DNA from: a virus
DNA length: 64,000 nt
IMG/VR virus record: IMGVR_UViG_3300008108_000034
Span: 1 to 64,000 of that record
Strand: one strand, 5' to 3'
In this document: positions 1-64,000 of the stretch, piece after piece
Numbering within the stretch: the stretch's first letter is position 1
How the letters are laid out: every line of letters begins with the position of its first letter
Notes under the pieces: model-generated
What the model saw: only the letters and a program-made list of their open reading frames with translations
Told to the model about the DNA's origin: nothing
Databases searched by the model: none
Made by a program: the position numbers and the translations under genes

Positions 1-1
1 T

Positions 2-1210
2 GATTATTATGACTGGTTCAGCCGTGATGCTGATTATGGTTACACATCGTATGATCCAACCAAACGCACCATGCACTGGGAGAAGGGTTATGACACATAC
101 AGTGACTTCTTCTTCGGTAAGAAGAACGGTTCTACAAAGAAGGTCAACACCCAGGATTCAGCGAGTCTGCTGCTCACAATGTCCCGTGTGATGGGTACAA
201 ACAGCGATCATTTCTCCCACTTGTCAATGGACAGCAAGAAGATACACATTCCAACAGACATGCTTGCATCAGGATTGGATATGGATCTGTTCATCGGTGC
301 CTCTCTTCAGAACATCGCGAAGTTCATGCACCAGACGCAAGAGGAAAGGATTTACGCCAAGACAGGTGCAGATAAACTTTCAAAGACAGTGTACAACATC
401 CTTAATGAGGAGCGTGTGAACAAGCTGATGGCTGATGAGACTCCAGGTTATCTGAAGTTCGTATCCAAATACAAGATACACAAGTACAAGGATCGTCCAG
501 AAGCGGATGCAGAAGATTCCAATCAAAGGTTGCTTGAATTGTTTGACAGGATCATCAGATATCCGGAACAGATCACCGAAGAGGAGATGGAGGAATTCAA
601 GGAACCTTTGGAGAAGGTCAAAGACATCATTGACAAGTCTGAAGGGATACCTGTTGAACATGGAGCATGCAAGAAAATGGCTACCAAAATCACCAAGGTA
701 CTGCAGGAATACATCAAGTTTGATGAGGAACCACCCCCTCCACCTTCTGGAGAAGGAGGAGATGATGGACCTGATGGAGGTGAAAGCATAGGTATGGATG
801 ATTCCAAAGCAACAGATGGAGATGACAAGACACCTCCTAAAAAGACACAGGAGTCATTGAAAAAGTTTCTGGAAAAACTTCGCGAATCCATGAAAGAAAC
901 TGACAGCAGCGACACCAAAGTGTTCAACGAATTCATCGAGGAGATGAAACACTCTGAATCCACTGGTTCCACCAAGGAACACATGGGTAAGGTGGACTAT
1001 TGCATCATGCCTGTGACCTCATACGCCAAAAGCAGATACCAGCGTGCAATTGCAAAGATTGACCGATTGAAAGCCAATGTAATAGCTAACCTGCTTAAGC
1101 GCAAGAACAGGGATTATCAATTCTCCCTCAAATCAATGCGTACAGGTAGATTGGATACCAACAAGCTTGAGCTGCACGCGAGGCTGCCATATTCCTCAAT
1201 GAGGCGATGA
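2..1210 (+). CDS. CobT-like VWA protein, N-terminal part (5' partial, frameshifted end)
   Basis: The reading frame is open from base 2, so the gene begins before the window. The protein has a helical region with a conserved-looking stretch (NILNEERVNKLMADETPGYL, about residue 113 counted from the first internal Met at 71), then an acidic Pro/Gly linker (EEPPPPPSGEGG). This layout resembles CobT-like VWA proteins found in bacteria and phages, which usually work with a MoxR-type AAA ATPase; that partner could lie upstream but is not seen. The frame ends after RTGRLDTNKL in an unrelated tail, and the VWA half continues in another frame from the next gene. The DxSGSM metal-binding motif expected between the halves is absent. 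I infer a deletion with frameshift, or an assembly error. The family assignment rests on motif recognition only. Confidence 0.7.
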   Translation, partial: DYYDWFSRDADYGYTSYDPTKRTMHWEKGYDTYSDFFFGKKNGSTKKVNTQDSASLLLTMSRVMGTNSDHFSHLSMDSKKIHIPTDMLASGLDMDLFIGASLQNIAKFMHQTQEERIYAKTGADKLSKTVYNILNEERVNKLMADETPGYLKFVSKYKIHKYKDRPEADAEDSNQRLLELFDRIIRYPEQITEEEMEEFKEPLEKVKDIIDKSEGIPVEHGACKKMATKITKVLQEYIKFDEEPPPPPSGEGGDDGPDGGESIGMDDSKATDGDDKTPPKKTQESLKKFLEKLRESMKETDSSDTKVFNEFIEEMKHSESTGSTKEHMGKVDYCIMPVTSYAKSRYQRAIAKIDRLKANVIANLLKRKNRDYQFSLKSMRTGRLDTNKLELHARLPYSSMRR

Positions 1211-1698
1211 AAGGTGTACCTGACGTGGAGTTGTTCATCTATGGTCATACTGCGGATTATTATGAATCAGATTTAGGTGCTGGTGGTAGTAATCGTACAC
1301 AGTTGCTTGTATACAAGGAGCCTGGTGTCAACAATGATATCGCACTTGGTGGTATAAGCGCAAGATCCGAGAATCGCGATGGTGTTGCTATGATGGCTGC
1401 AGCAAAGCGTGTACGCGCAAGGACATCCAACCATGGTGTGTTCATCATCATCAGTGACGGTTCACCATCCGCCATAGCGTATCGCGGAGAAGCTGCCAGG
1501 ACACATGTACGCAGGATGGCCAATGAGATTGAGAAGATGGGATTCCAGGTTGTACAGGTCACCATTGGTGGATACCGCAGCAAGGATATGTTCAAGAATG
1601 TGGTTGACATGGATGACATTTCCACGTTTCCCACCATGTTTGTGAGCTTCCTGAAGAAAAAGATAAATTCCCTGATAAAGGAGAAAGTGATATTGTAA
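1207..1698 (+). CDS. VWA domain, C-terminal part
   Basis: This 163-residue frame continues the VWA domain of the upstream gene and overlaps it by ATGA. Upstream of its ATG the same frame is open back to 1171 and encodes AAREAAIFLNEAM, which is typical of the helix after a VWA MIDAS loop. This shows that the ATG is internal to the ancestral gene. The strand-loop segments VELFIYGHT, VFIIISDGSPSA and VVQVTIGG fit a VWA Rossmann-like fold, with the Asp of SDGSP as a candidate metal ligand. The first MIDAS motif (DxSxS) is missing. It may be translated by coupling at the ATGA overlap, or be the tail of a pseudogene. A terminator follows directly. Confidence 0.65.
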   Translation: MKGVPDVELFIYGHTADYYESDLGAGGSNRTQLLVYKEPGVNNDIALGGISARSENRDGVAMMAAAKRVRARTSNHGVFIIISDGSPSAIAYRGEAARTHVRRMANEIEKMGFQVVQVTIGGYRSKDMFKNVVDMDDISTFPTMFVSFLKKKINSLIKEKVIL

Positions 1699-1704
1699 AC
1701 CAAG

Positions 1705-1731
1705 ACCCCCTGTGTAACAGCAGGGGGTTTT
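1705..1731 (+). terminator. Rho-independent terminator after the VWA genes
   Basis: A perfect 7-bp stem (CCCCCTG at 1706-1712 and CAGGGGG at 1721-1727) encloses an 8-base loop and is followed by TTTT. It lies 7 bases after the stop of the VWA gene and just before the next gene at 1743. Confidence 0.85.
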
Positions 1732-1742
1732 AAATTTAAGAG

Positions 1743-2786
1743 ATGACTAGATCATTAGAAATCGTATTAGTTAATGGGTGGACAGAGCATTTTCTGTTGC
1801 CGGATACAAGTTCCACTGAATGTACATCAGGTGGTGAGATAATAGGAGTGATTGAAAAATATTCCAAAGGCATCCAAAGAATGCGTGAACGGAATCCTTT
1901 ACTTGTTGTTGGTAAACCCACCAAATACATAAATGTGGATGACGCTCTGCACACATTGATAAATGCAAGAAAGTACATTGACATGCCTGTGACCGGACCA
2001 CTGGGTCTTGTTGACCAGTCATTCACCTTGGACTTGCAGAAAAACATCATTGTGTTTTATGACAAGAAAGGTAAGGAGCGCGGTTCCATGTTTCTGGATG
2101 GCATGTATTCCAACTGGCGGGAGATTCTTTATCCTGAAACAATTGTCACTGAAGCAGATACCATCACTGTTCATGAAGAGGAAGAAGAAGAGATCTCCAC
2201 TGAAGTGCCTTTTGACATGCTGAAACACATTGAAGAACCCATGGTTGAGGATGATGATGAGGAATATGATGATGAGGAATCTGATGATGAGGAATATGTG
2301 GATGAGACAGTCACTCCTGTACGTATTGTAAAGGAAATGAAAGAGAAATTGGAATCCAGTGAAGGTGAATCCGCATGTGAGTTATGGGATTATCTGTTTG
2401 TAGATCATGATCTGTTTGGTAAAACAGTTGTAATCCAGTATTCAGGCGGAGGTGACAGTGGTCAGACTGATGATGTCTCCATATATGACACTTTCAAGTA
2501 TAATGGCGCTAAAACTTATGAAGATTATATGAGCGCTGAGGAGTCTGATTCTTATCCTACAATTATAAGCAGTCCTGATCTTGACACCAAGATATGGAAT
2601 CTGATTTCAAGCCGCGTGGGTGGATTCTACAATGACGAAGGTGGATATGGTAAGATAATCCTCACTGGAAAAAGTTTCCGATGGGATCATTTCAATTATG
2701 TCCAGACTCAAGAACACGAACTTGGTACAATCATTACTGTAGAAGAAGAGAAAGTGGATACTGACAGTGATACACTTCCATTCTGA
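1743..2786 (+). CDS. Acidic hypothetical protein
   Basis: This 347-residue protein is not confidently recognised. Its N-terminal 140 residues look globular. The middle (about residues 145-195) is a very acidic Glu/Asp linker. A C-terminal domain contains YSGGGDSGQTDD and later GGFYNDEGGYG, a spacing that faintly recalls DUF6878-type proteins; this is a guess from memory. It starts 12 bases after the preceding terminator and its stop overlaps the next start (TGATG), so translation of the pair is probably coupled. The acidic linker may indicate a DNA mimic or a protein-binding tether, but nothing shows a function. Confidence 0.75.
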   Translation: MTRSLEIVLVNGWTEHFLLPDTSSTECTSGGEIIGVIEKYSKGIQRMRERNPLLVVGKPTKYINVDDALHTLINARKYIDMPVTGPLGLVDQSFTLDLQKNIIVFYDKKGKERGSMFLDGMYSNWREILYPETIVTEADTITVHEEEEEEISTEVPFDMLKHIEEPMVEDDDEEYDDEESDDEEYVDETVTPVRIVKEMKEKLESSEGESACELWDYLFVDHDLFGKTVVIQYSGGGDSGQTDDVSIYDTFKYNGAKTYEDYMSAEESDSYPTIISSPDLDTKIWNLISSRVGGFYNDEGGYGKIILTGKSFRWDHFNYVQTQEHELGTIITVEEEKVDTDSDTLPF

Positions 2787-3175
2787 TGGCTACACCCATG
2801 CATCACGCCATGTCTTCCGCAAGGAAACATGGTGGCACGTGGGAACAGTACGTGCATATCCACAGCTGGTTTGATGAGACCAAATCCTGGGTTCCGGATG
2901 TAAGACACAGGATGTTCAGACACCATGCTGAAGGTATCTTTGAATGTGAGAAGGTTTTCGGTGTATCCATAAGGATAATCTTGGAATCAGGTCACATCAA
3001 GGAAGTACCTGTCAGGTTACTTGGTGAGCAACATGTTACAGAAGACTGCGGATTCATTCCAAATGCGAAAGAGTATATCAAGCATTTGAAGATTGAACCA
3101 TGGCAGCTCAGAGTTGCTAAAAAAATCGACATAAACATAAAAGGCGAATATGAAGAAAGAGATGTGGAATTATAG
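2786..3175 (+). CDS. DUF6915-like hypothetical protein
   Basis: The 129-residue protein is rich in His near its N-terminus (MHHAMSSARKHGG, then HIHSWFDETK and RHRMFRHHAEGI) and contains VPVRLLGEQHVTEDCGFIP. This pattern matches my memory of a family found in phages and bacteria that I associate with DUF6915. No biochemical function is known to me. The clustered His, Glu and Asp suggest a possible metal site, which is inference. It is translationally coupled to the upstream acidic gene. The reading frame ends with tandem stops (TAG TGA). Confidence 0.75.
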   Translation: MATPMHHAMSSARKHGGTWEQYVHIHSWFDETKSWVPDVRHRMFRHHAEGIFECEKVFGVSIRIILESGHIKEVPVRLLGEQHVTEDCGFIPNAKEYIKHLKIEPWQLRVAKKIDINIKGEYEERDVEL

Positions 3176-3264
3176 TGATATAATACCATCAATTTTCTAA
3201 ATTCGTAAAGTTTAAATCTAATTATTGGTAGTTTGGTAGTCTATGTGTATTTATATGTATATCA
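3176..3264 (+). promoter_or_regulatory. AT-rich intergenic region, candidate promoter
   Basis: This 89-base gap separates two plus-strand gene groups and is strongly AT-rich. It contains AAGTTTAAATCTAATT (3208-3223), nearly repeated before the DnaB-type helicase gene at 12225-12240 (AAGTTTAAACCTAATT). No good match to the Bacteroides consensus TTTG-N20-TAnnTTTG is visible. The repeated element may therefore be a phage-specific promoter, which is inference. Confidence 0.35.
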
Positions 3265-3519
3265 ATGATTATCAATCTCCCCAATGGAAAAACCATAGAG
3301 GTTTCCCTGGAGGTTTATCTAAGGATGACGGATGACGATTTCGAGTATCTCATATCAATAAACTGTGGCGATGAAGTTCTTAACCCCTTCGAAGCCAGCG
3401 TTTTGCTATACGGTGAAGCGAAGCAGGATGAAGAATATGAGGAACCCGATGATGTTGTTGAACCGTCCGACTTGGATAAACTTCTGGACCTCGACGCAGA
3501 AGACGATGACGAAACTTAA
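3265..3519 (+). CDS. Small acidic-tailed hypothetical protein
   Basis: This 84-residue protein starts with a beta-like segment (MIINLPNGKTIEVSLEVYL) followed by MTDDDFEYLISIN. It ends in a highly acidic tail. It resembles short proteins I have seen in crAss-like phages, but I cannot name a function. It is the first gene after an AT-rich gap that may hold a promoter, and its end overlaps the HNH gene by 14 bases, suggesting co-expression. Confidence 0.7.
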   Translation: MIINLPNGKTIEVSLEVYLRMTDDDFEYLISINCGDEVLNPFEASVLLYGEAKQDEEYEEPDDVVEPSDLDKLLDLDAEDDDET

Positions 3520-3919
3520 GCAGTGCGCTGGATGCGGAGAAATGCGTCCGATATGGAAAAACGACGCTGGTCACCGATACTGCAAGAACTGCTGGTTCAA
3601 AAAGGAACCACCGAAGTTTGAAAGCAAATCAAGGGTGTTGAATCCCAAATCACCCAAACGAGCGGTACTCGACCAACTTTATGCAAGACTAAGGTTGGAA
3701 TTTTTAACAGAACATCCCTTTTGCAAGGCTCATTTGAATGGTTGTACGGTTAAGAGCACGGACATCCATCACAAGAAAGGAAGGGGTAAACACTATTTGG
3801 AAAAGCAAACATGGTTGTCTGTATGCAGAAACTGCCATGACTGGATTGAAAAACATCCTATTGAAGCCAAAGACCTGGGATTCTCAATGTCAAGATTGGG
3901 AGAACAGGATACAGACTAA
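3506..3919 (+). CDS. HNH endonuclease with N-terminal zinc ribbon
   Basis: I chose ATG 3506 because the protein sense begins there (MTKLKQCAGCGEMRP); upstream codons in this frame only shadow the previous gene. The 137-residue product has a Cys4 zinc ribbon (CAGC, then CKNC) at about residues 7-30. The HNH fold follows at about 83-125: C near NGCTVKS, DIHHKKGRG with the catalytic His pair, then LSVCRNCHDWIEKH with the last Cys/His ligands. HNH proteins of this type nick or cut DNA. In phages they are free-standing homing enzymes or packaging-associated nucleases. Terminase genes are not in view, so the role here is open. Confidence 0.85.
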   Translation: MTKLKQCAGCGEMRPIWKNDAGHRYCKNCWFKKEPPKFESKSRVLNPKSPKRAVLDQLYARLRLEFLTEHPFCKAHLNGCTVKSTDIHHKKGRGKHYLEKQTWLSVCRNCHDWIEKHPIEAKDLGFSMSRLGEQDTD

Positions 3920-3936
3920 TCTGTAAGAAAGATCAA

Positions 3937-4188
3937 ATGAAAAACATTAAAATCAAGCTGGATAACATCCACTATGCCTTGTTGGTAGCATTGGGTGTGT
4001 TGTCTGCAATGGTTATCTTTAAAAATCCTACAATAACAAAGATCCAGATATATGAAAGGATGCTAGACATGACTTACGTATACGGAGGAAATGCATCATT
4101 GGGGTATTCGATTCCCCTTACAGTGAGTTACATACAGAATGACACGGTCTATGTGGTAACTGATTTAGATTCAACTAAAACCAAATAA
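3937..4188 (+). CDS. Small single-pass membrane protein
   Basis: The 83-residue product has a short basic N-terminus and one hydrophobic segment (YALLVALGVLSAMVIF, about residues 13-28). A soluble, probably periplasmic domain follows. No family is recognised. It is followed after 7 bases by a gene for a secreted protein, so the two may form an envelope-directed pair. Confidence 0.6.
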   Translation: MKNIKIKLDNIHYALLVALGVLSAMVIFKNPTITKIQIYERMLDMTYVYGGNASLGYSIPLTVSYIQNDTVYVVTDLDSTKTK

Positions 4189-4195
4189 CAAGACA

Positions 4196-4822
4196 ATGAA
4201 AAAGTTCCTTACCATTATTGCAGCGACAATGTCGCTTTGGACAAGTGCATCATTTGCACAGACAACAACCACCATGACCTCTGTCATGGGTATTGAGCTT
4301 GGATCAAGCAAAGCAAAAGTCAGTGAAATCCTCACATCCAAACAACCTGAATGCAAAGTGTTCAGCCAGACTGAGAAGTCAATAAGCTACACTGACGTAA
4401 AATGGGGTGATTACAAGGCTTATCTTGTCATTTTCCAGTTCTCTCCAGAAGACAAGCTTCACACGGTACAGATATTGATACAACCTGAGTTTCCAAAAGG
4501 TGTGTTCAATCTGTATGATGAAATCATTGAAAAACTTGCTGAACGATATGGAAATAGCAAGAAGAAGTTGGAGTATTACTCACATCCATACAACAAAACC
4601 GACAAGTATAAATACACAGAATCCATGGTTAAAAATGGAAATGTGACAATGATCTCCTTGTGGACATTTGATGTATTGAATACGGCTTCAAACGAAGATG
4701 ATGACAACACCATTCAAGTGAAGGTTGTTCCTGAATGCATGGTGAAGGTGTCATATCAAGATGCTGTGATCATCAACGAAGTTGTAAGGAAACAAAAGGA
4801 GAACAATTCCAAGGATTATTGA
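4196..4822 (+). CDS. Secreted (periplasmic) hypothetical protein
   Basis: The N-terminus MKKFLTIIAATMSLWTSASFAQ is a clear Sec signal peptide, with a likely cleavage after SFA (about residue 21). The mature 187 residues begin with a segment (MGIELGSSKAKVSEIL) that recalls secreted proteins of Bacteroidota, but I cannot name the family. Export suggests action in the periplasm or outer envelope, for example superinfection exclusion, which is inference. The start is preceded by AACAAGACA, without a Shine-Dalgarno motif. The stop overlaps the next ATG. Confidence 0.7.
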   Translation: MKKFLTIIAATMSLWTSASFAQTTTTMTSVMGIELGSSKAKVSEILTSKQPECKVFSQTEKSISYTDVKWGDYKAYLVIFQFSPEDKLHTVQILIQPEFPKGVFNLYDEIIEKLAERYGNSKKKLEYYSHPYNKTDKYKYTESMVKNGNVTMISLWTFDVLNTASNEDDDNTIQVKVVPECMVKVSYQDAVIINEVVRKQKENNSKDY

Positions 4823-5064
4823 TGACACCGAAAGAGACCGCTGAGAGAATCGTCATGGACCACCTGAAACAACTGGGTGGTTCAGGCGGTCTCATTCCCA
4901 AGTATTCAAACATGGGTGTTGCAAAACAGATTGCTGAATACACTGTCATGAAGATAGTGGAGGAACTACGTATCCATATTCAGGACTGCTACAGCGGTGT
5001 TGATCGCTTGGAATACTGGAAGGAAGTCAAAAGACAAATCAAACACGCATTCAGTGATTCATGA
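4822..5064 (+). CDS. Small helical hypothetical protein
   Basis: The start at 4822 (TGATG overlap with the previous stop) gives an 80-residue, mostly helical soluble protein starting MTPKETAERIVMDHLKQLGG. Longer upstream frames only shadow the secreted-protein gene. No domain is recognised. Its stop overlaps the next gene's start (ATGA). Confidence 0.6.
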   Translation: MTPKETAERIVMDHLKQLGGSGGLIPKYSNMGVAKQIAEYTVMKIVEELRIHIQDCYSGVDRLEYWKEVKRQIKHAFSDS

Positions 5065-5249
5065 AAAGCCATATGTCCCCCATAGAGCAGCTCTTGGAGC
5101 TGTTCAACAAGGACGTTGACAAACTGCGCAAGGAATATTTGGAAACCAAATCCATGCGCGCATTGCGGGAACTCTCCCTTATCGAAGATGTGATATACCA
5201 ACTTGAGAGGAAACTCCCATATGAGAAGGAATACCACAAACGCAAATGA
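5061..5249 (+). CDS. Small helical hypothetical protein
   Basis: This 62-residue, charged and probably helical protein is coupled to the preceding gene by an ATGA overlap and ends 3 bases before the glycosyltransferase gene. No family is recognised. The tight packing argues that it is a real member of the operon. Confidence 0.55.
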   Translation: MKSHMSPIEQLLELFNKDVDKLRKEYLETKSMRALRELSLIEDVIYQLERKLPYEKEYHKRK

Positions 5250-5252
5250 GAA

Positions 5253-6224
5253 ATGTTAAGGAAACCTATAGTCAAAAAAAGATATACTGATCGTCTTCAG
5301 CAGCAAATGGACGAACTGAAAAAGGTTCAAGCAGCTGCTGCAAAAGAGGAAAAAGAGCGTCTGAAAGCTGAAAAGAAATCCAAGCTCGAACAGGAGTTGA
5401 AGGAAAAGGAATCCATTGCGCGAAAACAACGTGCGGACAAGAGGATTCGTGAAAAACAAGAGTATACAGCTCGTTACATTGAAAAGTCAAAGAAACCTGT
5501 AAGACCCAAGAGTCCTGTAGTAAATAAGGAACCTGTGGTGAAACAGCCTGTGGTGCAACAAAAGATAATTATTGAAGAAAGAAAACCCACATTGTCCATA
5601 TTCATATTCTCATATGAGAGAAAGGAGATGTTGGAAAGACTTCTTGCTGAGCTTGAAGGATATGATGTCACGATCATCGATGATGGATCATCCTTTGACC
5701 TGGATCACCCTGGTTTTATAAAACTACCTCATGGTGGTAAAGAAGGTTTCTGGAGAAACTGGGACCATGCGCTGAAACTGTTCAAGAAGTCAAGGAATGA
5801 GTTTGCATTGTTCCTTCAAGATGATGTGTTTGATGTCAGAATTGACAAGATCATTGAGTATCATAATCTCTTAAAGGATAAAACATATGCGTTCAATGTA
5901 CTTACTGACAGCAGGATTACTTGTTGGAATTCCATAGCTCCCACACCATTCAATGAAGAGATTGACAAGGTGGGTTTTGTGGACTGTCTCTTCTTCACCA
6001 CTCGTAAGACATTGAGTCTGATAGGATATTGGATGGAGGCGATTGATCGTGTACGTTTCAAGATCCCAGGCATAAGCAGCGGAGTGGGTCAACAGCTCAC
6101 CAAAAGACTGAACAATCGCAGGATACCGATTTACAGAAACAAGACATCATTGATTTACCATGGTGATCACGAGAGCATTATGCATAATCATGAACGAAAG
6201 AAGAACCCATTGATAAGCATATGA
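5253..6224 (+). CDS. GT-A type glycosyltransferase with N-terminal coiled coil
   Basis: The 323-residue protein begins with a long Lys/Glu/Gln-rich helical region (about residues 10-80) that should form a coiled coil. A Pro/Val-rich linker (about 81-105) follows. From about residue 112 it shows a glycosyltransferase family 2-like fold: PTLSIFIFSYERKEML, IDDGSS at 142-147, and LFLQDDVFD near 187-195, with QDDV a candidate DxD-type metal motif. Such enzymes transfer sugars from nucleotide sugars. The acceptor could be host surface glycan, phage protein or modified DNA, and the sequence does not say which. It overlaps the methyltransferase-like gene by ATGA and is two genes from a second glycosyltransferase. 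Confidence 0.75.
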   Translation: MLRKPIVKKRYTDRLQQQMDELKKVQAAAAKEEKERLKAEKKSKLEQELKEKESIARKQRADKRIREKQEYTARYIEKSKKPVRPKSPVVNKEPVVKQPVVQQKIIIEERKPTLSIFIFSYERKEMLERLLAELEGYDVTIIDDGSSFDLDHPGFIKLPHGGKEGFWRNWDHALKLFKKSRNEFALFLQDDVFDVRIDKIIEYHNLLKDKTYAFNVLTDSRITCWNSIAPTPFNEEIDKVGFVDCLFFTTRKTLSLIGYWMEAIDRVRFKIPGISSGVGQQLTKRLNNRRIPIYRNKTSLIYHGDHESIMHNHERKKNPLISI

Positions 6225-6715
6225 TTAAGAACAGAGAGAACCCCAAAGGCGCCTATGGCACCCACTTCCATCCATTGCTCGCTTCCCTTCTCAATACAGA
6301 AGGATTAGTGATTGAGCTAGGTACAGGTGATTATTCCACACCATTGATACATGAGATATGTAAATTCCAGGGAAGACCTGTGATCTCATACGACGACAGC
6401 GTGGAATGGCAGCAGAACTTCATAGATCTGCAAATCTCTTCGCACAACTTCATACTTGTGAAGAACTGGTCTGCCATAGATGTGATTCCTTGTGGGGTGG
6501 TTCTCATTGACCATTATCCTCCAGAACAGAGGGTTGTGGACATAAAAAGGTTCAGGGATGTAGCACAGATTCTGGTGGTACATGACACTGACAAGATGAA
6601 CTATTATGGATATGGAAGCGTATTCTCAGAGTTCAAGTATTGCCATAAGTATGAACGATATCTGAAGAGCACCACACTGCTCAGTAATCATATAGATGTA
6701 ACCAAGCTATGCTGA
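6221..6715 (+). CDS. Class I methyltransferase-like protein
   Basis: The 164-residue protein has a glycine-rich first strand-loop (VIELGTGDYSTPL, residues 30-42) as in SAM-binding Rossmann folds. An acidic second strand (VISYDDSVEW) follows, then a third strand ending VVLIDHYPPE. These fit a class I methyltransferase-like fold, although it is shorter than most active enzymes. It lies between two glycosyltransferase-like genes and overlaps both neighbours by a few bases. A joint role in building or modifying a sugar-containing product is likely. It could also be a non-catalytic relative. Confidence 0.6.
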   Translation: MIKNRENPKGAYGTHFHPLLASLLNTEGLVIELGTGDYSTPLIHEICKFQGRPVISYDDSVEWQQNFIDLQISSHNFILVKNWSAIDVIPCGVVLIDHYPPEQRVVDIKRFRDVAQILVVHDTDKMNYYGYGSVFSEFKYCHKYERYLKSTTLLSNHIDVTKLC

Positions 6716-7350
6716 TTGTTGCAGGAATAGCCACAATGCCTGGAAGAGAGGATATTCTTCCAGATGCTGTGAACAGTCTGAAAGGACAGTGTGACCATGT
6801 CCATGTCTATGACAATGGAAAGGAAGAGATTGATCTTACAGACAATGGAAAGTTCAGCTTTCTGAAGGACTACAAGGAACCCATCTATTATTTCAGCTGC
6901 GATGATGATTTGATGTATCCCAGCGATTATGTATCCAGATCAATCAAGGCGATTGAAAGGACTGGATGCATCATAACATATCATGGTCGCAAGCTGCTGG
7001 GAAAGAACAGGAACTATTACACAGGTCACAAGCCTTACAGATGGAATCAGGACATTGGTTATGATGTGGAGATAGATGTCGCTGGCACTGGTGTCACAGC
7101 GTTCAGGACTGATTACTTCAACCCTGTGGACATATATCTTTCACAGTACAAGAAGATGTCGGATGTGGTGTTTTCCTTGGAGGCTGCAAGACAGAAGAAG
7201 AGGATAATGATCGCATCCCATAAACGTACATGGATAAGATACCAAGAGACTCTTGATCCCAGGAAGACAATACATGGTACTGAATCAAAGAACTGCAGCG
7301 TTCAAGGCGAACTATGCAATATGATATTGGACTTAAAAAACAGAAAATGA
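6709..7350 (+). CDS. Glycosyltransferase family 2-like protein
   Basis: The 213-residue protein starts with LIVAGIATMPGREDILPDAV, typical of small GT-A enzymes. It has VHVYDNG near residue 31 and a DDD metal motif in YFSCDDDLMYP (61-71). Later AGTGVTAFR resembles the acceptor-side region. It overlaps the methyltransferase-like gene by 7 bases and the next secreted-protein gene by ATGA. The DDD motif is intact, so it is probably active. Donor and acceptor sugars cannot be told from sequence. Confidence 0.7.
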   Translation: MLIVAGIATMPGREDILPDAVNSLKGQCDHVHVYDNGKEEIDLTDNGKFSFLKDYKEPIYYFSCDDDLMYPSDYVSRSIKAIERTGCIITYHGRKLLGKNRNYYTGHKPYRWNQDIGYDVEIDVAGTGVTAFRTDYFNPVDIYLSQYKKMSDVVFSLEAARQKKRIMIASHKRTWIRYQETLDPRKTIHGTESKNCSVQGELCNMILDLKNRK

Positions 7351-7748
7351 AAAAGATATTACTATTCCTATTATTGCTATTACCAGGGGTGTCGATGTCA
7401 CAACCCCTGTTTGGATACACTCCCTCTCAGATAAGGGACAAATGGCCCAACTTCGACTGGGAGTATGAGAAATGGGGTGAACGCAAGGACAAGATGATAA
7501 TGACATTCGCGGAGGATGACATCAGAGTCATGTATTTCTTCGATGAGGAGAATCGTTCCGTGTTCACAAGCATATGTCCTTTGACAGTTGGAGAACTGCA
7601 AGGCATGATTGAACGGTACAACAACAGGTATGTGATCGTAGACAACAGCACCTGGAGATTCTATAATAATGGTGCTGTGTTCCTATGCACTCTGAGACAG
7701 ACGACGGACACCAATAAGTATTACTTTTTATGGACTGTGGAAGAATAA
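7347..7748 (+). CDS. Small secreted hypothetical protein
   Basis: Starting at ATG 7347 (ATGA overlap with the previous stop) the product has a strong signal peptide, MKKILLFLLLLLPGVSMSQ. The mature domain of about 115 residues is rich in aromatic residues. An earlier in-frame ATG would spoil the signal sequence. Like the product of 4196-4822 it is a short exported protein, and its opening FGYTPSQIRDKW has a similar feel. No family is named. Confidence 0.65.
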   Translation: MKKILLFLLLLLPGVSMSQPLFGYTPSQIRDKWPNFDWEYEKWGERKDKMIMTFAEDDIRVMYFFDEENRSVFTSICPLTVGELQGMIERYNNRYVIVDNSTWRFYNNGAVFLCTLRQTTDTNKYYFLWTVEE

Positions 7749-7753
7749 GCAAC

Positions 7754-8458
7754 ATGAAGAAGATAATAGCTATTGGTGACATACATGGTCGTACGTCATG
7801 GTCAAAGATCATAGAAGAAAATCCAGATGCCGATCGCATCATATTCATCGGTGACTACTTCGATGCTCCTCCCTCAAAGAGGCATCTAGGTATGTACGGT
7901 GTTCACGAATTGGAGAATTTTAAGAACATTCTCGCATATAAAAGATCAAATCCCGAAAAGACAGTCCTGCTTCTGGGAAATCACGATTACCATTATTTGT
8001 CAGGTGTAAATGCACATTATTCAGGATTTCAGATGGACATGTACACTGCTTTTTCTCAAGAGCTTGAACAAGCCATATTGGATAGATTATTGAAATGGAC
8101 GCATTTGGAAGACGGATATCTGTTCAGTCATGCAGGTGTCAGCAAGACATGGTTCAAAAACACAGGTGTTTCCGACATTCATGAGATCAATGATCTTTCA
8201 AGAGGATGGTTCGGATTTATTCCAGGTGCATACCATGATTCATATGGAGACGAGGTATGTCAATCACCCACATGGATAAGACCAAACAGTCTGCTCAATG
8301 ATCCTATAGACGGATACAAACAGGTTGTAGGTCACACTAGAAAACCATTTGGTGTGGAGATCATAGAAAATGTTTATTTCATAGATTGTCTCGAGTCAAA
8401 TTACTATCTTAGTATAATGGATGGTAAAGCGGAACCTGTGAAATACGTAACAAATTAA
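7754..8458 (+). CDS. Calcineurin-like metallophosphatase
   Basis: The 234-residue protein carries all the standard motifs in order: GDIHGR near residue 8, GDYFDA, LLGNHDYHY, LFSHAGVS and VVGHTRKPF. These supply the Asp, His and Asn ligands for a two-metal site. It is close in form to serine/threonine protein phosphatases of the phage lambda type, so it may dephosphorylate proteins or small phosphoesters. I chose ATG 7754 because the first strand KKIIAIGDIHG follows directly; the upstream ATG at 7730 lies inside the previous gene. The gene ends in tandem stops (TAATAG) just before the tRNA-like gene. Confidence 0.9.
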   Translation: MKKIIAIGDIHGRTSWSKIIEENPDADRIIFIGDYFDAPPSKRHLGMYGVHELENFKNILAYKRSNPEKTVLLLGNHDYHYLSGVNAHYSGFQMDMYTAFSQELEQAILDRLLKWTHLEDGYLFSHAGVSKTWFKNTGVSDIHEINDLSRGWFGFIPGAYHDSYGDEVCQSPTWIRPNSLLNDPIDGYKQVVGHTRKPFGVEIIENVYFIDCLESNYYLSIMDGKAEPVKYVTN

Positions 8459-8468
8459 TAGATATGGA

Positions 8469-8539
8469 AACCAGTTGATGTAAATGGCAACACTGTTCCT
8501 TTATGGATCAGCATGGGGGTTCGACTCCCCCACTGGTTA
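8469..8539 (+). tRNA. tRNA-like gene, anticodon UUA (would read stop codon UAA)
   Basis: A cloverleaf can be drawn. The acceptor stem is AACCAGT (8469-8475) paired with ACTGGTT (8532-8538), 7 of 7. The T arm is GGGGG/CCCCC with loop TTCGACT. The anticodon stem is TGTTC/GATCA (4 of 5, one T-T mismatch) with loop CTTTATG (8499-8505). The D arm is poor (3 bp, TGT/ACA) and contains GG in the loop. U at position 33 puts the anticodon at TTA, which pairs with UAA. No CCA is encoded. The weak D arm, the mismatch and a pyrimidine at position 37 mean it could be degenerate or not charged. Confidence 0.6.
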
Positions 8540-8554
8540 CTAAATAACAAAACA

Positions 8555-9208
8555 ATGAAAATAAGGAGTTTAATGATTGCCGCAGTAGCTGCGGTCGTAT
8601 TGTCTTATGGATGTAACGGTAGTAGTGCATCCGGTAAAAGACCAATTAAAATCGAAGGTTTTGGAGGTACTCTTGCTCAAGCAGCAGTTCACCTTACAAA
8701 GGATGACGTCACTTATGACGCGTCATATTTCAAAATACCTTATCCAAACGGCGATGTACCCGCAGACAAAGGGGTATGCGCAGATGTTGTAATACGAGCA
8801 TACAGAAAACTAGGGATCGATCTCCAGAAACTGGTGCATGATGACATGTTTTATGAATTTGACGAGTATCCTAATCATTGGGGTCTTACCAAACCTGATC
8901 CGAATATTGATCATAGGAGGGTTCGTAATCTGATGAAATTCTTTGAGAGACATGGTACTATACAGAGTGATTTGACAGAAGATCCCAATCCAGAGGATTT
9001 TGTTCCAGGAGATATCGTATGTTGGACGCTTGGTGGTGGAACAACCCACATAGGAATCGTATCCAATGTGAAGACAAACAACCTTGTAGGTGCCGAATGG
9101 ATGATGGTTCACAATGTGGGATCCGGTCAGATATTGGACGATTGTCTCTTTGATTACGAGATCATTGGACATTACCAATACGTATCTGAAGATTATTACA
9201 AAAAATAG
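8555..9208 (+). CDS. DUF1287-type putative cell-wall amidase, probable lipoprotein
   Basis: ATG 8555, preceded by A-rich AACAAAACA, gives 217 residues. The N-terminus is a signal peptide ending LSYGC, so Cys20 is a likely lipid attachment site. The rest matches the DUF1287 family of NlpC/P60-like proteins: YDASYFKIPYPNGDVPADKG, GVCADVVIRAY with candidate nucleophile Cys75, the WGLTKPDPNIDHRRV stretch, GDIVCW, THIGIVSN with candidate His, and a late HNVGSG. The family is thought to hydrolyse peptidoglycan peptides; that activity is inferred here. Lipidation would fix it in the envelope. It could aid lysis, remodel the wall or block superinfection. Confidence 0.8.
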   Translation: MKIRSLMIAAVAAVVLSYGCNGSSASGKRPIKIEGFGGTLAQAAVHLTKDDVTYDASYFKIPYPNGDVPADKGVCADVVIRAYRKLGIDLQKLVHDDMFYEFDEYPNHWGLTKPDPNIDHRRVRNLMKFFERHGTIQSDLTEDPNPEDFVPGDIVCWTLGGGTTHIGIVSNVKTNNLVGAEWMMVHNVGSGQILDDCLFDYEIIGHYQYVSEDYYKK

Positions 9209-9212
9209 AAAA

Positions 9213-9428
9213 ATGAGTACTACTGAAAATGAATTGAAGATCAAGTATTTCGAAAGACTTTTCGAAACAACACTTAGCCTATGCATGGCGATTGAGGACG
9301 AATATCCTTATGAATTGAGAACGACAAACCTGTCTGAAAGATTCCATGAGGTGTTGAACGTCCTTCAAGAAATTGAAATTGAAAAAATAAAGTTGAATGG
9401 AAACAATGGTGAAGAACCAGCATTCTAG
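9213..9428 (+). CDS. Small helical hypothetical protein
   Basis: Starting at ATG 9213, this 71-residue protein is mostly helical and acidic (MSTTENELKIKYFERLFETT). It starts 4 bases after the DUF1287 gene and overlaps the start of the helicase gene. No family is recognised. Confidence 0.6.
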   Translation: MSTTENELKIKYFERLFETTLSLCMAIEDEYPYELRTTNLSERFHEVLNVLQEIEIEKIKLNGNNGEEPAF

Positions 9429-10524
9429 CCGCGAGACAGTGCAATCAAAAGCACTGTCCGTGGCAAAACAAAACAAACGATGCGGTCTCGCACTAAGCAT
9501 GGGTGTCGGTAAGACATACATAGGATTGCAGCATATGGATTGGTACCTCAAGGAGGTGAATCCAGATGCTACTTTCTTGGTTGTCGCACCCAAAAGGAGC
9601 ATATTCTCCAGCTGGTTTGACGACATGTACAAGTTCGGACTGTCCCATCTCAAGGACAGGGTGAAGGTTACCACTTATCTTTCACTTACCAAACAGTCGT
9701 TGTCTTACGACGTGTTGTATCTTGACGAGTGTCATAGTCTGCTGTCAAGCCACAAGCTTTGGTTGAACACGTATGGTGGATGGATACTTGGTCTTACAGG
9801 TACACCTCCCAGACACGCCAAAAGCGAGAAAGGCGAGATGGTTGACAGATACTGTCCGATAATGTATTCGTACATCACGGATGACGCCGTAGAGGACCGT
9901 ATACTCAACGATTACAGGATAACGGTTCATTCCGTCAATCTTGACAGGCTTCCCAGACATACGGTGAAGTCATCAACAAAAAGCTGGGTGACCAGCGAAT
10001 ACGAGAATTACAAATATTGGTGTTCAAGGATAGAATCCGCCACCGACCCCAAGAGCGATCAGTACTTCAGGATAGGCAGGATGCGCAGCATGATGTCCTA
10101 TCAAAGCAAAGAGCGTTACGCTTCCAAGCTGATGAAGGATATCGAAGGCAAATGCATCATATTCTGCAATACCAAGGAACAGGCGGAACGCATGTGTGAA
10201 CACAGTTACCACAGCGACAATCCAATGAGTGAGGAAAACCTAAAGATGTTCAAGGATGGAACTATTCAAAGACTATCTTGCGTACTACAGCTTAATGAGG
10301 GTGTCAATATTCCTGATCTTAGGAATTGCATTATGCTTCATGCTTATGGTAACGAAAGGAAAGCGGCGCAGAGATTAGGACGCGTCTTGCGATTGAATCC
10401 TGACGATGTCGCAAACGTCCATGTGCTCATGTACAAGGATACCATAGACGAAATGTGGGTGAAGAAAGCACTCATGGATTTTGACAAGGAAAAAATAAAA
10501 CACAGGGATGTACACAATCATTGA
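9397..10524 (+). CDS. SNF2-like superfamily 2 helicase
   Basis: The 375-residue protein has the superfamily 2 motifs in order: motif I SMGVGKT (34-40), motif Ia region LVVAPKRS, motif II DECH (110-113), motif III TGTPP (134-138), IIFCNTKEQAE in the second RecA domain, and motif VI AQRLGRVLRLNPD near the end. It is a minimal two-domain translocase like the SNF2-family proteins of other phages, probably acting on DNA in replication, repair or recombination. The start may be 9397 or the in-frame ATG at 9406. It overlaps the next gene by 17 bases, so the two are likely coupled. Confidence 0.88.
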   Translation: METMVKNQHSSRETVQSKALSVAKQNKRCGLALSMGVGKTYIGLQHMDWYLKEVNPDATFLVVAPKRSIFSSWFDDMYKFGLSHLKDRVKVTTYLSLTKQSLSYDVLYLDECHSLLSSHKLWLNTYGGWILGLTGTPPRHAKSEKGEMVDRYCPIMYSYITDDAVEDRILNDYRITVHSVNLDRLPRHTVKSSTKSWVTSEYENYKYWCSRIESATDPKSDQYFRIGRMRSMMSYQSKERYASKLMKDIEGKCIIFCNTKEQAERMCEHSYHSDNPMSEENLKMFKDGTIQRLSCVLQLNEGVNIPDLRNCIMLHAYGNERKAAQRLGRVLRLNPDDVANVHVLMYKDTIDEMWVKKALMDFDKEKIKHRDVHNH

Positions 10525-10903
10525 ATACGCGGTTGATGAAAAAGGAGTGTTGGCTCCTTTGAACGACAAGGAACTACAGAAATTCAACAGGTTGCTTCTT
10601 TCACTCAAACCCGGTAACAGGGTGAGCATGATGTGCGAAGTGGTGAAAGACGACCATAGTCTGGTACAGCTTGCGAAGGTTCATGCGTTGATACGCGAGC
10701 TGGCACACTGTACAGGTAACGAATTCGAGGATGTCAAACTCGAAGTCAAACGAAAAGCGGGACTCACCGTAAAAGCAAAAGACAGCGAAGGCAAATCGCT
10801 GGAATATGTGAAGAGTTTCGCGGATTGCAGCAAGGAACAACTGTCAATGGCGATTGAAGCCTGCATCCTCATAGGTGAGGACGTAGGTTGCATACTCTAT
10901 TGA
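10508..10903 (+). CDS. NinB-like recombination protein
   Basis: The 131-residue protein contains KVHALIRELAHCTGNEFEDV followed by KLEVKRKAGL. This resembles the NinB/YbcN family, a phage recombination mediator that binds single-stranded DNA. Size and helical content fit, and it directly follows a helicase gene. The match is by eye and moderate. Its last 7 bases overlap the end of the convergent minus-strand gene. Confidence 0.55.
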   Translation: MYTIIEYAVDEKGVLAPLNDKELQKFNRLLLSLKPGNRVSMMCEVVKDDHSLVQLAKVHALIRELAHCTGNEFEDVKLEVKRKAGLTVKAKDSEGKSLEYVKSFADCSKEQLSMAIEACILIGEDVGCILY

Positions 10904-11238
10904 TCCTCCTGTTTTGGAATATCAGGAACAGGATTGCTGCTTATTGCAGATTGCATCTCATCAACAGGCATCATCTGGGTCATTCCGTTCTTACGGACGT
11001 ATTGCTCCGCATCCTGGATGATATAAAGTATTGTTTCAAAGTTTGCCACCCACGGTTCGGTGATGTTCTTCTCGGTTATCTGACGGTTTGCCTCTTGGAG
11101 ATCCTCCGGAGTCTTTCCATCCAGAATGCTGTTGAAGACCATTACCAGCCGCTGGTAAAAACTTCTCTTGTATTTGAAAACCACGACCGCATCCTCGGTC
11201 ATGACTTCAATCATTGTAGGTTCTTTCTGCTGTTCCAT
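10897..11238 (-). CDS. Hypothetical protein, tandem paralogue 1
   Basis: This 113-residue protein has a strand-rich segment AVVVFKYKRSFYQRL and a helix containing FETILYIIQDAEQYVRK, then a Pro-rich tail. The neighbouring 73-residue protein has the same arrangement (AIIKIEFRPADIAKL, then WDTILDLCQRIDDEASLQKQ), so the two look like diverged duplicates. The start overlaps the stop of the neighbour by one base. Function is unknown. They form a minus-strand island between two plus-strand blocks. Confidence 0.7.
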   Translation of the reverse strand: MEQQKEPTMIEVMTEDAVVVFKYKRSFYQRLVMVFNSILDGKTPEDLQEANRQITEKNITEPWVANFETILYIIQDAEQYVRKNGMTQMMPVDEMQSAISSNPVPDIPKQEDQ

Positions 11239-11459
11239 TAGAAATTCACTTCTTTGGATATGATTTGTTTTTGTAGAGACGCTTCATCGTCTATTCGTTG
11301 ACAAAGATCAAGAATTGTATCCCAAGAAGCATCATCAATATTGATTGTTTTTGACATATGCTTAAAAAGGATTGCTTGAAGTTTTGCGATGTCAGCTGGT
11401 CGAAATTCAATTTTGATGATTGCATCATCTTTCAACATGTTAAGATGTGTCTTAGCCAT
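11238..11459 (-). CDS. Hypothetical protein, tandem paralogue 2
   Basis: The 73-residue product resembles a shorter version of the following 113-residue protein, as described there. It is the first gene of the small minus-strand pair and is divergent from the uracil-DNA glycosylase gene across only 23 bases. That spacer must hold any promoter for both directions. No function is recognised. Confidence 0.65.
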   Translation of the reverse strand: MAKTHLNMLKDDAIIKIEFRPADIAKLQAILFKHMSKTINIDDASWDTILDLCQRIDDEASLQKQIISKEVNF

Positions 11460-11482
11460 TTGTTTAAATTTTAATTGTTTAT
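11460..11482. promoter_or_regulatory. Divergent 23-base AT-rich spacer with repeated element
   Basis: The gap between the divergent minus-strand pair and the glycosylase gene contains GTTTAAATTTTAATT (11462-11476). This is close to GTTTAAAyCTAATT at 3210-3223 and 12227-12240. The element may be a phage promoter or operator. No experimental support exists and AT-rich chance similarity is possible. Confidence 0.3.
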
Positions 11483-12217
11483 ATGAGCGAAGTTAAAGAA
11501 AAATTGTCTGTAGAGCAAATCCGTGACAGACTGATAGAAAAGCTATCTCCTGGCGGATGGTCGGATTTACTTAAAGGATTTCTCAGGTCATCTGACTTCG
11601 AGAAGATAATAGCTTTCCTGATAAAGGAAAATGAGTCAGGAAGAAGGTTTACTCCAGCTTTGAAACAGATATTCAGAGCGATGGAACTCTGTCCAGTGGA
11701 TAAAGTCAAGGTTATCATGATTGGACAGGATCCGTATCCACAACCAGCGGTAGCTGACGGTATAGCGTTCAGTTGCGGTAATACTGGTAAACCTGAAGCA
11801 AGTCTTAGGTATATCCTCAATAGTATTGAAACCACGGTACCTCCTGAAGATAAGGACTTTGTGGAAGAATCTGAACGATATGACCTTTCCAGGTGGTCGA
11901 AAAAGGGGGTACTTTTGATGAATGCCGCATTGACTACTGAGGTTACTAAAACAGGAAAACATTCCGATATTTGGCGTCCCTTCTTAGAATACGTCATTGA
12001 CATGCTGAACTTCAAACAGTCAGGTTTAGTATGGGTGTTGATGGGTAAACAGGCGCAAAGCTTTGAAAGTTTGATAGGTGAACACCACACGGTGTTTACT
12101 ACGACCCATCCTGCTTATGCTGCTTATTTGAGATCCCCTTCGTGGGACTGCAATGATGTATTCAATAAGGTGAACAAGCAACTAGTTGAGTACAAAAAAG
12201 AAAAAATATTGTGGTAA
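11483..12217 (+). CDS. ung: Uracil-DNA glycosylase (family 1)
   Basis: The 244-residue enzyme removes uracil from DNA, the first step of base excision repair. It has the family 1 signature: GQDPYPQPAVADGIAFS (81-97) with the water-activating Asp83, GVLLMNAALTTE with Asn147 in the uracil pocket, WVLMGKQAQ, and THPAYAAYLRSPSW with the catalytic His209. The residue after GQDPY is Pro where His is usual. UDG genes occur in other crAss-like phages. It heads the replication block and is followed by the DnaB-type helicase after a 38-base gap. Confidence 0.93.
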   Translation: MSEVKEKLSVEQIRDRLIEKLSPGGWSDLLKGFLRSSDFEKIIAFLIKENESGRRFTPALKQIFRAMELCPVDKVKVIMIGQDPYPQPAVADGIAFSCGNTGKPEASLRYILNSIETTVPPEDKDFVEESERYDLSRWSKKGVLLMNAALTTEVTKTGKHSDIWRPFLEYVIDMLNFKQSGLVWVLMGKQAQSFESLIGEHHTVFTTTHPAYAAYLRSPSWDCNDVFNKVNKQLVEYKKEKILW

Positions 12218-12255
12218 CTCATATAAGTTTAAACCTAATTCAATAAATTCGTACT
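12218..12255 (+). promoter_or_regulatory. Candidate promoter before the helicase gene
   Basis: This 38-base gap contains AAGTTTAAACCTAATT (12225-12240), matching 15 of 16 bases with 3208-3223, and then AATTCGTA, which also occurs in the 3.2 kb gap (3200-3207). The shared pair of elements suggests a common regulatory site. The assignment as promoter is inference. Confidence 0.35.
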
Positions 12256-13188
12256 ATGTCAAAATCACTAAGAGAACAAGGTTTCCTACATGTATCTGAG
12301 GCTTACGAACAAGCCATCACATATATGAAAAAACGAAGAACAGGGGAAATCAAGAGCATCAAGACCCCTTGGCAAAAATTCAATGAAGTCTCCATGGACG
12401 GACTTGAATGGAACAGTCTTACTGTAATAGCAGGGAGACCTGGTAGCGGTAAGACATTGATAGGTAGCATGATCAGCAGGGAAGCGTTCAGATTGAATCC
12501 TGAACAGGATTTCTGTGTCCTGGACTTCCAGTTCGAAATGCTTGCTCGAAGTGTTGCAATGCGTGAAATCAGCGGGAACATAGGTGTGAATGTCAGAAAG
12601 CTATCCTCAGTGGGAAGCAAGCTTGAAGACGAAGACCTGTCAGCCGCACTCAAATACTGCGAAACAAATAGACATAGAGAGGTGTACACATATGAGCGGC
12701 CTCTGGATGTCGAAGGAATGAAGAACAAGATAACGAGTTTCTATGAAACCGTTAAGAAACCCGTCCTCATTACACTGGACCACAGTCTTTTGATTAAGAA
12801 AAGTGCCAGCGAAAAAGACAGAATAGAATCGTTATATAATCTTGGCAACATGCTTGCCGAGACTAGACGACAATTGCCAGTATCATTCATAGTACTGAGC
12901 CAATTAAACAGAGAGATCGAGACTACTGACCGTGTTAAGAACGGCAGCATCGGAAACTTCGTAAAGGATAGCGATATCTTCGGAGCGGATGCATTGCTGC
13001 AGTTCACTGATATTCTAATTGGTATAAATCGACCTACAAAGTACGGTATCACCGAATACGGTCCACACAAAATACCTGTTGACATCAATACCCTTGCGGT
13101 GCATTTCCTCAAGGTTAGGACAGGTGAACCTGGATTGACCATGTTCAGAGCTGACTTTGCAAAAAGCAAAATTCATCAGATATTTTAA
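12256..13188 (+). CDS. DnaB-type replicative helicase (superfamily 4)
   Basis: The 310-residue protein corresponds to the RecA-like motor domain of DnaB. Walker A is GRPGSGKT (60-67), Walker B is LITLDH with Asp175, and the sensor motif is FIVLSQLNREIE with Gln216. A DNA-binding-loop-like stretch (NGSIGNFVKDSDIFG) follows. The N-terminal helical domain of cellular DnaB is missing, so loading and primase contact must differ. The enzyme should form a hexamer that unwinds DNA at the phage fork. It lies in a block with primase, SSB and polymerase. Confidence 0.9.
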   Translation: MSKSLREQGFLHVSEAYEQAITYMKKRRTGEIKSIKTPWQKFNEVSMDGLEWNSLTVIAGRPGSGKTLIGSMISREAFRLNPEQDFCVLDFQFEMLARSVAMREISGNIGVNVRKLSSVGSKLEDEDLSAALKYCETNRHREVYTYERPLDVEGMKNKITSFYETVKKPVLITLDHSLLIKKSASEKDRIESLYNLGNMLAETRRQLPVSFIVLSQLNREIETTDRVKNGSIGNFVKDSDIFGADALLQFTDILIGINRPTKYGITEYGPHKIPVDINTLAVHFLKVRTGEPGLTMFRADFAKSKIHQIF

Positions 13189-13198
13189 AAACAATCAA

Positions 13199-13753
13199 AT
13201 GTCAAAGATTCAAAAGTCCGCTTGGCAGCAAGCGAAGGAGTTGGTCGAAGGCTACGCCGTAAAGGATCTCAAAGAGAACTACGGATTAGAGGTTACGACC
13301 AATCAGATTACACCAAAAACGCATCGGGGTCTTCCTGACCACATCCTGTTGTATGGTCACGAGTTTGCCAAAAACCTGGTCTACATCATCTACAAGAAAC
13401 AGTACAAGCTGTTTTCAGATGAAAACGGTGAGATTGTGGACAGTCCCCAGTATTTCATGATTGACAAGGAAAAGGTGGCAGCCAAGGTTGCAACAGGAAA
13501 GTACAGTAAGGCGCACAGTCCAACTGCAAGCGACGAGTCCTGGGAATTCCCATTTGAGGACATGGTTAAATTGAAACCGCTGTCTTCAGAAGTGGAGGAG
13601 GTCGCAGAAGATGAAATCGAGGACGACACCGATCAGAACATCAGTGCGCTTACCATACGGGATTTTTATGCGATATTGCAGAACAAACCTGTGAGTGCGA
13701 AACCATGGTTGAACAAGCTAATATCCAAGAACAATGTCAGAAATCAAGATTGA
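13199..13753 (+). CDS. Hypothetical protein of the replication block
   Basis: ATG 13199, preceded by AAAACAATCAA, is chosen because upstream codons only shadow the helicase gene. The 184-residue protein has a mixed N-terminal domain, a central acidic stretch (EVEEVAEDEIEDDTD) and a short helical C-terminus. It lies between the helicase and the Sak4-like ATPase genes and overlaps the latter by 20 bases, which suggests a replication or recombination accessory role. No family is recognised. Confidence 0.7.
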   Translation: MSKIQKSAWQQAKELVEGYAVKDLKENYGLEVTTNQITPKTHRGLPDHILLYGHEFAKNLVYIIYKKQYKLFSDENGEIVDSPQYFMIDKEKVAAKVATGKYSKAHSPTASDESWEFPFEDMVKLKPLSSEVEEVAEDEIEDDTDQNISALTIRDFYAILQNKPVSAKPWLNKLISKNNVRNQD

Positions 13754-14483
13754 ACTTCCTAGAACACCTGTAAAGGCTTTGACCAAGTCACCAAAGAAGC
13801 TGATCATATTCAGTAAACCCAAGGTGGGTAAGACAACCTTGCTTGCAGGTCTGAAAGACTGTCTGATATTGGATTTCGAAGATGGTACGGATTACATCGA
13901 GGCGATGAAACTCAAGGTGAGGAACATTGAGGAACTCAAATCGATCGGTAAAGCCATCAAGGAAGCGGAGAATCCTTATCGTTATATTGCGATAGACACC
14001 GTTACAGCATTGGAAGAGTTTTGTATCGCGTACGCAGAAGACTTGTACTCAAAATCCAGCATGGGTAAGAACTGGTTCACTGAAGGTAAACCCAAATACG
14101 GCACTATTATCAACATGCCGCAGGGTGCAGGATATCAGTGGCTCAGGACAGCTTACACCAAAGTCATCGATTTCATACAAGGACTTGCACCAAGAATCAT
14201 ATTGGTGGGTCACGTAAAGGATACGATACTGGAAAAAGCTGGTAATGAGTTCAATAGTCTTGACCTTGATCTTACAGGAAAAATTAAGCGCATAACCGCT
14301 AGTGATTCAGACGCTATTGGTTATCTTTACAGAAAGGGTGATAAGAACATTCTTTCGTTCAAAACAAACGACGAGGTGTCTTGCGGAGCGAGACCTCAGC
14401 ATCTGAGAAATCAAGAGATCGTGGTATCCGAACTTACGGATGACTCGATAATTACACACTGGGATAAAATTTACATTGATTAA
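13734..14483 (+). CDS. Sak4-like RecA-fold ATPase
   Basis: The 249-residue protein has a Walker A SKPKVGKTT (27-35), an acidic second strand (LILDFEDGTDYI), a Walker B YIAIDTV with Asp88, and a late VGHVKD motif. This is the layout of phage AAA_24/Sak4 proteins, which are short RecA-like ATPases that promote single-strand annealing with the phage SSB. The next gene encodes an SSB-like protein, supporting that role. The overlap with the upstream gene suggests co-translation. Confidence 0.85.
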   Translation: MSEIKIELPRTPVKALTKSPKKLIIFSKPKVGKTTLLAGLKDCLILDFEDGTDYIEAMKLKVRNIEELKSIGKAIKEAENPYRYIAIDTVTALEEFCIAYAEDLYSKSSMGKNWFTEGKPKYGTIINMPQGAGYQWLRTAYTKVIDFIQGLAPRIILVGHVKDTILEKAGNEFNSLDLDLTGKIKRITASDSDAIGYLYRKGDKNILSFKTNDEVSCGARPQHLRNQEIVVSELTDDSIITHWDKIYID

Positions 14484-14503
14484 TCACTAAAACCATTATT
14501 GAC

Positions 14504-15184
14504 ATGTTTAGCAGTAAAGAAGCAGACAAAAAAGTAGGAGGTTCTACAATCTCCAAAGTAATTCAACCAGGCAACATCGTTGCAAGAATCCTTGACATGA
14601 AACTCGAGGTTCCACCGTATGATTCATCCGCCTTTGTATTGGTGATGAATCTGGAAACAGAACCTATTGGAGGAGATTTTGAAGGTCTCGCCATAAACAA
14701 GGACATGCCTGAAATGGGTAACCATGCAGGTCAAGTTGCTCGTGTTCAGACACAGCAGTATTCTTACAGCGATTATACAAACAAGGATGGTAATACAACC
14801 ACCAAGGAGGACATGATCTTCCGTTGGTTATGGAACTTCGCAAAAGAGATCGGTGTTGCCGATACTCTTAAAGAGAAGGATATCCAAGGTAGTACCATCG
14901 AGGAGTATCTCGAGAATGCAAAAGGTTACATCGTAAGCAAGGAGCGCTGGATACATTTCTGCATCGGCGGTTCTGAATATGAGAACAAGAACGGATACAT
15001 CCAACACAGGTTGTTCCTTCCTAAACCTGAAAAAGGCAAGGTTGCGTATGAACTTGTGAAAGCCGGTGTTGAACCCAAGAAAGTGATGAAGTTCGATCCT
15101 GCAGTACATATCAAGAAGAAGAAATCAGAATCTGTTGATTCGTTCGCAGGAAGAGATGCAGGCAGTGACCTGGATCTTGATTGA
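14504..15184 (+). CDS. Single-stranded DNA-binding protein-like
   Basis: The 226-residue protein has a beta-rich core consistent with an OB fold and ends in an acidic tail (AGSDLDLD), as many SSBs do for partner binding. A Lys-rich patch (HIKKKKSESVDSF) precedes the tail. It follows a Sak4-like ATPase and precedes the primase gene, the usual place for an SSB. The assignment rests on context and tail more than on a clear family motif. It begins MFSSKEADKKVGGS after an A-rich leader. A strong hairpin follows the gene. Confidence 0.7.
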   Translation: MFSSKEADKKVGGSTISKVIQPGNIVARILDMKLEVPPYDSSAFVLVMNLETEPIGGDFEGLAINKDMPEMGNHAGQVARVQTQQYSYSDYTNKDGNTTTKEDMIFRWLWNFAKEIGVADTLKEKDIQGSTIEEYLENAKGYIVSKERWIHFCIGGSEYENKNGYIQHRLFLPKPEKGKVAYELVKAGVEPKKVMKFDPAVHIKKKKSESVDSFAGRDAGSDLDLD

Positions 15185-15210
15185 TAAACCATTGTTGCCT
15201 GGTCGTGAAC

Positions 15211-15238
15211 AGGGGAGATGATCATCTGTCTCCCCTTT
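15211..15238 (+). terminator. Rho-independent-type terminator after the SSB-like gene
   Basis: An 8-bp perfect stem (AGGGGAGA at 15211-15218 with TCTCCCCT at 15229-15236) has a 10-base loop and is followed by a short T run. It sits between two replication genes on the same strand. It may attenuate transcription, giving more SSB than primase. Confidence 0.75.
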
Positions 15239-15254
15239 CACCAATTTCACGCAT

Positions 15255-16202
15255 ATGTTTTCAAGCAGAAAAACCGTATTTACGGGGAAAGATGTCCCCA
15301 GCAAATGGATATTTGAACACTATCTGAAACTAGATCAGAAACTCGAAGGACAGGATGTCAAGATTAAAAGCATATTCAACCCTTTGGACAAGGATCCGAG
15401 TCTTGTCGTATACGTCAACAGACGTTACAACGATTATTACTTCAGATGCTTTAGCACTGGTGTTGGTGGTAATGGAATCGAGCTTGTCAAGCTTGTTTGT
15501 GGACTGAGTTTCAGTGACGCCGTTCGTCAGATAGTATCCGATTACCAGCAATACCTGGAAAACGGAGGATTGGAACAACAGATTGAATATGTGCCTCAGG
15601 AGAAATGGAGAATCGCACAGATCAGTCGCAGGAACTGGAACAAGAACGATGTTGATTTCTGGAGTCCCTACAACATAGGTAGCAGGATACTGGAGAAATA
15701 CAATGTGATTCCCGTATCAAACTATGTGTTGCAGAGAGGTGATGAGACAAGGACGCTTGACAAGTCCATGGGTAAGGTTTATGCATACCGTACAGGTGAA
15801 AACGTGTACAAGATATATGAACCCATGAACTCGGAAAGGAAGTTCACCACTTTCATGAACCATCTTCAAGGATGGGACCAGATACAAGGAAAGGATACCT
15901 TGTTCATATGCAGTTCCCTCAAGGACGCGATGTCTTTGGACTCATTGGGTATCGATGCTGATTTCATAGCTCCCAGCAGCGAGAACGCCAACATAGAACC
16001 CATTATCGAATGGATAAGAGATTATCCCAAAAAGTATGTTATATTTGACAACGATTCCACTGGATTGCGGATGATGCAGAGGTACGAGCAACAGTACGGG
16101 TTACCGTACATACACTTGGAACTCAGCAAAGATGTCAGCGACTCGGTCAGGGATCACGGAGCAAGAGTAGTCAAATCGAACATAATATCACAAATACAAT
16201 GA
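15255..16202 (+). CDS. DnaG-like primase with altered active-site motifs
   Basis: The 315-residue protein matches DnaG-type primases in layout. Residues 35-95 follow the CHC2 zinc-domain pattern (FNPLDKDPSLVVYV, YYFRCFSTGVGGNGIELVKL, LSFSDAVRQI), but most zinc ligands are gone. A TOPRIM-like domain spans about 213-275, with LFICSSLKDAMSL where EG is usual, and FDNDSTG retaining the DxD pair. It should synthesise RNA primers or be a helicase-linked derivative. The loss of the usual Glu and zinc ligands is odd but may be normal in this phage clade. It overlaps the RusA-like gene by ATGA. Confidence 0.75.
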   Translation: MFSSRKTVFTGKDVPSKWIFEHYLKLDQKLEGQDVKIKSIFNPLDKDPSLVVYVNRRYNDYYFRCFSTGVGGNGIELVKLVCGLSFSDAVRQIVSDYQQYLENGGLEQQIEYVPQEKWRIAQISRRNWNKNDVDFWSPYNIGSRILEKYNVIPVSNYVLQRGDETRTLDKSMGKVYAYRTGENVYKIYEPMNSERKFTTFMNHLQGWDQIQGKDTLFICSSLKDAMSLDSLGIDADFIAPSSENANIEPIIEWIRDYPKKYVIFDNDSTGLRMMQRYEQQYGLPYIHLELSKDVSDSVRDHGARVVKSNIISQIQ

Positions 16203-16639
16203 CACCAAAGCTGTTCTTCATACCGGGACCTGTTCCTTCGAGTAAGAACAGCAGGGTCATGACCAGGTCTGGTCTTTTCATTGCTAGTAAAGCAACACAA
16301 AAGTATCGCAAAACATCTGCAGCATACTGGCTCATGTACAAACCCGAATTCAAAGCGGAGTTGTCCAAGATGTCCAAACCTATAATAATAGGAATGCATT
16401 TTGTTCGAGGCAGTCGTCACAAGTGGGATTTCATCAATCCAGCACAGACGATCCAGGACGAGATGACAAAAGCTGGATGGATTGACGATGACAATGTGGA
16501 AGAGATATTGCCTGTACCACTTTACATAGACGGGAGTCCTTGGAGTTATGACAAGGATAAACCAGGTGTGTATATTGCAATCCTCGACTCTTTTTGTACA
16601 GAGATCGATAATCCAAATCCAAATGAAACCATTTCTTAG
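16199..16639 (+). CDS. RusA-like Holliday junction resolvase
   Basis: The 146-residue protein begins FFIPGPVPSSKNSRVMTRSG, typical of the RusA first strand. It has a C-terminal acidic motif KWDFINPAQTIQDEM followed by GWIDDDNVEEI, which corresponds to the RusA D-x-D-N and DD metal sites. RusA enzymes are dimers that cut Holliday junctions and branched DNA before packaging. The gene overlaps primase at its start and the exonuclease gene at its end. The first acidic motif is less standard (DFIN for DxDN), so activity is likely but not certain. Confidence 0.78.
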   Translation: MTPKLFFIPGPVPSSKNSRVMTRSGLFIASKATQKYRKTSAAYWLMYKPEFKAELSKMSKPIIIGMHFVRGSRHKWDFINPAQTIQDEMTKAGWIDDDNVEEILPVPLYIDGSPWSYDKDKPGVYIAILDSFCTEIDNPNPNETIS

Positions 16640-17681
16640 CACTTATGAATTGGACCTCGTAGAGAGGTTGAAACTAGAAGACGAGTTCTTCGCACAAGGG
16701 TTCATGATGTCCTATAGCGGACTGAACAAACTCCTGTATAGTCCAGGTGCATTCTATCAGCATTACGTACTCAAGCAGCGGGATGACACCGTTGACAAAG
16801 GTATGGCTGAAGGACGCCTCATACACTGCATGCTTCTCACACCTGAAAAGTTCGATGACGAGTTTGTGGTGATACCCAACAGTTTTCCAAGTGAGAATCC
16901 AAAACGTGTGATGGAGAGGTTGCACGCGCACATTACCGAATCGTATCCGCAAATCATGGACACTCGTGAAAGCATGATTCCTCATCTGAAAAATGTGGAG
17001 AATGCGGTTCTTGACATCCTCAAGGACGAGAACCTGCATCAGACACTCAAGACTGACCAGCAGCGTTTGGACAGGATGCTCACTGAAAAGAACATGGAGT
17101 ATCTTGACTTCATGCTCAAGAAGAACGGACGAATCGTCGTTGACAAGTCAATGGTTGATTTTGCAACACGTCTGAAAGAGACATTCATGAACAACAATCA
17201 GATGAGGGAACTCATGGGGATGAATGACGTATCCTGGATGCAGGTCTACAATGAGGTTGAACTCGCGATGTTTCCGACCATGTTTGAATTCGGCATCAGA
17301 GGTATCATTGACAATCTTGTGATTGACCACAAGGAGCAGGTAATACGGGTAAATGATTTGAAGAAGACTTCCAAACCCTTGTCATTGTTTCCTGAGACCA
17401 TGGAGTATTACAGCTATTGGTTGCAAGCCGCGATATACAGGATGATTGTGAACCATGTGAAAAATGAAACCTACAAGGTGGATTATCCCGTTGAAGTGAG
17501 GTTTCTGGTCATCGACCCCTACATGCAGATGGCTCCTTTCAAGATATCGGATATCAGCATGGAGAAATACATGGTAAGGACAATAGAAGCGCTTACAAAG
17601 GCGAACTCGCACTTTGTCCAGAAGGATTTCAGTGCGCCTTATGAATTACTAATTTCTGCAAACAGGGAGTTTGAAGTATGA
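16623..17681 (+). CDS. RecB-family PD-(D/E)XK exonuclease
   Basis: ATG 16623 starts a 352-residue protein. Motifs in order are GRLIHCMLL with His68, YNEVELAMF with a candidate Glu near 213, GIRGIIDNLV with Asp230, VNDLKKTS with Asp245 and Lys247, and a late YWLQAAIYRM. This is the RecB/Cas4-like PD-(D/E)XK nuclease pattern, similar to phage exonucleases paired with annealing proteins (DUF3799 or RecE type). With the Sak4-like ATPase and SSB it probably forms the phage recombination pathway. It overlaps both neighbouring genes. Confidence 0.85.
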   Translation: MKPFLSTYELDLVERLKLEDEFFAQGFMMSYSGLNKLLYSPGAFYQHYVLKQRDDTVDKGMAEGRLIHCMLLTPEKFDDEFVVIPNSFPSENPKRVMERLHAHITESYPQIMDTRESMIPHLKNVENAVLDILKDENLHQTLKTDQQRLDRMLTEKNMEYLDFMLKKNGRIVVDKSMVDFATRLKETFMNNNQMRELMGMNDVSWMQVYNEVELAMFPTMFEFGIRGIIDNLVIDHKEQVIRVNDLKKTSKPLSLFPETMEYYSYWLQAAIYRMIVNHVKNETYKVDYPVEVRFLVIDPYMQMAPFKISDISMEKYMVRTIEALTKANSHFVQKDFSAPYELLISANREFEV

Positions 17682-18313
17682 GTTATAAACTCAAGAAACT
17701 CTATAACCGTTATTTCCAGAAATCACGGAGCTTTCTGGTTCCCGTTTTGGGAATCAAACGTGAGACAAAATATCCTTTCATGCAATCGTATGTTGCATGG
17801 GAGGATGTTTATTCACGCGATCACCAAAAACTTGTGCTTACTTACGCCAGACGTGAGTATGACAGCGGATGGGATGATCATTTGCTACTTGAACTGATGG
17901 CAAGCAAAATGTTCGATGAATATCATGAGATTGATGAGGATACTGTCGCAGTATCGTTTGATCTCAACTGCATCGAACAAGACTACATGTATTTTCTCAA
18001 TGGAACCTACAGTAAACTGGGTAGGATCGTAAAACAGAGGATACGGGATTACTACGGACCGAACAGTCCCGAATGGGTGTATATGGAAACGTTCCTATTT
18101 CCAGCAAAACACACCAAAATGTACAGCTATCTGCTGGACGTTGACGAGGAACATATTAAATTTACCGGCGAATTGTGTGATAAACCCAATTTTGAACTTG
18201 AAACACTCAAACTAAGAAAAAATGCAAAAATCAATGATGTGCATCCACTCATCGTGGAACCAAGGAAAGACATTCAGGATGATTCCCGTACACGTGGACT
18301 GTCCGTACAATGA
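17678..18313 (+). CDS. Hypothetical protein of the replication block
   Basis: The 211-residue protein is coupled to the exonuclease gene by an ATGA overlap. It is rich in aromatic and charged residues, with a basic N-terminus (MSYKLKKLYNRYFQKSR) and a mixed core. No domain is recognised. Its position between exonuclease and polymerase genes suggests a DNA-metabolism accessory. Confidence 0.75.
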   Translation: MSYKLKKLYNRYFQKSRSFLVPVLGIKRETKYPFMQSYVAWEDVYSRDHQKLVLTYARREYDSGWDDHLLLELMASKMFDEYHEIDEDTVAVSFDLNCIEQDYMYFLNGTYSKLGRIVKQRIRDYYGPNSPEWVYMETFLFPAKHTKMYSYLLDVDEEHIKFTGELCDKPNFELETLKLRKNAKINDVHPLIVEPRKDIQDDSRTRGLSVQ

Positions 18314-18611
18314 AGTCATTTATGACGCTGATCAGCATGTGCTTGCTGTAATCGGAAAGGAATGCAAGGAATCGTTTCAGCTTGTTCCAAAGATGACTGA
18401 AAAAGGTGATCCGTCCTATCTTCCAAAACCCCGTATGAACGGTAAGAACTATGCTGAAGAACGCAGGGTATTGGATACATGGTACGAATACTATATCGAA
18501 ACCTATGAAGACATGTGTGCTTTCATAGAGTATTTCGCAGTCAATGAAGGGTTTGATTATAAACAATACATCAAACAGAAACAAGCAATAGAACCACCTA
18601 TAAACATATGA
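18279..18611 (+). CDS. Small hypothetical protein before the polymerase gene
   Basis: I choose ATG 18279, giving 110 residues starting MIPVHVDCPYNEVIYD; an earlier ATG at 18222 would overlap the previous gene by 92 bases. The product has an N-terminal strand-rich part and a helical C-terminal part rich in Tyr. It overlaps the polymerase start by ATGA. No family is recognised. Confidence 0.65.
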   Translation: MIPVHVDCPYNEVIYDADQHVLAVIGKECKESFQLVPKMTEKGDPSYLPKPRMNGKNYAEERRVLDTWYEYYIETYEDMCAFIEYFAVNEGFDYKQYIKQKQAIEPPINI

Positions 18612-20533
18612 ATGTAAAACACTGGGTGTATGACCTGGAGACCCTGATGAATTGTTTCATCGGGGTCTTCGAGTCTTATGCTGGAACCGAAAGAAAGGTG
18701 TTTGTGATCCATCCTCTTAAGAATGATCTGGATGAATTTCTTGTCTTTTTGGATCAATGCAAAAAGAACAAGACATGGATGTTCGGATTCAACAACATCG
18801 CATTTGACGCTCAGATTATTGAGCATATCATGCGCAATAGAAGCACCCTGAAGGGAAAATCAGCGGAAGAGGTTGCTGGATTCATTTATGCATACGCCCA
18901 GAAGACAATTGAAAAATCCAATAGCGGGGATTTCAGTGACTATCCTGAGTGGAAGTTGAGCATGCCACAAGTGGACATATTCAAGCTTAATCACTGGGAC
19001 AGTGAAGCGAAGAAATGCGGACTCAAGTGGGTTCAGTACAGCATGGACTGGTACAATGTCGAGGAGATGCCTCATCCGCACTACAAACCTGTCAATGGAA
19101 TGGATGCATTGAACAAGGTGATTGCTTATTGTATCAATGACGTATCCAGTACAAAGGCGATATTCCTGCAAGATGACATGAAGAAACAGATAAAGCTTCG
19201 TGCAAAACTGAGCAAGGAATATGGACTCAATCTGTATTCAGCCAGTGAACCGCGTATCAGCAAGGAGATGTTCATCCACTTCCTCAGTGAGAAGTTGGGA
19301 ACGGACAAGAAGTCCATAAAAGGACTGAGGACAGTTCGTGACAGCGTGAATGTCAATGAGTTAATACTTCCTTACATTGAATTCACCACACCCCCGTTTG
19401 TAAACATGCTCTGCTGGTTCAAGAAAATGAACATCAAGATCACCGAAGGTAAGATGAAAGGTCCACAGCATATCATGAAAACATATGGTGTGGATACTGT
19501 CTATGCTCTGGGTGGTATTCATGGTTGTACCAAGCCTGGCATCTACAAAAGCGACGAAACTCATGTAATAGTAACGGCAGACGTCACTAGTTTCTATCCG
19601 AACCTGGCTATCCGCAACGGTTGGTCTCCTGCGCACATACCTCAGGAACAGTTCTGTGAGTTGTATGAATGGTTCTTTGAGGAACGTAAGAAGTATAGCA
19701 AGAAGGACCCGCTGAACTACCTGTTCAAGATTATCCTGAATTCAACCTATGGTCTGAGCAAGAACAAGCATAGTTTCCTGTATGACCCTGAGCTTACCTT
19801 CAGGATCACTGTCAATGGTCAGCTTCTGTTGAGCAAGTTGTACGAAATGGTGATGCTGGCGATCCCAGATGCACAACCGATTATGCAAAATACCGACGGA
19901 TTGGAGTTTCGAATGTGCAAAAAGGACCAAGAGGTCTTTGAAAGAGTGTGTAAAGAGTGGGAGACTCTCACCAGTCTCCAGCTGGAATGCGACACCTATG
20001 AGAAGATGATCATCGCAGACGTCAACAACTATATCGCCGTGTATGGAAAAGGAAAGGAACCCAAATGCAAAGGCAGGTTTGAATGGAAAGACCTTGCGTT
20101 GCATAAGAACAAGAGTTTCCTAGTGGTTTCCAAGGCGTTATACGAATATTTTGTCAACGGGGTAAAACCTGAAGACTACCTGGAAAGCAACCAGAACATA
20201 TTCGATTACTGCGGAGGTGCCAAAATCAGGGGTGAATGGTACTTTGTACAGCGGCATATCCTTAACGGCGAATACAAAGAGGAGAAACTCCAGAAACTGG
20301 TCAGGTATTACATATCCGAGAACGGTGTCAAACTGTTCAAATGTAACCCTGACGGACGGGAAATCCAATTGGAGTCAGGACACTGGCTTCAGACCGTATT
20401 CAACCGTCATTTGGAGCAGCCGTTTGAAAAATACCGCATTGATAAAAGGTACTATCTTGACCAGATTTATCAGGAAATAGCTAATATTGAGGGAACAAAA
20501 GCATCACAGGCACAAACATCATTATTCCAATGA
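18608..20533 (+). CDS. Family B DNA polymerase with 3'-5' exonuclease
   Basis: The 641-residue protein replicates the phage DNA. Exonuclease motifs are Exo I YDLET (Asp9, Glu11), Exo II FNNIAFD (Asp67) and Exo III YCIND (Tyr174, Asp178). Polymerase motif A is DVTSFYP (Asp325), motif B is KIILNSTYG (Lys374-Gly382), and motif C is QNTDGLEF with Asp430. Motif C has Asn428 where family B enzymes usually have the first Asp of DTD; the metal-binding second Asp remains. At 641 residues it is compact, as in phi29-like or other small phage PolB enzymes. It overlaps both neighbours by ATGA. Confidence 0.92.
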   Translation: MNVKHWVYDLETLMNCFIGVFESYAGTERKVFVIHPLKNDLDEFLVFLDQCKKNKTWMFGFNNIAFDAQIIEHIMRNRSTLKGKSAEEVAGFIYAYAQKTIEKSNSGDFSDYPEWKLSMPQVDIFKLNHWDSEAKKCGLKWVQYSMDWYNVEEMPHPHYKPVNGMDALNKVIAYCINDVSSTKAIFLQDDMKKQIKLRAKLSKEYGLNLYSASEPRISKEMFIHFLSEKLGTDKKSIKGLRTVRDSVNVNELILPYIEFTTPPFVNMLCWFKKMNIKITEGKMKGPQHIMKTYGVDTVYALGGIHGCTKPGIYKSDETHVIVTADVTSFYPNLAIRNGWSPAHIPQEQFCELYEWFFEERKKYSKKDPLNYLFKIILNSTYGLSKNKHSFLYDPELTFRITVNGQLLLSKLYEMVMLAIPDAQPIMQNTDGLEFRMCKKDQEVFERVCKEWETLTSLQLECDTYEKMIIADVNNYIAVYGKGKEPKCKGRFEWKDLALHKNKSFLVVSKALYEYFVNGVKPEDYLESNQNIFDYCGGAKIRGEWYFVQRHILNGEYKEEKLQKLVRYYISENGVKLFKCNPDGREIQLESGHWLQTVFNRHLEQPFEKYRIDKRYYLDQIYQEIANIEGTKASQAQTSLFQ

Positions 20534-20724
20534 GCAAGACAATTATTGATCGAGTGGTTGAACAAATCACCGATGACATATGTAACTACAACGATACAAC
20601 AGCACTGGAGGAACTTCTGGTGCTGTTGTATAATAAAAAGACGCACGAATATTTCAAAGGTTATCTTCCCGAGGAAGAATGGGGAGATTACGATAGTTTC
20701 TCTGATATAATAAGTTTCACGTAA
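20530..20724 (+). CDS. Small acidic hypothetical protein
   Basis: This 64-residue, mostly helical protein overlaps the polymerase stop by ATGA and precedes the MazG-like gene by 11 bases. No family is recognised. Position alone suggests a replication accessory. Confidence 0.6.
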   Translation: MSKTIIDRVVEQITDDICNYNDTTALEELLVLLYNKKTHEYFKGYLPEEEWGDYDSFSDIISFT

Positions 20725-20735
20725 AACAAAAAGAC

Positions 20736-21116
20736 ATGTCAAAGCTGAATGACTTAAGGGATGTAATACATCTCACCGCTAGAAGAAAAGGATTCTGGGA
20801 CAATGACCGCAATCTTGGAGAGATGCTGATGTTGGTTGTAACCGAGTTATCAGAAGCGATGGAGACACATCGCAAGGACGGATCAATCATACCGATAAGC
20901 AATGAGATAAAGGAAGCGATGGCTGAGATGAGTGACGAGGAGTTCAAGGAGCACTTTGTACTTGTTGCCAAAGACACCTTTGCAGACGAGATGGCGGACG
21001 CCTTGATCAGGATCATGGACATCTGCGGGGGTTTGCATATCGACATTGACTGGCATGTCAAAAACAAAATACGTTATAACACCACAAGGGAAAGACTACA
21101 TGGAAAGCGTTACTGA
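20736..21116 (+). CDS. MazG-like nucleotide pyrophosphohydrolase
   Basis: The 126-residue protein has the all-alpha NTP pyrophosphatase pattern: LVVTELSEAMETHRK with the first Glu pair (ExxE) and FADEMADALIRIMD with the second acidic set (ExxxD). It ends HVKNKIRYNTTRERLHGKRY, very typical of phage MazG-like proteins. Such enzymes hydrolyse (d)NTPs to monophosphates, cleaning the nucleotide pool or lowering alarmones. It lies after the polymerase gene, in keeping with nucleotide metabolism. Confidence 0.85.
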   Translation: MSKLNDLRDVIHLTARRKGFWDNDRNLGEMLMLVVTELSEAMETHRKDGSIIPISNEIKEAMAEMSDEEFKEHFVLVAKDTFADEMADALIRIMDICGGLHIDIDWHVKNKIRYNTTRERLHGKRY

Positions 21117-21390
21117 ATCGACAACCGAATTGATCATCAAGGTCTGTGACGACCTGAAAGCCATGCTTTTGGACAAGAACATGAAGTATGGTGATTCCGT
21201 ACATCAATCGGGTCCGCTTTTCGACGTGGATCCTGTCATAGGAATCCAGTCAAGGATAAACGACAAGCTTCGCAGGATACAGAATGTCGGTATAAACAAC
21301 GATACTGAAGACAGTATAAATGATCTGATAGGATATCTCGTACACCTGAAGATCGCAATGCAGAAGAAAAGAGGAGTCCCCATCTTCTAA
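21055..21390 (+). CDS. DUF1599/Nmad1-like protein
   Basis: The 111-residue helical protein contains LKAMLLDKNMKYGDSV and IQSRINDKLRRIQN, then EDSINDLIGYLVHLKIA. This matches the DUF1599 (nucleotide modification associated domain 1) pattern, which is structurally related to MazG-like enzymes. A start at 21055 overlaps the MazG-like gene by 62 bases; an alternative ATG at 21100 gives a smaller overlap and keeps the domain. It is the last gene of the plus-strand replication block and probably acts on nucleotides. Confidence 0.7.
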   Translation: MSKTKYVITPQGKDYMESVTESTTELIIKVCDDLKAMLLDKNMKYGDSVHQSGPLFDVDPVIGIQSRINDKLRRIQNVGINNDTEDSINDLIGYLVHLKIAMQKKRGVPIF

Positions 21391-21397
21391 AATGGAA

Positions 21398-21426
21398 ACC
21401 CCCGCAGCCAAACCAACTGCGGGGGT
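21398..21426. terminator. Bidirectional terminator between convergent operons
   Basis: A perfect 10-bp GC-rich stem (ACCCCCGCAG at 21398-21407 with CTGCGGGGGT at 21417-21426) has a 9-base loop. It sits between the plus-strand replication block and the minus-strand tailspike gene. On the minus strand it is followed by TTTCCATTTT, the better U-rich side. On the plus strand no T run follows. Confidence 0.85.
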
Positions 21427-21451
21427 AACTCCAAACAAACAACCCAAACAA

Positions 21452-23653
21452 TCAGGGTATTCTTACAGCACCTATTGAATTGGTGGTCTGATCATGATAC
21501 AGGTAAGTTCCTGTAGTTGCTCCAGGTGCCACAATCACAGCTGCGGCTGCAGCATAGTTCAAATAACTTGGAAGACAGTCATTGGAGATGATTGTGGAGT
21601 TTGGAATATTATTGTTTGCACCTACAGCGTTACCTAAAGCTATCACATAATTCGCAGTGTTGACTTGTGCAGCACCTGAACCAAGTGCAACCACATAATC
21701 ACCAGTGTTTCCAGCTCCAGCTAATACACCTACGGCATGAAGCTTGTCTCCAGTGTTCGCATTACCTGCGCTTTTACCTATTGCGACAACATCGACTCCT
21801 GAGTTGTTGAAACCCGCACCTTGTCCAATGAGTGTGGCGTCAGCACCTGTCTGGTTCTGACCTGCGGTTTCACCAATGGCAATCGCATCACTTGCAGTGT
21901 TACCTGATAGTGCGTTGTTACCGATTGCCACTACATCACTACCTGTGTTGTTCAATGCTGCACTGTTACCAAGTGCAACAACATCGATTCCAGAGTTCAC
22001 ACCTGCAGCATCAGTACCCAGTCCAATTACGTCATTTGCACCAGTATTGGACTCACCTGCATCTGTTCCAATGAACAACAATCCATTTGCGATTGACTTG
22101 CTGGTATCAAGAACCTGCTGGATTCCACAGCATGGATCAAGTGTGGATTCGTAAATGATGTTTGCAGCCAAAGGAATGGTTGCAGGAGCGGCACTTGCCC
22201 AAATGTAACTCAAAGGATTGATGATCGCTGCAGCATCCACAGCTGGATCATTACCAAAATCAACTGTCCTGAAATGCCAGTTGATGTCTCCAACATTTCT
22301 GAAACGCGCAAGAGTGTTTGTAGCGAGGGGAAGTGTCGGAGTAGTCGGATAGCTGGATGAGAAATAGATGTTGTTCAATTCAATTGTAGGAACTTGTCCG
22401 ACAATGGATGGTGTATACTGTTCCGCATTGATCAATCCCTGATTGAATCCGAAAGATGACGCAGTGTTGCAATATATCGTATCAACAATGTATCTCACAT
22501 TATCGCGCGCATAGATGGATATGAGGGATTTGTTCCATCCTACAAATGAACCGCTCTTGGTGAACATCGTATTTACGATCTTGCAAGCTCTGTTTTCCAA
22601 AGGACTTGTTATCGGAGAACTATCTACAATGATACCTTCTTCCAGAGTAACATTTATTGAATTTATGGATGTGTTTTGAATCAGTGCGTTGTTGCAATTC
22701 AAAACCTTCACATATGCGACATTGGGAGCAATGCTTGCGCTGACCGCAGTAACCTGATCAATGACAATATTGTCACATCCTGTTGCAGGACTTGAACCTG
22801 TCCATCCGCCTTCCTTGGCAAGGATACCGCATGTTTCAACATCACTGATGTTTATTTTGCTCACTTTCACACTTTCACACCATTCAAGACGTATACCGAT
22901 GTCAAAACTGGACAGCGTGATGTTTTCAATCATGCTGTTGGTTGTCGCACCTAGCGTTAAAAATGAGTATCCGCTTCCTTGCCAGACTCCACCGATTCCT
23001 TTTGCTGAAAAGTTCTTGAATATGATTTGGTAGTCCTTGCTGCTGTTTGCACTTGATTGATCAACAAAGTACCTATTGAAGAAATCAAACTGGTTGGTAT
23101 TCGCTTTTCTGATGTAGGCACCATTGCCGTCAATTGAAAGGAAACCTTCACCATACGAAGAAGTGGGAACAGGAAGTTCAACAGTTCTTGTCAACCAGTA
23201 ACTCTTGGGTTCTAAAACCACAGAAGTGATTGGACCTGTCCAAGAAACTACCAGATTATTGACGGTATCCTGAACTAACTTCATAGCATACCTGATCGCA
23301 GTGGTATCATAGTTATCACTTGTAGTGGCAAAACCTGTTCCATATCTGCTGTCAAGTGTTGCTTGGTTCACTCCAAGTTGTGCGAAGGTGTTTGGAGGAA
23401 CAGTTCCTTCATTTTGACAACCGAACCAGGATACGTTCAAAGGTCCATCAAACACACGAATCCAATATCCAGTGCTGCTGTTGATCGGCTTGATTCTAAT
23501 ACCTGGAATATTGGTGATTATTGAGTTGTTCACACCTCCTACCCAGCGGAAGATACCGCCACCGGTGGTGGTGTTGCTATCAAATGAACCTATTACATGT
23601 GACGCATAGGTTGTGACGTTTTGTAACGCCCAGAAATTATTGTAGAATGCCAT
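21452..23653 (-). CDS. Tailspike/fibre-like protein: beta-helix plus 16-residue repeats
   Basis: The 733-residue protein has an N-terminal virion-attachment-like region. A central right-handed beta-helix-like domain follows, with a run of short strands such as YQIIFKNFSAKG and SVKVSKINISD. Near residues 536-680 are nine 16-residue repeats of the form NTGxDxVAIGxxAGxN, recalling the repeats of trimeric autotransporter head domains. A short C-terminal cap ends the protein. The fold suggests a trimeric receptor-binding spike that binds or cleaves host polysaccharide. No catalytic residues can be assigned. It shares IDGNGxxIR and IIFKN elements with the next gene and is last in its operon. Confidence 0.75.
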   Translation of the reverse strand: MAFYNNFWALQNVTTYASHVIGSFDSNTTTGGGIFRWVGGVNNSIITNIPGIRIKPINSSTGYWIRVFDGPLNVSWFGCQNEGTVPPNTFAQLGVNQATLDSRYGTGFATTSDNYDTTAIRYAMKLVQDTVNNLVVSWTGPITSVVLEPKSYWLTRTVELPVPTSSYGEGFLSIDGNGAYIRKANTNQFDFFNRYFVDQSSANSSKDYQIIFKNFSAKGIGGVWQGSGYSFLTLGATTNSMIENITLSSFDIGIRLEWCESVKVSKINISDVETCGILAKEGGWTGSSPATGCDNIVIDQVTAVSASIAPNVAYVKVLNCNNALIQNTSINSINVTLEEGIIVDSSPITSPLENRACKIVNTMFTKSGSFVGWNKSLISIYARDNVRYIVDTIYCNTASSFGFNQGLINAEQYTPSIVGQVPTIELNNIYFSSSYPTTPTLPLATNTLARFRNVGDINWHFRTVDFGNDPAVDAAAIINPLSYIWASAAPATIPLAANIIYESTLDPCCGIQQVLDTSKSIANGLLFIGTDAGESNTGANDVIGLGTDAAGVNSGIDVVALGNSAALNNTGSDVVAIGNNALSGNTASDAIAIGETAGQNQTGADATLIGQGAGFNNSGVDVVAIGKSAGNANTGDKLHAVGVLAGAGNTGDYVVALGSGAAQVNTANYVIALGNAVGANNNIPNSTIISNDCLPSYLNYAAAAAVIVAPGATTGTYLYHDQTTNSIGAVRIP
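21620..22048 (-). repeat. Nine tandem 48-base repeats in the tailspike gene
   Basis: The segment encodes nine diverged 16-residue units (the first is 17), for example NSGIDVVALGNSAALN, NTGSDVVAIGNNALSG and NSGVDVVAIGKSAGNA. Conserved positions are the first Asn, Gly3, the hydrophobic pair and the IG/LG dipeptide. DNA copies are diverged, so they are not assembly duplicates. Confidence 0.8.
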
Positions 23654-23656
23654 TTT

Positions 23657-24850
23657 TTATAAGTATTTGTTGTTTAGATATAATGAGTCTGTAAGAATGA
23701 TTTTCGAGTCATCAAAGAATTCAGCATAACGGTGACGGGGAATCAAACCTCCGTACCACCTGGATGCATTGAATATGTTTCTTCCGTCATAGACTTCCTT
23801 GAACTCCCAGGTAACCACATCACTAAGTGGTGTCACCGGACAATTCACACCTGCTGGTATGCCACCTTCGGTTTTGAAGATTCCACTGTTCGGTATCCAT
23901 GGAAGATTTTCCACATATAGATGAGGATTTGGAGAACCTGTTGCAGTATGAGCGTTTGCTTCAACAACAACCATTCCAGGGGTTGAGTTTCCTCCTGTTC
24001 CTGTGATGTATAGACCATCGATCTTTGCAAAACCAGTGGCAAGTCTCATGTAAACGACAGCTCCTGTCAAAAGAGCGGTTGGATTCACAGATCCAAATGC
24101 GCTGAAGTTACGTATTTGAAGGTTGTTTACTACGTTCGGTACTCCTGCAGATGCACCAGAATCACAGTATATCCCGTACAACATCTCCACAGGAGTCCTG
24201 CACTCATAGTATGCGATGTTCTGAGCATAAAATGATTTGAAACCTATGGCTCCTGTTGCAGCTGTTGCAAGAGGTGTCATCACACAATTCTGATATGTCA
24301 CATTGTTGCATCTGGTGAAGAAATTAGCTACTGCTGGATCGACTGTTGTCTCAAATCCGATCAGTGTTATGTCTTTCGCACTGCAATCGCGTATGAATGC
24401 TCCGTTTACGTTTGCCAACATCAAACCTTTCTTGGCATTGTTGAACCTGCAGTTTTCAAACACCACGTTTGATGCATTGAACAACTGAACACAGATCATA
24501 TCAGAATACCTGCAGTCGAAGTTTATGTTCTTGAAGATGATCGAACATGATTTGTTGTCAGTGGGACTGTTCCTTTTGATCAAAGGTTGATCTGTTCCAA
24601 ATCCCGCGGAAGTGTTTGGACGTATTGTGACACCATTACCATCAATGATGAGGGTTTTGGTCAATAGTCCTGTGAAATCATCAGGTATTACCAAGGTGCT
24701 TGCAAGTTCGAGTACATCGGCTCCAACACCTGGAGCACCTGCGGTCTGCTCTATGCTGATGGTTGTATAGTCAATGTTGCTATTTGCAGTGTTTGCAACG
24801 GCATTTACGAAAGTTGTGGCGTTTGTAGCCACATATTTGTTTACAGACAT
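23657..24850 (-). CDS. Right-handed beta-helix tailspike-like protein
   Basis: The 397-residue protein has repeated short strands (SIIFKNINFD, NVVFENCRFNNA, GAFIRDCSAKD), the ladder pattern of pectate-lyase-like beta-helices. It contains LIIDGNGVTIRPN near residue 67, which matches LSIDGNGAYIRKAN in the following 733-residue protein, so the two are probably paralogous adhesins. The C-terminus is different and not repeated. It lies between the spanin-like gene and the larger spike. Receptor binding or depolymerase activity is inferred from fold. Confidence 0.7.
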   Translation of the reverse strand: MSVNKYVATNATTFVNAVANTANSNIDYTTISIEQTAGAPGVGADVLELASTLVIPDDFTGLLTKTLIIDGNGVTIRPNTSAGFGTDQPLIKRNSPTDNKSCSIIFKNINFDCRYSDMICVQLFNASNVVFENCRFNNAKKGLMLANVNGAFIRDCSAKDITLIGFETTVDPAVANFFTRCNNVTYQNCVMTPLATAATGAIGFKSFYAQNIAYYECRTPVEMLYGIYCDSGASAGVPNVVNNLQIRNFSAFGSVNPTALLTGAVVYMRLATGFAKIDGLYITGTGGNSTPGMVVVEANAHTATGSPNPHLYVENLPWIPNSGIFKTEGGIPAGVNCPVTPLSDVVTWEFKEVYDGRNIFNASRWYGGLIPRHRYAEFFDDSKIILTDSLYLNNKYL

Positions 24851-24851
24851 G

Positions 24852-25400
24852 TCAAATGATCTTTATGAATCTTAACACTGATATTGCAAATACGACGGTA
24901 ACAAGCACACTCATACCTATGAAATACCACTTGTACCTGTCACACTCTTTTTTTAATTTTTCCATCTTCTCAAGGTAGACACTGATCATACCTTGTAGAT
25001 TGCTTATCTCATTCTCCCGCTCTGCTATCTCCTCTTTGAGGATATCCTCCATCTTGGTATCGCGGATGTACCTGTCCACATTCCTGATCACTTCCCTGGT
25101 CTTGTGGTAGATTTTCTCATCAATAATCAACATGCCATCGGCCACTCTGATCCTGGTTCCTGACTCCAATGTAGTATCTATTTCACAATCAGATCCTACA
25201 AATATAGTGTCTATTGAACTGGAAGTGTGCACATAGACCGTATCTTTAACGGTTGTCACCACAGTGGTGTCATTGACACAGTACCCTTGTCTTACGACTT
25301 CCTTGGCAACCTCCTCAAACATCTTGCGGTCCTTCAACACCTTTTTGACAGGGTTGCAGGAAAACAGCAGAATGGACAATATCAGAAAGAATACCCTCAA
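24852..25400 (-). CDS. Candidate one-protein spanin (u-spanin)
   Basis: The 182-residue protein begins MRVFFLILSILLFSC, a lipoprotein signal with lipobox LFSC (Cys15), so it should be anchored in the outer membrane. At the other end WYFIGMSVLVTVVFAISVL (about residues 156-175) is a transmembrane segment for the inner membrane. Between them are beta-like repeats (TTVVTTVKDTVYV) and a coiled-coil stretch rich in Glu/Lys. This two-anchor design is that of unimolecular spanins such as T1 gp11, which fuse the membranes in the last step of lysis. Two small membrane proteins lie just upstream in the operon. Confidence 0.72.
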   Translation of the reverse strand: MRVFFLILSILLFSCNPVKKVLKDRKMFEEVAKEVVRQGYCVNDTTVVTTVKDTVYVHTSSSIDTIFVGSDCEIDTTLESGTRIRVADGMLIIDEKIYHKTREVIRNVDRYIRDTKMEDILKEEIAERENEISNLQGMISVYLEKMEKLKKECDRYKWYFIGMSVLVTVVFAISVLRFIKII

Positions 25401-25669
25401 CGTATAAAGTTCTTAAGTTTAGTCAGAATCGCATCTGGAGCAAACAATAAACCCAATCCAACAGCTATTCCCCATATGGCGTCAGACCAACCACCTTCCA
25501 TCACAATCGCTGAGAACAATGAACCAAGTATGATTACTGCACCTAACGTTGTAGTAATCAATGACTTGATTACATTACGCCATAGAATCTTCCGAAGTGG
25601 GGACTTCTGGATCGTCTTCTTTTTTTGCAACTCCTCTTGTTGGCAAGGAGCTGGGTTCATTTCCTCCAT
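25397..25669 (-). CDS. Holin-like small membrane protein
   Basis: From ATG 25669 the product has 90 residues, a charged N-terminus and two hydrophobic segments: VIKSLITTTLGAVIILGSL and IWGIAVGLGLLFAPDAIL. This fits a small two-pass holin. An in-frame ATG at 25699 is also possible but overlaps the upstream gene more. It overlaps the spanin-like gene by 4 bases and the upstream coiled-coil membrane gene by about 95 bases. Holin function is inferred from topology and neighbours. Confidence 0.6.
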   Translation of the reverse strand: MEEMNPAPCQQEELQKKKTIQKSPLRKILWRNVIKSLITTTLGAVIILGSLFSAIVMEGGWSDAIWGIAVGLGLLFAPDAILTKLKNFIR

Positions 25670-25898
25670 AACTCGTATTCTTATATGTGTTGCAAACACT
25701 TTGTCTAACTCTGTCTATCTCTTTTTCAAGCATGTCCACCTTGGTTTGCGTAGAGGCGTCATTTGCAAGAAGGGTTTTCACATCTCTCTTAAGTTCAGAT
25801 ATTTCCGCCCAAAGAAGTATTCCAAGTATGGTGATCAACCCTGGAGTGATATACTCCTTGACCCTGGATATTACAGGATCCTTACCGCTGTTATTCAT
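25575..25898 (-). CDS. Membrane protein with coiled coil (lysis cassette)
   Basis: The 107-residue protein has one N-terminal transmembrane segment (ITPGLITILGILLWAEI). A coiled-coil-like helix (TQTKVDMLEKEIDRVRQ) and an acidic disordered tail follow. Its gene leads the minus-strand operon and overlaps the holin-like gene. It may regulate or assist the holin, in the manner of small haemolysin-like or antiholin partners, which is inference. Confidence 0.6.
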   Translation of the reverse strand: MNNSGKDPVISRVKEYITPGLITILGILLWAEISELKRDVKTLLANDASTQTKVDMLEKEIDRVRQSVCNTYKNTSYGGNEPSSLPTRGVAKKEDDPEVPTSEDSMA

Positions 25899-25963
25899 TT
25901 CTAATCAGGATACATATACATTACAATAAAATTTAAGCATAAAAGGTCAAAAAAACAAGTAAA
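25899..25963. promoter_or_regulatory. Divergent intergenic region
   Basis: This 65-base AT-rich gap lies between the lysis operon (minus) and the DnaA-domain-like gene (plus), so it should contain both promoters. I see no good Bacteroides-type -33/-7 pair in either direction. TATATGTAT occurs on the minus strand and also on the plus strand in the 3.2 kb gap, which may be chance. Confidence 0.35.
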
Positions 25964-26431
25964 ATGAACGATATCTGCGTACCCAATTCAGTCTTGCAAT
26001 CCGAAGAGGAATTCAGGAACTGGTACTTGAGGATGACAGCCAGGCTGTTTCCACAGGTCGAGAAGGTTTATGTTTCAGAAATACCCACAGATGAAATCGA
26101 GGCTTCGATTGTGAAGACCTTTGAGAGGATTCTGTCCTGGACAAACTTCATATACAACAACGACTGGTCTGTGATTCCGTACAAAAACAAATCCGGAAGA
26201 GCGACCAAGAAATTTCTAGATGTAATCAGCACAGCTTGTAACATACTGCTGTCTTATTACGATATTGCAAAAAAATCATTTGCTAGAATGATCAACATAA
26301 ATCATTCAAACATACTGTATTACATAAGAAGACATAATGCAAGCTGCATGTACAAGGAGTATGTGCGTAACTACAATAAACTATTAATCTGCCTACGTGA
26401 TGAAGGAATTATTTCAACTATTCAGGGATAA
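25964..26431 (+). CDS. DnaA-domain-IV-like helix-turn-helix protein
   Basis: The 155-residue protein is helical. Its C-terminal part contains FARMININHSNILYYIRRHN followed by a Tyr-rich helix. This resembles the DNA-binding domain IV of DnaA, where a similar basic/His-containing stretch reads the DnaA box. No ATPase domain is present. It could bind an origin or act as a regulator. The start is preceded by AAAAAAACAAGTAAA, with no Shine-Dalgarno motif. It overlaps the next gene by 35 bases. Confidence 0.6.
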   Translation: MNDICVPNSVLQSEEEFRNWYLRMTARLFPQVEKVYVSEIPTDEIEASIVKTFERILSWTNFIYNNDWSVIPYKNKSGRATKKFLDVISTACNILLSYYDIAKKSFARMININHSNILYYIRRHNASCMYKEYVRNYNKLLICLRDEGIISTIQG

Positions 26432-26987
26432 CAATCTGACACCCAATGGATATTATATTCTCCATTGTATTGAAAACAAAATCGAAATGGATCTCAGTCT
26501 TGCCTATGGGACTGAGATCCATAAACTAAAGCTTCAGGGATTCCTGGATGATAAGTCAAGTCTTACAGACAAGTCCATAAAGGTTATTACGGATGCTGCG
26601 CGTCTGGATCCAGTGAAAACAAAAGGTGGCAAAGAAGTCATACCATCTGATTTCAAAGATAACTTGTTGAAATTCAGGAATTTATTTCCAAGTACCGTTG
26701 ATGTGGGACGTCCTGTAAGAAGCACTGTGAAAGATTTGGAACCAAGAATGCTATGGTTTTTCAGAAGTTATCCTGATTATACATGGGAGATGGTGTTGTC
26801 AGCCACCGCTAAATATCTGGAATCCCAGAACGGTGATTACAGATACTGCATGACTGCGGCATATTTTATAAAGAAAGATGACAAAAACCGAAGTACATTG
26901 TCTACATTAGCTACATGGTGTGAGGCTGAAAATGATGAGGAAAAACCTCAAGCCAATCCCTTTGTAGGATTCAATAGACTCGTGTGA
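26397..26987 (+). CDS. Hypothetical protein, possible replication accessory
   Basis: The 196-residue protein has a helical N-terminus that looks like a small winged-helix unit (NNLTPNGYYILHCIENKI). Its C-terminal helical region contains LWFFRSYPDYTWEMV and YCMTAAYFIKKDDKN. No family is confidently recognised. It follows and overlaps the DnaA-like HTH gene, so the pair may act together, for instance in initiation. The first codon may be 26397 or 26400. Confidence 0.65.
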   Translation: MMKELFQLFRDNNLTPNGYYILHCIENKIEMDLSLAYGTEIHKLKLQGFLDDKSSLTDKSIKVITDAARLDPVKTKGGKEVIPSDFKDNLLKFRNLFPSTVDVGRPVRSTVKDLEPRMLWFFRSYPDYTWEMVLSATAKYLESQNGDYRYCMTAAYFIKKDDKNRSTLSTLATWCEAENDEEKPQANPFVGFNRLV

Positions 26988-26989
26988 CA

Positions 26990-27229
26990 ATGAAAACAAT
27001 GATGGAGTTCATACTCAGAGTGGAAATAGAAAACGACAAAGTACAAGTGTCGTTGCATAACGTAGAGGACGTCTTTGAAGTGGAACCGACAGAGGATTCA
27101 CCCGAGGACGTCCTGAACGTTCCCGGAACCACTACTTATGGAATGGATTACGTAAGTACTTTTACTTCCGACATGGACACCATCAAATGGATAATTCCGA
27201 TAGATATCGGATTTCCTGAAGACGAATAA
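26990..27229 (+). CDS. Small acidic hypothetical protein
   Basis: ATG 26990 gives 79 residues with a beta-like N-terminus (MKTMMEFILRVEIENDKVQV) and an acidic C-terminus. It is the last gene of the three-gene plus-strand island and is followed by a weak hairpin. An in-frame GTG at 26984 is also possible. No function is recognised. Confidence 0.6.
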   Translation: MKTMMEFILRVEIENDKVQVSLHNVEDVFEVEPTEDSPEDVLNVPGTTTYGMDYVSTFTSDMDTIKWIIPIDIGFPEDE

Positions 27230-27252
27230 GGGTCCTCCGAAGAGAACCCTTA
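27227..27252. terminator. Weak hairpin at the end of the three-gene island
   Basis: A 7-bp stem (TAAGGGT at 27227-27233 with ACCCTTA at 27246-27252) overlaps the stop codon and lies between convergent genes. No clear T run follows on either strand. Terminator function is plausible but not strong. Confidence 0.45.
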
Positions 27253-27297
27253 AACAGTCTAACTAAAAAAACAAACGAAGCGCACTTGCAAAAGTAA

Positions 27298-27462
27298 TCA
27301 ATGCTCGCCGTAATGACAAGGCATCACCTTTGCTTTTGGATTGGTATTGGGGGTGACACCCTTGCTACCTGGAGTTGTTTGAACTGAAACTTTCTTGTTC
27401 AGTCCTACGAATGTTCCATTACTACCTGGAACCTTCTGCACTGTTGCCTTTGGATTTTTCAT
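27298..27462 (-). CDS. Tiny basic protein (54 aa)
   Basis: This frame encodes 54 residues starting MKNPKATVQKVPGSNGTFVG and ending MPCHYGEH. It is rich in Lys, Pro, Gly and Thr and lacks hydrophobic segments. It is the last member of a run of tiny basic genes in the late operon. Position and composition suggest a DNA- or virion-associated peptide. No homology is known to me. Confidence 0.5.
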   Translation of the reverse strand: MKNPKATVQKVPGSNGTFVGLNKKVSVQTTPGSKGVTPNTNPKAKVMPCHYGEH

Positions 27463-27464
27463 GA

Positions 27465-27617
27465 TTACATTCCTTTTTTAACCATTCCTGCATTTTTGTA
27501 AGAGCCACCCATTTTTTTGGATGGTACAGCTTTCATGGGGACTTTGTTTTTTCCTTTGGTACCACCTTTTCCCATTAGGTTACCACCCATTCCTTTTTTT
27601 GGTTTTGTAATTGCCAT
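27465..27617 (-). CDS. Tiny Lys/Gly/Met-rich protein (50 aa)
   Basis: The frame encodes 50 residues starting MAITKPKKGMGGNLMGKGG, with many Lys, Gly and Met residues and almost no acidic ones. It ends 2 bases before the next gene's start and is preceded by an A-rich leader (minus-strand AAAAATCAAAACA). It belongs to the tiny-basic-protein array. Confidence 0.5.
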   Translation of the reverse strand: MAITKPKKGMGGNLMGKGGTKGKNKVPMKAVPSKKMGGSYKNAGMVKKGM

Positions 27618-27642
27618 TGTTTTGATTTTTAATTAGTTAGTA

Positions 27643-27927
27643 TTATTTATTTTTGTTTTTCTTGGTGGATCCGCCTTTTTTTAGTCTAGGTTGTAGATCA
27701 CTTATTTTATAAGGATAAGTTTTACCCTCTTGACGATATCGCTCCATTTGACCCATTCTATTTACCGCTTCACGCCTACCTTGGATTTCATAATTCTTCT
27801 TTTCCTCATCTGTTGCTACCATTGAAGGCTTTTTTAAAAGTTGTTGACCAGCATCTTGAAACTTTTTGAGTTTAGTTCCTTTTTTTATAGCAGTGCCTGC
27901 TGCTGATTTTTTCATTTTAGTTTTCAT
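27643..27927 (-). CDS. Small basic protein with LKKFQDAG motif
   Basis: The 94-residue product is strongly basic at both ends (MKTKMKKSAAGTAIKKGTK and KKGGSTKKNKNK), with a charged helical middle. Its LKKFQDAGQQ segment resembles LMKFQDK and LPKYQNG in the two large virion proteins upstream in the operon. It is probably a virion or DNA-associated protein. No family is recognised. Confidence 0.6.
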   Translation of the reverse strand: MKTKMKKSAAGTAIKKGTKLKKFQDAGQQLLKKPSMVATDEEKKNYEIQGRREAVNRMGQMERYRQEGKTYPYKISDLQPRLKKGGSTKKNKNK

Positions 27928-27953
27928 TTATACAGATTTTTAATTGGTTAGTA

Positions 27954-28229
27954 TTATTTCTTTTTGGATTTCTTAGCACCTGCGATACGATCTGCAGCAG
28001 TTGCTTTATCATAAGGGGGAGCCAAAGCAGCGAAACGCTTAGTTTTGGTGGTACCACCTTTAGCATACATTGCATAGTTACTCATGGTATCACCAGAGAT
28101 AGCGACAGGCTTCTTGGGTGAACGAGTGTTCATCACAGCTTTTACGCTGGTTCCTGCTGTCTTTGCAGTGGATGATCCTTTGCTCTTGCGAGCAGGACTG
28201 ACTTTTGCTTTTGATTTGTTGCTTGCCAT
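27954..28229 (-). CDS. Small Lys/Ala-rich basic protein
   Basis: The 91-residue product resembles a histone-tail-like peptide (MASNKSKAKVSPARKSKGSS and a C-terminal GAKKSKKK), with a short aromatic centre (SNYAMYAKGG). It is predicted to be disordered and to bind nucleic acid. It sits in the tiny-basic array of the late operon. Confidence 0.65.
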   Translation of the reverse strand: MASNKSKAKVSPARKSKGSSTAKTAGTSVKAVMNTRSPKKPVAISGDTMSNYAMYAKGGTTKTKRFAALAPPYDKATAADRIAGAKKSKKK

Positions 28230-28231
28230 TG

Positions 28232-28420
28232 TTATTTCTTTTTACGCATTTTACCTAATGTTTGAGCAAGCGCCGCTTGACGCTTGGTTCGAGTGCTTGC
28301 CTTGCTACCCTCTTTAAGAACGCTCTTTGCATATGCACTCACTGACTTACCTGCTGCTTTCGCTTTGGCTGTGAATGCACCTGGACGCTTGATAGCTTTC
28401 TGGATCCACTTCTCAGCCAT
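28232..28420 (-). CDS. Small basic helical protein
   Basis: The 62-residue protein (MAEKWIQKAIKRPGAFTAKA, ending GKMRKKK) is helical and basic. GAFTAKAKAAGKSVSAYAK resembles a short segment that I recall from many crAss-like and other phage small proteins. It lies 2 bases from the next gene. DNA binding or capsid-internal function is inference. Confidence 0.65.
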   Translation of the reverse strand: MAEKWIQKAIKRPGAFTAKAKAAGKSVSAYAKSVLKEGSKASTRTKRQAALAQTLGKMRKKK

Positions 28421-28421
28421 G

Positions 28422-28622
28422 TTATTTCTTTTTTGGAGGATTGGTTATACCACCCATAACCGCTTTTTGTAAGTCTTCGGTTGCTTTTAATACTTCACGC
28501 ATCAAACCTTTATCCTTCTGGATATCGGCTGCACGCTTCAGAGTATCCATCGCAGACTGAACTTTCCAGTTACGTTCCTCTTTGGACATCTGAATCTTGG
28601 GTGTCGATTTTGTCTTTGCCAT
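28422..28622 (-). CDS. Small basic helical protein
   Basis: The 66-residue protein has a basic start (MAKTKSTPKIQMSKEERNWK), an amphipathic helix, and a Lys-rich end (NPPKKK). Compared with its neighbours the middle is more balanced in charge, so it may be folded. It belongs to the same array. Confidence 0.6.
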   Translation of the reverse strand: MAKTKSTPKIQMSKEERNWKVQSAMDTLKRAADIQKDKGLMREVLKATEDLQKAVMGGITNPPKKK

Positions 28623-28649
28623 GTTGGTTGGTTTTGGGTGTAAATATAA

Positions 28650-28931
28650 TTAGCAATTCCATTTTCGCAAAGACTTGTTTATCCTTGAGTTAGGATCATT
28701 GGCTGTCTTTGCTGAAGTCAACTTGGCTTTCATACCTTTCATCCTGGAACAGAATGACTTACGTCGTTTTGCGTCCTTACTCCCCTTCTTGATTTTGGAA
28801 GGTTTGGTGGTTACTGCAGTCTGCAGTTTGCTACCAGGATTTGCTCTACGATATGAAGCAACACCTTTAGCATTGAGACCCCCTTTGGGATCCTTGCCTT
28901 CCTTACGCTGCCAACTTGGTGTTTTTGCCAT
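28650..28931 (-). CDS. Small basic protein with conserved Cys/Trp ends
   Basis: The 93-residue protein starts MAKTPSWQRKEGKDPKGGLN, contains KKGSKDAKRRKSFCSRMKGMK, and ends SLRKWNC. The WQRKEGKxxxGGLNxKG pattern is one I recall from small phage proteins of T7-like and crAss-like groups, but I know no function. It overlaps the next gene by a single base. A nucleic-acid-binding virion role is likely. Confidence 0.65.
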   Translation of the reverse strand: MAKTPSWQRKEGKDPKGGLNAKGVASYRRANPGSKLQTAVTTKPSKIKKGSKDAKRRKSFCSRMKGMKAKLTSAKTANDPNSRINKSLRKWNC

Positions 28932-29170
28932 TACTTCTTCTTTTTGTATTTGTAATCAGGGTTGTCCTTATGCCATTTCTTGGTGGAGGCAACCCCCTGT
29001 TTGACTGTCTTTGCCTTACCTATCTTGGTAAGATTGATGGTATCCCACTTACCTTTATCCTTGGTAGGATGGTTGACCATGATATCTCCAGGCTCGCCTT
29101 TACCACGCTTGTTGGTCTTCTTGTAGACCACATGCTTCTCACCGCCAGCTGTAACCTTGGTCTTCTTCAT
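28931..29170 (-). CDS. Small basic protein
   Basis: The 79-residue protein has a possible small beta domain (GGEKHVVYKKTNKRGKGEPG, then MVNHPTKDKGKWDTINL) and a Lys-rich C-terminus (DYKYKKKK). It overlaps the upstream tiny gene by ATGA and the downstream one by one base, so the array is translated as a coupled series. Confidence 0.6.
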   Translation of the reverse strand: MKKTKVTAGGEKHVVYKKTNKRGKGEPGDIMVNHPTKDKGKWDTINLTKIGKAKTVKQGVASTKKWHKDNPDYKYKKKK

Positions 29171-29328
29171 TTCTTTTTTGAAGCTGCCTTGATCTTACGC
29201 TCCTGCTTGAGCATCTGTTTAGTGGGTTTCTTACCTGAACCTTTGTTGGCGCGGATGTTGTCCCACAATCCTCGTTGGGAGTAGGATCCATCAGCACGCT
29301 TGATCATTTGTTTCTTTTTTACGGACAT
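29167..29328 (-). CDS. Tiny basic protein (53 aa)
   Basis: The 53-residue product begins MSVKKKQMIKRADGSYSQRG and continues with LWDNIRANKGSGKKPTKQML, ending in KAASKKK. Similar short proteins with KKPTxxMLxQE segments occur in crAss-like phages, as far as I recall. Its stop overlaps the next start (ATGA) and its own start overlaps the end of the 512-residue gene. Confidence 0.6.
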   Translation of the reverse strand: MSVKKKQMIKRADGSYSQRGLWDNIRANKGSGKKPTKQMLKQERKIKAASKKK

Positions 29329-30857
29329 GGTATTTGAGTAAAGCTATATGTAGTTGCAGTAAGTGGAGAAGACACTGATGGAGCAACAAATGAACCAGCT
29401 CCTGCGGTATATGCATTGTATACAGTGATCCTATAATCAAAGATATCAGTGAAGTCTACAACAACATAACAAGCTGGTCCATAAAGAGAGGAATATATCT
29501 GAGTAAGAATAGATGTGGCTGTTACAGTATCAGCTAGATCTACATATCCTCCTCCATTGAAATCAGTAAGATTTATGGTAGATACATCATTCAATCTATC
29601 TATGTATTGATCAAATGCTGGTATGATGACCTCCATGCAACCAGGATCACAGGACGATGAAATAGTATTGTATACGGTCTTATCAGTATATGGACCACTT
29701 GGTTCCACATATATTGGTAGAATATCTGCATAACTGACCGATGTAAACACCAATATCACATAGACCTGGGAAAATGAAGAATCATAGTACGCCAAGACAT
29801 TACATCCATATGTTGAAGCTATTGTTGTTGTCCATGTTGCAGGATCATCGGCAGGAAGTCCATCAACAGTTTCACCACTTCCTACAGAAATTACAAATGC
29901 ATAACAGCTGGCACATGGTGTGTCGCAACTGGTTACATAACTTTCACCGTCAAAATTTGGAGTACCTCCGCCTATTTTTACTGATACAAATTTAGCAGGT
30001 CTTGCACAAGTGTATGCTCCACATATGACTGTATAAAACTCTCCTGTGGTTCCATTTTGAGCATTTGTCTGTATAAGAGTTATTTGAGGACCACTTATAG
30101 CTCTTGCAATTTGCTGGACTTGATCAAAATTGTCAATCCTTACAGGAAGAGTTAAATTAACAGCAAGTGCTGCAACATAACCTGTATTTGAACTAAATTG
30201 AAAAGAGGTAAACTCAATATCTGACGGAGATGTTCCGCCTCTAAATAGCCACGGAGTAAGGTTTTCTGGACTTATATAAGTAGGATTGCACGTTACTCCT
30301 GGTAAAAACTCAATTGGGAAAGTTGTTACATTGGAATTAACATCAAACGTAACAGACCAATTGGGTACGGATGTTGTATTGATGTACAATATAAGTTTAA
30401 ATGTTGCAGAAGTTGGAGTAGAAGAAGTTGTATATAAAACACCCCATGTATCGTAACCTAAATCCTGTAAATCTGTAAATACCCTTTCCCAAATGTTTGT
30501 TGTTAGAACAGTGCTGGTATCCACATCTGTTATAGTAACGGTTCCTGAGTAAACTAACGATAAATTATCAGTTACAGTTGCGTTATTTGATGTATAAACA
30601 CAAGGTGGCTCGAAGGATATGCAGTTATAGATCAAGCTCTTCTTCCAGGGGTATATCATGTACTTGTACTTCCCGCTGTTTAGAAGACGCCAGGCTGCAT
30701 CAGGCTGGTTGTTGTCCCCATAGACCACAAGCTTTTCATACAGCTTGCGCATCTCACGCTGAGTCCAATTATTGACACCACCCCTAGGACCTCTCCAAGG
30801 CATAGATCGCATCTGCATGATGCAGTTCCATAACTGTTCTTTTTCAGCAGGTGTCAT
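29319..30857 (-). CDS. Beta-rich structural protein with helical N-terminus
   Basis: The 512-residue protein starts with a basic helical region of about 70 residues (MTPAEKEQLWNCIMQMR). From about residue 80 it is almost all Ser/Thr/Val/Tyr-rich beta sequence with many Cys (for example YVTSCDTPCASCYAFVIS). The composition is that of a fibre, appendage or head-decoration protein. It lies in the late operon between tiny basic genes. No named domain is recognised. Its codons appear more A/T-ending than those of neighbouring genes, which may point to recent acquisition. Confidence 0.65.
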   Translation of the reverse strand: MTPAEKEQLWNCIMQMRSMPWRGPRGGVNNWTQREMRKLYEKLVVYGDNNQPDAAWRLLNSGKYKYMIYPWKKSLIYNCISFEPPCVYTSNNATVTDNLSLVYSGTVTITDVDTSTVLTTNIWERVFTDLQDLGYDTWGVLYTTSSTPTSATFKLILYINTTSVPNWSVTFDVNSNVTTFPIEFLPGVTCNPTYISPENLTPWLFRGGTSPSDIEFTSFQFSSNTGYVAALAVNLTLPVRIDNFDQVQQIARAISGPQITLIQTNAQNGTTGEFYTVICGAYTCARPAKFVSVKIGGGTPNFDGESYVTSCDTPCASCYAFVISVGSGETVDGLPADDPATWTTTIASTYGCNVLAYYDSSFSQVYVILVFTSVSYADILPIYVEPSGPYTDKTVYNTISSSCDPGCMEVIIPAFDQYIDRLNDVSTINLTDFNGGGYVDLADTVTATSILTQIYSSLYGPACYVVVDFTDIFDYRITVYNAYTAGAGSFVAPSVSSPLTATTYSFTQIPCP

Positions 30858-30997
30858 CTACCTTGTCCTCTATATGCTTTTTTATACAACTTGCTGGACT
30901 TCAGCTTACTAGACTTAGTCTTAGCATGAATACCAGGTCTATTGACCTCTTTCTTAACAACCGTCCTTACGGATTCTGATTTCTTAGGCTTTGCCAT
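30854..30997 (-). CDS. Tiny basic protein (47 aa)
   Basis: The 47-residue frame starts MAKPKKSESVRTVVKKEVNR and ends LYKKAYRGQGR, with 17 Lys or Arg residues and no long hydrophobic stretch. Its stop overlaps the start of the 512-residue gene (ATGA). It is another member of the basic peptide array. Confidence 0.5.
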   Translation of the reverse strand: MAKPKKSESVRTVVKKEVNRPGIHAKTKSSKLKSSKLYKKAYRGQGR

Positions 30998-31018
30998 ACA
31001 CTATAATATAAGCAAAAT

Positions 31019-31141
31019 TTATTTGAGAATCAACCACAAAACCAATGCTCCAATGGTCCAAATACACCAGTTGGGTACGCTTGGCAAATATGCATCGATT
31101 GATTCGTTGATTCCTGCGATAATGTCTTTGATGGTTTTCAT
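31019..31141 (-). CDS. Tiny single-pass membrane peptide (40 aa)
   Basis: ATG 31141, preceded by AAACAAAAACACATC, gives 40 residues: a helical start (MKTIKDIIAGINESID) and a C-terminal hydrophobic helix WCIWTIGALVLWLIL. It lies just after the 2271-residue gene in the late operon. It could be a small virion or host membrane component. No family is recognised. Confidence 0.5.
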   Translation of the reverse strand: MKTIKDIIAGINESIDAYLPSVPNWCIWTIGALVLWLILK

Positions 31142-31160
31142 GATGTGTTTTTGTTTAAGG

Positions 31161-34100
31161 TTAATATTTCTGTTTTGCCTGTTCCTTAGCTCTAAAGTAA
31201 GGATCATACATGTCTATTATGTTTGAGAAACCAGTGATGTCCTGGAAATTCTTTATCACTTTGGCATCACCCTTTTGCTGGTGACCTGCATTACGCTGGT
31301 AAAATCCGTTTTCATAAGCACCTTCGTCACCTGTAAGGTTGTAGTTTATATACCATAATCCATTTGTCATGAGGGAACCCATGGTTTTGACCTCTTTGAA
31401 TGCTGTTGTAAACTGTCCAAACTGATCTATGTAATCCAGAGGTTTACCTACGATTGGAACAGGAACCATTGAACGTGTTTCGTTTGTGGTCTTTATCAAC
31501 GCTCGGTATAACTGAAGTTCACCCCATGAAAGATCATCACGGTCTTCATCATAAATCATGGCTCGCAACATCATGTACAAATGATATCCAAGATATGCCA
31601 GTAAGACTTCTCTTGCTGTCTGTGCAGCTTTCGCACGATATGGATCGGATGTCTCAATACCTGTGTTTATTGATTTCTTCAACTTGTCAGATCCAAGTGC
31701 CGACAGTCCTGGAAAAGAAAGGATTCCATCCAGTAAAAAGGTCTTTGCACCCTTCTTGAATCCATGATACTGGAAGAATCTCCATGTACCTACCCACCAT
31801 CCCATGTAAGCTTCTTCGGTACTCCATCCATAAGAGGATCCTACACCCTTATAGGTGTCTGAGAATGCTCCTTGGAAACGTGCGGATATTGCTGGAATAA
31901 GGTATTTACGGTAATACTCAAACAGCGATCCCCAGATGGTGCTTCCGAACTTACTCTTGGTAGCTTGGGAATAGTTACCTTGGAATCTGTAGATCTCAGT
32001 AAGTATCAAAACCTTGAGGTCCTCAACCTCGCGTTCGGAAAGATTCACGTCTTCCCTGATGTGTATGGAATTGTTCTTGAGTTTGAAGGCTTCCATTCCA
32101 TTGACCATCACGGTTGATCCGTCAGCGTTCTTCTTCAGCTTTTTGGTTCCGTTTTCCATGATGACATTTCCATCAGGATCTGTCTCAAACACTTCATACC
32201 TGCGATTCACAAGTATCATGAGCGCAGTAGTCACACCTATTTCCACCTCACCTTTGTCCTGGATTATCATCGCAAGGTCACCCACATTAAACACCCTGTT
32301 TGCCAACCTGCGTGCTTTACCTGCGGTATTGGCATCCATCACCCTGTCAAGATTCTTGGCAAGCGGATTCAGAAAACGAATAAGTTTTGTCTCAAAACTT
32401 GCATCTGATATCTTTCCCCAATCAGCAAGCATTGCAGGAAAGAACTTACCATACAGGAGTTTCTTAGCTGTGAAATAATCAGCTTCAGTGGCATGTCTGC
32501 TTGCGGATGTCGATAGGAAACCCTGGATGTTACCAGATAGAAGGTTACCTACCTGCATACTTGCGTCAAATGCCATACGACCCCATGCTCCAATCTGCAT
32601 GAGAATCCTCATGTTCTTACGGTTCAGTACGGTTTTGCTCTCGTCAGTGCTCTTTTCATATATCTGACCGAATACGAACTTGTCGCGATTGAATTTGATC
32701 TGTTCAATTATGGTCCGCAATTTGTTTGCGTTATTCAGCGACTCCGTTGTCCCTTTATCGACAAGCTCCTTGTATCGACCTTCCAGGTAATTCAAACTGC
32801 TTGACATGTATATGTCTAGGAAAGTCAATTGCTTGTTCAGGTAAAATCCAGCATTCCAATTCACAATCGCTTCGATTCCATTGGTGGTGGTAAGTTCAGC
32901 AGCCATGGGATAGTTCTCCTTGAAGAGAATCTTCATGTTTCCAGCCATACCGGATTCGTTTGTCGCCTTTTCAAACTCACTACCTGCGTAGTGAACCTCC
33001 TGCGCTTTTTCCTGTATCTCTCTTGCGACACCTGTCATTCCTTTGGTGACCAGGTTGTCAAATCCGAGTTGTTGTACGTTGGGGAAACGGAATCCCAGCG
33101 GTGTTCCTGAAGCCTCCCGTTGTTTCAAAAGGAAATTCTCCACAATCCATTTTGAATAAAACTCCTTCGTCTTGGGATTAGCCAGGATCTGCATGAATTT
33201 CGGATTCACATATTCACCTTTTGGATTTGTGATATCGAACATGTTGGTATCCTTGTTGAACCTTATGCCTTTAGGCATAGGATAAAAACCCCTACCGTAT
33301 TTATTCTTCACAAATGAATCCTGGTAATCGGGATTGTACGCGGCGTCTTTGAGGATCTTGATCTTGTATTTCTTGTTTGGAACCATCTCCATCATGTTCG
33401 GATCAGATGGCATGTATGTGTAAAGATGCGATCTCCACTTTTCATTCAACGCTCCGCCTTTGGCAAGAGTGTCTTTTCCCACCACGTATTTGGTGTTGCT
33501 ATGCTTGTTGAAGAAAGTTGCAAACTCCTTCTCATGATTCATGTATTGTTTCTCAGCATCCGCTATCTGGTCAAGAAGTGTACGGTCAACCGTTGCAAGA
33601 TTGTCCCTTTTACGATTCAGTTCCTGCAGATAGTTGTACGACTTGATGACACGGTCACGGTGGTTGTTGAAATCCCTTGCGAAATCAGTGCGTAAAACCT
33701 TGGTACGCATGCTTGCAAGTTCTGAGAAAAGGTCATTGAGTTCCATTTTCTCATCATCAGTGAGCATGTCATCAGGTTCCATCCTGAGTTCCTCTTTTCT
33801 CAACTCAAGTTCATCCTCCAATGATTCGTATTCAGCTATCTCCTGCTCATTGAGAAACTTGTAATTGAATTTGCCTCTCACATAAGCTTTGGATCTCAGT
33901 TTATTCATACGTTCGCGTATGTCCTGCATCACAGGATCCTGTGACTTCAGTTCAGCGATTCTTTCAAATATCTCATTTACACGGTCAGTGTACTCTGCGG
34001 TGGGAGTCATGTCCGTATTGTTCATATCAAAACGTTCAAGAAGTTTTGCGTCTCCCTGGTTTCTTATGGCTGTACGTTTCTTCTCCCAAAGGTTATAGTT

Positions 34101-37100
34101 GAGTCGGAAAGTGTAATACTCATCAAGCTCTTTGTAACGCTCCATCGCCTGCGGATCCTTGTCACGGATCTCTTGGAGAATCCTTGACATCTGGGATTCC
34201 AAATCATCAATGATTTCCTGCTGCATGTCGTCAAGATAAGCATCACTACCAACAGATTTGACAATACTGCTTATCTTATCTCGAATGGCACTGATTTCAG
34301 CTATCTGACTTCCGCTTTGAAGCTGTAATCGCATTACCTCAGGCTTGAGAATGGTGTTCGTTTTTTCAATTTTCCATTCTGTGAATGCGGTGTATGTTGC
34401 ACGTTGCTGCTCATTGAGTTTATCTCTTTCTTGACGCAGAGTCTGAGCTTCAGCTTCTTCCACACCTTGATTCAGTTTCCGGTTGATCTCATCAATTTTC
34501 TTGTTGAGTGTACGAAGAGCGATGGTGAAGTTGTCATGCTCCTTGTAAAACTTCGAGTGTGCAGGATCAGCATATACACGAACGGTTTCAGTACCTGTCA
34601 CATTTCCATTCTCATCATACACGTCAACTTCAATCTCCTCACTGAAGAACTTGTTTGCTTCAGTGATTCCTCCTAATGAATCAATGATATCCTGTTTCAA
34701 CTTGTCTATGCCAAGGGATTCCGCCCAACGCAGCATTTCCACTCTGGATCTCTCAGTGATGTTGTACATGTATTTCCACATGGCGGCGACAATAGCTTCA
34801 GAGTTGGCATTGTCACCGATTATTGAATCCATGGTGATGAGTCCGTTGGCACCCTGTACTGTACTACCCATGTAAAAGACATGTTCTCCACTGTTGAGAA
34901 TGCCATCCAGATACATGTCAATGGTTTTATCATCAAACTGCTTGATTGCGATCATCTGTCTGATCTCTTCAGCGCGTTTTTTGAAGTCCTCCAACTTTGT
35001 GGTGTTAAGCGGTTTATCACTGCCTAGAAGATTCTTCAATCTACGCAGTGCATTGTAAGTCATGCTTTCAGGATTCAATTGTCCGGACTCCATCTTCTGG
35101 ATCTGTTTCTCCAAGTATTGAAGTTCCACCTCCAGAAGCTTGCTCATTTCACCGAACACTTTCAATGATTGCGTGCCAACTGTCGCTTTCATGATCGCTA
35201 TTATGACCCTTCGACCGACTCTCCCATTCTTATTTTCAACTTCCGCAATTCCTTCACGCATATCATGCAACATCTGACTTATCTCCCTCTTTGTCTGGGG
35301 ATCCAAGTCTTCCATTTGTTGTATGGTGTTGCCGAACATCTGGATGCTTTCACTCATTCCACCAAGAGAACGATTGTAATACTGAAGCAGACCCAGTGCA
35401 ACCTGATTCTCGGGAGTACCCAACTCGAATGTCTTTGGAACGTCTATCGCCTTTACCCTTTCGACAATCATTTCGATCTCATTGGTGAATACATCGAAAG
35501 CGGTCTTTATCAAAAGAGCTTTTGCAGTACGTATCGCCTCAGAACTTTCACTTGAGAAATCCTTTTTTATGCTTTCACGAAGACTCACAAGACTCTGCTG
35601 ACGGCGTTTGAGCATGTTGATCTTCTCTTCGCGCTCTTCCTGCGGGATCTTTTTGTCCTCACTTATCCTCCTTACATCGGAAGCAATGACTTCAAACTGG
35701 TTCTTGGCAAGTTCGTCAAAACGTTCAAGCATCATGTCCTGTATGGAAGGATCTATGGATGCAAAAGGATTCATCTTTCCTTCACCAGGTAAAGTGGTGT
35801 TGTCAGTCATCTGATCCAACTCACGGAAACTCTGTCTGGCAGCCATTTCAATACCATTTGACATGGCAGGTTGGTCCGCAGGATCGACTTGACCGAAGAA
35901 ATCATAATCCCTGAAGGTGGCGATCTTGTATCCGATCATCTTGTTATCCTTGGGATCTTCAGCGTTCTTGTCATATTTGTACGCAAGCGCCCACACGGTG
36001 CGTCCGTTGACATTGATGTTCAGTTTACGCAACATCTCGGAATAAACCGCAAGCTGCATGTGGTACTTGTCAAGCGCGCTTCTGTCCTTTATCTGAGAGA
36101 AAAGGTAATTGGCACCATCCTTGAAAAAGGTTTTGACAAAGTTCTTTGTGGTGAACGCCATCATCGGAAATGAACCGATTGGATACTTGTTTGCGCTTTT
36201 TGTCTTAAGGTCGATGACTTCGATGTTTCCGTTCTTGTCAACAGCCATCAAGTCAAGACGTCCAAGAACCATGTTTCCATTCAAATCCTGCACTGCGATA
36301 CTTATCTCAGGAAGTATGATCTTTCCGTCACTGAGTATGGAACTCATCTGTCCAGCAAGTTCCAAGGCTGCATTCCTAAGAGTATCCTTGTCAAAGTCCG
36401 AAAACTTGATCAACCTTTCGTTTTTCTTAAAGAAGTTGTCAAAGAACGCAGGATCCGACATGATTATGATCGGAGCCTTTCCTGTATTGATATACTCCTC
36501 CTGGAGTTCCTCAAGCAGGTAGTGATAGAAGTTACCGAAGTTAGCACCAAGTTCAGCGACAAAACTGTCAAGCATCTCCGTGTCTTCGGAACCTATGTAC
36601 TTGGTTACACCGATGGTCTGACCACCTCCCTTCAACCATTCAAGCTTGTCCTTTACGTTTTGTTCAAGCTTCTTTATGACTTCAAGTTGAGCAGCAGTCT
36701 TCCTGAATGCTGTGGTGGACAGGAGTTTCTTGCGCATGTTGGCAATCTTCTCAATCTCCTTTTCAGCTTTTTCAATGTTGAGTTCCCTGGCTGTCTTCTT
36801 CTTGTTGACAGGATCAAGTTTTTGAGTCTCTTCTCTGTCTTCAGGATTGAAGTTGGCACCTTCGACATCAGGTGTCGCACTGTAGTACAGGTAAGGATCC
36901 ACCTCGGGTGTATCGAAGTAAGCGCCTTTGATGTTGATTGTCTGAGCTATCGTTGCAAGAGTTGTCTTTCCGTCAACCTTTTCCATGTTCAGAAGCTTCG
37001 ACAACCAGTCGAAAAACCTTTGTATCAGGTTTGCCAATGGAGATCGTCTTCCTTCAGGTGCAATGCTCAACTCGTTCTTCATGGCTATTGCAAGATTCTT

Positions 37101-37976
37101 TGCAATGAACTCACTCTGTATTACAACGGTTGGATCGGAGATTCTCTTGTTGTTGCCATATGCGGTCTGAAGGTTCTTGAGCATCGCCTCGAAACGAGGA
37201 TCGTCCTTCAACATGTTGAAAAGACCCATGAACAGGGGTTTACGGTCCGTTCTGAGCATTTCAACAAACACGTGCATCACCTCTTCGATGGCATCCTCTG
37301 GTATGACACGACCTTCCACAAGATATATCTTGTTGTTTCGTACAAACGAACGGATGTTGTCCACATTCTCGTAATGCTCATCCTGTTTCAACTTGCCAGG
37401 TTTGACCCACTCATATGTCAAACCTTTGAACTTGGCAACTAGATTGTCCATTATGGGATTGACAATCCGTTTCTGCGCTTCAATCTCTTCCTTGGTGTAT
37501 CTTCTGAGACCTATCTCCTTGACAGCAGGAACGTATTTTATCTTGACTTTTCCCTGCATTGAATAGTTTCTTTCAAACTCAATCCGCATGTCGGGAAACT
37601 TCTTGCGTAATGCAGCTGCGAAACGCTTTGCCTTCTCCTCATTATGCCACGGTTCCTCTCCAGGTTGAAATTCATACCAATGGGAGAAATCATTGCGCAG
37701 TATCTTGGTCATGGCAGACCTTGTGTAGAAAACAGTGTCGATTGTGGGTTCACCGTTCTCATCCAATGGAATATGCGTTGTCCCGTTCTGCCAGTCTCCG
37801 TAACGTTGCTTGAACTTGTTGGTATAAGCTATTGACCATACCTGCAATGCTTTCCTGGGTTCTTGCGGAAACTCATTCAATGCCGCCTGATACAACTTGG
37901 AAGGTTGTCCATTGGGAGCATAGACATTTACAATTTCATCTGTCTGGGGATTCCTATCGAATGCACAAGATCTCAT
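31161..37976 (-). CDS. Giant virion protein with RecB-family nuclease and degenerate zincin
   Basis: The 2271-residue protein has several parts. Around residues 217-296 is a zincin-like segment in which the HExxH position reads EEVMH (231-235) and a later SEFIAKNLA (288-296) stands where a third ligand would be; the first His is lost. Residues 475-650 hold a full RecB/Cas4-type nuclease core: GNFYHYLLE (His485), EISIAVQD (Glu557), GRLDLMAV (Asp575), EVIDLKTK (Asp589, Lys591) and QLAVYSE (Gln641, Tyr645). Long helical, coiled-coil-like stretches fill the middle, and the last 400 residues are rich in aromatic and hydrophobic segments that could contact membrane. By position it matches the giant cargo proteins of crAss-like virions. 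The nuclease could act on host DNA, rival phage DNA or during ejection; this is inference. Confidence 0.8.
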   Translation of the reverse strand: MRSCAFDRNPQTDEIVNVYAPNGQPSKLYQAALNEFPQEPRKALQVWSIAYTNKFKQRYGDWQNGTTHIPLDENGEPTIDTVFYTRSAMTKILRNDFSHWYEFQPGEEPWHNEEKAKRFAAALRKKFPDMRIEFERNYSMQGKVKIKYVPAVKEIGLRRYTKEEIEAQKRIVNPIMDNLVAKFKGLTYEWVKPGKLKQDEHYENVDNIRSFVRNNKIYLVEGRVIPEDAIEEVMHVFVEMLRTDRKPLFMGLFNMLKDDPRFEAMLKNLQTAYGNNKRISDPTVVIQSEFIAKNLAIAMKNELSIAPEGRRSPLANLIQRFFDWLSKLLNMEKVDGKTTLATIAQTINIKGAYFDTPEVDPYLYYSATPDVEGANFNPEDREETQKLDPVNKKKTARELNIEKAEKEIEKIANMRKKLLSTTAFRKTAAQLEVIKKLEQNVKDKLEWLKGGGQTIGVTKYIGSEDTEMLDSFVAELGANFGNFYHYLLEELQEEYINTGKAPIIIMSDPAFFDNFFKKNERLIKFSDFDKDTLRNAALELAGQMSSILSDGKIILPEISIAVQDLNGNMVLGRLDLMAVDKNGNIEVIDLKTKSANKYPIGSFPMMAFTTKNFVKTFFKDGANYLFSQIKDRSALDKYHMQLAVYSEMLRKLNINVNGRTVWALAYKYDKNAEDPKDNKMIGYKIATFRDYDFFGQVDPADQPAMSNGIEMAARQSFRELDQMTDNTTLPGEGKMNPFASIDPSIQDMMLERFDELAKNQFEVIASDVRRISEDKKIPQEEREEKINMLKRRQQSLVSLRESIKKDFSSESSEAIRTAKALLIKTAFDVFTNEIEMIVERVKAIDVPKTFELGTPENQVALGLLQYYNRSLGGMSESIQMFGNTIQQMEDLDPQTKREISQMLHDMREGIAEVENKNGRVGRRVIIAIMKATVGTQSLKVFGEMSKLLEVELQYLEKQIQKMESGQLNPESMTYNALRRLKNLLGSDKPLNTTKLEDFKKRAEEIRQMIAIKQFDDKTIDMYLDGILNSGEHVFYMGSTVQGANGLITMDSIIGDNANSEAIVAAMWKYMYNITERSRVEMLRWAESLGIDKLKQDIIDSLGGITEANKFFSEEIEVDVYDENGNVTGTETVRVYADPAHSKFYKEHDNFTIALRTLNKKIDEINRKLNQGVEEAEAQTLRQERDKLNEQQRATYTAFTEWKIEKTNTILKPEVMRLQLQSGSQIAEISAIRDKISSIVKSVGSDAYLDDMQQEIIDDLESQMSRILQEIRDKDPQAMERYKELDEYYTFRLNYNLWEKKRTAIRNQGDAKLLERFDMNNTDMTPTAEYTDRVNEIFERIAELKSQDPVMQDIRERMNKLRSKAYVRGKFNYKFLNEQEIAEYESLEDELELRKEELRMEPDDMLTDDEKMELNDLFSELASMRTKVLRTDFARDFNNHRDRVIKSYNYLQELNRKRDNLATVDRTLLDQIADAEKQYMNHEKEFATFFNKHSNTKYVVGKDTLAKGGALNEKWRSHLYTYMPSDPNMMEMVPNKKYKIKILKDAAYNPDYQDSFVKNKYGRGFYPMPKGIRFNKDTNMFDITNPKGEYVNPKFMQILANPKTKEFYSKWIVENFLLKQREASGTPLGFRFPNVQQLGFDNLVTKGMTGVAREIQEKAQEVHYAGSEFEKATNESGMAGNMKILFKENYPMAAELTTTNGIEAIVNWNAGFYLNKQLTFLDIYMSSSLNYLEGRYKELVDKGTTESLNNANKLRTIIEQIKFNRDKFVFGQIYEKSTDESKTVLNRKNMRILMQIGAWGRMAFDASMQVGNLLSGNIQGFLSTSASRHATEADYFTAKKLLYGKFFPAMLADWGKISDASFETKLIRFLNPLAKNLDRVMDANTAGKARRLANRVFNVGDLAMIIQDKGEVEIGVTTALMILVNRRYEVFETDPDGNVIMENGTKKLKKNADGSTVMVNGMEAFKLKNNSIHIREDVNLSEREVEDLKVLILTEIYRFQGNYSQATKSKFGSTIWGSLFEYYRKYLIPAISARFQGAFSDTYKGVGSSYGWSTEEAYMGWWVGTWRFFQYHGFKKGAKTFLLDGILSFPGLSALGSDKLKKSINTGIETSDPYRAKAAQTAREVLLAYLGYHLYMMLRAMIYDEDRDDLSWGELQLYRALIKTTNETRSMVPVPIVGKPLDYIDQFGQFTTAFKEVKTMGSLMTNGLWYINYNLTGDEGAYENGFYQRNAGHQQKGDAKVIKNFQDITGFSNIIDMYDPYFRAKEQAKQKY

Positions 37977-37997
37977 TTACTTAACTGTTTTTTATTG

Positions 37998-40900
37998 TCA
38001 ACCACTAACACACCTGTTGTCTTCTTCATCTATCTGTCTGTTCATGTCCTCTATGGTAATATCATCATCCCTTTGAGTAAGCGGATCGGCAGGGATGTCG
38101 TTATTCTGTAGGTCATACACAAATATAGATTCTTTTCCTTTTACAAACCCTTCGAACTTAGGACTTTCAATCATCATCTGCCAATCCGCAAAACCGAAGA
38201 TATCAGCAAAGGAATCCAGACGTTCTTTGGGTATCTCATTTGCAATGTTCTTTGCATCAGGGAATTGCAGAAGTCTTCCATCGACAAACTGATACTTGTT
38301 CAGTCTGCTGTTGGTTTGCACCTTGCTGCCATCCATCCTGGTAAAGACTTTGTTCTTGTGATTTCCAGTAGGAACCGAGGAGACGCTGATCATATACATC
38401 TTGTTCTTCATCACACTTGCATTCCTGGGAAGATCTACCGATTTCATGATGGTTGTGGATTGCGCTCTTCCTTCAAGCATATTGGTGATTTGAGCACCTT
38501 CCTTCATGCTGAATGCCAAAGGTGATACGTGTTTGGAACCTTGTTTCACCACGACTTCATATTCAGCGGACATGCCTATCAAGTCAAGTGTGGGATCAAT
38601 CTCACTGTTTTCATTCTGTGCAAGCGTGCTTATGAAAGCTTCACCCAGGCTTTTTCCATCAATGGTCTTAAGGACCATCATCTGGTTGTACATGTTCACC
38701 CTATACAACGGGAATTTGTAACCTTCATTTGCTCTCAATATTCCTGACTCATACAACATTGTGTTGTAGAAGTTTTGTTTTTGAGAGTCCTTCTCAAGTT
38801 CAGGGATGCTTATGGTTAGTTTTCCTTCCTCATTGGGAGTGAACAGATCAAACTTGTCGCTTTTGACATTCACAGACGGTGCCCCAGGTATTGCAGGTCT
38901 TGAGATACCTTTAACACCTTCTTTGCTTTCAGAATACTTGACAATCAATCTGCTGTTGTCACCTGTCACTGTTTCAAAAAACTCAAGCATGGTTCTTCCC
39001 AGAAGTTTATCTTCCTGTTTTGAGAAATACTTTTTGTTTATCTTCTCCTGGTCTATTGTATTGACCATGGTGTTTTCCTCCATATCGTTCATCATCCTGT
39101 AACTTATGATCTTGGATATTGCTTCAGTGATGACGTCTCCAAGGTTCATGTTCCCAAAGTTGGAGGAGACTATCTTATTGAGTCTTTCCGCATATATCTC
39201 CTTGGCGCTGTCCGACATCTTGAAAACACCTGTACCTATAAGCTCTACAGTGTATTTACTTGGATTCTTTTTTGCCAACTTCAACATGTCATCATCAAGT
39301 TTTACAAGATCCTCTTGAAGATTCCATATAGCTTGAGCCATCGGTTGTGAGAGTTTTGCGGGGAGTATCTCGTAGAAACCACCTTCGGCGGATTGCGCAC
39401 CTGCTTTTATCATTCCATAGTAAGCGATCCTGTGCGCCTTTTCCTTGGTTACAGAATCACCTGTCATCAGATGCAAAAGATCCGCATAGGCTGCTTCACG
39501 TCCACTCGCACCAAGTCGAGAAGTAGCCATTTCAAGAACCCTGATGTTTTTGGTCCTACCTATCGATACCACCTTGATGGCTTTGAGAAACTCATTGTTG
39601 GGATACTGTCTCAGTAGATCATGGTAGTCTGATACGATCTGACCACTTAGGAAATTCTCAGGATCCAGCATTTCCATGTAAATCTGTGGTAACACATCCT
39701 CCTTTTGTTGTTCCATTGTCGCACGCTGCAACTGCAAACCTATGAATGCGTTTATGTCCTTTCTGATCTGCTGCTTGTCATATCCGTATATGTTTTCAAA
39801 CAACAGCATCAGACCTCTCATCATACTGGTGCGCTCGATCAACACCTTGTTTGAGACCTTGTCCATGTATTCAAGCGCTCTCATGTTTGCATCCAAAACA
39901 GGATATGTTGCGAAAAGCTTGGTCATGCTTTCTTTAGTAAAGAAGTTCATCTCCCCCTTTTTCGCTTTCCTGTATGTCGTTATCAACCTATCCATCCTGT
40001 CCATGTCAGGACGCAATGCTTTCATCGGATCTGTAAGAACCGATATATTGAAACTGATCTCATTTGCCAGTTCACTGTATTTCAAGAACTCATTGATTAT
40101 CACAAGATTCTCAATTTCACGGGATACAGAAACATTATTCTTGTCTGTGATCTTGTATCCGAAATTTGATATCGGAACAGTTTTGTCAATCACATCCTGA
40201 GGATCATCCTTTGAAACATCATCATTGAAGATTATCTTATAAGAAGTCTGATCAATAACGTAATCTTTCTTTACTAAAGTTGCATCAAGTTTTGTCCTTG
40301 CTTCTGAACTGTTTTCAAGAATGGAATTCATGTACTTTTTAAGGAAAGTGTTGAAACCCATCCTGCGTCTACGGTTTGTTCTTGAATACGTACTTCCATA
40401 GGTCTGATTGTATTCATTGACAACATCAACGATTATCGGTAAGGATTGGAACAAGATAGCCGCATTTTGGGGAACACCGATGCTGAGCATTGCCGCAAGT
40501 ATGGGGGTAGTCGTACTGTTGAGATGCAATGGTCCATGGTATGGAGTCTTCGGAGCATCCGCAAACATACCTATCAGTGCACCGACAAGCTGTACAGAAT
40601 CACTTACTATTTTATTGGTATTGACCTTTTGCAGTTTTCCACCTATCTCGGTATACATCGATGGACTCATCTGCTTGTTTATCTCAGCGCCAACTGTCAC
40701 AAGCATGCTCACACCTTTGTTGAATGAAGCGGCTATACCCAATGAATCCTTTGATTCGGAGTTCAATGACCTTGCAACGGCAAGAGCGGTTGGAGTATAC
40801 ACGTTTTGTCTGTTGTATATGTCCTTCTCTGTAAGACCTCTTCTTTTAACAAGTGTTGCAATCGGTGCGACAGCCTGATCCGCTGTCATTTTCTTGTCTG

Positions 40901-43900
40901 CAAGGAACCTTTCATACACGTTGGGATTAGACAAGATATTCATCTTGGCATCCAGAACCTTGTTCAGAATGACTTCCGTAACGGGATTGGACTTGGATTC
41001 TTTTTCATATGCTTCAAGCTCATCAGGTCTTGTTGGAAGATCCGAATCCTTCATTTTCTGCAGGACATTGTAAGTCGCTATCAGTCTGCGGAAGGTATCG
41101 ATCATCTGTTCATTTTCAAAGTTCTCAGTCTCTTCCAAGACAGAAGCGTTCTTTGTAAAATAATCATTGAGTTTTCCTCCAAACAATTCACCGAAGGCAT
41201 AAGCCTGTTCCTTTCTGTATCCGGCATCATCTTTTATCTTACGGATCTCATCACTGATGATGTCCGACATGATATCGTCACGACCAAGCGAAGTAAGGTA
41301 TTCTATGAACTTTGCTTCGTTTTGACTCATTCCATACTTCTCAATGTAATGCTTGTAGTTTCCATACGCTATCCTTGTGCCGTCAACGGCATAATAGGAT
41401 GAACGTATGTACGCATACAATGTATCAATGTCAAAGTCAGAACCTGAAAGCATGTGCATTTGGGATGGAACAATGATTCCCGAACCGTATGCTTCATCCA
41501 TGTAATCGACAACCTTGGCAATGAACATGGAACGTTTGTCTTCCGTAGGGATACGTGTCGCAAAAAACTTGCTCAAGTACTCCTCTACAAACTTCTGATC
41601 AACATTCTTAAGTTCCCTTGGTATGACAACTTCGACGGTATAAAGGTCCTTCTTGACCATCTTTCCATCCTCACCCCTCACCTCAATCTCCTCTTTTTCT
41701 ATGGTCAGATATCTGGATTTAGCGTTTCGGTAATCCTGAGGATTCCTCTTATAGTCCGCACGCTTTACAACCTTGCCATTCATCTCCATCACAGGATACA
41801 TGATCGGACTGACGTGGTAGTATTTCCTACCTTCCGTCTTCTTGTCAAATACATTCTTATTGAAGATGCTGAAGTAATAGTATACAAGTATGTTCGCAAG
41901 TCTCGGCATGCTTGGAGGGAAGATCGGTTTACCGCTCTTATCCACTTCAAAGTATTGCAACAGGGTTGCATCAGCTCCTTGATCGCGAAGACCCGCTCTG
42001 ATGTTGTCATACAGTTTGCCAACTATCTTCTCATCAGACGTGTTGAACATACGCATCATGCGTTTCACTTGTGAATCAACAGCTTCCGCAAGACCTTTCT
42101 GATAAGTTTCAATATCATCCTTTATCGCCTTGTACCTCTTGTCATTAGGATCCAACTGACTTATCAAAAGCAGTTTCTGTTGGATACCTGCTGTAATCCT
42201 ATTGGATATCTTGGAGGTACCTACCTGATTATAGGTAAGTTCATTGGGTATGTTGTCAAGTGACTTTTCCAGATCCAGATAAACTCCTGGAGCGGCATCG
42301 GTTATCATGTTATAATCCAACGGAGCCACGGTCGCACGTTTACTGGAATTCGTATCGTATACCTGTTCTATCCTATGGTACTCCATTGAGTTAAGCAGGT
42401 TGTGCAGGAATCCCCCCAATGGACCTTTTGTGGATGGTACGAAATACCCGTGTATGGCCGCCATGGTTTTCTTGTACAGTTCTGATATCGGAGTTGATTC
42501 GTTTGTCTCAGGATCCATCTCCATTTCATCAATCCCTGCTTCAAGCTGCATTGCATAGTAATCAGCAATATCATACAACTGTTCCAACTCCAGCATCGCT
42601 GTGTCATAATTGAGATCAGGACGCAACATGCTGACTTCCTTACGGATGAAAGTATGTTCGGATTGTTTGATGTATTGGAATGCAGCTGTTACGGATTTCA
42701 CACTGTTGAATACGATTCCGGCATCGCGCAATCTTCTGATTCCATCACGATATTGTCTTGTCGATCTTGTCTCATAACGCATCCTGCGCATGATCTGCAT
42801 GGATTCTGGATCAAGTTGACCTGCAGCTTCCGCCATACGCATTCGCCTATCGATTGTATTCAAGGACTGACCGTCAAACGCCTGAACAGCGGTGTTTCCA
42901 TCACCTTCATAAGGTGTAAGACTCAATGGTTTGGTAAGATCGTTCTTATCAATGTACATTACAAAGTCCTTCAGAACGGATGATCTATAAGTAGTCACAT
43001 CACCATACTGACTTCTGTTGGGATCATATATGTTGGAACCAGCTGCCGCACCTGACTTCTGACGTTTGTAGAAGTTTGCAAATGAGGAGATACCCACTGC
43101 AATAGGTCCATCGAATATCTGATTTACAAATATCGAATTGATCCAGTTGTTGAAGAAGAAGTTGCGTTTGAACTGTTCTGGAGAACCTGTTGTCGGAAGG
43201 TCCACATCAGTGAATACGGTTTCAAGTTGGCCTGCGTCATTTTTGATAGTTTCTTTTCCTATGCCGATTTCCTTTAGATAGGTCTCAAAACGATCGTATT
43301 GTTCTTCTGCAAATTCGGAAACCATATCCACAAGCGCAGCGGTGTTCTCAGGATCAGCGACAATGGAATCCCATGATTTATCCTGTTTCGCCATTTCCTC
43401 CAGCATTTTCCTGTTGGATATCCTGTTTGAAACGGTCTCATTTACATTGTCAGGATCCGCAGTCAAACCAAACATGTCTGCAAGGATGTTGAATGTGAAC
43501 CCTCTGTTCAGCTGACCTTTCTGATTAAACTCACTGTCATTATATCCTTCGTATCTTTTTACGGATTCATCGTTCAGTTCCCTGTGATTCTTACGCATCA
43601 GTTCATATTCCTGACGTATAACCTTCATCAGGTCAACCACATGCGATGCAAACTTTCCTACTTTGTTCTGTTTACCTGCAGCATCAAAGTACTCCTTATA
43701 GATGCCATCAACGACGATACTGGTACTTGTAGCCTCATACTGGGTAAGGATGCGTTTGAAAAGTTTTCTGGTGGTGTTTGTTCCTGGAATCGACACATCA
43801 CGCATGCTTTGGAAAAGTCCAAACATGGAGAGCATGAACGACTTTTCATCTATGCCTTTGAAACTGCTGGTGTCACCTTGTTTTTCATTTTGGAAGATGT

Positions 43901-46900
43901 TGTATTTCTGAGCGAATCCCGCAAAAGCTGAAACCTCCATGGTTTCAAGGAATGTCTTGACAACAGGATTGTTCATGTCAAGCATCGGATTGTTCATGAA
44001 ATATTCCTGGAATCCGTTGTAATACTCTGAAATAAGCGCATCAAGACCTCCTTCAATGTCCATCTTATCCGTATCAGGATCGGTCATTGATTGGAGTTTC
44101 ATGATCATCACATATGCAGGAGTCGGCTTTACATATTTGTGAACCAGGTTTCCATTGGCATCTCTGGTGACACTTCCTCCGATACGTGGATTGTATTTCA
44201 ATATAAAAGATCCGAGTGAACGAATGTATGCCTCGCGCAACCTTATGATGTCATTGTCAATCTGTATTCCACGTGCGGCATCGGTTTTTTCCTTTTCAGT
44301 CCTTGATGCCGCCTTTGTCATCACAGTTGGAATCTGTTTACTCCAGAACTCATAACTCAGGTTCTTTATTTCCTTCAACAGCGACTTGTTCATACGGAAC
44401 ATGTTGCGAAGGGTGCTGTCCGGACTGAAGTTGGAAGGATTTGAATCCGTTTTCAAATACATCTGCCAACCCAATGAAATCATGATTGCACTATACGGTA
44501 TGTTCAGATTGAATTTGGATATGGCAACATAGACGTCATCTATGAAGCTTTGGAATGCCGCATCATTGAACATCTCCTTCTGACTACCTGTGAAGAAAGC
44601 GTCCTTCAATGAAGCCGATGACTTGAATATGGTGGCTATCGACTTAAGCATGTTTATGCTCTCGATGATTTCCTCCTTGTCCAACGCCATTGTATTGATT
44701 CGTTCAGTGATTTCAGTACGGATGCGGTTTATGTCCGCTCCCACTACGATATCATCAACCCTGTATGTCTGCTCTTTCGCTTGCAGCTTTTCACCTTTTT
44801 CGGCTCCAAGTCTTGTTTCCGTCTTAACCTGCAACAAGTGTGCGTCAACGGTATTGAACACATCCTGGAACATGACCATGACATGTTTGTTTCTTACCGC
44901 AGCACCTGCTTCGGTTATGCCAGTGGTTGAAGCAAGGGTATTGTAGACACCCATCAAAGAGTCTCTCAATTCCAATGTCTGCGCAATATCATCAGGCATG
45001 TAGAAACCGTAATCCATCCTTGAAACAAGGACATTGTTGTAATGCGTGAGTATTGAATTGAGACGTGATATCTCCGTAAGTATGGCGGGAACGATTTCAG
45101 ACTTTGAAAGATTTGTTGTTATCTTCCTGATTGTGCTGAATATGAGTTTGCTGTCCACCATCTTGGTCCTTTTGACACCAAGTTGCGGATCAGTGTATTC
45201 ATAAGGAATGTATTTGAACAGCTTTCTGAAATATGAACTTCCTTCATATGGAGCCTTGTTTGCAAAACCGAGGTTGGCAAACTGTTGTCCTGACTCTTGT
45301 TCTTCATCTTCAACCTGGAAGTCCTGTTCCAAATCCTGAGTGTCATCGAAAGTGGATTCGTTATACACTTCCCTGAACTCGTCAAGCACATGGTTTTTGA
45401 ACTTCTGTGCGTTCTTTTGACTTATTTGTGTCTGGATCTTGCTGTTTATCACCAGACTGTCATTCGTTGAATCGTTGGTGTAATTCCTCCATGTGAAAGA
45501 CTCTGTGTTGCCGTCCTCTCCAGGAATGTGCATTGTTCCAAGCAACCAGCGGGCGTTTTCATAATGTGATCCATAACGCTCGATTATGCTTTGCTCCTGA
45601 TCAGGAAACTGTCTGATTAGATTCTCGATTTTGTAATCCTGCAACACACGCAATCTGGCAAGGTTGAACAACTGATTCATCTTCAGATCAGGATCGCTGT
45701 TCTCAACACGTATCTGCGCCATCGCATAGACCATCTTGTCACGGAGTTCCGAAGTGACATATGACGGTATTATCTGATTTCCGAACTTAGGCTGGTTTCC
45801 ATTGCCGAACGTTATGAATGGAATACTCTTGTAATCCATGCTGTAAACGGAATCGGTATCCTTTGTCGCATCCCTTAATGCGGTATTCCTGTATTTGCCA
45901 AGTGTGATGTCATAATAAAGGTTCTGTATGCGACCTTCCTTCTTGAACATGTTGATCATCTTCTTCAACCATGTGAAGAGTTTTTCCATCCATGTCTTGG
46001 GGACTTTGTTGGTCTCCATGAAGGATGCGAAACCGTCAGCGAGATACTCCTCGTATATCAGGTTCTTGATTTGCTCGTCTGTAAGGTGTCCATAGCTGCG
46101 ACGCTCCCTGAACTCGCTTGCATAAACCTTTTCACTACCTACCTGTATGTATTTACCCTTGCTATCTGTCTTGTAATCACCGAGAAGCTTACCCACTTCC
46201 TTCAGGTAGTACACCTGGTGTGCTGGACTAAGCAGTCTTCTGAATACTCCGTGGAACGCTTCATGGTATACGACACCTTTCACTCTCAAGGTTTCATTGA
46301 GGTATATGACGGTGTCTCGGTAATAACCCAGTACATGTCCATCGACATTCATTCCCTGAAGATCATCCTTCCTCACAAAGGAGAAGGCATCTGGAATAAG
46401 TGCGCTTATCACACGTATTTCCTCTGAACGGTCTTCTTCCGAAAGAGCCACAAAGCTTTCGACGTTTGTACCTAGTTTGAAGTTTGTGATATCCTCATCC
46501 TGGGATGTCTGGTCAAGATTGTTCCAATCTATCGCCGTACCTGCCGATGTCTTTTCATTGGATACGGTGGGATCGACAGAAGGAGTGGAATGATCCACGT
46601 CAACAACCTCAGCTGAGACATCATAATCCTTTCCCTTGGCGGGAGCAGCAGGTGCTTTTCTTTTGATGACAGGAATCACTATCCGCTTTGCAATGTCCCT
46701 TGGGGAAATCACAAGTTCATTGCGAGTTTGTATCTTCTTGGTGAAGAAGTTGTTACGGATATCCTCCTTTGCAATCCTTCTTTGAACTTTCAGTACTTTC
46801 CCATCAAACAACGCATAGTTCACAAATTCATCAGGGATGAGACCTGGAGAAACTCTTCCGTCATCACGAGCCTTTTGATAGTTGTTTATGATGTCATCAA

Positions 46901-49580
46901 ACCTTTTACGAATCGAATCTATAAAATTACTGTACTTGTCCCCAAGGGAACCTACCAAAGGATTGCTGAATCCAGCAAGTGATCCTGCTTCAGAAGCTAT
47001 TTGTCCTACACGCTCCATTGTCATGTCTGGAGTTATCTTGTCAAGACCGTAACCTGATACAATCTGGTTTGTCAATTCAAACATCTGATCGAGCTGCTCC
47101 GATTTGAAGACAATGTTCATGTTAGCCTTGGCGTAGGTGTTGAACCTTTCCACCACATCAGCAGGACGTCCTTCACCTTCAAGCATGACAAAACGGATTC
47201 CAAAGGTTTTCTTGTCACCTTGTTGTTTCAGGATGACTATCTCTGGACGAATCCCCATGTTCTTCATGACATCGAATCCCCAACCTTTGTCGTTGAAGTC
47301 GATCATCGCTCTGTTTCCTTTTTCAATGGATGCGTTGTTGAAAGCATGTTGCATGCTTGCAAAAAAGTCAACCAAGTCAGAAGGTGTATTGACATTCCTA
47401 CGGTACACCAATGGTATGACCCTTGGAATAAGTTGATCAGCCTTGCTGATGAAAGATATGTAAACCGAGTTGTTTGTGTTGAAGTTCTTCTTGACAAAAT
47501 CAATGATGTCAATGTTCAATGAATCCTTGATATAACGTTCAACAGTCATATAGGTGTTTCCATTGGCGTCAATGATCCTCTTACCAAAAGGTAATGTATT
47601 GACTATCTCCCACGTAGCTTTTGTTTTACGCATTACGATCGGAACCCTGTGTTCGGTAGCTATACCCACAGGATTTCCTTGAGCATCCACATCTTGAAGA
47701 GGTATGGCAAGACGTCCTTCATGAGCATCTATGAAATCCCCGAGGTTTTGAACCTGCTCATTGCCTTCATCCATCTTGGTTTCAACAACGGCATTGGACA
47801 AGTCATAATACCTGTAGAAGATATCCCTGATGTCAATGTTCTGGTTTCCTGTGGATGCGATTCGTTTAGCGACTTCCATTTCGAAAGCCTTGTATGTCCT
47901 GATCGCTGTACGAAGCTGATCGATCTCCTTGTCACCAACAGTATTCTCATATCGAAGAACCTGTTCTCCACCGAATGCATCCATGTAGGAATCATCCCTG
48001 TAATTGATCATGTTCTTCAGCATCTGAACATGCTCAGGATTTTCGATGTCCAGTTGTACAACCGTGTTGTTTGGATATACAAATGCAAGGTCGGTCAAAG
48101 GTGTAAGCTCAAAAGACATGTCTCCTTTGAAATTGCTGACCGATATGTTGAATCCGTACGGACGTCTTATGAAAGAAAGAACAGGATTGTTGTTGTTACC
48201 CTGTTCAAGAGCACTCATTTGTGCAGGAAGTTCTGTTGTCTCGAACATCCTGGATCCAAGAGTTGGAAACATCGCACGAATCCTGTTCAATCGATTCGCA
48301 TTCATGCGTGCCGTATCCGTAGTTGCAGTGATGCGTATGAAATTGTAGAATCTCTGGTCCACAGGCATCTGAGCGGCAATCATCTCACGTATGGTCTGCT
48401 CCGCACCTTCGATCTTCTCATTTCCCAGAATAAGTCCTGTGATAAGATTCTCCATCTTCATGCGAAGATTGAGTGTCTTCTTGTCAATATGTTCAGGATT
48501 GTCCTTCCTGTAAATAGCGGTTACTTGATCGCCAGGCAGTCTTTCAACCTCAGTACCTTCAAGAGTCCTGTATTTATTTGCAATAGTGGGATCATATATG
48601 ACTTCAATCTTGGTACCGTCAGCTCTTCTCAATACTTGAACGGAACGTCCTGAAACCATGCCGATGCCTTCCGCATTGCTGAGTCTGACATAGTCCTTTC
48701 CAAACTCACGCGTCTCGGTGATTGCAGTTATTGCAGAATCCAGAAAGTCAAGTGTCGTTGTCTTCATGCTTGACTCAGGACGTCTTCTGATCGTATCCTG
48801 CATGCTTTTAAGATAACTCAAAACGACGGATCCTTCAGCACCTGAAGCAAATGCTTCAAGTTCCGATGAGTTCTCCTCTATCATATTGACAAGAGTCATC
48901 GTTGTGGACGCAAGTGACACATCGGATACGGTTTCGAGGTCTGCTATTTCATCACTTATTATTTCATCAAGTGTGGTGGATTTTTCAGTTTTTATTTCGG
49001 ATTCAACAGGTAGATTCAATTCCTCACCACCAGTGTATTCAACCTCAGGTAGTGATACTGTTTCAGATTTTCCACCGAGGTATCCTTTCTCTTCCCACAA
49101 ACGTTCATCTCTTTCCTGCTCCCTCAAGTCATCAAGCTCACGTCTGAGCGCCTCAGCTTCAAAAGGATCAGTCAGCACTGCTTCCTTGAATGCACTGTTC
49201 TTCTCCGCAATCTGTCCAACAGTTGTCTTTGTTGAAGGAGCGGGAGTCTCAGCGCGTTTTGGAAAGAATGCCTTTATCTGTTCTACAATCGCATCATAAT
49301 CAAAATCCTTGTCGCCATTCAAAAAAGGTTTCAGGTAGTTGTTCAACTTGGCATATACTCGGCTTTTCCACTCAGGTGTCTGGAGTCTGGTGATCTGAAA
49401 TGCTGCGGTATCTACAAATCCTGCATAAAACCATACGGCATGTATCTTGGACTCAGGAGCAATTGGTTGGTTCAGGACATCCTGTATGACAGCGGAAAGG
49501 TTCTTATACTTTTCAAAGTCATGCCTGTAAGCCTGATACAATGCATCTTCTAGATTGGATGAAGGAATCTGACAGCTCAT
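37998..49580 (-). CDS. Giant virion RNA polymerase with zincin protease domain
   Basis: The 3860-residue protein carries the DFDID motif (Asp2715, Asp2717, Asp2719), the metal-binding signature of crAss-like virion RNA polymerases such as phi14:2 gp66. About 40 residues earlier RIPTEDKRS (from Arg2676) mirrors the RxPT segment that precedes the catalytic loop in cellular beta-prime. Further upstream, GVVYHEAFHGVF gives a zincin HExxH (His1106, Glu1107, His1110), with EEYLADGF (Glu1177/1178) as likely third ligand. The rest is long, mainly helical sequence without clear domains. Polymerase and protease in one polypeptide suggest a protein packaged with the DNA that transcribes early genes after entry. 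The protease could process virion cargo. It abuts the 1656-residue gene with no gap. Confidence 0.9.
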   Translation of the reverse strand: MSCQIPSSNLEDALYQAYRHDFEKYKNLSAVIQDVLNQPIAPESKIHAVWFYAGFVDTAAFQITRLQTPEWKSRVYAKLNNYLKPFLNGDKDFDYDAIVEQIKAFFPKRAETPAPSTKTTVGQIAEKNSAFKEAVLTDPFEAEALRRELDDLREQERDERLWEEKGYLGGKSETVSLPEVEYTGGEELNLPVESEIKTEKSTTLDEIISDEIADLETVSDVSLASTTMTLVNMIEENSSELEAFASGAEGSVVLSYLKSMQDTIRRRPESSMKTTTLDFLDSAITAITETREFGKDYVRLSNAEGIGMVSGRSVQVLRRADGTKIEVIYDPTIANKYRTLEGTEVERLPGDQVTAIYRKDNPEHIDKKTLNLRMKMENLITGLILGNEKIEGAEQTIREMIAAQMPVDQRFYNFIRITATTDTARMNANRLNRIRAMFPTLGSRMFETTELPAQMSALEQGNNNNPVLSFIRRPYGFNISVSNFKGDMSFELTPLTDLAFVYPNNTVVQLDIENPEHVQMLKNMINYRDDSYMDAFGGEQVLRYENTVGDKEIDQLRTAIRTYKAFEMEVAKRIASTGNQNIDIRDIFYRYYDLSNAVVETKMDEGNEQVQNLGDFIDAHEGRLAIPLQDVDAQGNPVGIATEHRVPIVMRKTKATWEIVNTLPFGKRIIDANGNTYMTVERYIKDSLNIDIIDFVKKNFNTNNSVYISFISKADQLIPRVIPLVYRRNVNTPSDLVDFFASMQHAFNNASIEKGNRAMIDFNDKGWGFDVMKNMGIRPEIVILKQQGDKKTFGIRFVMLEGEGRPADVVERFNTYAKANMNIVFKSEQLDQMFELTNQIVSGYGLDKITPDMTMERVGQIASEAGSLAGFSNPLVGSLGDKYSNFIDSIRKRFDDIINNYQKARDDGRVSPGLIPDEFVNYALFDGKVLKVQRRIAKEDIRNNFFTKKIQTRNELVISPRDIAKRIVIPVIKRKAPAAPAKGKDYDVSAEVVDVDHSTPSVDPTVSNEKTSAGTAIDWNNLDQTSQDEDITNFKLGTNVESFVALSEEDRSEEIRVISALIPDAFSFVRKDDLQGMNVDGHVLGYYRDTVIYLNETLRVKGVVYHEAFHGVFRRLLSPAHQVYYLKEVGKLLGDYKTDSKGKYIQVGSEKVYASEFRERRSYGHLTDEQIKNLIYEEYLADGFASFMETNKVPKTWMEKLFTWLKKMINMFKKEGRIQNLYYDITLGKYRNTALRDATKDTDSVYSMDYKSIPFITFGNGNQPKFGNQIIPSYVTSELRDKMVYAMAQIRVENSDPDLKMNQLFNLARLRVLQDYKIENLIRQFPDQEQSIIERYGSHYENARWLLGTMHIPGEDGNTESFTWRNYTNDSTNDSLVINSKIQTQISQKNAQKFKNHVLDEFREVYNESTFDDTQDLEQDFQVEDEEQESGQQFANLGFANKAPYEGSSYFRKLFKYIPYEYTDPQLGVKRTKMVDSKLIFSTIRKITTNLSKSEIVPAILTEISRLNSILTHYNNVLVSRMDYGFYMPDDIAQTLELRDSLMGVYNTLASTTGITEAGAAVRNKHVMVMFQDVFNTVDAHLLQVKTETRLGAEKGEKLQAKEQTYRVDDIVVGADINRIRTEITERINTMALDKEEIIESINMLKSIATIFKSSASLKDAFFTGSQKEMFNDAAFQSFIDDVYVAISKFNLNIPYSAIMISLGWQMYLKTDSNPSNFSPDSTLRNMFRMNKSLLKEIKNLSYEFWSKQIPTVMTKAASRTEKEKTDAARGIQIDNDIIRLREAYIRSLGSFILKYNPRIGGSVTRDANGNLVHKYVKPTPAYVMIMKLQSMTDPDTDKMDIEGGLDALISEYYNGFQEYFMNNPMLDMNNPVVKTFLETMEVSAFAGFAQKYNIFQNEKQGDTSSFKGIDEKSFMLSMFGLFQSMRDVSIPGTNTTRKLFKRILTQYEATSTSIVVDGIYKEYFDAAGKQNKVGKFASHVVDLMKVIRQEYELMRKNHRELNDESVKRYEGYNDSEFNQKGQLNRGFTFNILADMFGLTADPDNVNETVSNRISNRKMLEEMAKQDKSWDSIVADPENTAALVDMVSEFAEEQYDRFETYLKEIGIGKETIKNDAGQLETVFTDVDLPTTGSPEQFKRNFFFNNWINSIFVNQIFDGPIAVGISSFANFYKRQKSGAAAGSNIYDPNRSQYGDVTTYRSSVLKDFVMYIDKNDLTKPLSLTPYEGDGNTAVQAFDGQSLNTIDRRMRMAEAAGQLDPESMQIMRRMRYETRSTRQYRDGIRRLRDAGIVFNSVKSVTAAFQYIKQSEHTFIRKEVSMLRPDLNYDTAMLELEQLYDIADYYAMQLEAGIDEMEMDPETNESTPISELYKKTMAAIHGYFVPSTKGPLGGFLHNLLNSMEYHRIEQVYDTNSSKRATVAPLDYNMITDAAPGVYLDLEKSLDNIPNELTYNQVGTSKISNRITAGIQQKLLLISQLDPNDKRYKAIKDDIETYQKGLAEAVDSQVKRMMRMFNTSDEKIVGKLYDNIRAGLRDQGADATLLQYFEVDKSGKPIFPPSMPRLANILVYYYFSIFNKNVFDKKTEGRKYYHVSPIMYPVMEMNGKVVKRADYKRNPQDYRNAKSRYLTIEKEEIEVRGEDGKMVKKDLYTVEVVIPRELKNVDQKFVEEYLSKFFATRIPTEDKRSMFIAKVVDYMDEAYGSGIIVPSQMHMLSGSDFDIDTLYAYIRSSYYAVDGTRIAYGNYKHYIEKYGMSQNEAKFIEYLTSLGRDDIMSDIISDEIRKIKDDAGYRKEQAYAFGELFGGKLNDYFTKNASVLEETENFENEQMIDTFRRLIATYNVLQKMKDSDLPTRPDELEAYEKESKSNPVTEVILNKVLDAKMNILSNPNVYERFLADKKMTADQAVAPIATLVKRRGLTEKDIYNRQNVYTPTALAVARSLNSESKDSLGIAASFNKGVSMLVTVGAEINKQMSPSMYTEIGGKLQKVNTNKIVSDSVQLVGALIGMFADAPKTPYHGPLHLNSTTTPILAAMLSIGVPQNAAILFQSLPIIVDVVNEYNQTYGSTYSRTNRRRRMGFNTFLKKYMNSILENSSEARTKLDATLVKKDYVIDQTSYKIIFNDDVSKDDPQDVIDKTVPISNFGYKITDKNNVSVSREIENLVIINEFLKYSELANEISFNISVLTDPMKALRPDMDRMDRLITTYRKAKKGEMNFFTKESMTKLFATYPVLDANMRALEYMDKVSNKVLIERTSMMRGLMLLFENIYGYDKQQIRKDINAFIGLQLQRATMEQQKEDVLPQIYMEMLDPENFLSGQIVSDYHDLLRQYPNNEFLKAIKVVSIGRTKNIRVLEMATSRLGASGREAAYADLLHLMTGDSVTKEKAHRIAYYGMIKAGAQSAEGGFYEILPAKLSQPMAQAIWNLQEDLVKLDDDMLKLAKKNPSKYTVELIGTGVFKMSDSAKEIYAERLNKIVSSNFGNMNLGDVITEAISKIISYRMMNDMEENTMVNTIDQEKINKKYFSKQEDKLLGRTMLEFFETVTGDNSRLIVKYSESKEGVKGISRPAIPGAPSVNVKSDKFDLFTPNEEGKLTISIPELEKDSQKQNFYNTMLYESGILRANEGYKFPLYRVNMYNQMMVLKTIDGKSLGEAFISTLAQNENSEIDPTLDLIGMSAEYEVVVKQGSKHVSPLAFSMKEGAQITNMLEGRAQSTTIMKSVDLPRNASVMKNKMYMISVSSVPTGNHKNKVFTRMDGSKVQTNSRLNKYQFVDGRLLQFPDAKNIANEIPKERLDSFADIFGFADWQMMIESPKFEGFVKGKESIFVYDLQNNDIPADPLTQRDDDITIEDMNRQIDEEDNRCVSG

Positions 49581-52500
49581 TTATTCGCAGTATGTTGAAT
49601 TTGAATTAAGTGATGAGAAGGGATTCACGTTAGGATCCCTTAATAATGTTGAATCGGAATTTCTGATTGAATCCTGTATTCTGGATATCTTCCTGACTCC
49701 AATCTTGTTGATTTTCTTGGTGTCATTACGCAAGGAAACCTTTTGTACTTTATCAGCGGTGACACCTTCCCTTTGGGATCTTGCAGCCTTCTTGCGTTTT
49801 TTCTCAGCGGTCTTTTCAACCTGGTCTATTGCTTCGGCAACTGACTTTCTCTTTCTACCTTTTTTTGTTGCAGGCTCTCCTTGTACTGTTTCAGCACCTG
49901 GTTTGCGTTTTCCGGACTTATCAGCTTTAGCAGACTTTTCAGCTCGTTCCTTTTTCGTAGTATTTCTACGCGTAGCTGTTCTTTGTTTTTGTCCTCTTGT
50001 TCCATCTTTCTTATCCTGTTCAGTTAAAAGTTGGTCTATTGGATTTATATACTCCTTTGTCAGCTGGGTAAGATACCCGTTTACAATAGGATTGTTGATG
50101 TATATGCTCCAGTTTTTCTTAATACTCTTACGCAAGTCGCTTGCCCACAATGCAAGTTCAACAAGCTCATCCTGAGTCATTTGGGAACGTGTCTCTGGAT
50201 TACCAAATTTAGTTCTTAATAATGTAATATTTTCAGGAGTATTGACATTTATTATCTTGTTCAGTTTGAACTGATCAACAATCTCCCTTCTTGTACGTTG
50301 TTCTACACTTTCGGTTTCAATGATATTGTCGACAGCCGCAATCGCCTGATCAAGAATATCACTCATTTCCTGCATTTCTTCAATACTTTCAGGAATATCA
50401 GCCATTGTAAGCTGCAAATGAGAGTTCACAAGTGCGGCATACTGCTGAGCTTTTCTTTCAGATGCTGTACGGTATCCGACATATTTAGCCTCTTGTTTTG
50501 GTCCATATGTCAAATCGTATGGTTCGGCAAGCTTCAAACGCTCACGCACCATACGTGTTTTGTTTCCTTTCTTGCGTTCGTAATCCCTTACAAATCCTGT
50601 AATCTCACCTTTGTCATTATACTCAATATTCCATACTACACCGTTTATGATTATTGACTTGACACTCTTCACACCATCCTCAACATCAACTACGTAATCA
50701 ATGGTCATTTCACCGCTCTCAGTTGATTCTACGACTGGATTGGAAGTCGGAGAAATCAATTCCTTGTCTTCCTCAGGTAGTAACGGATATGCGGGACTTA
50801 TGTCAGTGTAGTCATTGAACGATGATTCCTCGTTTGAATCGGGTAACTCGGTGCGTGTTCCATCAGGATATTCCACATAGAAACCACCGTCTTCATTCAT
50901 CTGAAGGGTACCTGTGTTTCCTGCAACTACAACAGTGTTGCCGACGTGATTGGCAAGTTTCGCCTTTTCATCGTCAATCTGTTCTGTCTTTTCATCAGTC
51001 TGCTGGCTGGTAGGAGTTTCCCTTAGACTGACATCATAGTTCATTTGTTCACGAATCTTCAAGTATTCCTTGAGGATCTCCATGTTGTCAATAGGAACAA
51101 GTTCACCTGTCTGATACAGATCATACTCCGTATGGACTGTGATCTGTTTTTCAAAAGCAATTCTTGTACCATCAGGATGCAGGTAATACCTGGTGACCTT
51201 TCTTTGACTCAAGTCTGTACTTTCAAAAGGGAAGTTGTTTGCAAGATCTTCAAAATCATAGCGCATTGCCATGTATTCCTCGGCTTGCTGTAGCGTATCG
51301 GGATTATTATAAAGCTCTTCTATGTTCACAGGACTCTTGGACTGGAGTATCCTCTCTTGTTTAATCCTTTCTTCCGTCTTTTTTTTATCTTGCTCTACTT
51401 GTTCTGCAAAAATTTCCTGAAGTTTACCAAGCACCAGTTCATCCTTCTTTTTTACAACTTCGTCCATTATCTTCTGGAGCTTGCTGTAATTGTTGTATGT
51501 ACCGTAAGGAGTTTTGCTGAAGGCAAGAAGGTCGTCCATCAGTTTTTTAACCTCAGGGGTCTCTATGAAATTCTTACCGACCTCGCTGATTTTACCCATC
51601 TCCTGGTAGTCCTCATAAAGACGTCTGGCATGCGCTCCCGCGCGCGCATCCATGATGTTCTCGTAATACTTTGTGAAGTTGTCAGGATCACTCAATAGAT
51701 TGACCGCCTGTATGTATTCATTGTGATCGCGTCCAAGAGTGACATAATCATATATGTCATTCAAGGCATCCCTCACTTCTTGCTGGTTTACCGCGGTGTT
51801 TATACCGTTTTGTCGGTTCTTTATCTCAAGGTATTCCGAAAGCACGCTGGCAGCACTGTCCATTTCGGATTTCACCCTGGTTTTCTTTGGTACAGTGTAT
51901 CTGATGATTTTGGTCGCATCATTCGGATCCTCCTCTTCGACAACCTCATACATGTCCTTTTCCATGGTTTCAAGAAGCTCTTTCTCACGCTTCTTGTCTT
52001 TGATCATCTCAAGTACACGCGGACTCTTGTCAGTGCCTTCTTCCAGTGTCTTTATCTCGTTGTTCAATACAAGCATGTTATCCCGTATCTCATCAGGACT
52101 GATGATGGTGTTGAACGAGGATGAAAGACTGTTACCGATACTGGGTAATGAGCTTAACCTGCGGAGTATCTCCTCACTTCTAATGGTGGATTGCTGACCT
52201 TTTGCCTCGGCGAAAGCGACTGTTGTGATGGCATCCATCAACGCCGCTTTCCTGATGCTGTACTTCATCCTTCCCGCATCGTCACCCATGTATTGGTCCA
52301 GACTGAGCATCAAACCGTATTTTGTCTGATACTTGTCATACAGATCGCTGTATCTTTTGACATTTCCAGCAATCTCATCCATCACTTCCTTGGGTGATGA
52401 TTTCCCAAGGTCTTGCGGTGAGTAGCCAAATGCTTCCTGGAACTCCGTTGGACTGAAGTTGTCACCATAACCATTCAGGAACTCTGTCATGTAATCCATC

Positions 52501-54551
52501 GTACCTGTGCGCTTGGCATGCATCACAGCTTGTATCAGAGCGGAATCCTTATTGTTGAAGTATTGCATCTTGTTGCCGGAACCGACAGCATCACGCATGT
52601 TCTCGGCATATTCAGTCTGCAGTTTTATGTTCTTGACATGTTCACTGAGGATTGTTTTGGAATCACTTTTGTAAAAATTGTTGAGGATGTCTATGGTTCT
52701 TCCAATGGATTCCTGATGTGACTTGTCACCTACCAGGTTTTTGGAGTATTGGACACTGTTCACCACAGGATTCACAAACATACCTGTCATGGCACCCATG
52801 AGGAAAACCTTGGCACCCTGTTTTGTCATCTGTGAATCAATAGCCTCTTCAAACGACTTACCCCAAGATGCGGGATCACCTTTGTATATATCACCGTAAT
52901 AATCCAAAAGATAGTGGTTGGTACCTTCTTGGATGTTTTCCTGAAGACCTTCTACAACCTGGAAGTTGGTGACACCACGTAGTGTGCTTTTTCCAAGTTC
53001 CCACGCCATCACTTTGGATCCGAAATCGTTACGGATCTGGTTCGCAATACCGAATGTTCCAAAAAGTCCTTGGAATCCTTTCAACTGATAATGCTTTGGA
53101 ACACCTTTGGACACCACTGTTTTGATTCCAAGTTCCTTTGCAAGACCTCCACCTATGCTGTTCTTGAGTTGTGAAAGAAGTCTTGAGTCCAATCCAAACT
53201 TACCAAGCATGTTACCGAACATCAGCTTGTTGCTGATACCCAGAATCGCAACGTTTGTACCGTAAGCAGCAGTTGCACTTTGTAAAGCAAGATTCCTCAT
53301 TTCAAGAAACTGTTCACCAGTGACTTCCTTTTTACCACCTTCACTCTGGTAGTCCATCATGCGGGTTAGAAACTCATTGTAGGTTCCACCTGCTTCAATC
53401 GCCGCTTCACCTGCTGCCATCTGCCATTCTGCAAATGAACGTCTGAGTCCTCCTGCTCCGATCTTTGCAAGTTCAGCGGTTGTCAGTCCAGCACCACGTG
53501 CTTGACGCATCACTCTTCCTGCATCAGCAACACTTCCTAAAAACGGAACTTTTGAAGCTATGTTCAATGCATTGTCCCAGACATCGACACCCAGTTTCAC
53601 ACCGTTGAGTCCAACATTGGATGATGCATTCATCAAACGGAGATTCTCCAGATTTGACTTTCCAAGTTTGCTGTAAGGTTGACCGATGATGTATCTGGAT
53701 CCCCCTGTTTCAAATCCTGTTTGTGTCGCCATTCTAGTGGCATCATCCGCAGTCGCTCTTGCAACATCGTCAATAGCTGACTTGGAGAACAATCCTGAAA
53801 GGAAGTTCATCACCTTGTTGGTGCGTTGACCTTGTGCCACAACAGCTGCTCCAGCTGCAAAGGGATTCACTCTGCTGATTACAGCTGTGGCCGCCCATTC
53901 CGCTCCAAGTTCACCAAGTGTTCCGAATGTGAAACCAAGGTTTTGAAGTGTTTCCGCAAGAAAGGATTTTGTAAGGAAATCATCCTGACTTTCACCTGGA
54001 CCAAGAAACAATGGATTGTCAAGTCTGCTTTGCGCCTGCATCCTTCCCAGTTCCGCAATACGATCTTCGGATGGAGTCAGATAATCAGTATTCATTGTCA
54101 ATAATGCAGCTGCGGTACGCGGCCACACATATGCTGTTTCTGCAAACGCAGCAGAGAAGTTATCTTTGAATCCCGCCCAACCGGTGGCTAATGCATCCCA
54201 CTTATCCCAGTTCTCATATGCAACACGCTCATGATCGATTCTAGGATCAAAATTGTCATTATATATTCCTGGAAAATCTTTGAAACGCTCCTTTATGTCA
54301 GGATCATAACCTCCTGTCTCAATCGGACCCCTCAACCTTTCCTGGTTGAACTTGTTGTCCATTATGTTGACAGCGTTCAGAAACGAATTTGAATTCGGTT
54401 CCGTAGGATTCTGTACAGGATCAGCTGAAAAGCTTGACTCAGGATCCGTGTAAGCGGGTTGAGTCGATGCATCAGTTGTCTCAATGGCATGGTCAGCCAA
54501 TGAGTTGTCAAATTCGAAATCGTTGAAGTCTGAACCGAGAATGTTTTCCAT
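49581..54551 (-). CDS. Large virion cargo protein with basic C-terminus
   Basis: The 1656-residue protein has an acidic N-terminus. Residues about 120-500 are rich in Ala/Gly and mildly hydrophobic (WAATAVISRVNPFAAGAAVV), like phage ejection proteins that insert into membranes. A long helical middle follows. Residues about 1520-1610 are very rich in Lys/Arg (for example KRKPGAETVQGEPATKKGRK), typical of a DNA-binding tail. Position beside the RNA polymerase gene fits a packaged partner that is ejected with it. No enzymatic motif is visible. Confidence 0.75.
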   Translation of the reverse strand: MENILGSDFNDFEFDNSLADHAIETTDASTQPAYTDPESSFSADPVQNPTEPNSNSFLNAVNIMDNKFNQERLRGPIETGGYDPDIKERFKDFPGIYNDNFDPRIDHERVAYENWDKWDALATGWAGFKDNFSAAFAETAYVWPRTAAALLTMNTDYLTPSEDRIAELGRMQAQSRLDNPLFLGPGESQDDFLTKSFLAETLQNLGFTFGTLGELGAEWAATAVISRVNPFAAGAAVVAQGQRTNKVMNFLSGLFSKSAIDDVARATADDATRMATQTGFETGGSRYIIGQPYSKLGKSNLENLRLMNASSNVGLNGVKLGVDVWDNALNIASKVPFLGSVADAGRVMRQARGAGLTTAELAKIGAGGLRRSFAEWQMAAGEAAIEAGGTYNEFLTRMMDYQSEGGKKEVTGEQFLEMRNLALQSATAAYGTNVAILGISNKLMFGNMLGKFGLDSRLLSQLKNSIGGGLAKELGIKTVVSKGVPKHYQLKGFQGLFGTFGIANQIRNDFGSKVMAWELGKSTLRGVTNFQVVEGLQENIQEGTNHYLLDYYGDIYKGDPASWGKSFEEAIDSQMTKQGAKVFLMGAMTGMFVNPVVNSVQYSKNLVGDKSHQESIGRTIDILNNFYKSDSKTILSEHVKNIKLQTEYAENMRDAVGSGNKMQYFNNKDSALIQAVMHAKRTGTMDYMTEFLNGYGDNFSPTEFQEAFGYSPQDLGKSSPKEVMDEIAGNVKRYSDLYDKYQTKYGLMLSLDQYMGDDAGRMKYSIRKAALMDAITTVAFAEAKGQQSTIRSEEILRRLSSLPSIGNSLSSSFNTIISPDEIRDNMLVLNNEIKTLEEGTDKSPRVLEMIKDKKREKELLETMEKDMYEVVEEEDPNDATKIIRYTVPKKTRVKSEMDSAASVLSEYLEIKNRQNGINTAVNQQEVRDALNDIYDYVTLGRDHNEYIQAVNLLSDPDNFTKYYENIMDARAGAHARRLYEDYQEMGKISEVGKNFIETPEVKKLMDDLLAFSKTPYGTYNNYSKLQKIMDEVVKKKDELVLGKLQEIFAEQVEQDKKKTEERIKQERILQSKSPVNIEELYNNPDTLQQAEEYMAMRYDFEDLANNFPFESTDLSQRKVTRYYLHPDGTRIAFEKQITVHTEYDLYQTGELVPIDNMEILKEYLKIREQMNYDVSLRETPTSQQTDEKTEQIDDEKAKLANHVGNTVVVAGNTGTLQMNEDGGFYVEYPDGTRTELPDSNEESSFNDYTDISPAYPLLPEEDKELISPTSNPVVESTESGEMTIDYVVDVEDGVKSVKSIIINGVVWNIEYNDKGEITGFVRDYERKKGNKTRMVRERLKLAEPYDLTYGPKQEAKYVGYRTASERKAQQYAALVNSHLQLTMADIPESIEEMQEMSDILDQAIAAVDNIIETESVEQRTRREIVDQFKLNKIINVNTPENITLLRTKFGNPETRSQMTQDELVELALWASDLRKSIKKNWSIYINNPIVNGYLTQLTKEYINPIDQLLTEQDKKDGTRGQKQRTATRRNTTKKERAEKSAKADKSGKRKPGAETVQGEPATKKGRKRKSVAEAIDQVEKTAEKKRKKAARSQREGVTADKVQKVSLRNDTKKINKIGVRKISRIQDSIRNSDSTLLRDPNVNPFSSLNSNSTYCE

Positions 54552-54559
54552 ATTGAAAC

Positions 54560-57394
54560 TTATTGCCAGTACCTGAGTCTATTGTCTGTCCAAGGTATGT
54601 AATTTCCGTTTCCTGTGGAAGCTGCGGTTGCATTGTTTGTAACCTTGTTGTTACCGTTGGTTGTTGTGGACATCTCCTGCTGAAGCGACAAACCTTCTAT
54701 GTATTCACGCACTTTTCTGTCGTTTTCAGCACCATAGACCTGATCACTCAGATCAGATGCACTAACGCCTGTGGATGTCGTAATATCAATAGTCTGTGAA
54801 CCAGTGTTCCTCAAATCAAAAGTGGCATACAATCTACCATCCGCACCAGAGTTCAATGTTCCTCCATTGAGATTTCCATAAAGCGTTTTTGGAAAACTAG
54901 CTGATCCGTTCTGAGATACTCCACTAACCCAACTGCGTGCAGCAGGATATATGTCCGCACCAACAAGATCACGAAGCTTTTCAGCAAGAGGGTTCTTTAT
55001 TTCAACAAGCTGTCCTTTGGAATTCCTATACGATTGCGGAGGTCCTACAATTTCCATTGCATTTGACCTGTCCAGGTAGAACTCCATGTAGTTCTTACCG
55101 CTCTCTGACAAGATTTTGCTTGTCTCCATGCCAAACACTTCACTTGCTCTCTTGGCTGTACCTTCACTCTTTACAAGATTAATAGGTATCCTTACTGCAA
55201 TACGCGTTTGTCCATTGACGGTTTTCAACGAAATCTTCATCTGGTCAGGATCAAAAACCTCTGAATAGTTCTTACCACCGACCATCTTGTCTCTGAAGGC
55301 TGCCAGTTCTTCTGTAGTCATCTTATTATCACCAACGCTTCCATCAGGTGCCACTCCAGCTTCTTGTGCAAGGTTAATTACACGCTCCATGATTCCGTAA
55401 TCAAAGTTTTTCTTCTTGTCATCGGCAACCCTGAAATCAATGGTTGACGCCTTCCTTTGAAGTTGTTCCTGCCATTTTGGAGCGTTTGGAATCATTTGTG
55501 CGTAAATCGCATCACCTTGATCCTTGGGAAGACGGCTGATTGCTTGTGTGTTTATGAACAATTGTCCAGTGGTTGGATTTGCCAATATGTAAGGTCTGTA
55601 TGTGGGATCATCCCTGAAATCGTTCAATCGTTTTTGTTCCTGCGCAACCATGTCAGTATACGCCTGTCTGTTGTTTTGCGATTGGTTTATCGACTCCACA
55701 ACCTTATGTCCCATATTCCTATAATATTGCGCATTTACTTTGGCGTTCTGAGCTATGTGTGTGGATATGGTGTTCCAACTCACCCTTTTCAATTCATTCA
55801 CTGTATTGAAATATGTGGGACCAACTTTTTTCAAATACGCTAAAAGCTGTTGTCCCTCACCGTCGGTAAGAGGCTGTCCATTTGCTTTTTTGTTCAATGC
55901 ATTTGAAACTGTTGCAAGTTGATAACCGTTTCCTTCACTCAGAACCCTTCCGTCTCCTTGGGTAGCATGTCTTGCAGCAACAGCAAGATTGGTTAAATTT
56001 GTAAACGCCGTCAAACCTTTATCACGATAGTTTGCTTTTGACTGTGTGTAGTATCCTTGAAGATTGAACTTACCGATATCCTCGGGATTTCCTGTGGAAA
56101 TCTGTCCGTCAGGAATCTCACCTTTCTTTACCGCAAGTTCAACATCGCGATCGTATTTCAGATCAGCCATCTCTCTTTCAAACTCCTGTTCAGCACGCAT
56201 CTTTGCCATTTGGAAGCGTTGACTGTCCTCTTGGAGTTTCACCTGATCTGCTTCAACCTTTGTGATTTCCTTGGATGCCCAGTTTATCGCAAACCGTTGA
56301 GCGTATTCGTTCTTGATGGAACTGAAATACATCTGCCCTGGATTCTCTGCAAACAGTTTTTGTGTATTGTCCTGAAGATCCTGGTCTGAAACCTTACCCA
56401 TTTTCATCTTGTCAAGCTGGGAGGTAAGATTTTGTTTACGCTCCTGCAATGCATTGAGATACTCAAGACGTGTAGCATCAACACCTTTGGGGTATTCCCT
56501 TTTCAACTTGTCAACCTCACGATCCACCTCATCGATGTTCTCCTTGAGGTCGTACATGTCGTCATTGTAATCCTTCACATAGGATTGAGCCATCTCAGTT
56601 GAAAGTTGCGAAATCGCCGCTTGTTCTGTAAGATTGGGATCAGCCTGCATCATTGACTTGACCTGCCTGTCCGCTCTTACAACCGCTTCAATACCAAACT
56701 GTTTGTCAAACTGCGTTCCTGTGGCATTCTTAAACCATTGGTTGAAGGTGCTTATGTTTTCCTTGGTCCTTCCGTTTGTACGGGTGACCATATACATTCC
56801 TTCAGAAGTTGGTTTGGTTATTTCAAGTCCCTGGTCTTTTGCAAGATCATGTGCGTACTTGTATACATCCTCCCATGGCGCCCACATGTGTACTTGAGCT
56901 TTGTCAATCGATCCATCACCTCTTTTGGTTTTGGAAAGACGCTCTTGTCCTATGGAAAGATACTCATCCATCACGGGATTCCATGTTGCACGGACATCCT
57001 TGTCCATGCTGTTTCTTGTGGAATTGCCTTTTGCAACCTGTGAATCCTGCAAGGATGTCTTGTAAAGATCGCTGTTGTATTCCTTGTCATTCACCAACGG
57101 ATCGAATATCGACATCGCCTGTTGCATGTTGGCGGGATTGGTGAGATCCACCATTGCAACCTGTTTAAGATAAGCATCCGCCTTCTTCATGTAGTCCGCT
57201 CTGAACTGGACATTGTCAGCAGAGGAAAGCCGTTTGTTGAGAAGGGAGCTGTATGCGGATTTGAACTGATCGACTTTTGTGTCATATCTGGTCTGCATCG
57301 CATCGAGACCTTTTGAAAGAAACTCAAAGTCTATTATTTGCGGTACCATTCCTGGAACACCGCTACCGTCCACACCTTTTATAAATGTTGCCAT
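54560..57394 (-). CDS. Large helical virion protein
   Basis: The 944-residue protein is mainly helical and charged, with a central coiled-coil-like region (ENIDEVDREVDKLKREYP and EEDSQRF-type heptads farther on). The C-terminus is Asn/Thr-rich and more beta-like. It starts MATFIKGVDGSGVPGMVPQI. Proteins of this kind sit next to the RNA polymerase gene in crAss-like genomes and are tail or internal components. No catalytic motif is visible. It is separated by 8 and 14 bases from its neighbours, so it is part of one operon. Confidence 0.7.
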   Translation of the reverse strand: MATFIKGVDGSGVPGMVPQIIDFEFLSKGLDAMQTRYDTKVDQFKSAYSSLLNKRLSSADNVQFRADYMKKADAYLKQVAMVDLTNPANMQQAMSIFDPLVNDKEYNSDLYKTSLQDSQVAKGNSTRNSMDKDVRATWNPVMDEYLSIGQERLSKTKRGDGSIDKAQVHMWAPWEDVYKYAHDLAKDQGLEITKPTSEGMYMVTRTNGRTKENISTFNQWFKNATGTQFDKQFGIEAVVRADRQVKSMMQADPNLTEQAAISQLSTEMAQSYVKDYNDDMYDLKENIDEVDREVDKLKREYPKGVDATRLEYLNALQERKQNLTSQLDKMKMGKVSDQDLQDNTQKLFAENPGQMYFSSIKNEYAQRFAINWASKEITKVEADQVKLQEDSQRFQMAKMRAEQEFEREMADLKYDRDVELAVKKGEIPDGQISTGNPEDIGKFNLQGYYTQSKANYRDKGLTAFTNLTNLAVAARHATQGDGRVLSEGNGYQLATVSNALNKKANGQPLTDGEGQQLLAYLKKVGPTYFNTVNELKRVSWNTISTHIAQNAKVNAQYYRNMGHKVVESINQSQNNRQAYTDMVAQEQKRLNDFRDDPTYRPYILANPTTGQLFINTQAISRLPKDQGDAIYAQMIPNAPKWQEQLQRKASTIDFRVADDKKKNFDYGIMERVINLAQEAGVAPDGSVGDNKMTTEELAAFRDKMVGGKNYSEVFDPDQMKISLKTVNGQTRIAVRIPINLVKSEGTAKRASEVFGMETSKILSESGKNYMEFYLDRSNAMEIVGPPQSYRNSKGQLVEIKNPLAEKLRDLVGADIYPAARSWVSGVSQNGSASFPKTLYGNLNGGTLNSGADGRLYATFDLRNTGSQTIDITTSTGVSASDLSDQVYGAENDRKVREYIEGLSLQQEMSTTTNGNNKVTNNATAASTGNGNYIPWTDNRLRYWQ

Positions 57395-57408
57395 CTACGC
57401 GTTATTTA

Positions 57409-60400
57409 CTATGAAAGAATTCCTGGAAATCGATAAGGAATGTAATTAGGTTGATGTTTCTGTTGCCTTTCTATCTCAATGAGTTTTATCAAATCAGCAT
57501 CCGGAATTCCCTTACCTCTATATTTATCATACAGATCAAAAGAATTTGATGATCCAGTACCTGTGAATGATCCAGGTACAAACATACCACCGTATCCAGG
57601 AATGTATTTGAAGTTTTCTTCCCTCATGTTTGTAGAAGTAAGATTCGTTGCGTTGGTATCACCCTGCATAAATGCTTTTCTTGCTTCCCTATCCATCGCA
57701 AGTTGTTCATTTGCATACTGCTGCTCGTTGGTTGCAACACCTGCAATGTAATCCTTTTTGTTCTGAGCATTATAGATCTGCTCCTTCATGCCTATTTCGG
57801 TGTTTACCTTTCCAGCCTCATTGATTATTCCAGTGTTTCTTGCCTCATTCTGCGCCATTATATCCGCTGTCTTGTCTCCCATCTGACCTGCTACTCCTGA
57901 TTGCATCGCTCTAAGGACTGCGGGATTTGCAGTTACACCTGTCATTTCACTCATGGCAGTTGCTCCTGCACCTTGTACACCTGCAACTTGTCTTGCAATG
58001 GCTTCAAGATTATATGGAACACGTCCGAAGTTGGCGTTTATGTCAGCAGGACCTTTTGACTTGTAAGGTCTGTCACCAAGTGCACCGTAAAAATTGTACA
58101 GATCACCTTGCATCCACAATGCAGGAATGTTCATTGGAGGTTGCCAATTGGGTTTACGAGTATCACAAAGGGGTTGAGCACCAGTGACAGGATCACAAGG
58201 AACTTCTTTCATTGTGTTACCTGTGGGATCAACAGTGTAATCAGGACACTGGCATTTTTTTACTGGAGGATTAGTAGGAGGATTAGTAGGAGGATTAGTA
58301 GGAGGAGAAGTGGGTACGTCTTCTAGATTGATGAACTTCTGAGTACCTGCAATCTCCTTACCATAGTTCCATGCTCCTTCCTTACTTGCATCAACAAGTT
58401 CTGGCATGTCCTTGATTTCATCCGCGGTAAACCCTTTATTTAGAAGATAATCAGTGTTGATTTTTCTGACTTGTTGATTCACCCATTGATTTGCAGCCTG
58501 ATGTTTTTTAAGTTTATCGCTTGGATTTGTTTTTGCAGAACGAATATCCTCCTTGTACTGTCTCATACCTTCAGCTTCATTTCCACCAGCGGTTCCATAT
58601 TGACCAAAATTAACACCATTGGCTTTAAGATATTCAATCTGACTGTCTACACCTTTCCAACCACTTCCTGGGGAGTAGATATCACCTAGTCCTGTTACCC
58701 TACCACTTGCATCCTTTATTTCAGGAACAAGCGTACCTTCTGAACCCCATGTGTATCCTGTAGATGCTGTTTGATGTCCCACACCTGATTCTTTAGCAGC
58801 ATATGGTGCTCTTATCAGATTGAGTTTATATTGTGGCTTTTGTGCAATTAGATTATTAATCCATTGTGCATACGCATCATCTGCAATATCGTATTCAGGT
58901 CCATTTTGATATTTCGGCAAATCTTTTTCACCTCCGTCTGCATATGAATCCTCAGCTTCAACCATGGTGTTTTCTATGGGATCATATATGAAAATAGAAC
59001 CTCCTCTTTTCTTCTTAGGTGCAACATAGGTTGCAGGACTTCTCCTTAGTTCTTGCATTATGCTGTCTATTTCTGCCTGGTCAATATAACCTTTGGCCAT
59101 AATTGATTGTCTCAATTCATCATCACTTACCCTTGCAGGTGCATTGTTCACTGGAGGATTTGTAACAGGTGCTGTGGTCAAAGGAGCAGTCACAGGAACA
59201 GAGTCGGCAGTAGTAAGGGTAGCCGGAACAGGATATAAAGACGAATCAGGTGATACAAATTGACCATTTCCTAATGAATCAAGAGAAACAAGACCTGTTG
59301 TATCTTGTTGCACCACAGCATCATCTTGAAGTCCGCCTCTATATAATCCTGTTTCAGGATTGGCAAGTCTGTGACCAAGGTAACCAAGTCCACCAAGTCC
59401 TACTGCTCCTGCTCCTGACCAACCTAAGTAAGGAACACTTTCTTTAAGTATTTTTTTTGCAGCAGATTCAGATGGTAATGAAATGTTTAATCCAGGAAGT
59501 CTTCCTGCAGTATTGCGCCATGCGTATCCTAAAGGTGATCTTATCTTTGTTTCTGGAAATTGCAATGCAAGTTCCTCAACCGGTATATCTTCAGCAGTAG
59601 TTAAAAGATTTCCTATGCTTCTATTATATGAGTTTGGACCAAACTGATCCGCGGCATCAACCGCTTTTCTCACATTTTCAAAAGCAGATTGTTGCGCTGG
59701 AGTAAGTGCATATTGAGGATGATTTAGTTTTATAAGATCCATTACATCAATGTCTTGCAGTCTATTATTAAACCCACTCCAGAATGGATCATTGAATATT
59801 TCTCGTACAGTTTCAATGTCTTTAGTCAATTGTTCTTTTCCACCAACACTTTCAAACGCACGATTGGGTTTTTTAACAAGAGAAGGAGTACCTTCTCCAG
59901 TTACAAAACCTCTAGTACTTGGATGTCTTTTTCCTCCAAAAGTCTTACCTTCAAACCTATACTTTACTTTTGAAAGATCTCCTGGAAGAGATTCTGCTAC
60001 ATTAAGAGTTCTTCCAGCTTCATCCGCAATGTCTCCATACATCACATATGCGCTTTTAGGATTAGCGGTTGTAAAATATCTTGGAATACGATTTGTGAAA
60101 AGTGCCATCGTACCTAATCCTACTCCCGCACCTGCTCCTGCGAATTCACCAGGTGTTGTAAGTGGAAATCCACTCATCATGTAACCTAATTCAGGATTGG
60201 CTCTCAATGCTTGAGTCGCTCTTCCAAGACCAGCAGCACCTTCTCCGATTCTACTACCGAGATTTAAAGCTTGAGCACTTTTACTTAATCCTGGAAGTAA
60301 TCCAAGAGTCGGATCCATCATGATATCACCCATCACACCTTGTCCTGAAGGACGTCCCCTCAATGCATCGGAAAATCCGTATTCACCTGTACCTGACAGT

Positions 60401-61632
60401 TGATCAGCTCCTGCCTGCATAAGTCTTGATGGGATTGCAAAAGGAGCAAGTGTACTCAAAGGTGTGTTGTACATTTCAGCTTCTTCAGGACTAAGACCAG
60501 GTGCAACCTGATCACCAGGTATCATGCTGTATAAACCTTGGATACCTTGACTACCTAAACCAGGTTCAGTTAAGAAACCATATTGACTGTTGCGTAACAT
60601 CTCAAACTGCTCAGGACCAAGCTCTTGCATTGCTTTAAGTCTGTTGCCACGCAACATTGTCTTAAGGTCAGGATTTGCTTGAAACAGTTTGTTAAAGTAA
60701 TTGGTGTTTACAGCTCGCTGCCATTTTTCAGCCATTCCTGGATTAGCAAGAATATCTCTTTTGGAATATCCTTGCAATAGGTTTGCACCTGGTTGGTTCG
60801 CAAGCCACTCATTAAAGTCAAGAAGATTTGAAGGTGTGCTTGCAGTAACGTCAACCTCTGGAAGATTTACGTATGGCAGTACCCCACTTGGATTTTTCTC
60901 AAAATTTGGAACAGCTCTGGTTACAACAGGATTATATTCTTGTGGTCCTACAGGTCCAAAGTCTTGATGGATTGGTAAAACTTTTCCTCCACGACGCATG
61001 ATCTGTCCACCGAACTTGGCTTGAGGAGGTCCTTGTTGAGCAGGACTCTGTACAGCAATGTCTTTATTGAACAGAGGTTGTGATATGAATGGAACACCAT
61101 CAGGGAATCCTTTCATACCTTCCTGTACCAATGCAAGCTGACCCAGTTTGGTCATGTTATTGTCAATCATGTACTGGGCGGTCTTCTTGTCGAGGTAGTC
61201 AGAATTAGGATCATTCAATATCTCAAAGTACCTGTTCAGGTCGTACCGCTTGGCGACCATTGCAGGAGTCACCGATTTGTTGGTATTGTATCCAAAGACA
61301 CCCTTCAAAAGCTCTTTGTTCTTGATATTCAATGCTCTAGTGTCTGAAAACACAAAGCTTCCGTCAGGAACATTCAGAGGAGTACCGCCTTCACTGTGTC
61401 GTTTTCCACCGACAATAGTGTGCATGATGTTTCCATCCTTGTCTGGCCATACTACGGTCTCGTTCTTTTCAGCTTCAATGGTCGCCTCATCCCTGGGTAT
61501 TGGACTCAGTGTATCCTTTACCTGATTGGTGGTAGCTTTATCCTCGTAATTCCAAATACTTCCGGTTACAAGTCCGTAGTTGCGCTGGTCACCCATGCTA
61601 CCACCCCTGACTCGGTTTATCTTTACTTTCAT
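57409..61632 (-). CDS. Large virion protein with lysozyme-like segment
   Basis: The 1407-residue protein starts MKVKINRVRGGSMGDQRNYG and contains the stretch MHTIVGGKRHSEGGTPLNVP near residue 70, which I associate with crAss-like virion proteins. A Gly/Ala-rich hydrophobic part spans about 490-790. Around residues 935-1050 is a possible lysozyme or transglycosylase-like domain (AAKESGVGHQTASTGYTWGS with Glu948, then GVDSQIEYLKANG). A TNPP repeat linker and a Cys-containing segment (KKCQCPDYTVD) follow. It also carries the KKRGGS and LPKYQNG motifs discussed in the findings. A role in penetrating the cell wall is likely. A Bacteroides-type promoter lies just upstream. Confidence 0.72.
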   Translation of the reverse strand: MKVKINRVRGGSMGDQRNYGLVTGSIWNYEDKATTNQVKDTLSPIPRDEATIEAEKNETVVWPDKDGNIMHTIVGGKRHSEGGTPLNVPDGSFVFSDTRALNIKNKELLKGVFGYNTNKSVTPAMVAKRYDLNRYFEILNDPNSDYLDKKTAQYMIDNNMTKLGQLALVQEGMKGFPDGVPFISQPLFNKDIAVQSPAQQGPPQAKFGGQIMRRGGKVLPIHQDFGPVGPQEYNPVVTRAVPNFEKNPSGVLPYVNLPEVDVTASTPSNLLDFNEWLANQPGANLLQGYSKRDILANPGMAEKWQRAVNTNYFNKLFQANPDLKTMLRGNRLKAMQELGPEQFEMLRNSQYGFLTEPGLGSQGIQGLYSMIPGDQVAPGLSPEEAEMYNTPLSTLAPFAIPSRLMQAGADQLSGTGEYGFSDALRGRPSGQGVMGDIMMDPTLGLLPGLSKSAQALNLGSRIGEGAAGLGRATQALRANPELGYMMSGFPLTTPGEFAGAGAGVGLGTMALFTNRIPRYFTTANPKSAYVMYGDIADEAGRTLNVAESLPGDLSKVKYRFEGKTFGGKRHPSTRGFVTGEGTPSLVKKPNRAFESVGGKEQLTKDIETVREIFNDPFWSGFNNRLQDIDVMDLIKLNHPQYALTPAQQSAFENVRKAVDAADQFGPNSYNRSIGNLLTTAEDIPVEELALQFPETKIRSPLGYAWRNTAGRLPGLNISLPSESAAKKILKESVPYLGWSGAGAVGLGGLGYLGHRLANPETGLYRGGLQDDAVVQQDTTGLVSLDSLGNGQFVSPDSSLYPVPATLTTADSVPVTAPLTTAPVTNPPVNNAPARVSDDELRQSIMAKGYIDQAEIDSIMQELRRSPATYVAPKKKRGGSIFIYDPIENTMVEAEDSYADGGEKDLPKYQNGPEYDIADDAYAQWINNLIAQKPQYKLNLIRAPYAAKESGVGHQTASTGYTWGSEGTLVPEIKDASGRVTGLGDIYSPGSGWKGVDSQIEYLKANGVNFGQYGTAGGNEAEGMRQYKEDIRSAKTNPSDKLKKHQAANQWVNQQVRKINTDYLLNKGFTADEIKDMPELVDASKEGAWNYGKEIAGTQKFINLEDVPTSPPTNPPTNPPTNPPVKKCQCPDYTVDPTGNTMKEVPCDPVTGAQPLCDTRKPNWQPPMNIPALWMQGDLYNFYGALGDRPYKSKGPADINANFGRVPYNLEAIARQVAGVQGAGATAMSEMTGVTANPAVLRAMQSGVAGQMGDKTADIMAQNEARNTGIINEAGKVNTEIGMKEQIYNAQNKKDYIAGVATNEQQYANEQLAMDREARKAFMQGDTNATNLTSTNMREENFKYIPGYGGMFVPGSFTGTGSSNSFDLYDKYRGKGIPDADLIKLIEIERQQKHQPNYIPYRFPGILS
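58265..58306 (-). repeat. 12-base tandem repeat encoding TNPP
   Basis: Three perfect copies of GGAGGATTAGTA (plus-strand reading, 58265-58300) plus a partial fourth encode a TNPP linker in the 1407-residue protein. Perfect DNA identity suggests recent expansion and likely length variation between strains. Confidence 0.85.
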
Positions 61633-61671
61633 GCTTTTTGGAAATTTATTTGTTGCTGAACCTCACTTACT

Positions 61672-61703
61672 TAAATATACTAATTTTCCGTGAAGATATC
61701 AAA
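61672..61703 (-). promoter_or_regulatory. Bacteroides-type promoter before the 1407-residue gene
   Basis: Read on the minus strand, TTTG (61703-61700) is followed after 20 bases by TATATTTA (61679-61672). This fits the Bacteroides housekeeping consensus TTTG-N19-21-TAnnTTTG except for the last base. It would start a transcript some 30 bases before the ATG at 61632. The -33 element overlaps the stop codon of the upstream gene. Confidence 0.5.
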
Positions 61704-64000
61704 TTAACTCCACGTCCCAACCTGCTTTGATAAGTTCACGTACAGTGTCGATATCAAGATCGTACTCACCACCAGATTCAAACATGGTACCTCCGATTCT
61801 TGCGTTTATAGGTTGCAAAGGACTATTGGGATTCATCCAACTCTTAGGCATTGTACCTTCTTGTAAGGATGTACTTTGCATACTCAATCCTGGTTTCTGC
61901 ACCTGAGCAAACATGTTGGGTTGATTCAAGTTACCCTGTGTCGGATTGAGAAGAGCCTTACCCATCATTTGACTCGTATTCTGTTGAGGCTGAGCTATGT
62001 TCAATGTGTTGAATGCAGAAAGCTTTTCATCTTTTCTCTGTTGTTTTCCAGCATTTATGTCTTGTAAAAAATTACCCATTGCACTTAGTGAATACATAGC
62101 CTGTTGTGCACCTACATGATTGTAACCTAATGAATCAGGACACGAACCATCACCATCACAAGAAGGACATGTACCATCACTACAGGGTTTCATGTTCTTT
62201 GTTACATTTCCATCTTTGTCTTTACACTCGCAAGCTGCATCAGGGTTACTTGGATTAGAAGCATCATTACCTCCAACACCACCGTCAGTTTGAAAACTAG
62301 GAAGACTAGGCATTCCACCATTAGCCATGATCATTGATGGAATTCTTCCAACATTCGTAGCAAACTTTCCAATTTCTTTTGCACCCCCTGTGATACCTTG
62401 TACGGTTTGCTGTCCAACATTGAAAGCATGATAAGGCATTGTCAAAGCGTTCAAAAGCGGATTCTTTTTAATGTGTCCTGCTACACCTGCGGCAACCTGT
62501 TGATTTTTTGCAAGATTTGCATACTTGGCATAATCAAAGTTGGTATAAGGTGATGTGGTTTGTTTGTTATCGCTACCAGATGTTCCTGCACCAGATGTTC
62601 CAGATTGTGTTCCTGTAGTAGTTGTAGTAGTAGTAGGTGTTCCAGATTGCGTTGAGGTAGTGGGTCCTGTACCAGTTGTTCCAGTGTTTGTAGCTGTAGA
62701 TTGAGTTGATGTAGTTCCAGTGTTTGCAGTTGTAGATTGATTTGTTAAATCTATTACTGTAAGATTAGGCGGAGGAGTTACACCATAATACTTACCAGTA
62801 TTTTGATATTTATCCCAAGATTGTCCATATTCTTTCCAAAGAGTAGCTGCATCATTTTGACCTGGTCTTGTATATAGGTAACCAGGATAATTACCTGTTT
62901 GATCTGCATAATTATTTTTTGTCCATGTTGTAAATGCAGTTTCTTCAGGACTACCTGATGCAAATGGATAATCAATAATCTTATCTGATACTCCAGGCTG
63001 TGAGTTCTTGTCTTGAAACTTCATCAAGCCTCCGTTCTTCATCAAGTAATCCTTGAACTCCATGCCACTCAATGAACCCCCTCTTTTCTTCTTGGGGTTG
63101 ATATTCAGACCACCTCTCTTCATCACATTGTAAATCATTGAAGGATCAAACTGACCTCCGAACTGATCACCGCCTTCCTTGAACATGAAGTTAGGTCTGG
63201 TCTCTCCCTTACGATCATAAGGTAGGTACGTCTGAGCTTGTGGGAACGCCTCTCCTCCTGATGCATACTGGGTACCGCTGTAACCCGCCCATGTCAATGG
63301 ATATGTGTTTGCCTGAGGAAAAGCTTCACCACCATCGCGTTGTTGTTGAGCTGCTTTGATTTCAACTGGATCAATGTTCATAGGAACATAATCCACAAGC
63401 TGGTCACCATAATATTTTACTCCCTGTACGTACTTGTTTACACCTTCTCCAAGTATTGATCCTTTTTTCTCACGACTTGATTTGTCACTTCTAGCCAACC
63501 AACCTTGTTGGTTTATCAAATATGGTAGAAAGTCAAGATAATTCTCTCGTGTAAGATTCTCCTTGTTACCTGATTTCGCACGGTTTCTCAACTGACTAAC
63601 GTTCTCCGCAAGAAACCTCATTGCAATATCAGATGATTTTACAGGATCGTATATGGAATCAAGCACATCTCGTTCATCTGATGGATATAGTTTCCTTGTT
63701 TTATCAGATAGACTTCCATAGTTCGTCTGAAAAGGTCCGAGACTTTTATTCCAAACCCAGGACTTAGGCATGATATACGAAAACAATTTGTTTTCAGGAA
63801 GCTTTAGTCCTGACTGATAATCAGTGCCTCCTTGCGATTCCATCATATACTGACCCATCATTGTCTTGATCATGGCATTATACTCATCATTGCTGATGTT
63901 ATAATCCTTCATTATCATCTTCTTGTACTCAGGGTCATTTACCTGGTTTAATATTTCAGGTATTCTACTCTCAGATAAATTTATATTCTCATCACCTTCT
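61699..64000 (-). CDS. Virion protein with N-terminal transglycosylase-like domain (5' partial)
   Basis: The frame stays open to the window edge, so the true start lies beyond 64000; at least 766 residues are seen (an internal ATG at 63918 gives 739). The visible N-terminal part has YMMESQGGTDYQSG, then SLGPFQTNYGSLS and SSDIAMRFLAENV. This is the pattern of lytic transglycosylase-like domains, with Glu of MMES as candidate catalyst. Farther on are KKKRGGSLSGMEFKDYL, LMKFQDK and a Thr/Ser/Gly-rich linker of about 60 residues. The protein probably sits in the virion and opens peptidoglycan at entry. It ends just before the promoter of the 1407-residue gene. Confidence 0.7.
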   Translation of the reverse strand, partial: EGDENINLSESRIPEILNQVNDPEYKKMIMKDYNISNDEYNAMIKTMMGQYMMESQGGTDYQSGLKLPENKLFSYIMPKSWVWNKSLGPFQTNYGSLSDKTRKLYPSDERDVLDSIYDPVKSSDIAMRFLAENVSQLRNRAKSGNKENLTRENYLDFLPYLINQQGWLARSDKSSREKKGSILGEGVNKYVQGVKYYGDQLVDYVPMNIDPVEIKAAQQQRDGGEAFPQANTYPLTWAGYSGTQYASGGEAFPQAQTYLPYDRKGETRPNFMFKEGGDQFGGQFDPSMIYNVMKRGGLNINPKKKRGGSLSGMEFKDYLMKNGGLMKFQDKNSQPGVSDKIIDYPFASGSPEETAFTTWTKNNYADQTGNYPGYLYTRPGQNDAATLWKEYGQSWDKYQNTGKYYGVTPPPNLTVIDLTNQSTTANTGTTSTQSTATNTGTTGTGPTTSTQSGTPTTTTTTTGTQSGTSGAGTSGSDNKQTTSPYTNFDYAKYANLAKNQQVAAGVAGHIKKNPLLNALTMPYHAFNVGQQTVQGITGGAKEIGKFATNVGRIPSMIMANGGMPSLPSFQTDGGVGGNDASNPSNPDAACECKDKDGNVTKNMKPCSDGTCPSCDGDGSCPDSLGYNHVGAQQAMYSLSAMGNFLQDINAGKQQRKDEKLSAFNTLNIAQPQQNTSQMMGKALLNPTQGNLNQPNMFAQVQKPGLSMQSTSLQEGTMPKSWMNPNSPLQPINARIGGTMFESGGEYDLDIDTVRELIKAGWDVELI

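Follow-up and report, generated by a model that had tools for sequence, protein, structure and literature searches.

A crAss-like virion RNA polymerase and a probable zinc protease in one predicted chain, within a gene block with cysteines at its junctions

The window analysed here (64,000 bases, positions 1 to 64,000 of the 79,319-base virus record IMGVR_UViG_3300008108_000034; the same phage is also present as IMGVR_UViG_3300008448_000069) contains a reading frame, P0001, that starts with ATG and runs without interruption on the minus strand. The original prediction read it as a polymerase and a metalloprotease fused in one virion protein, which may cut itself or its partners and thereby pass through the tail. 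The locus raises the question of what kind of polymerase and protease this chain represents, how so large a protein is delivered, and whether proteolysis has a part in it.

The polymerase motifs (RIPT, DFDID) and the zincin motifs (HEAFH, EEYLADGF) were found in the one 3860-residue ORF exactly where they had been placed (Table 1), and the protein is homologous to the C-terminus of gp47 plus gp50 of phage crAss001 (hhalign). Single-sequence searches of Pfam, PHROG and PDB with P0001 gave nothing useful, and related loci were therefore needed. Exact-word scans of IMG/VR returned only the same phage; a six-member alignment recovered at least 80 IMG/VR loci. Alignments were made of 57 non-redundant chains, the rows being selected on HExxH.

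Table 1. P0001 and its neighbours in the window, with predicted domains, motifs and cysteines
Feature	Position in window	Strand	Remarks
P0004	54560..57394	-	944 aa; next gene upstream; zero Cys; outside the Cys-flanked chain
P0003	49581..54551	-	1656 aa; matches N-terminal part of single-chain relatives
P0003 Cys1655, sole Cys	49587-49589	-	
P0001	37998..49580	-	3860 aa; N-terminal region, zincin and crAss-type virion RNAP catalytic subunit predicted in a single chain
P0001 Cys3	49572..49574	-	junction P0003/P0001, downstream side
Zincin-like metallopeptidase domain, aa 1050-1237	45870..46433	-	matches crAss001 gp47 2098-2297 (hhalign E 9e-14)
HEAFH, residues 1106-1110	46251..46265	-	predicted zinc ligands and general base Glu1107
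EEYLADGF, residues 1177-1184	46029..46052	-	predicted third zinc ligand, second helix
Virion RNAP region, aa 1436-3422	39315..45275	-	matches crAss001 gp50 295-2183 (hhalign E 7e-57)
RIPT, residues 2676-2679	41544..41555	-	R and P invariant
DFDID, residues 2715-2719	41424..41438	-	predicted metal-binding DxDxD of beta'-like barrel
P0001 Cys3857, only other Cys	38010..38012	-	junction P0001/P0002, upstream side; Cys in 54/57 rows
P0002	31161..37976	-	2271 aa; PD-(D/E)XK domain aa 477-598 and gp49-like C-terminal half aa 1585-2253
P0002 Cys4, sole Cys, N-terminal	37965-37967	-	

Polymerase and zincin parts of the chain

A tblastn search with residues 2000-3000 matched 102 phage records, with E values as low as 1e-14; most are crAss-like, and several are annotated as RNAP catalytic subunit. 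The double-psi beta-barrel RNAP of the original prediction was confirmed by a 41-sequence profile of residues 2100-3060, which finds the virion RNAP of phage phi14:2 (PDB 6vr4_A; E 3e-49), and by an AF2 model of 961 residues (pLDDT 82), which matches the same structure with a Foldseek probability of 1.00 (E 5e-18); Pfam searches of all 41 RNAP rows gave scattered chance matches only. In the 57 non-redundant chains, D2715, D2717, D2719, R2676 and P2678 are invariant, as are K2295, K2305 and K2414, which precede the DxDxD. As far as sequence and predicted fold go, we consider it settled that the polymerase of P0001 is a crAss-like virion RNAP of the phi14:2 gp66 type, with the DxDxD and both barrels on a single chain.

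The gene block lies downstream of tail genes and includes a gp49-like partner. For crAss001 (gp47, gp49, gp50) and phi14:2 (g065-g067), the corresponding proteins were detected in virions by mass spectrometry (PMC6235969, PMC10172136). By homology with these two phages, P0001 would be present in the virion and would transcribe early genes; its designation as a virion protein is one by homology.

For the zincin part, an HExxH was found upstream of the DxDxD in 65/65 relatives whose chain reaches the region, for a chance expectation of 0.012 per 2000 aa. The 100% occurrence of HExxH in the alignment of 57 chains is not independent, because these chains were selected on it; E1177, E1178 and F1184, on which the rows were not selected, also stand at 100%. 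The motifs are not chance occurrences, and HEAFH and EEYLADGF were rightly taken as marks of a zincin. The core of the AF2 model (pLDDT >90) consists of a helix, three strands, the HExxH helix and a Glu helix, and a helix/strand/HExxH-helix/Glu-helix order is expected of zincins (PMC5512222). Compared with the PDB, the model gave a best E of 0.44, which is non-significant, the first six matches being mostly zincin-type or HExxH proteins; its BFVD matches are crAss-like giant zincin proteins (probability 1.00), and a weaker one carries the name 'RNAP associated protein fused to zincin protease'. The zincin profile gave chance matches only against the PDB, and Pfam on all 41 zincin rows scattered chance matches only. 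From the motifs and the model, it is probable that P0001 also bears a zinc protease.

The retained general base, Glu1107, leads us to infer peptidase activity for the zincin. That the fold serves as a structural zinc site or scaffold only, with no peptidase activity, appears doubtful: the literature found does not describe an activity of crAss-like zincins, but the general base, which is dispensable for zinc binding, is invariant, and is kept even where its flanks have changed (HENTH, HEQLH, HESLH, HEGVH). Six loci (L040, L047, L050, L055, L069, L091) encode one more HExxH domain (TPFHEFAHP ... EEA), situated close to the C-terminus of the main chain at residue ~4180-4630; some chains therefore have one zincin on either side of the RNAP.

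The gene block and the cysteines at its junctions

The proteins next to P0001 match the remaining parts of the known crAss-like set. P0002 aligned with gp49 (hhalign E 1.7e-43) and with the PD-(D/E)XK region of gp47 (E 6e-9), and its PD-(D/E)XK domain is also found by Pfam (PF12705, E 8.5e-5); P0003 aligned with the N-terminal part of single-chain relatives of 4400-5100 aa (hmmsearch E to 8e-130, hhalign 7e-120). By these sequence matches, P0003 (gp47-like N-terminal part), P0001 and P0002 (PD-(D/E)XK and gp49) form one ordered block. The same block is split into two to four chains, with cut points differing among phages; in Kehishuvirus and Intestiviridae the zincin is at the end of a separate protein (gp47/gp45), and the DxDxD lies ~1430-1740 residues into the catalytic protein.

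In a tree of the RNAP core, the window belongs to a clade (19 uncultured phages, support 1.0) whose members all have the P0003/P0001 split, beside a large clade with P0003 and P0001 as one chain; the zincin-RNAP fusion is therefore common. A fusion unique to this phage was rejected, since more than 60 relatives share it. Being common in uncultured relatives, the fusion is a variant and no new kind of system; taken alone, it is a variant domain arrangement of an already known virion polymerase.

Two other features of the window were recorded. A putative tail fibre protein (P0008, 21452-23653, minus strand) has a C-terminal run of ~19-residue repeats (ALGNSAALNNTG-like). ARAGORN reported a tRNA at 8469-8540 (plus strand) with anticodon tta, which would read TAA and which is absent from Rfam at the gathering threshold; it is possibly spurious, or possibly a suppressor tRNA.

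The interiors of the block proteins are nearly free of cysteine, and the cysteines are concentrated at the junctions: the upstream protein ends in ...C(x0-4), the next one starts with M(x1-3)C, and the outer ends of the block are without Cys. The only two cysteines of P0001 are residues 3 and 3857 of 3860; the neighbours of Cys3857 are poorly conserved in the alignment of 57 chains. In 80 IMG/VR loci among the matches listed, a Cys is present in the last 10 residues of the main ORF in 71 of 74 cases, and in the first 6 residues of the next ORF in 70 of 72. Cysteine density in the interiors is 0.2-0.3 per 1000 aa, whereas other ORFs have 2.5 (loci among the matches listed). For 122 distinct adjacent same-strand pairs among these matches, both members carry the Cys in 84, neither in 29, and one only in 9; the association (Fisher p 7e-19; 5e-10 without the pairs headed by the main ORF) is to be read as optimistic, because related phages were treated as independent. 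In two loci with four-protein blocks (L022, L101), the rule holds at every cut.

The rule extends to the phages with characterised virions. In phi14:2, g067 has C1797 of 1797 residues, g066 has C3 and C2179 of 2180, and g065 has C3. The proteins gp47 (C2339), gp50 (C5 and C2404) and gp49 (C5) of crAss001 fit as well, though gp47 is encoded on the strand opposite to gp50 and gp49; because gp47 fits from the other strand, an artefact of operon structure, stop-start overlap or reading frame is excluded. All 14 reference blocks fit (14/14), two of them after correction of the start codon. In a later set of 31 new loci, from bacterial and archaeal genome assemblies scanned after the rule had been fixed, 20 of 23 junctions fit (hand count), and the three misses are all in two atypical loci (L118, L129). 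Some interior Cys are present in the catalytic chains of Intestiviridae, and fused relatives are mostly without Cys at the fused position.

Several apparent exceptions were examined and dismissed: L056, L082, crAss002 gp33 and cr110 gp40 are start-codon misannotations, in L060 the Cys lies just beyond the counting window, and in L039 and L065 endonuclease-like ORFs are inserted. For crAss002 gp33 (L010) and cr110_1 gp40 (L098), the annotated starts are probably too far upstream, and an internal ATG gives the MSC start of the relatives. No earlier description of terminal cysteines or disulfides in crAss cargo was found in the open-access literature, and the rule is undescribed as far as the searches show.

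Two side observations concern single loci. The epsilon group has been reported to be without an RNAP block (PMC7886860). In csAssE-Sib of this group (L011), Cys-tagged ORFs were found at 12739-22247 and 30424-31269: one protein of 2208 aa ends in Cys, another of 752 aa has Cys close to either terminus, and an ORF of 281 aa begins with MTSTC; they suggest that the rule extends to the epsilon group. In the genome assembly of the bacterium Spirosoma oryzae DSM 28354 (L117; contig NZ_PVTE01000009.1), a crAss-type RNAP ORF of 3356 aa without HExxH is followed by a 1512-aa ORF, with Cys at both sides of the junction; this locus may be a prophage or an episome.

Readings of the cysteines and of the zincin

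The explanation we favour, and regard as somewhat probable in its entirety, is that P0001 is a crAss-like RNAP and zincin chain that belongs to a cysteine-tethered, ordered cargo, and whose zincin is active after entry. P0003, P0001 and P0002 would be stored in the head and would leave it through the tail in a partly unfolded state; the three proteins would be joined end to end via their terminal cysteines, most simply by disulfides, and the tether would fix the exit order and a 1:1:1 ratio. The reducing host cytoplasm would free the proteins, which would refold, and the polymerase would start early transcription. In a gene fusion, the peptide bond would do the job of the bridge, the cysteines there being mostly lost. 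The tail of crAss001 contains inter-subunit disulfides, and has constrictions under 50 Å that require partial unfolding (PMC10172136). The general form of this proposal, i.e. that Crassvirales load the virion RNAP as a head-to-tail, Cys-bridged train that passes the tail as one chain and is reduced apart in the host cytoplasm, with gene fusion replacing a bridge, is offered tentatively, as a possibility with nearly balanced chances. It counts against a tether that disulfides are not expected in the reducing cytoplasm, where virions assemble.

The cysteines might instead be packaging or docking signals, binding for example the portal or other cargo, with no links between neighbours. In favour, every one of these proteins is packaged, and packaging signals commonly take the form of short terminal tags. 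The tags, however, occur only where an end faces another protein of the block, the first proteins having no N-terminal Cys, the last ones no C-terminal Cys and the middle ones both, and fused relatives are mostly without Cys at the fused position; a general-purpose tag would not follow the cuts, which makes this reading unlikely. Less probable still is that the cysteines serve in the host rather than in ejection, by providing subunit contacts or metal ligands when the refolded polymerase assembles. Since the proteins belong to, or associate with, one polymerase, their adjacent ends may be neighbours in the complex, but with one Cys per end a junction offers no more than two ligands, the cytoplasm is reducing, and the rule also holds at cuts inside the gp47-like and gp49-like parts, at positions that vary by clade.

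The original prediction proposed self-cleavage, with the zincin cutting the chain that carries it or partner proteins at virion maturation or entry, and with fragments passing the tail. In its favour, large polyvalent proteins of phages have been proposed to be processed by the zincins they contain (PMC5512222), the Glu of the active site is invariant, and the zincin domain is located at the border of the gp47-like and gp50-like parts. Against this stands that gp47, gp49 and gp50 of crAss001 were recovered from a reducing gel with large bands (~150, 270 and >300 kDa, against predicted 154.5, 262.5 and 276.9 kDa; the band-to-protein key is absent from the paper's text). The zincin also persists where gp47 and gp50 are separate genes, and thus freeing a fused polymerase cannot be its sole job; in the phi14:2 trio, the sole HExxH is in g065, and a cleavage-like motif after the zincin domain was not found in the conservation profile. 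On balance we judge this proposal improbable to about the same degree as the packaging signal, and cleavage inside the virion unlikely. The claim that the protein cuts itself or its partners during maturation therefore finds no support in the large crAss001 bands and in the zincin of unfused phages, and for tail passage the sequence evidence points, in place of cleavage, to a Cys-flanked, ordered chain of nearly Cys-free proteins. Under the tethered-cargo explanation, the zincin would act after entry, on a host or cargo protein, and not in virion maturation.

The cysteine-junction rule covers the most abundant human gut viruses, and bears on the question of how enzymes of hundreds of kilodaltons get through a channel of <50 Å in the right order and ratio; if the tether is true, it would represent a principle of protein delivery and a design idea for injected cargo.

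Comparison with known systems

The closest structural reference is gp66 of phi14:2 (PDB 6VR4) with g065 and g067, which has the same RNAP fold, DxDxD, gp49-like partner and terminal-Cys pattern; gp66 (2180 aa) is without HExxH, and P0001 adds the zincin and about 1000 further N-terminal residues. In crAss001/Kehishuvirus, all domains of P0001 and P0002 are present in gp47, gp50 and gp49 (zincin, PD-(D/E)XK, DxDxD, gp49), but zincin and PD-(D/E)XK are both on gp47, whereas in the window the zincin lies ahead of the RNAP, and PD-(D/E)XK comes after it as part of P0002. In Carjivirus (p-crAssphage), too, the genes for zincin (gp45, 'RNAP associated protein fused to zincin protease') and RNAP (gp44) are neighbours; it differs from P0001 in that the zincin is in a separate gene and gp50 is fused to gp49. 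The separate form of the zincin has thus already been annotated, in Carjivirus gp45 and as 'ZnMc_tr' in Rudgehvirus.

Pipoluvirus cr108_1 (NC_055878) has zincin and RNAP in one reading frame, like P0001, but unlike P0001 a group I intron interrupts its DxDxD codons. This intron (L008, 20376-20694; Rfam RF00028, 80 bits) splits the RNAP gene at AGSD/YDID, and the NC_055878 record annotates the intron-split gene as two separate hypothetical proteins.

Outside the crAss-like phages, the N4-like vRNAP (N4 gp50) resembles P0001 as a giant ejected RNAP with a C-terminal HExxH domain; it is a T7-like single-subunit polymerase, whereas the polymerase of P0001 matches 6VR4, with a DxDxD double-psi barrel. 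N4 gp50 has zero cysteines in 3500 residues and the N4 ejection proteins are likewise Cys-free, so that scarcity of Cys may be general for ejected giants and the terminal pairs would be what is special here. The polyvalent proteins of Iyer et al. (2017) carry several unrelated enzyme domains per host-delivered phage protein; P0001 has two predicted enzyme domains in one chain.
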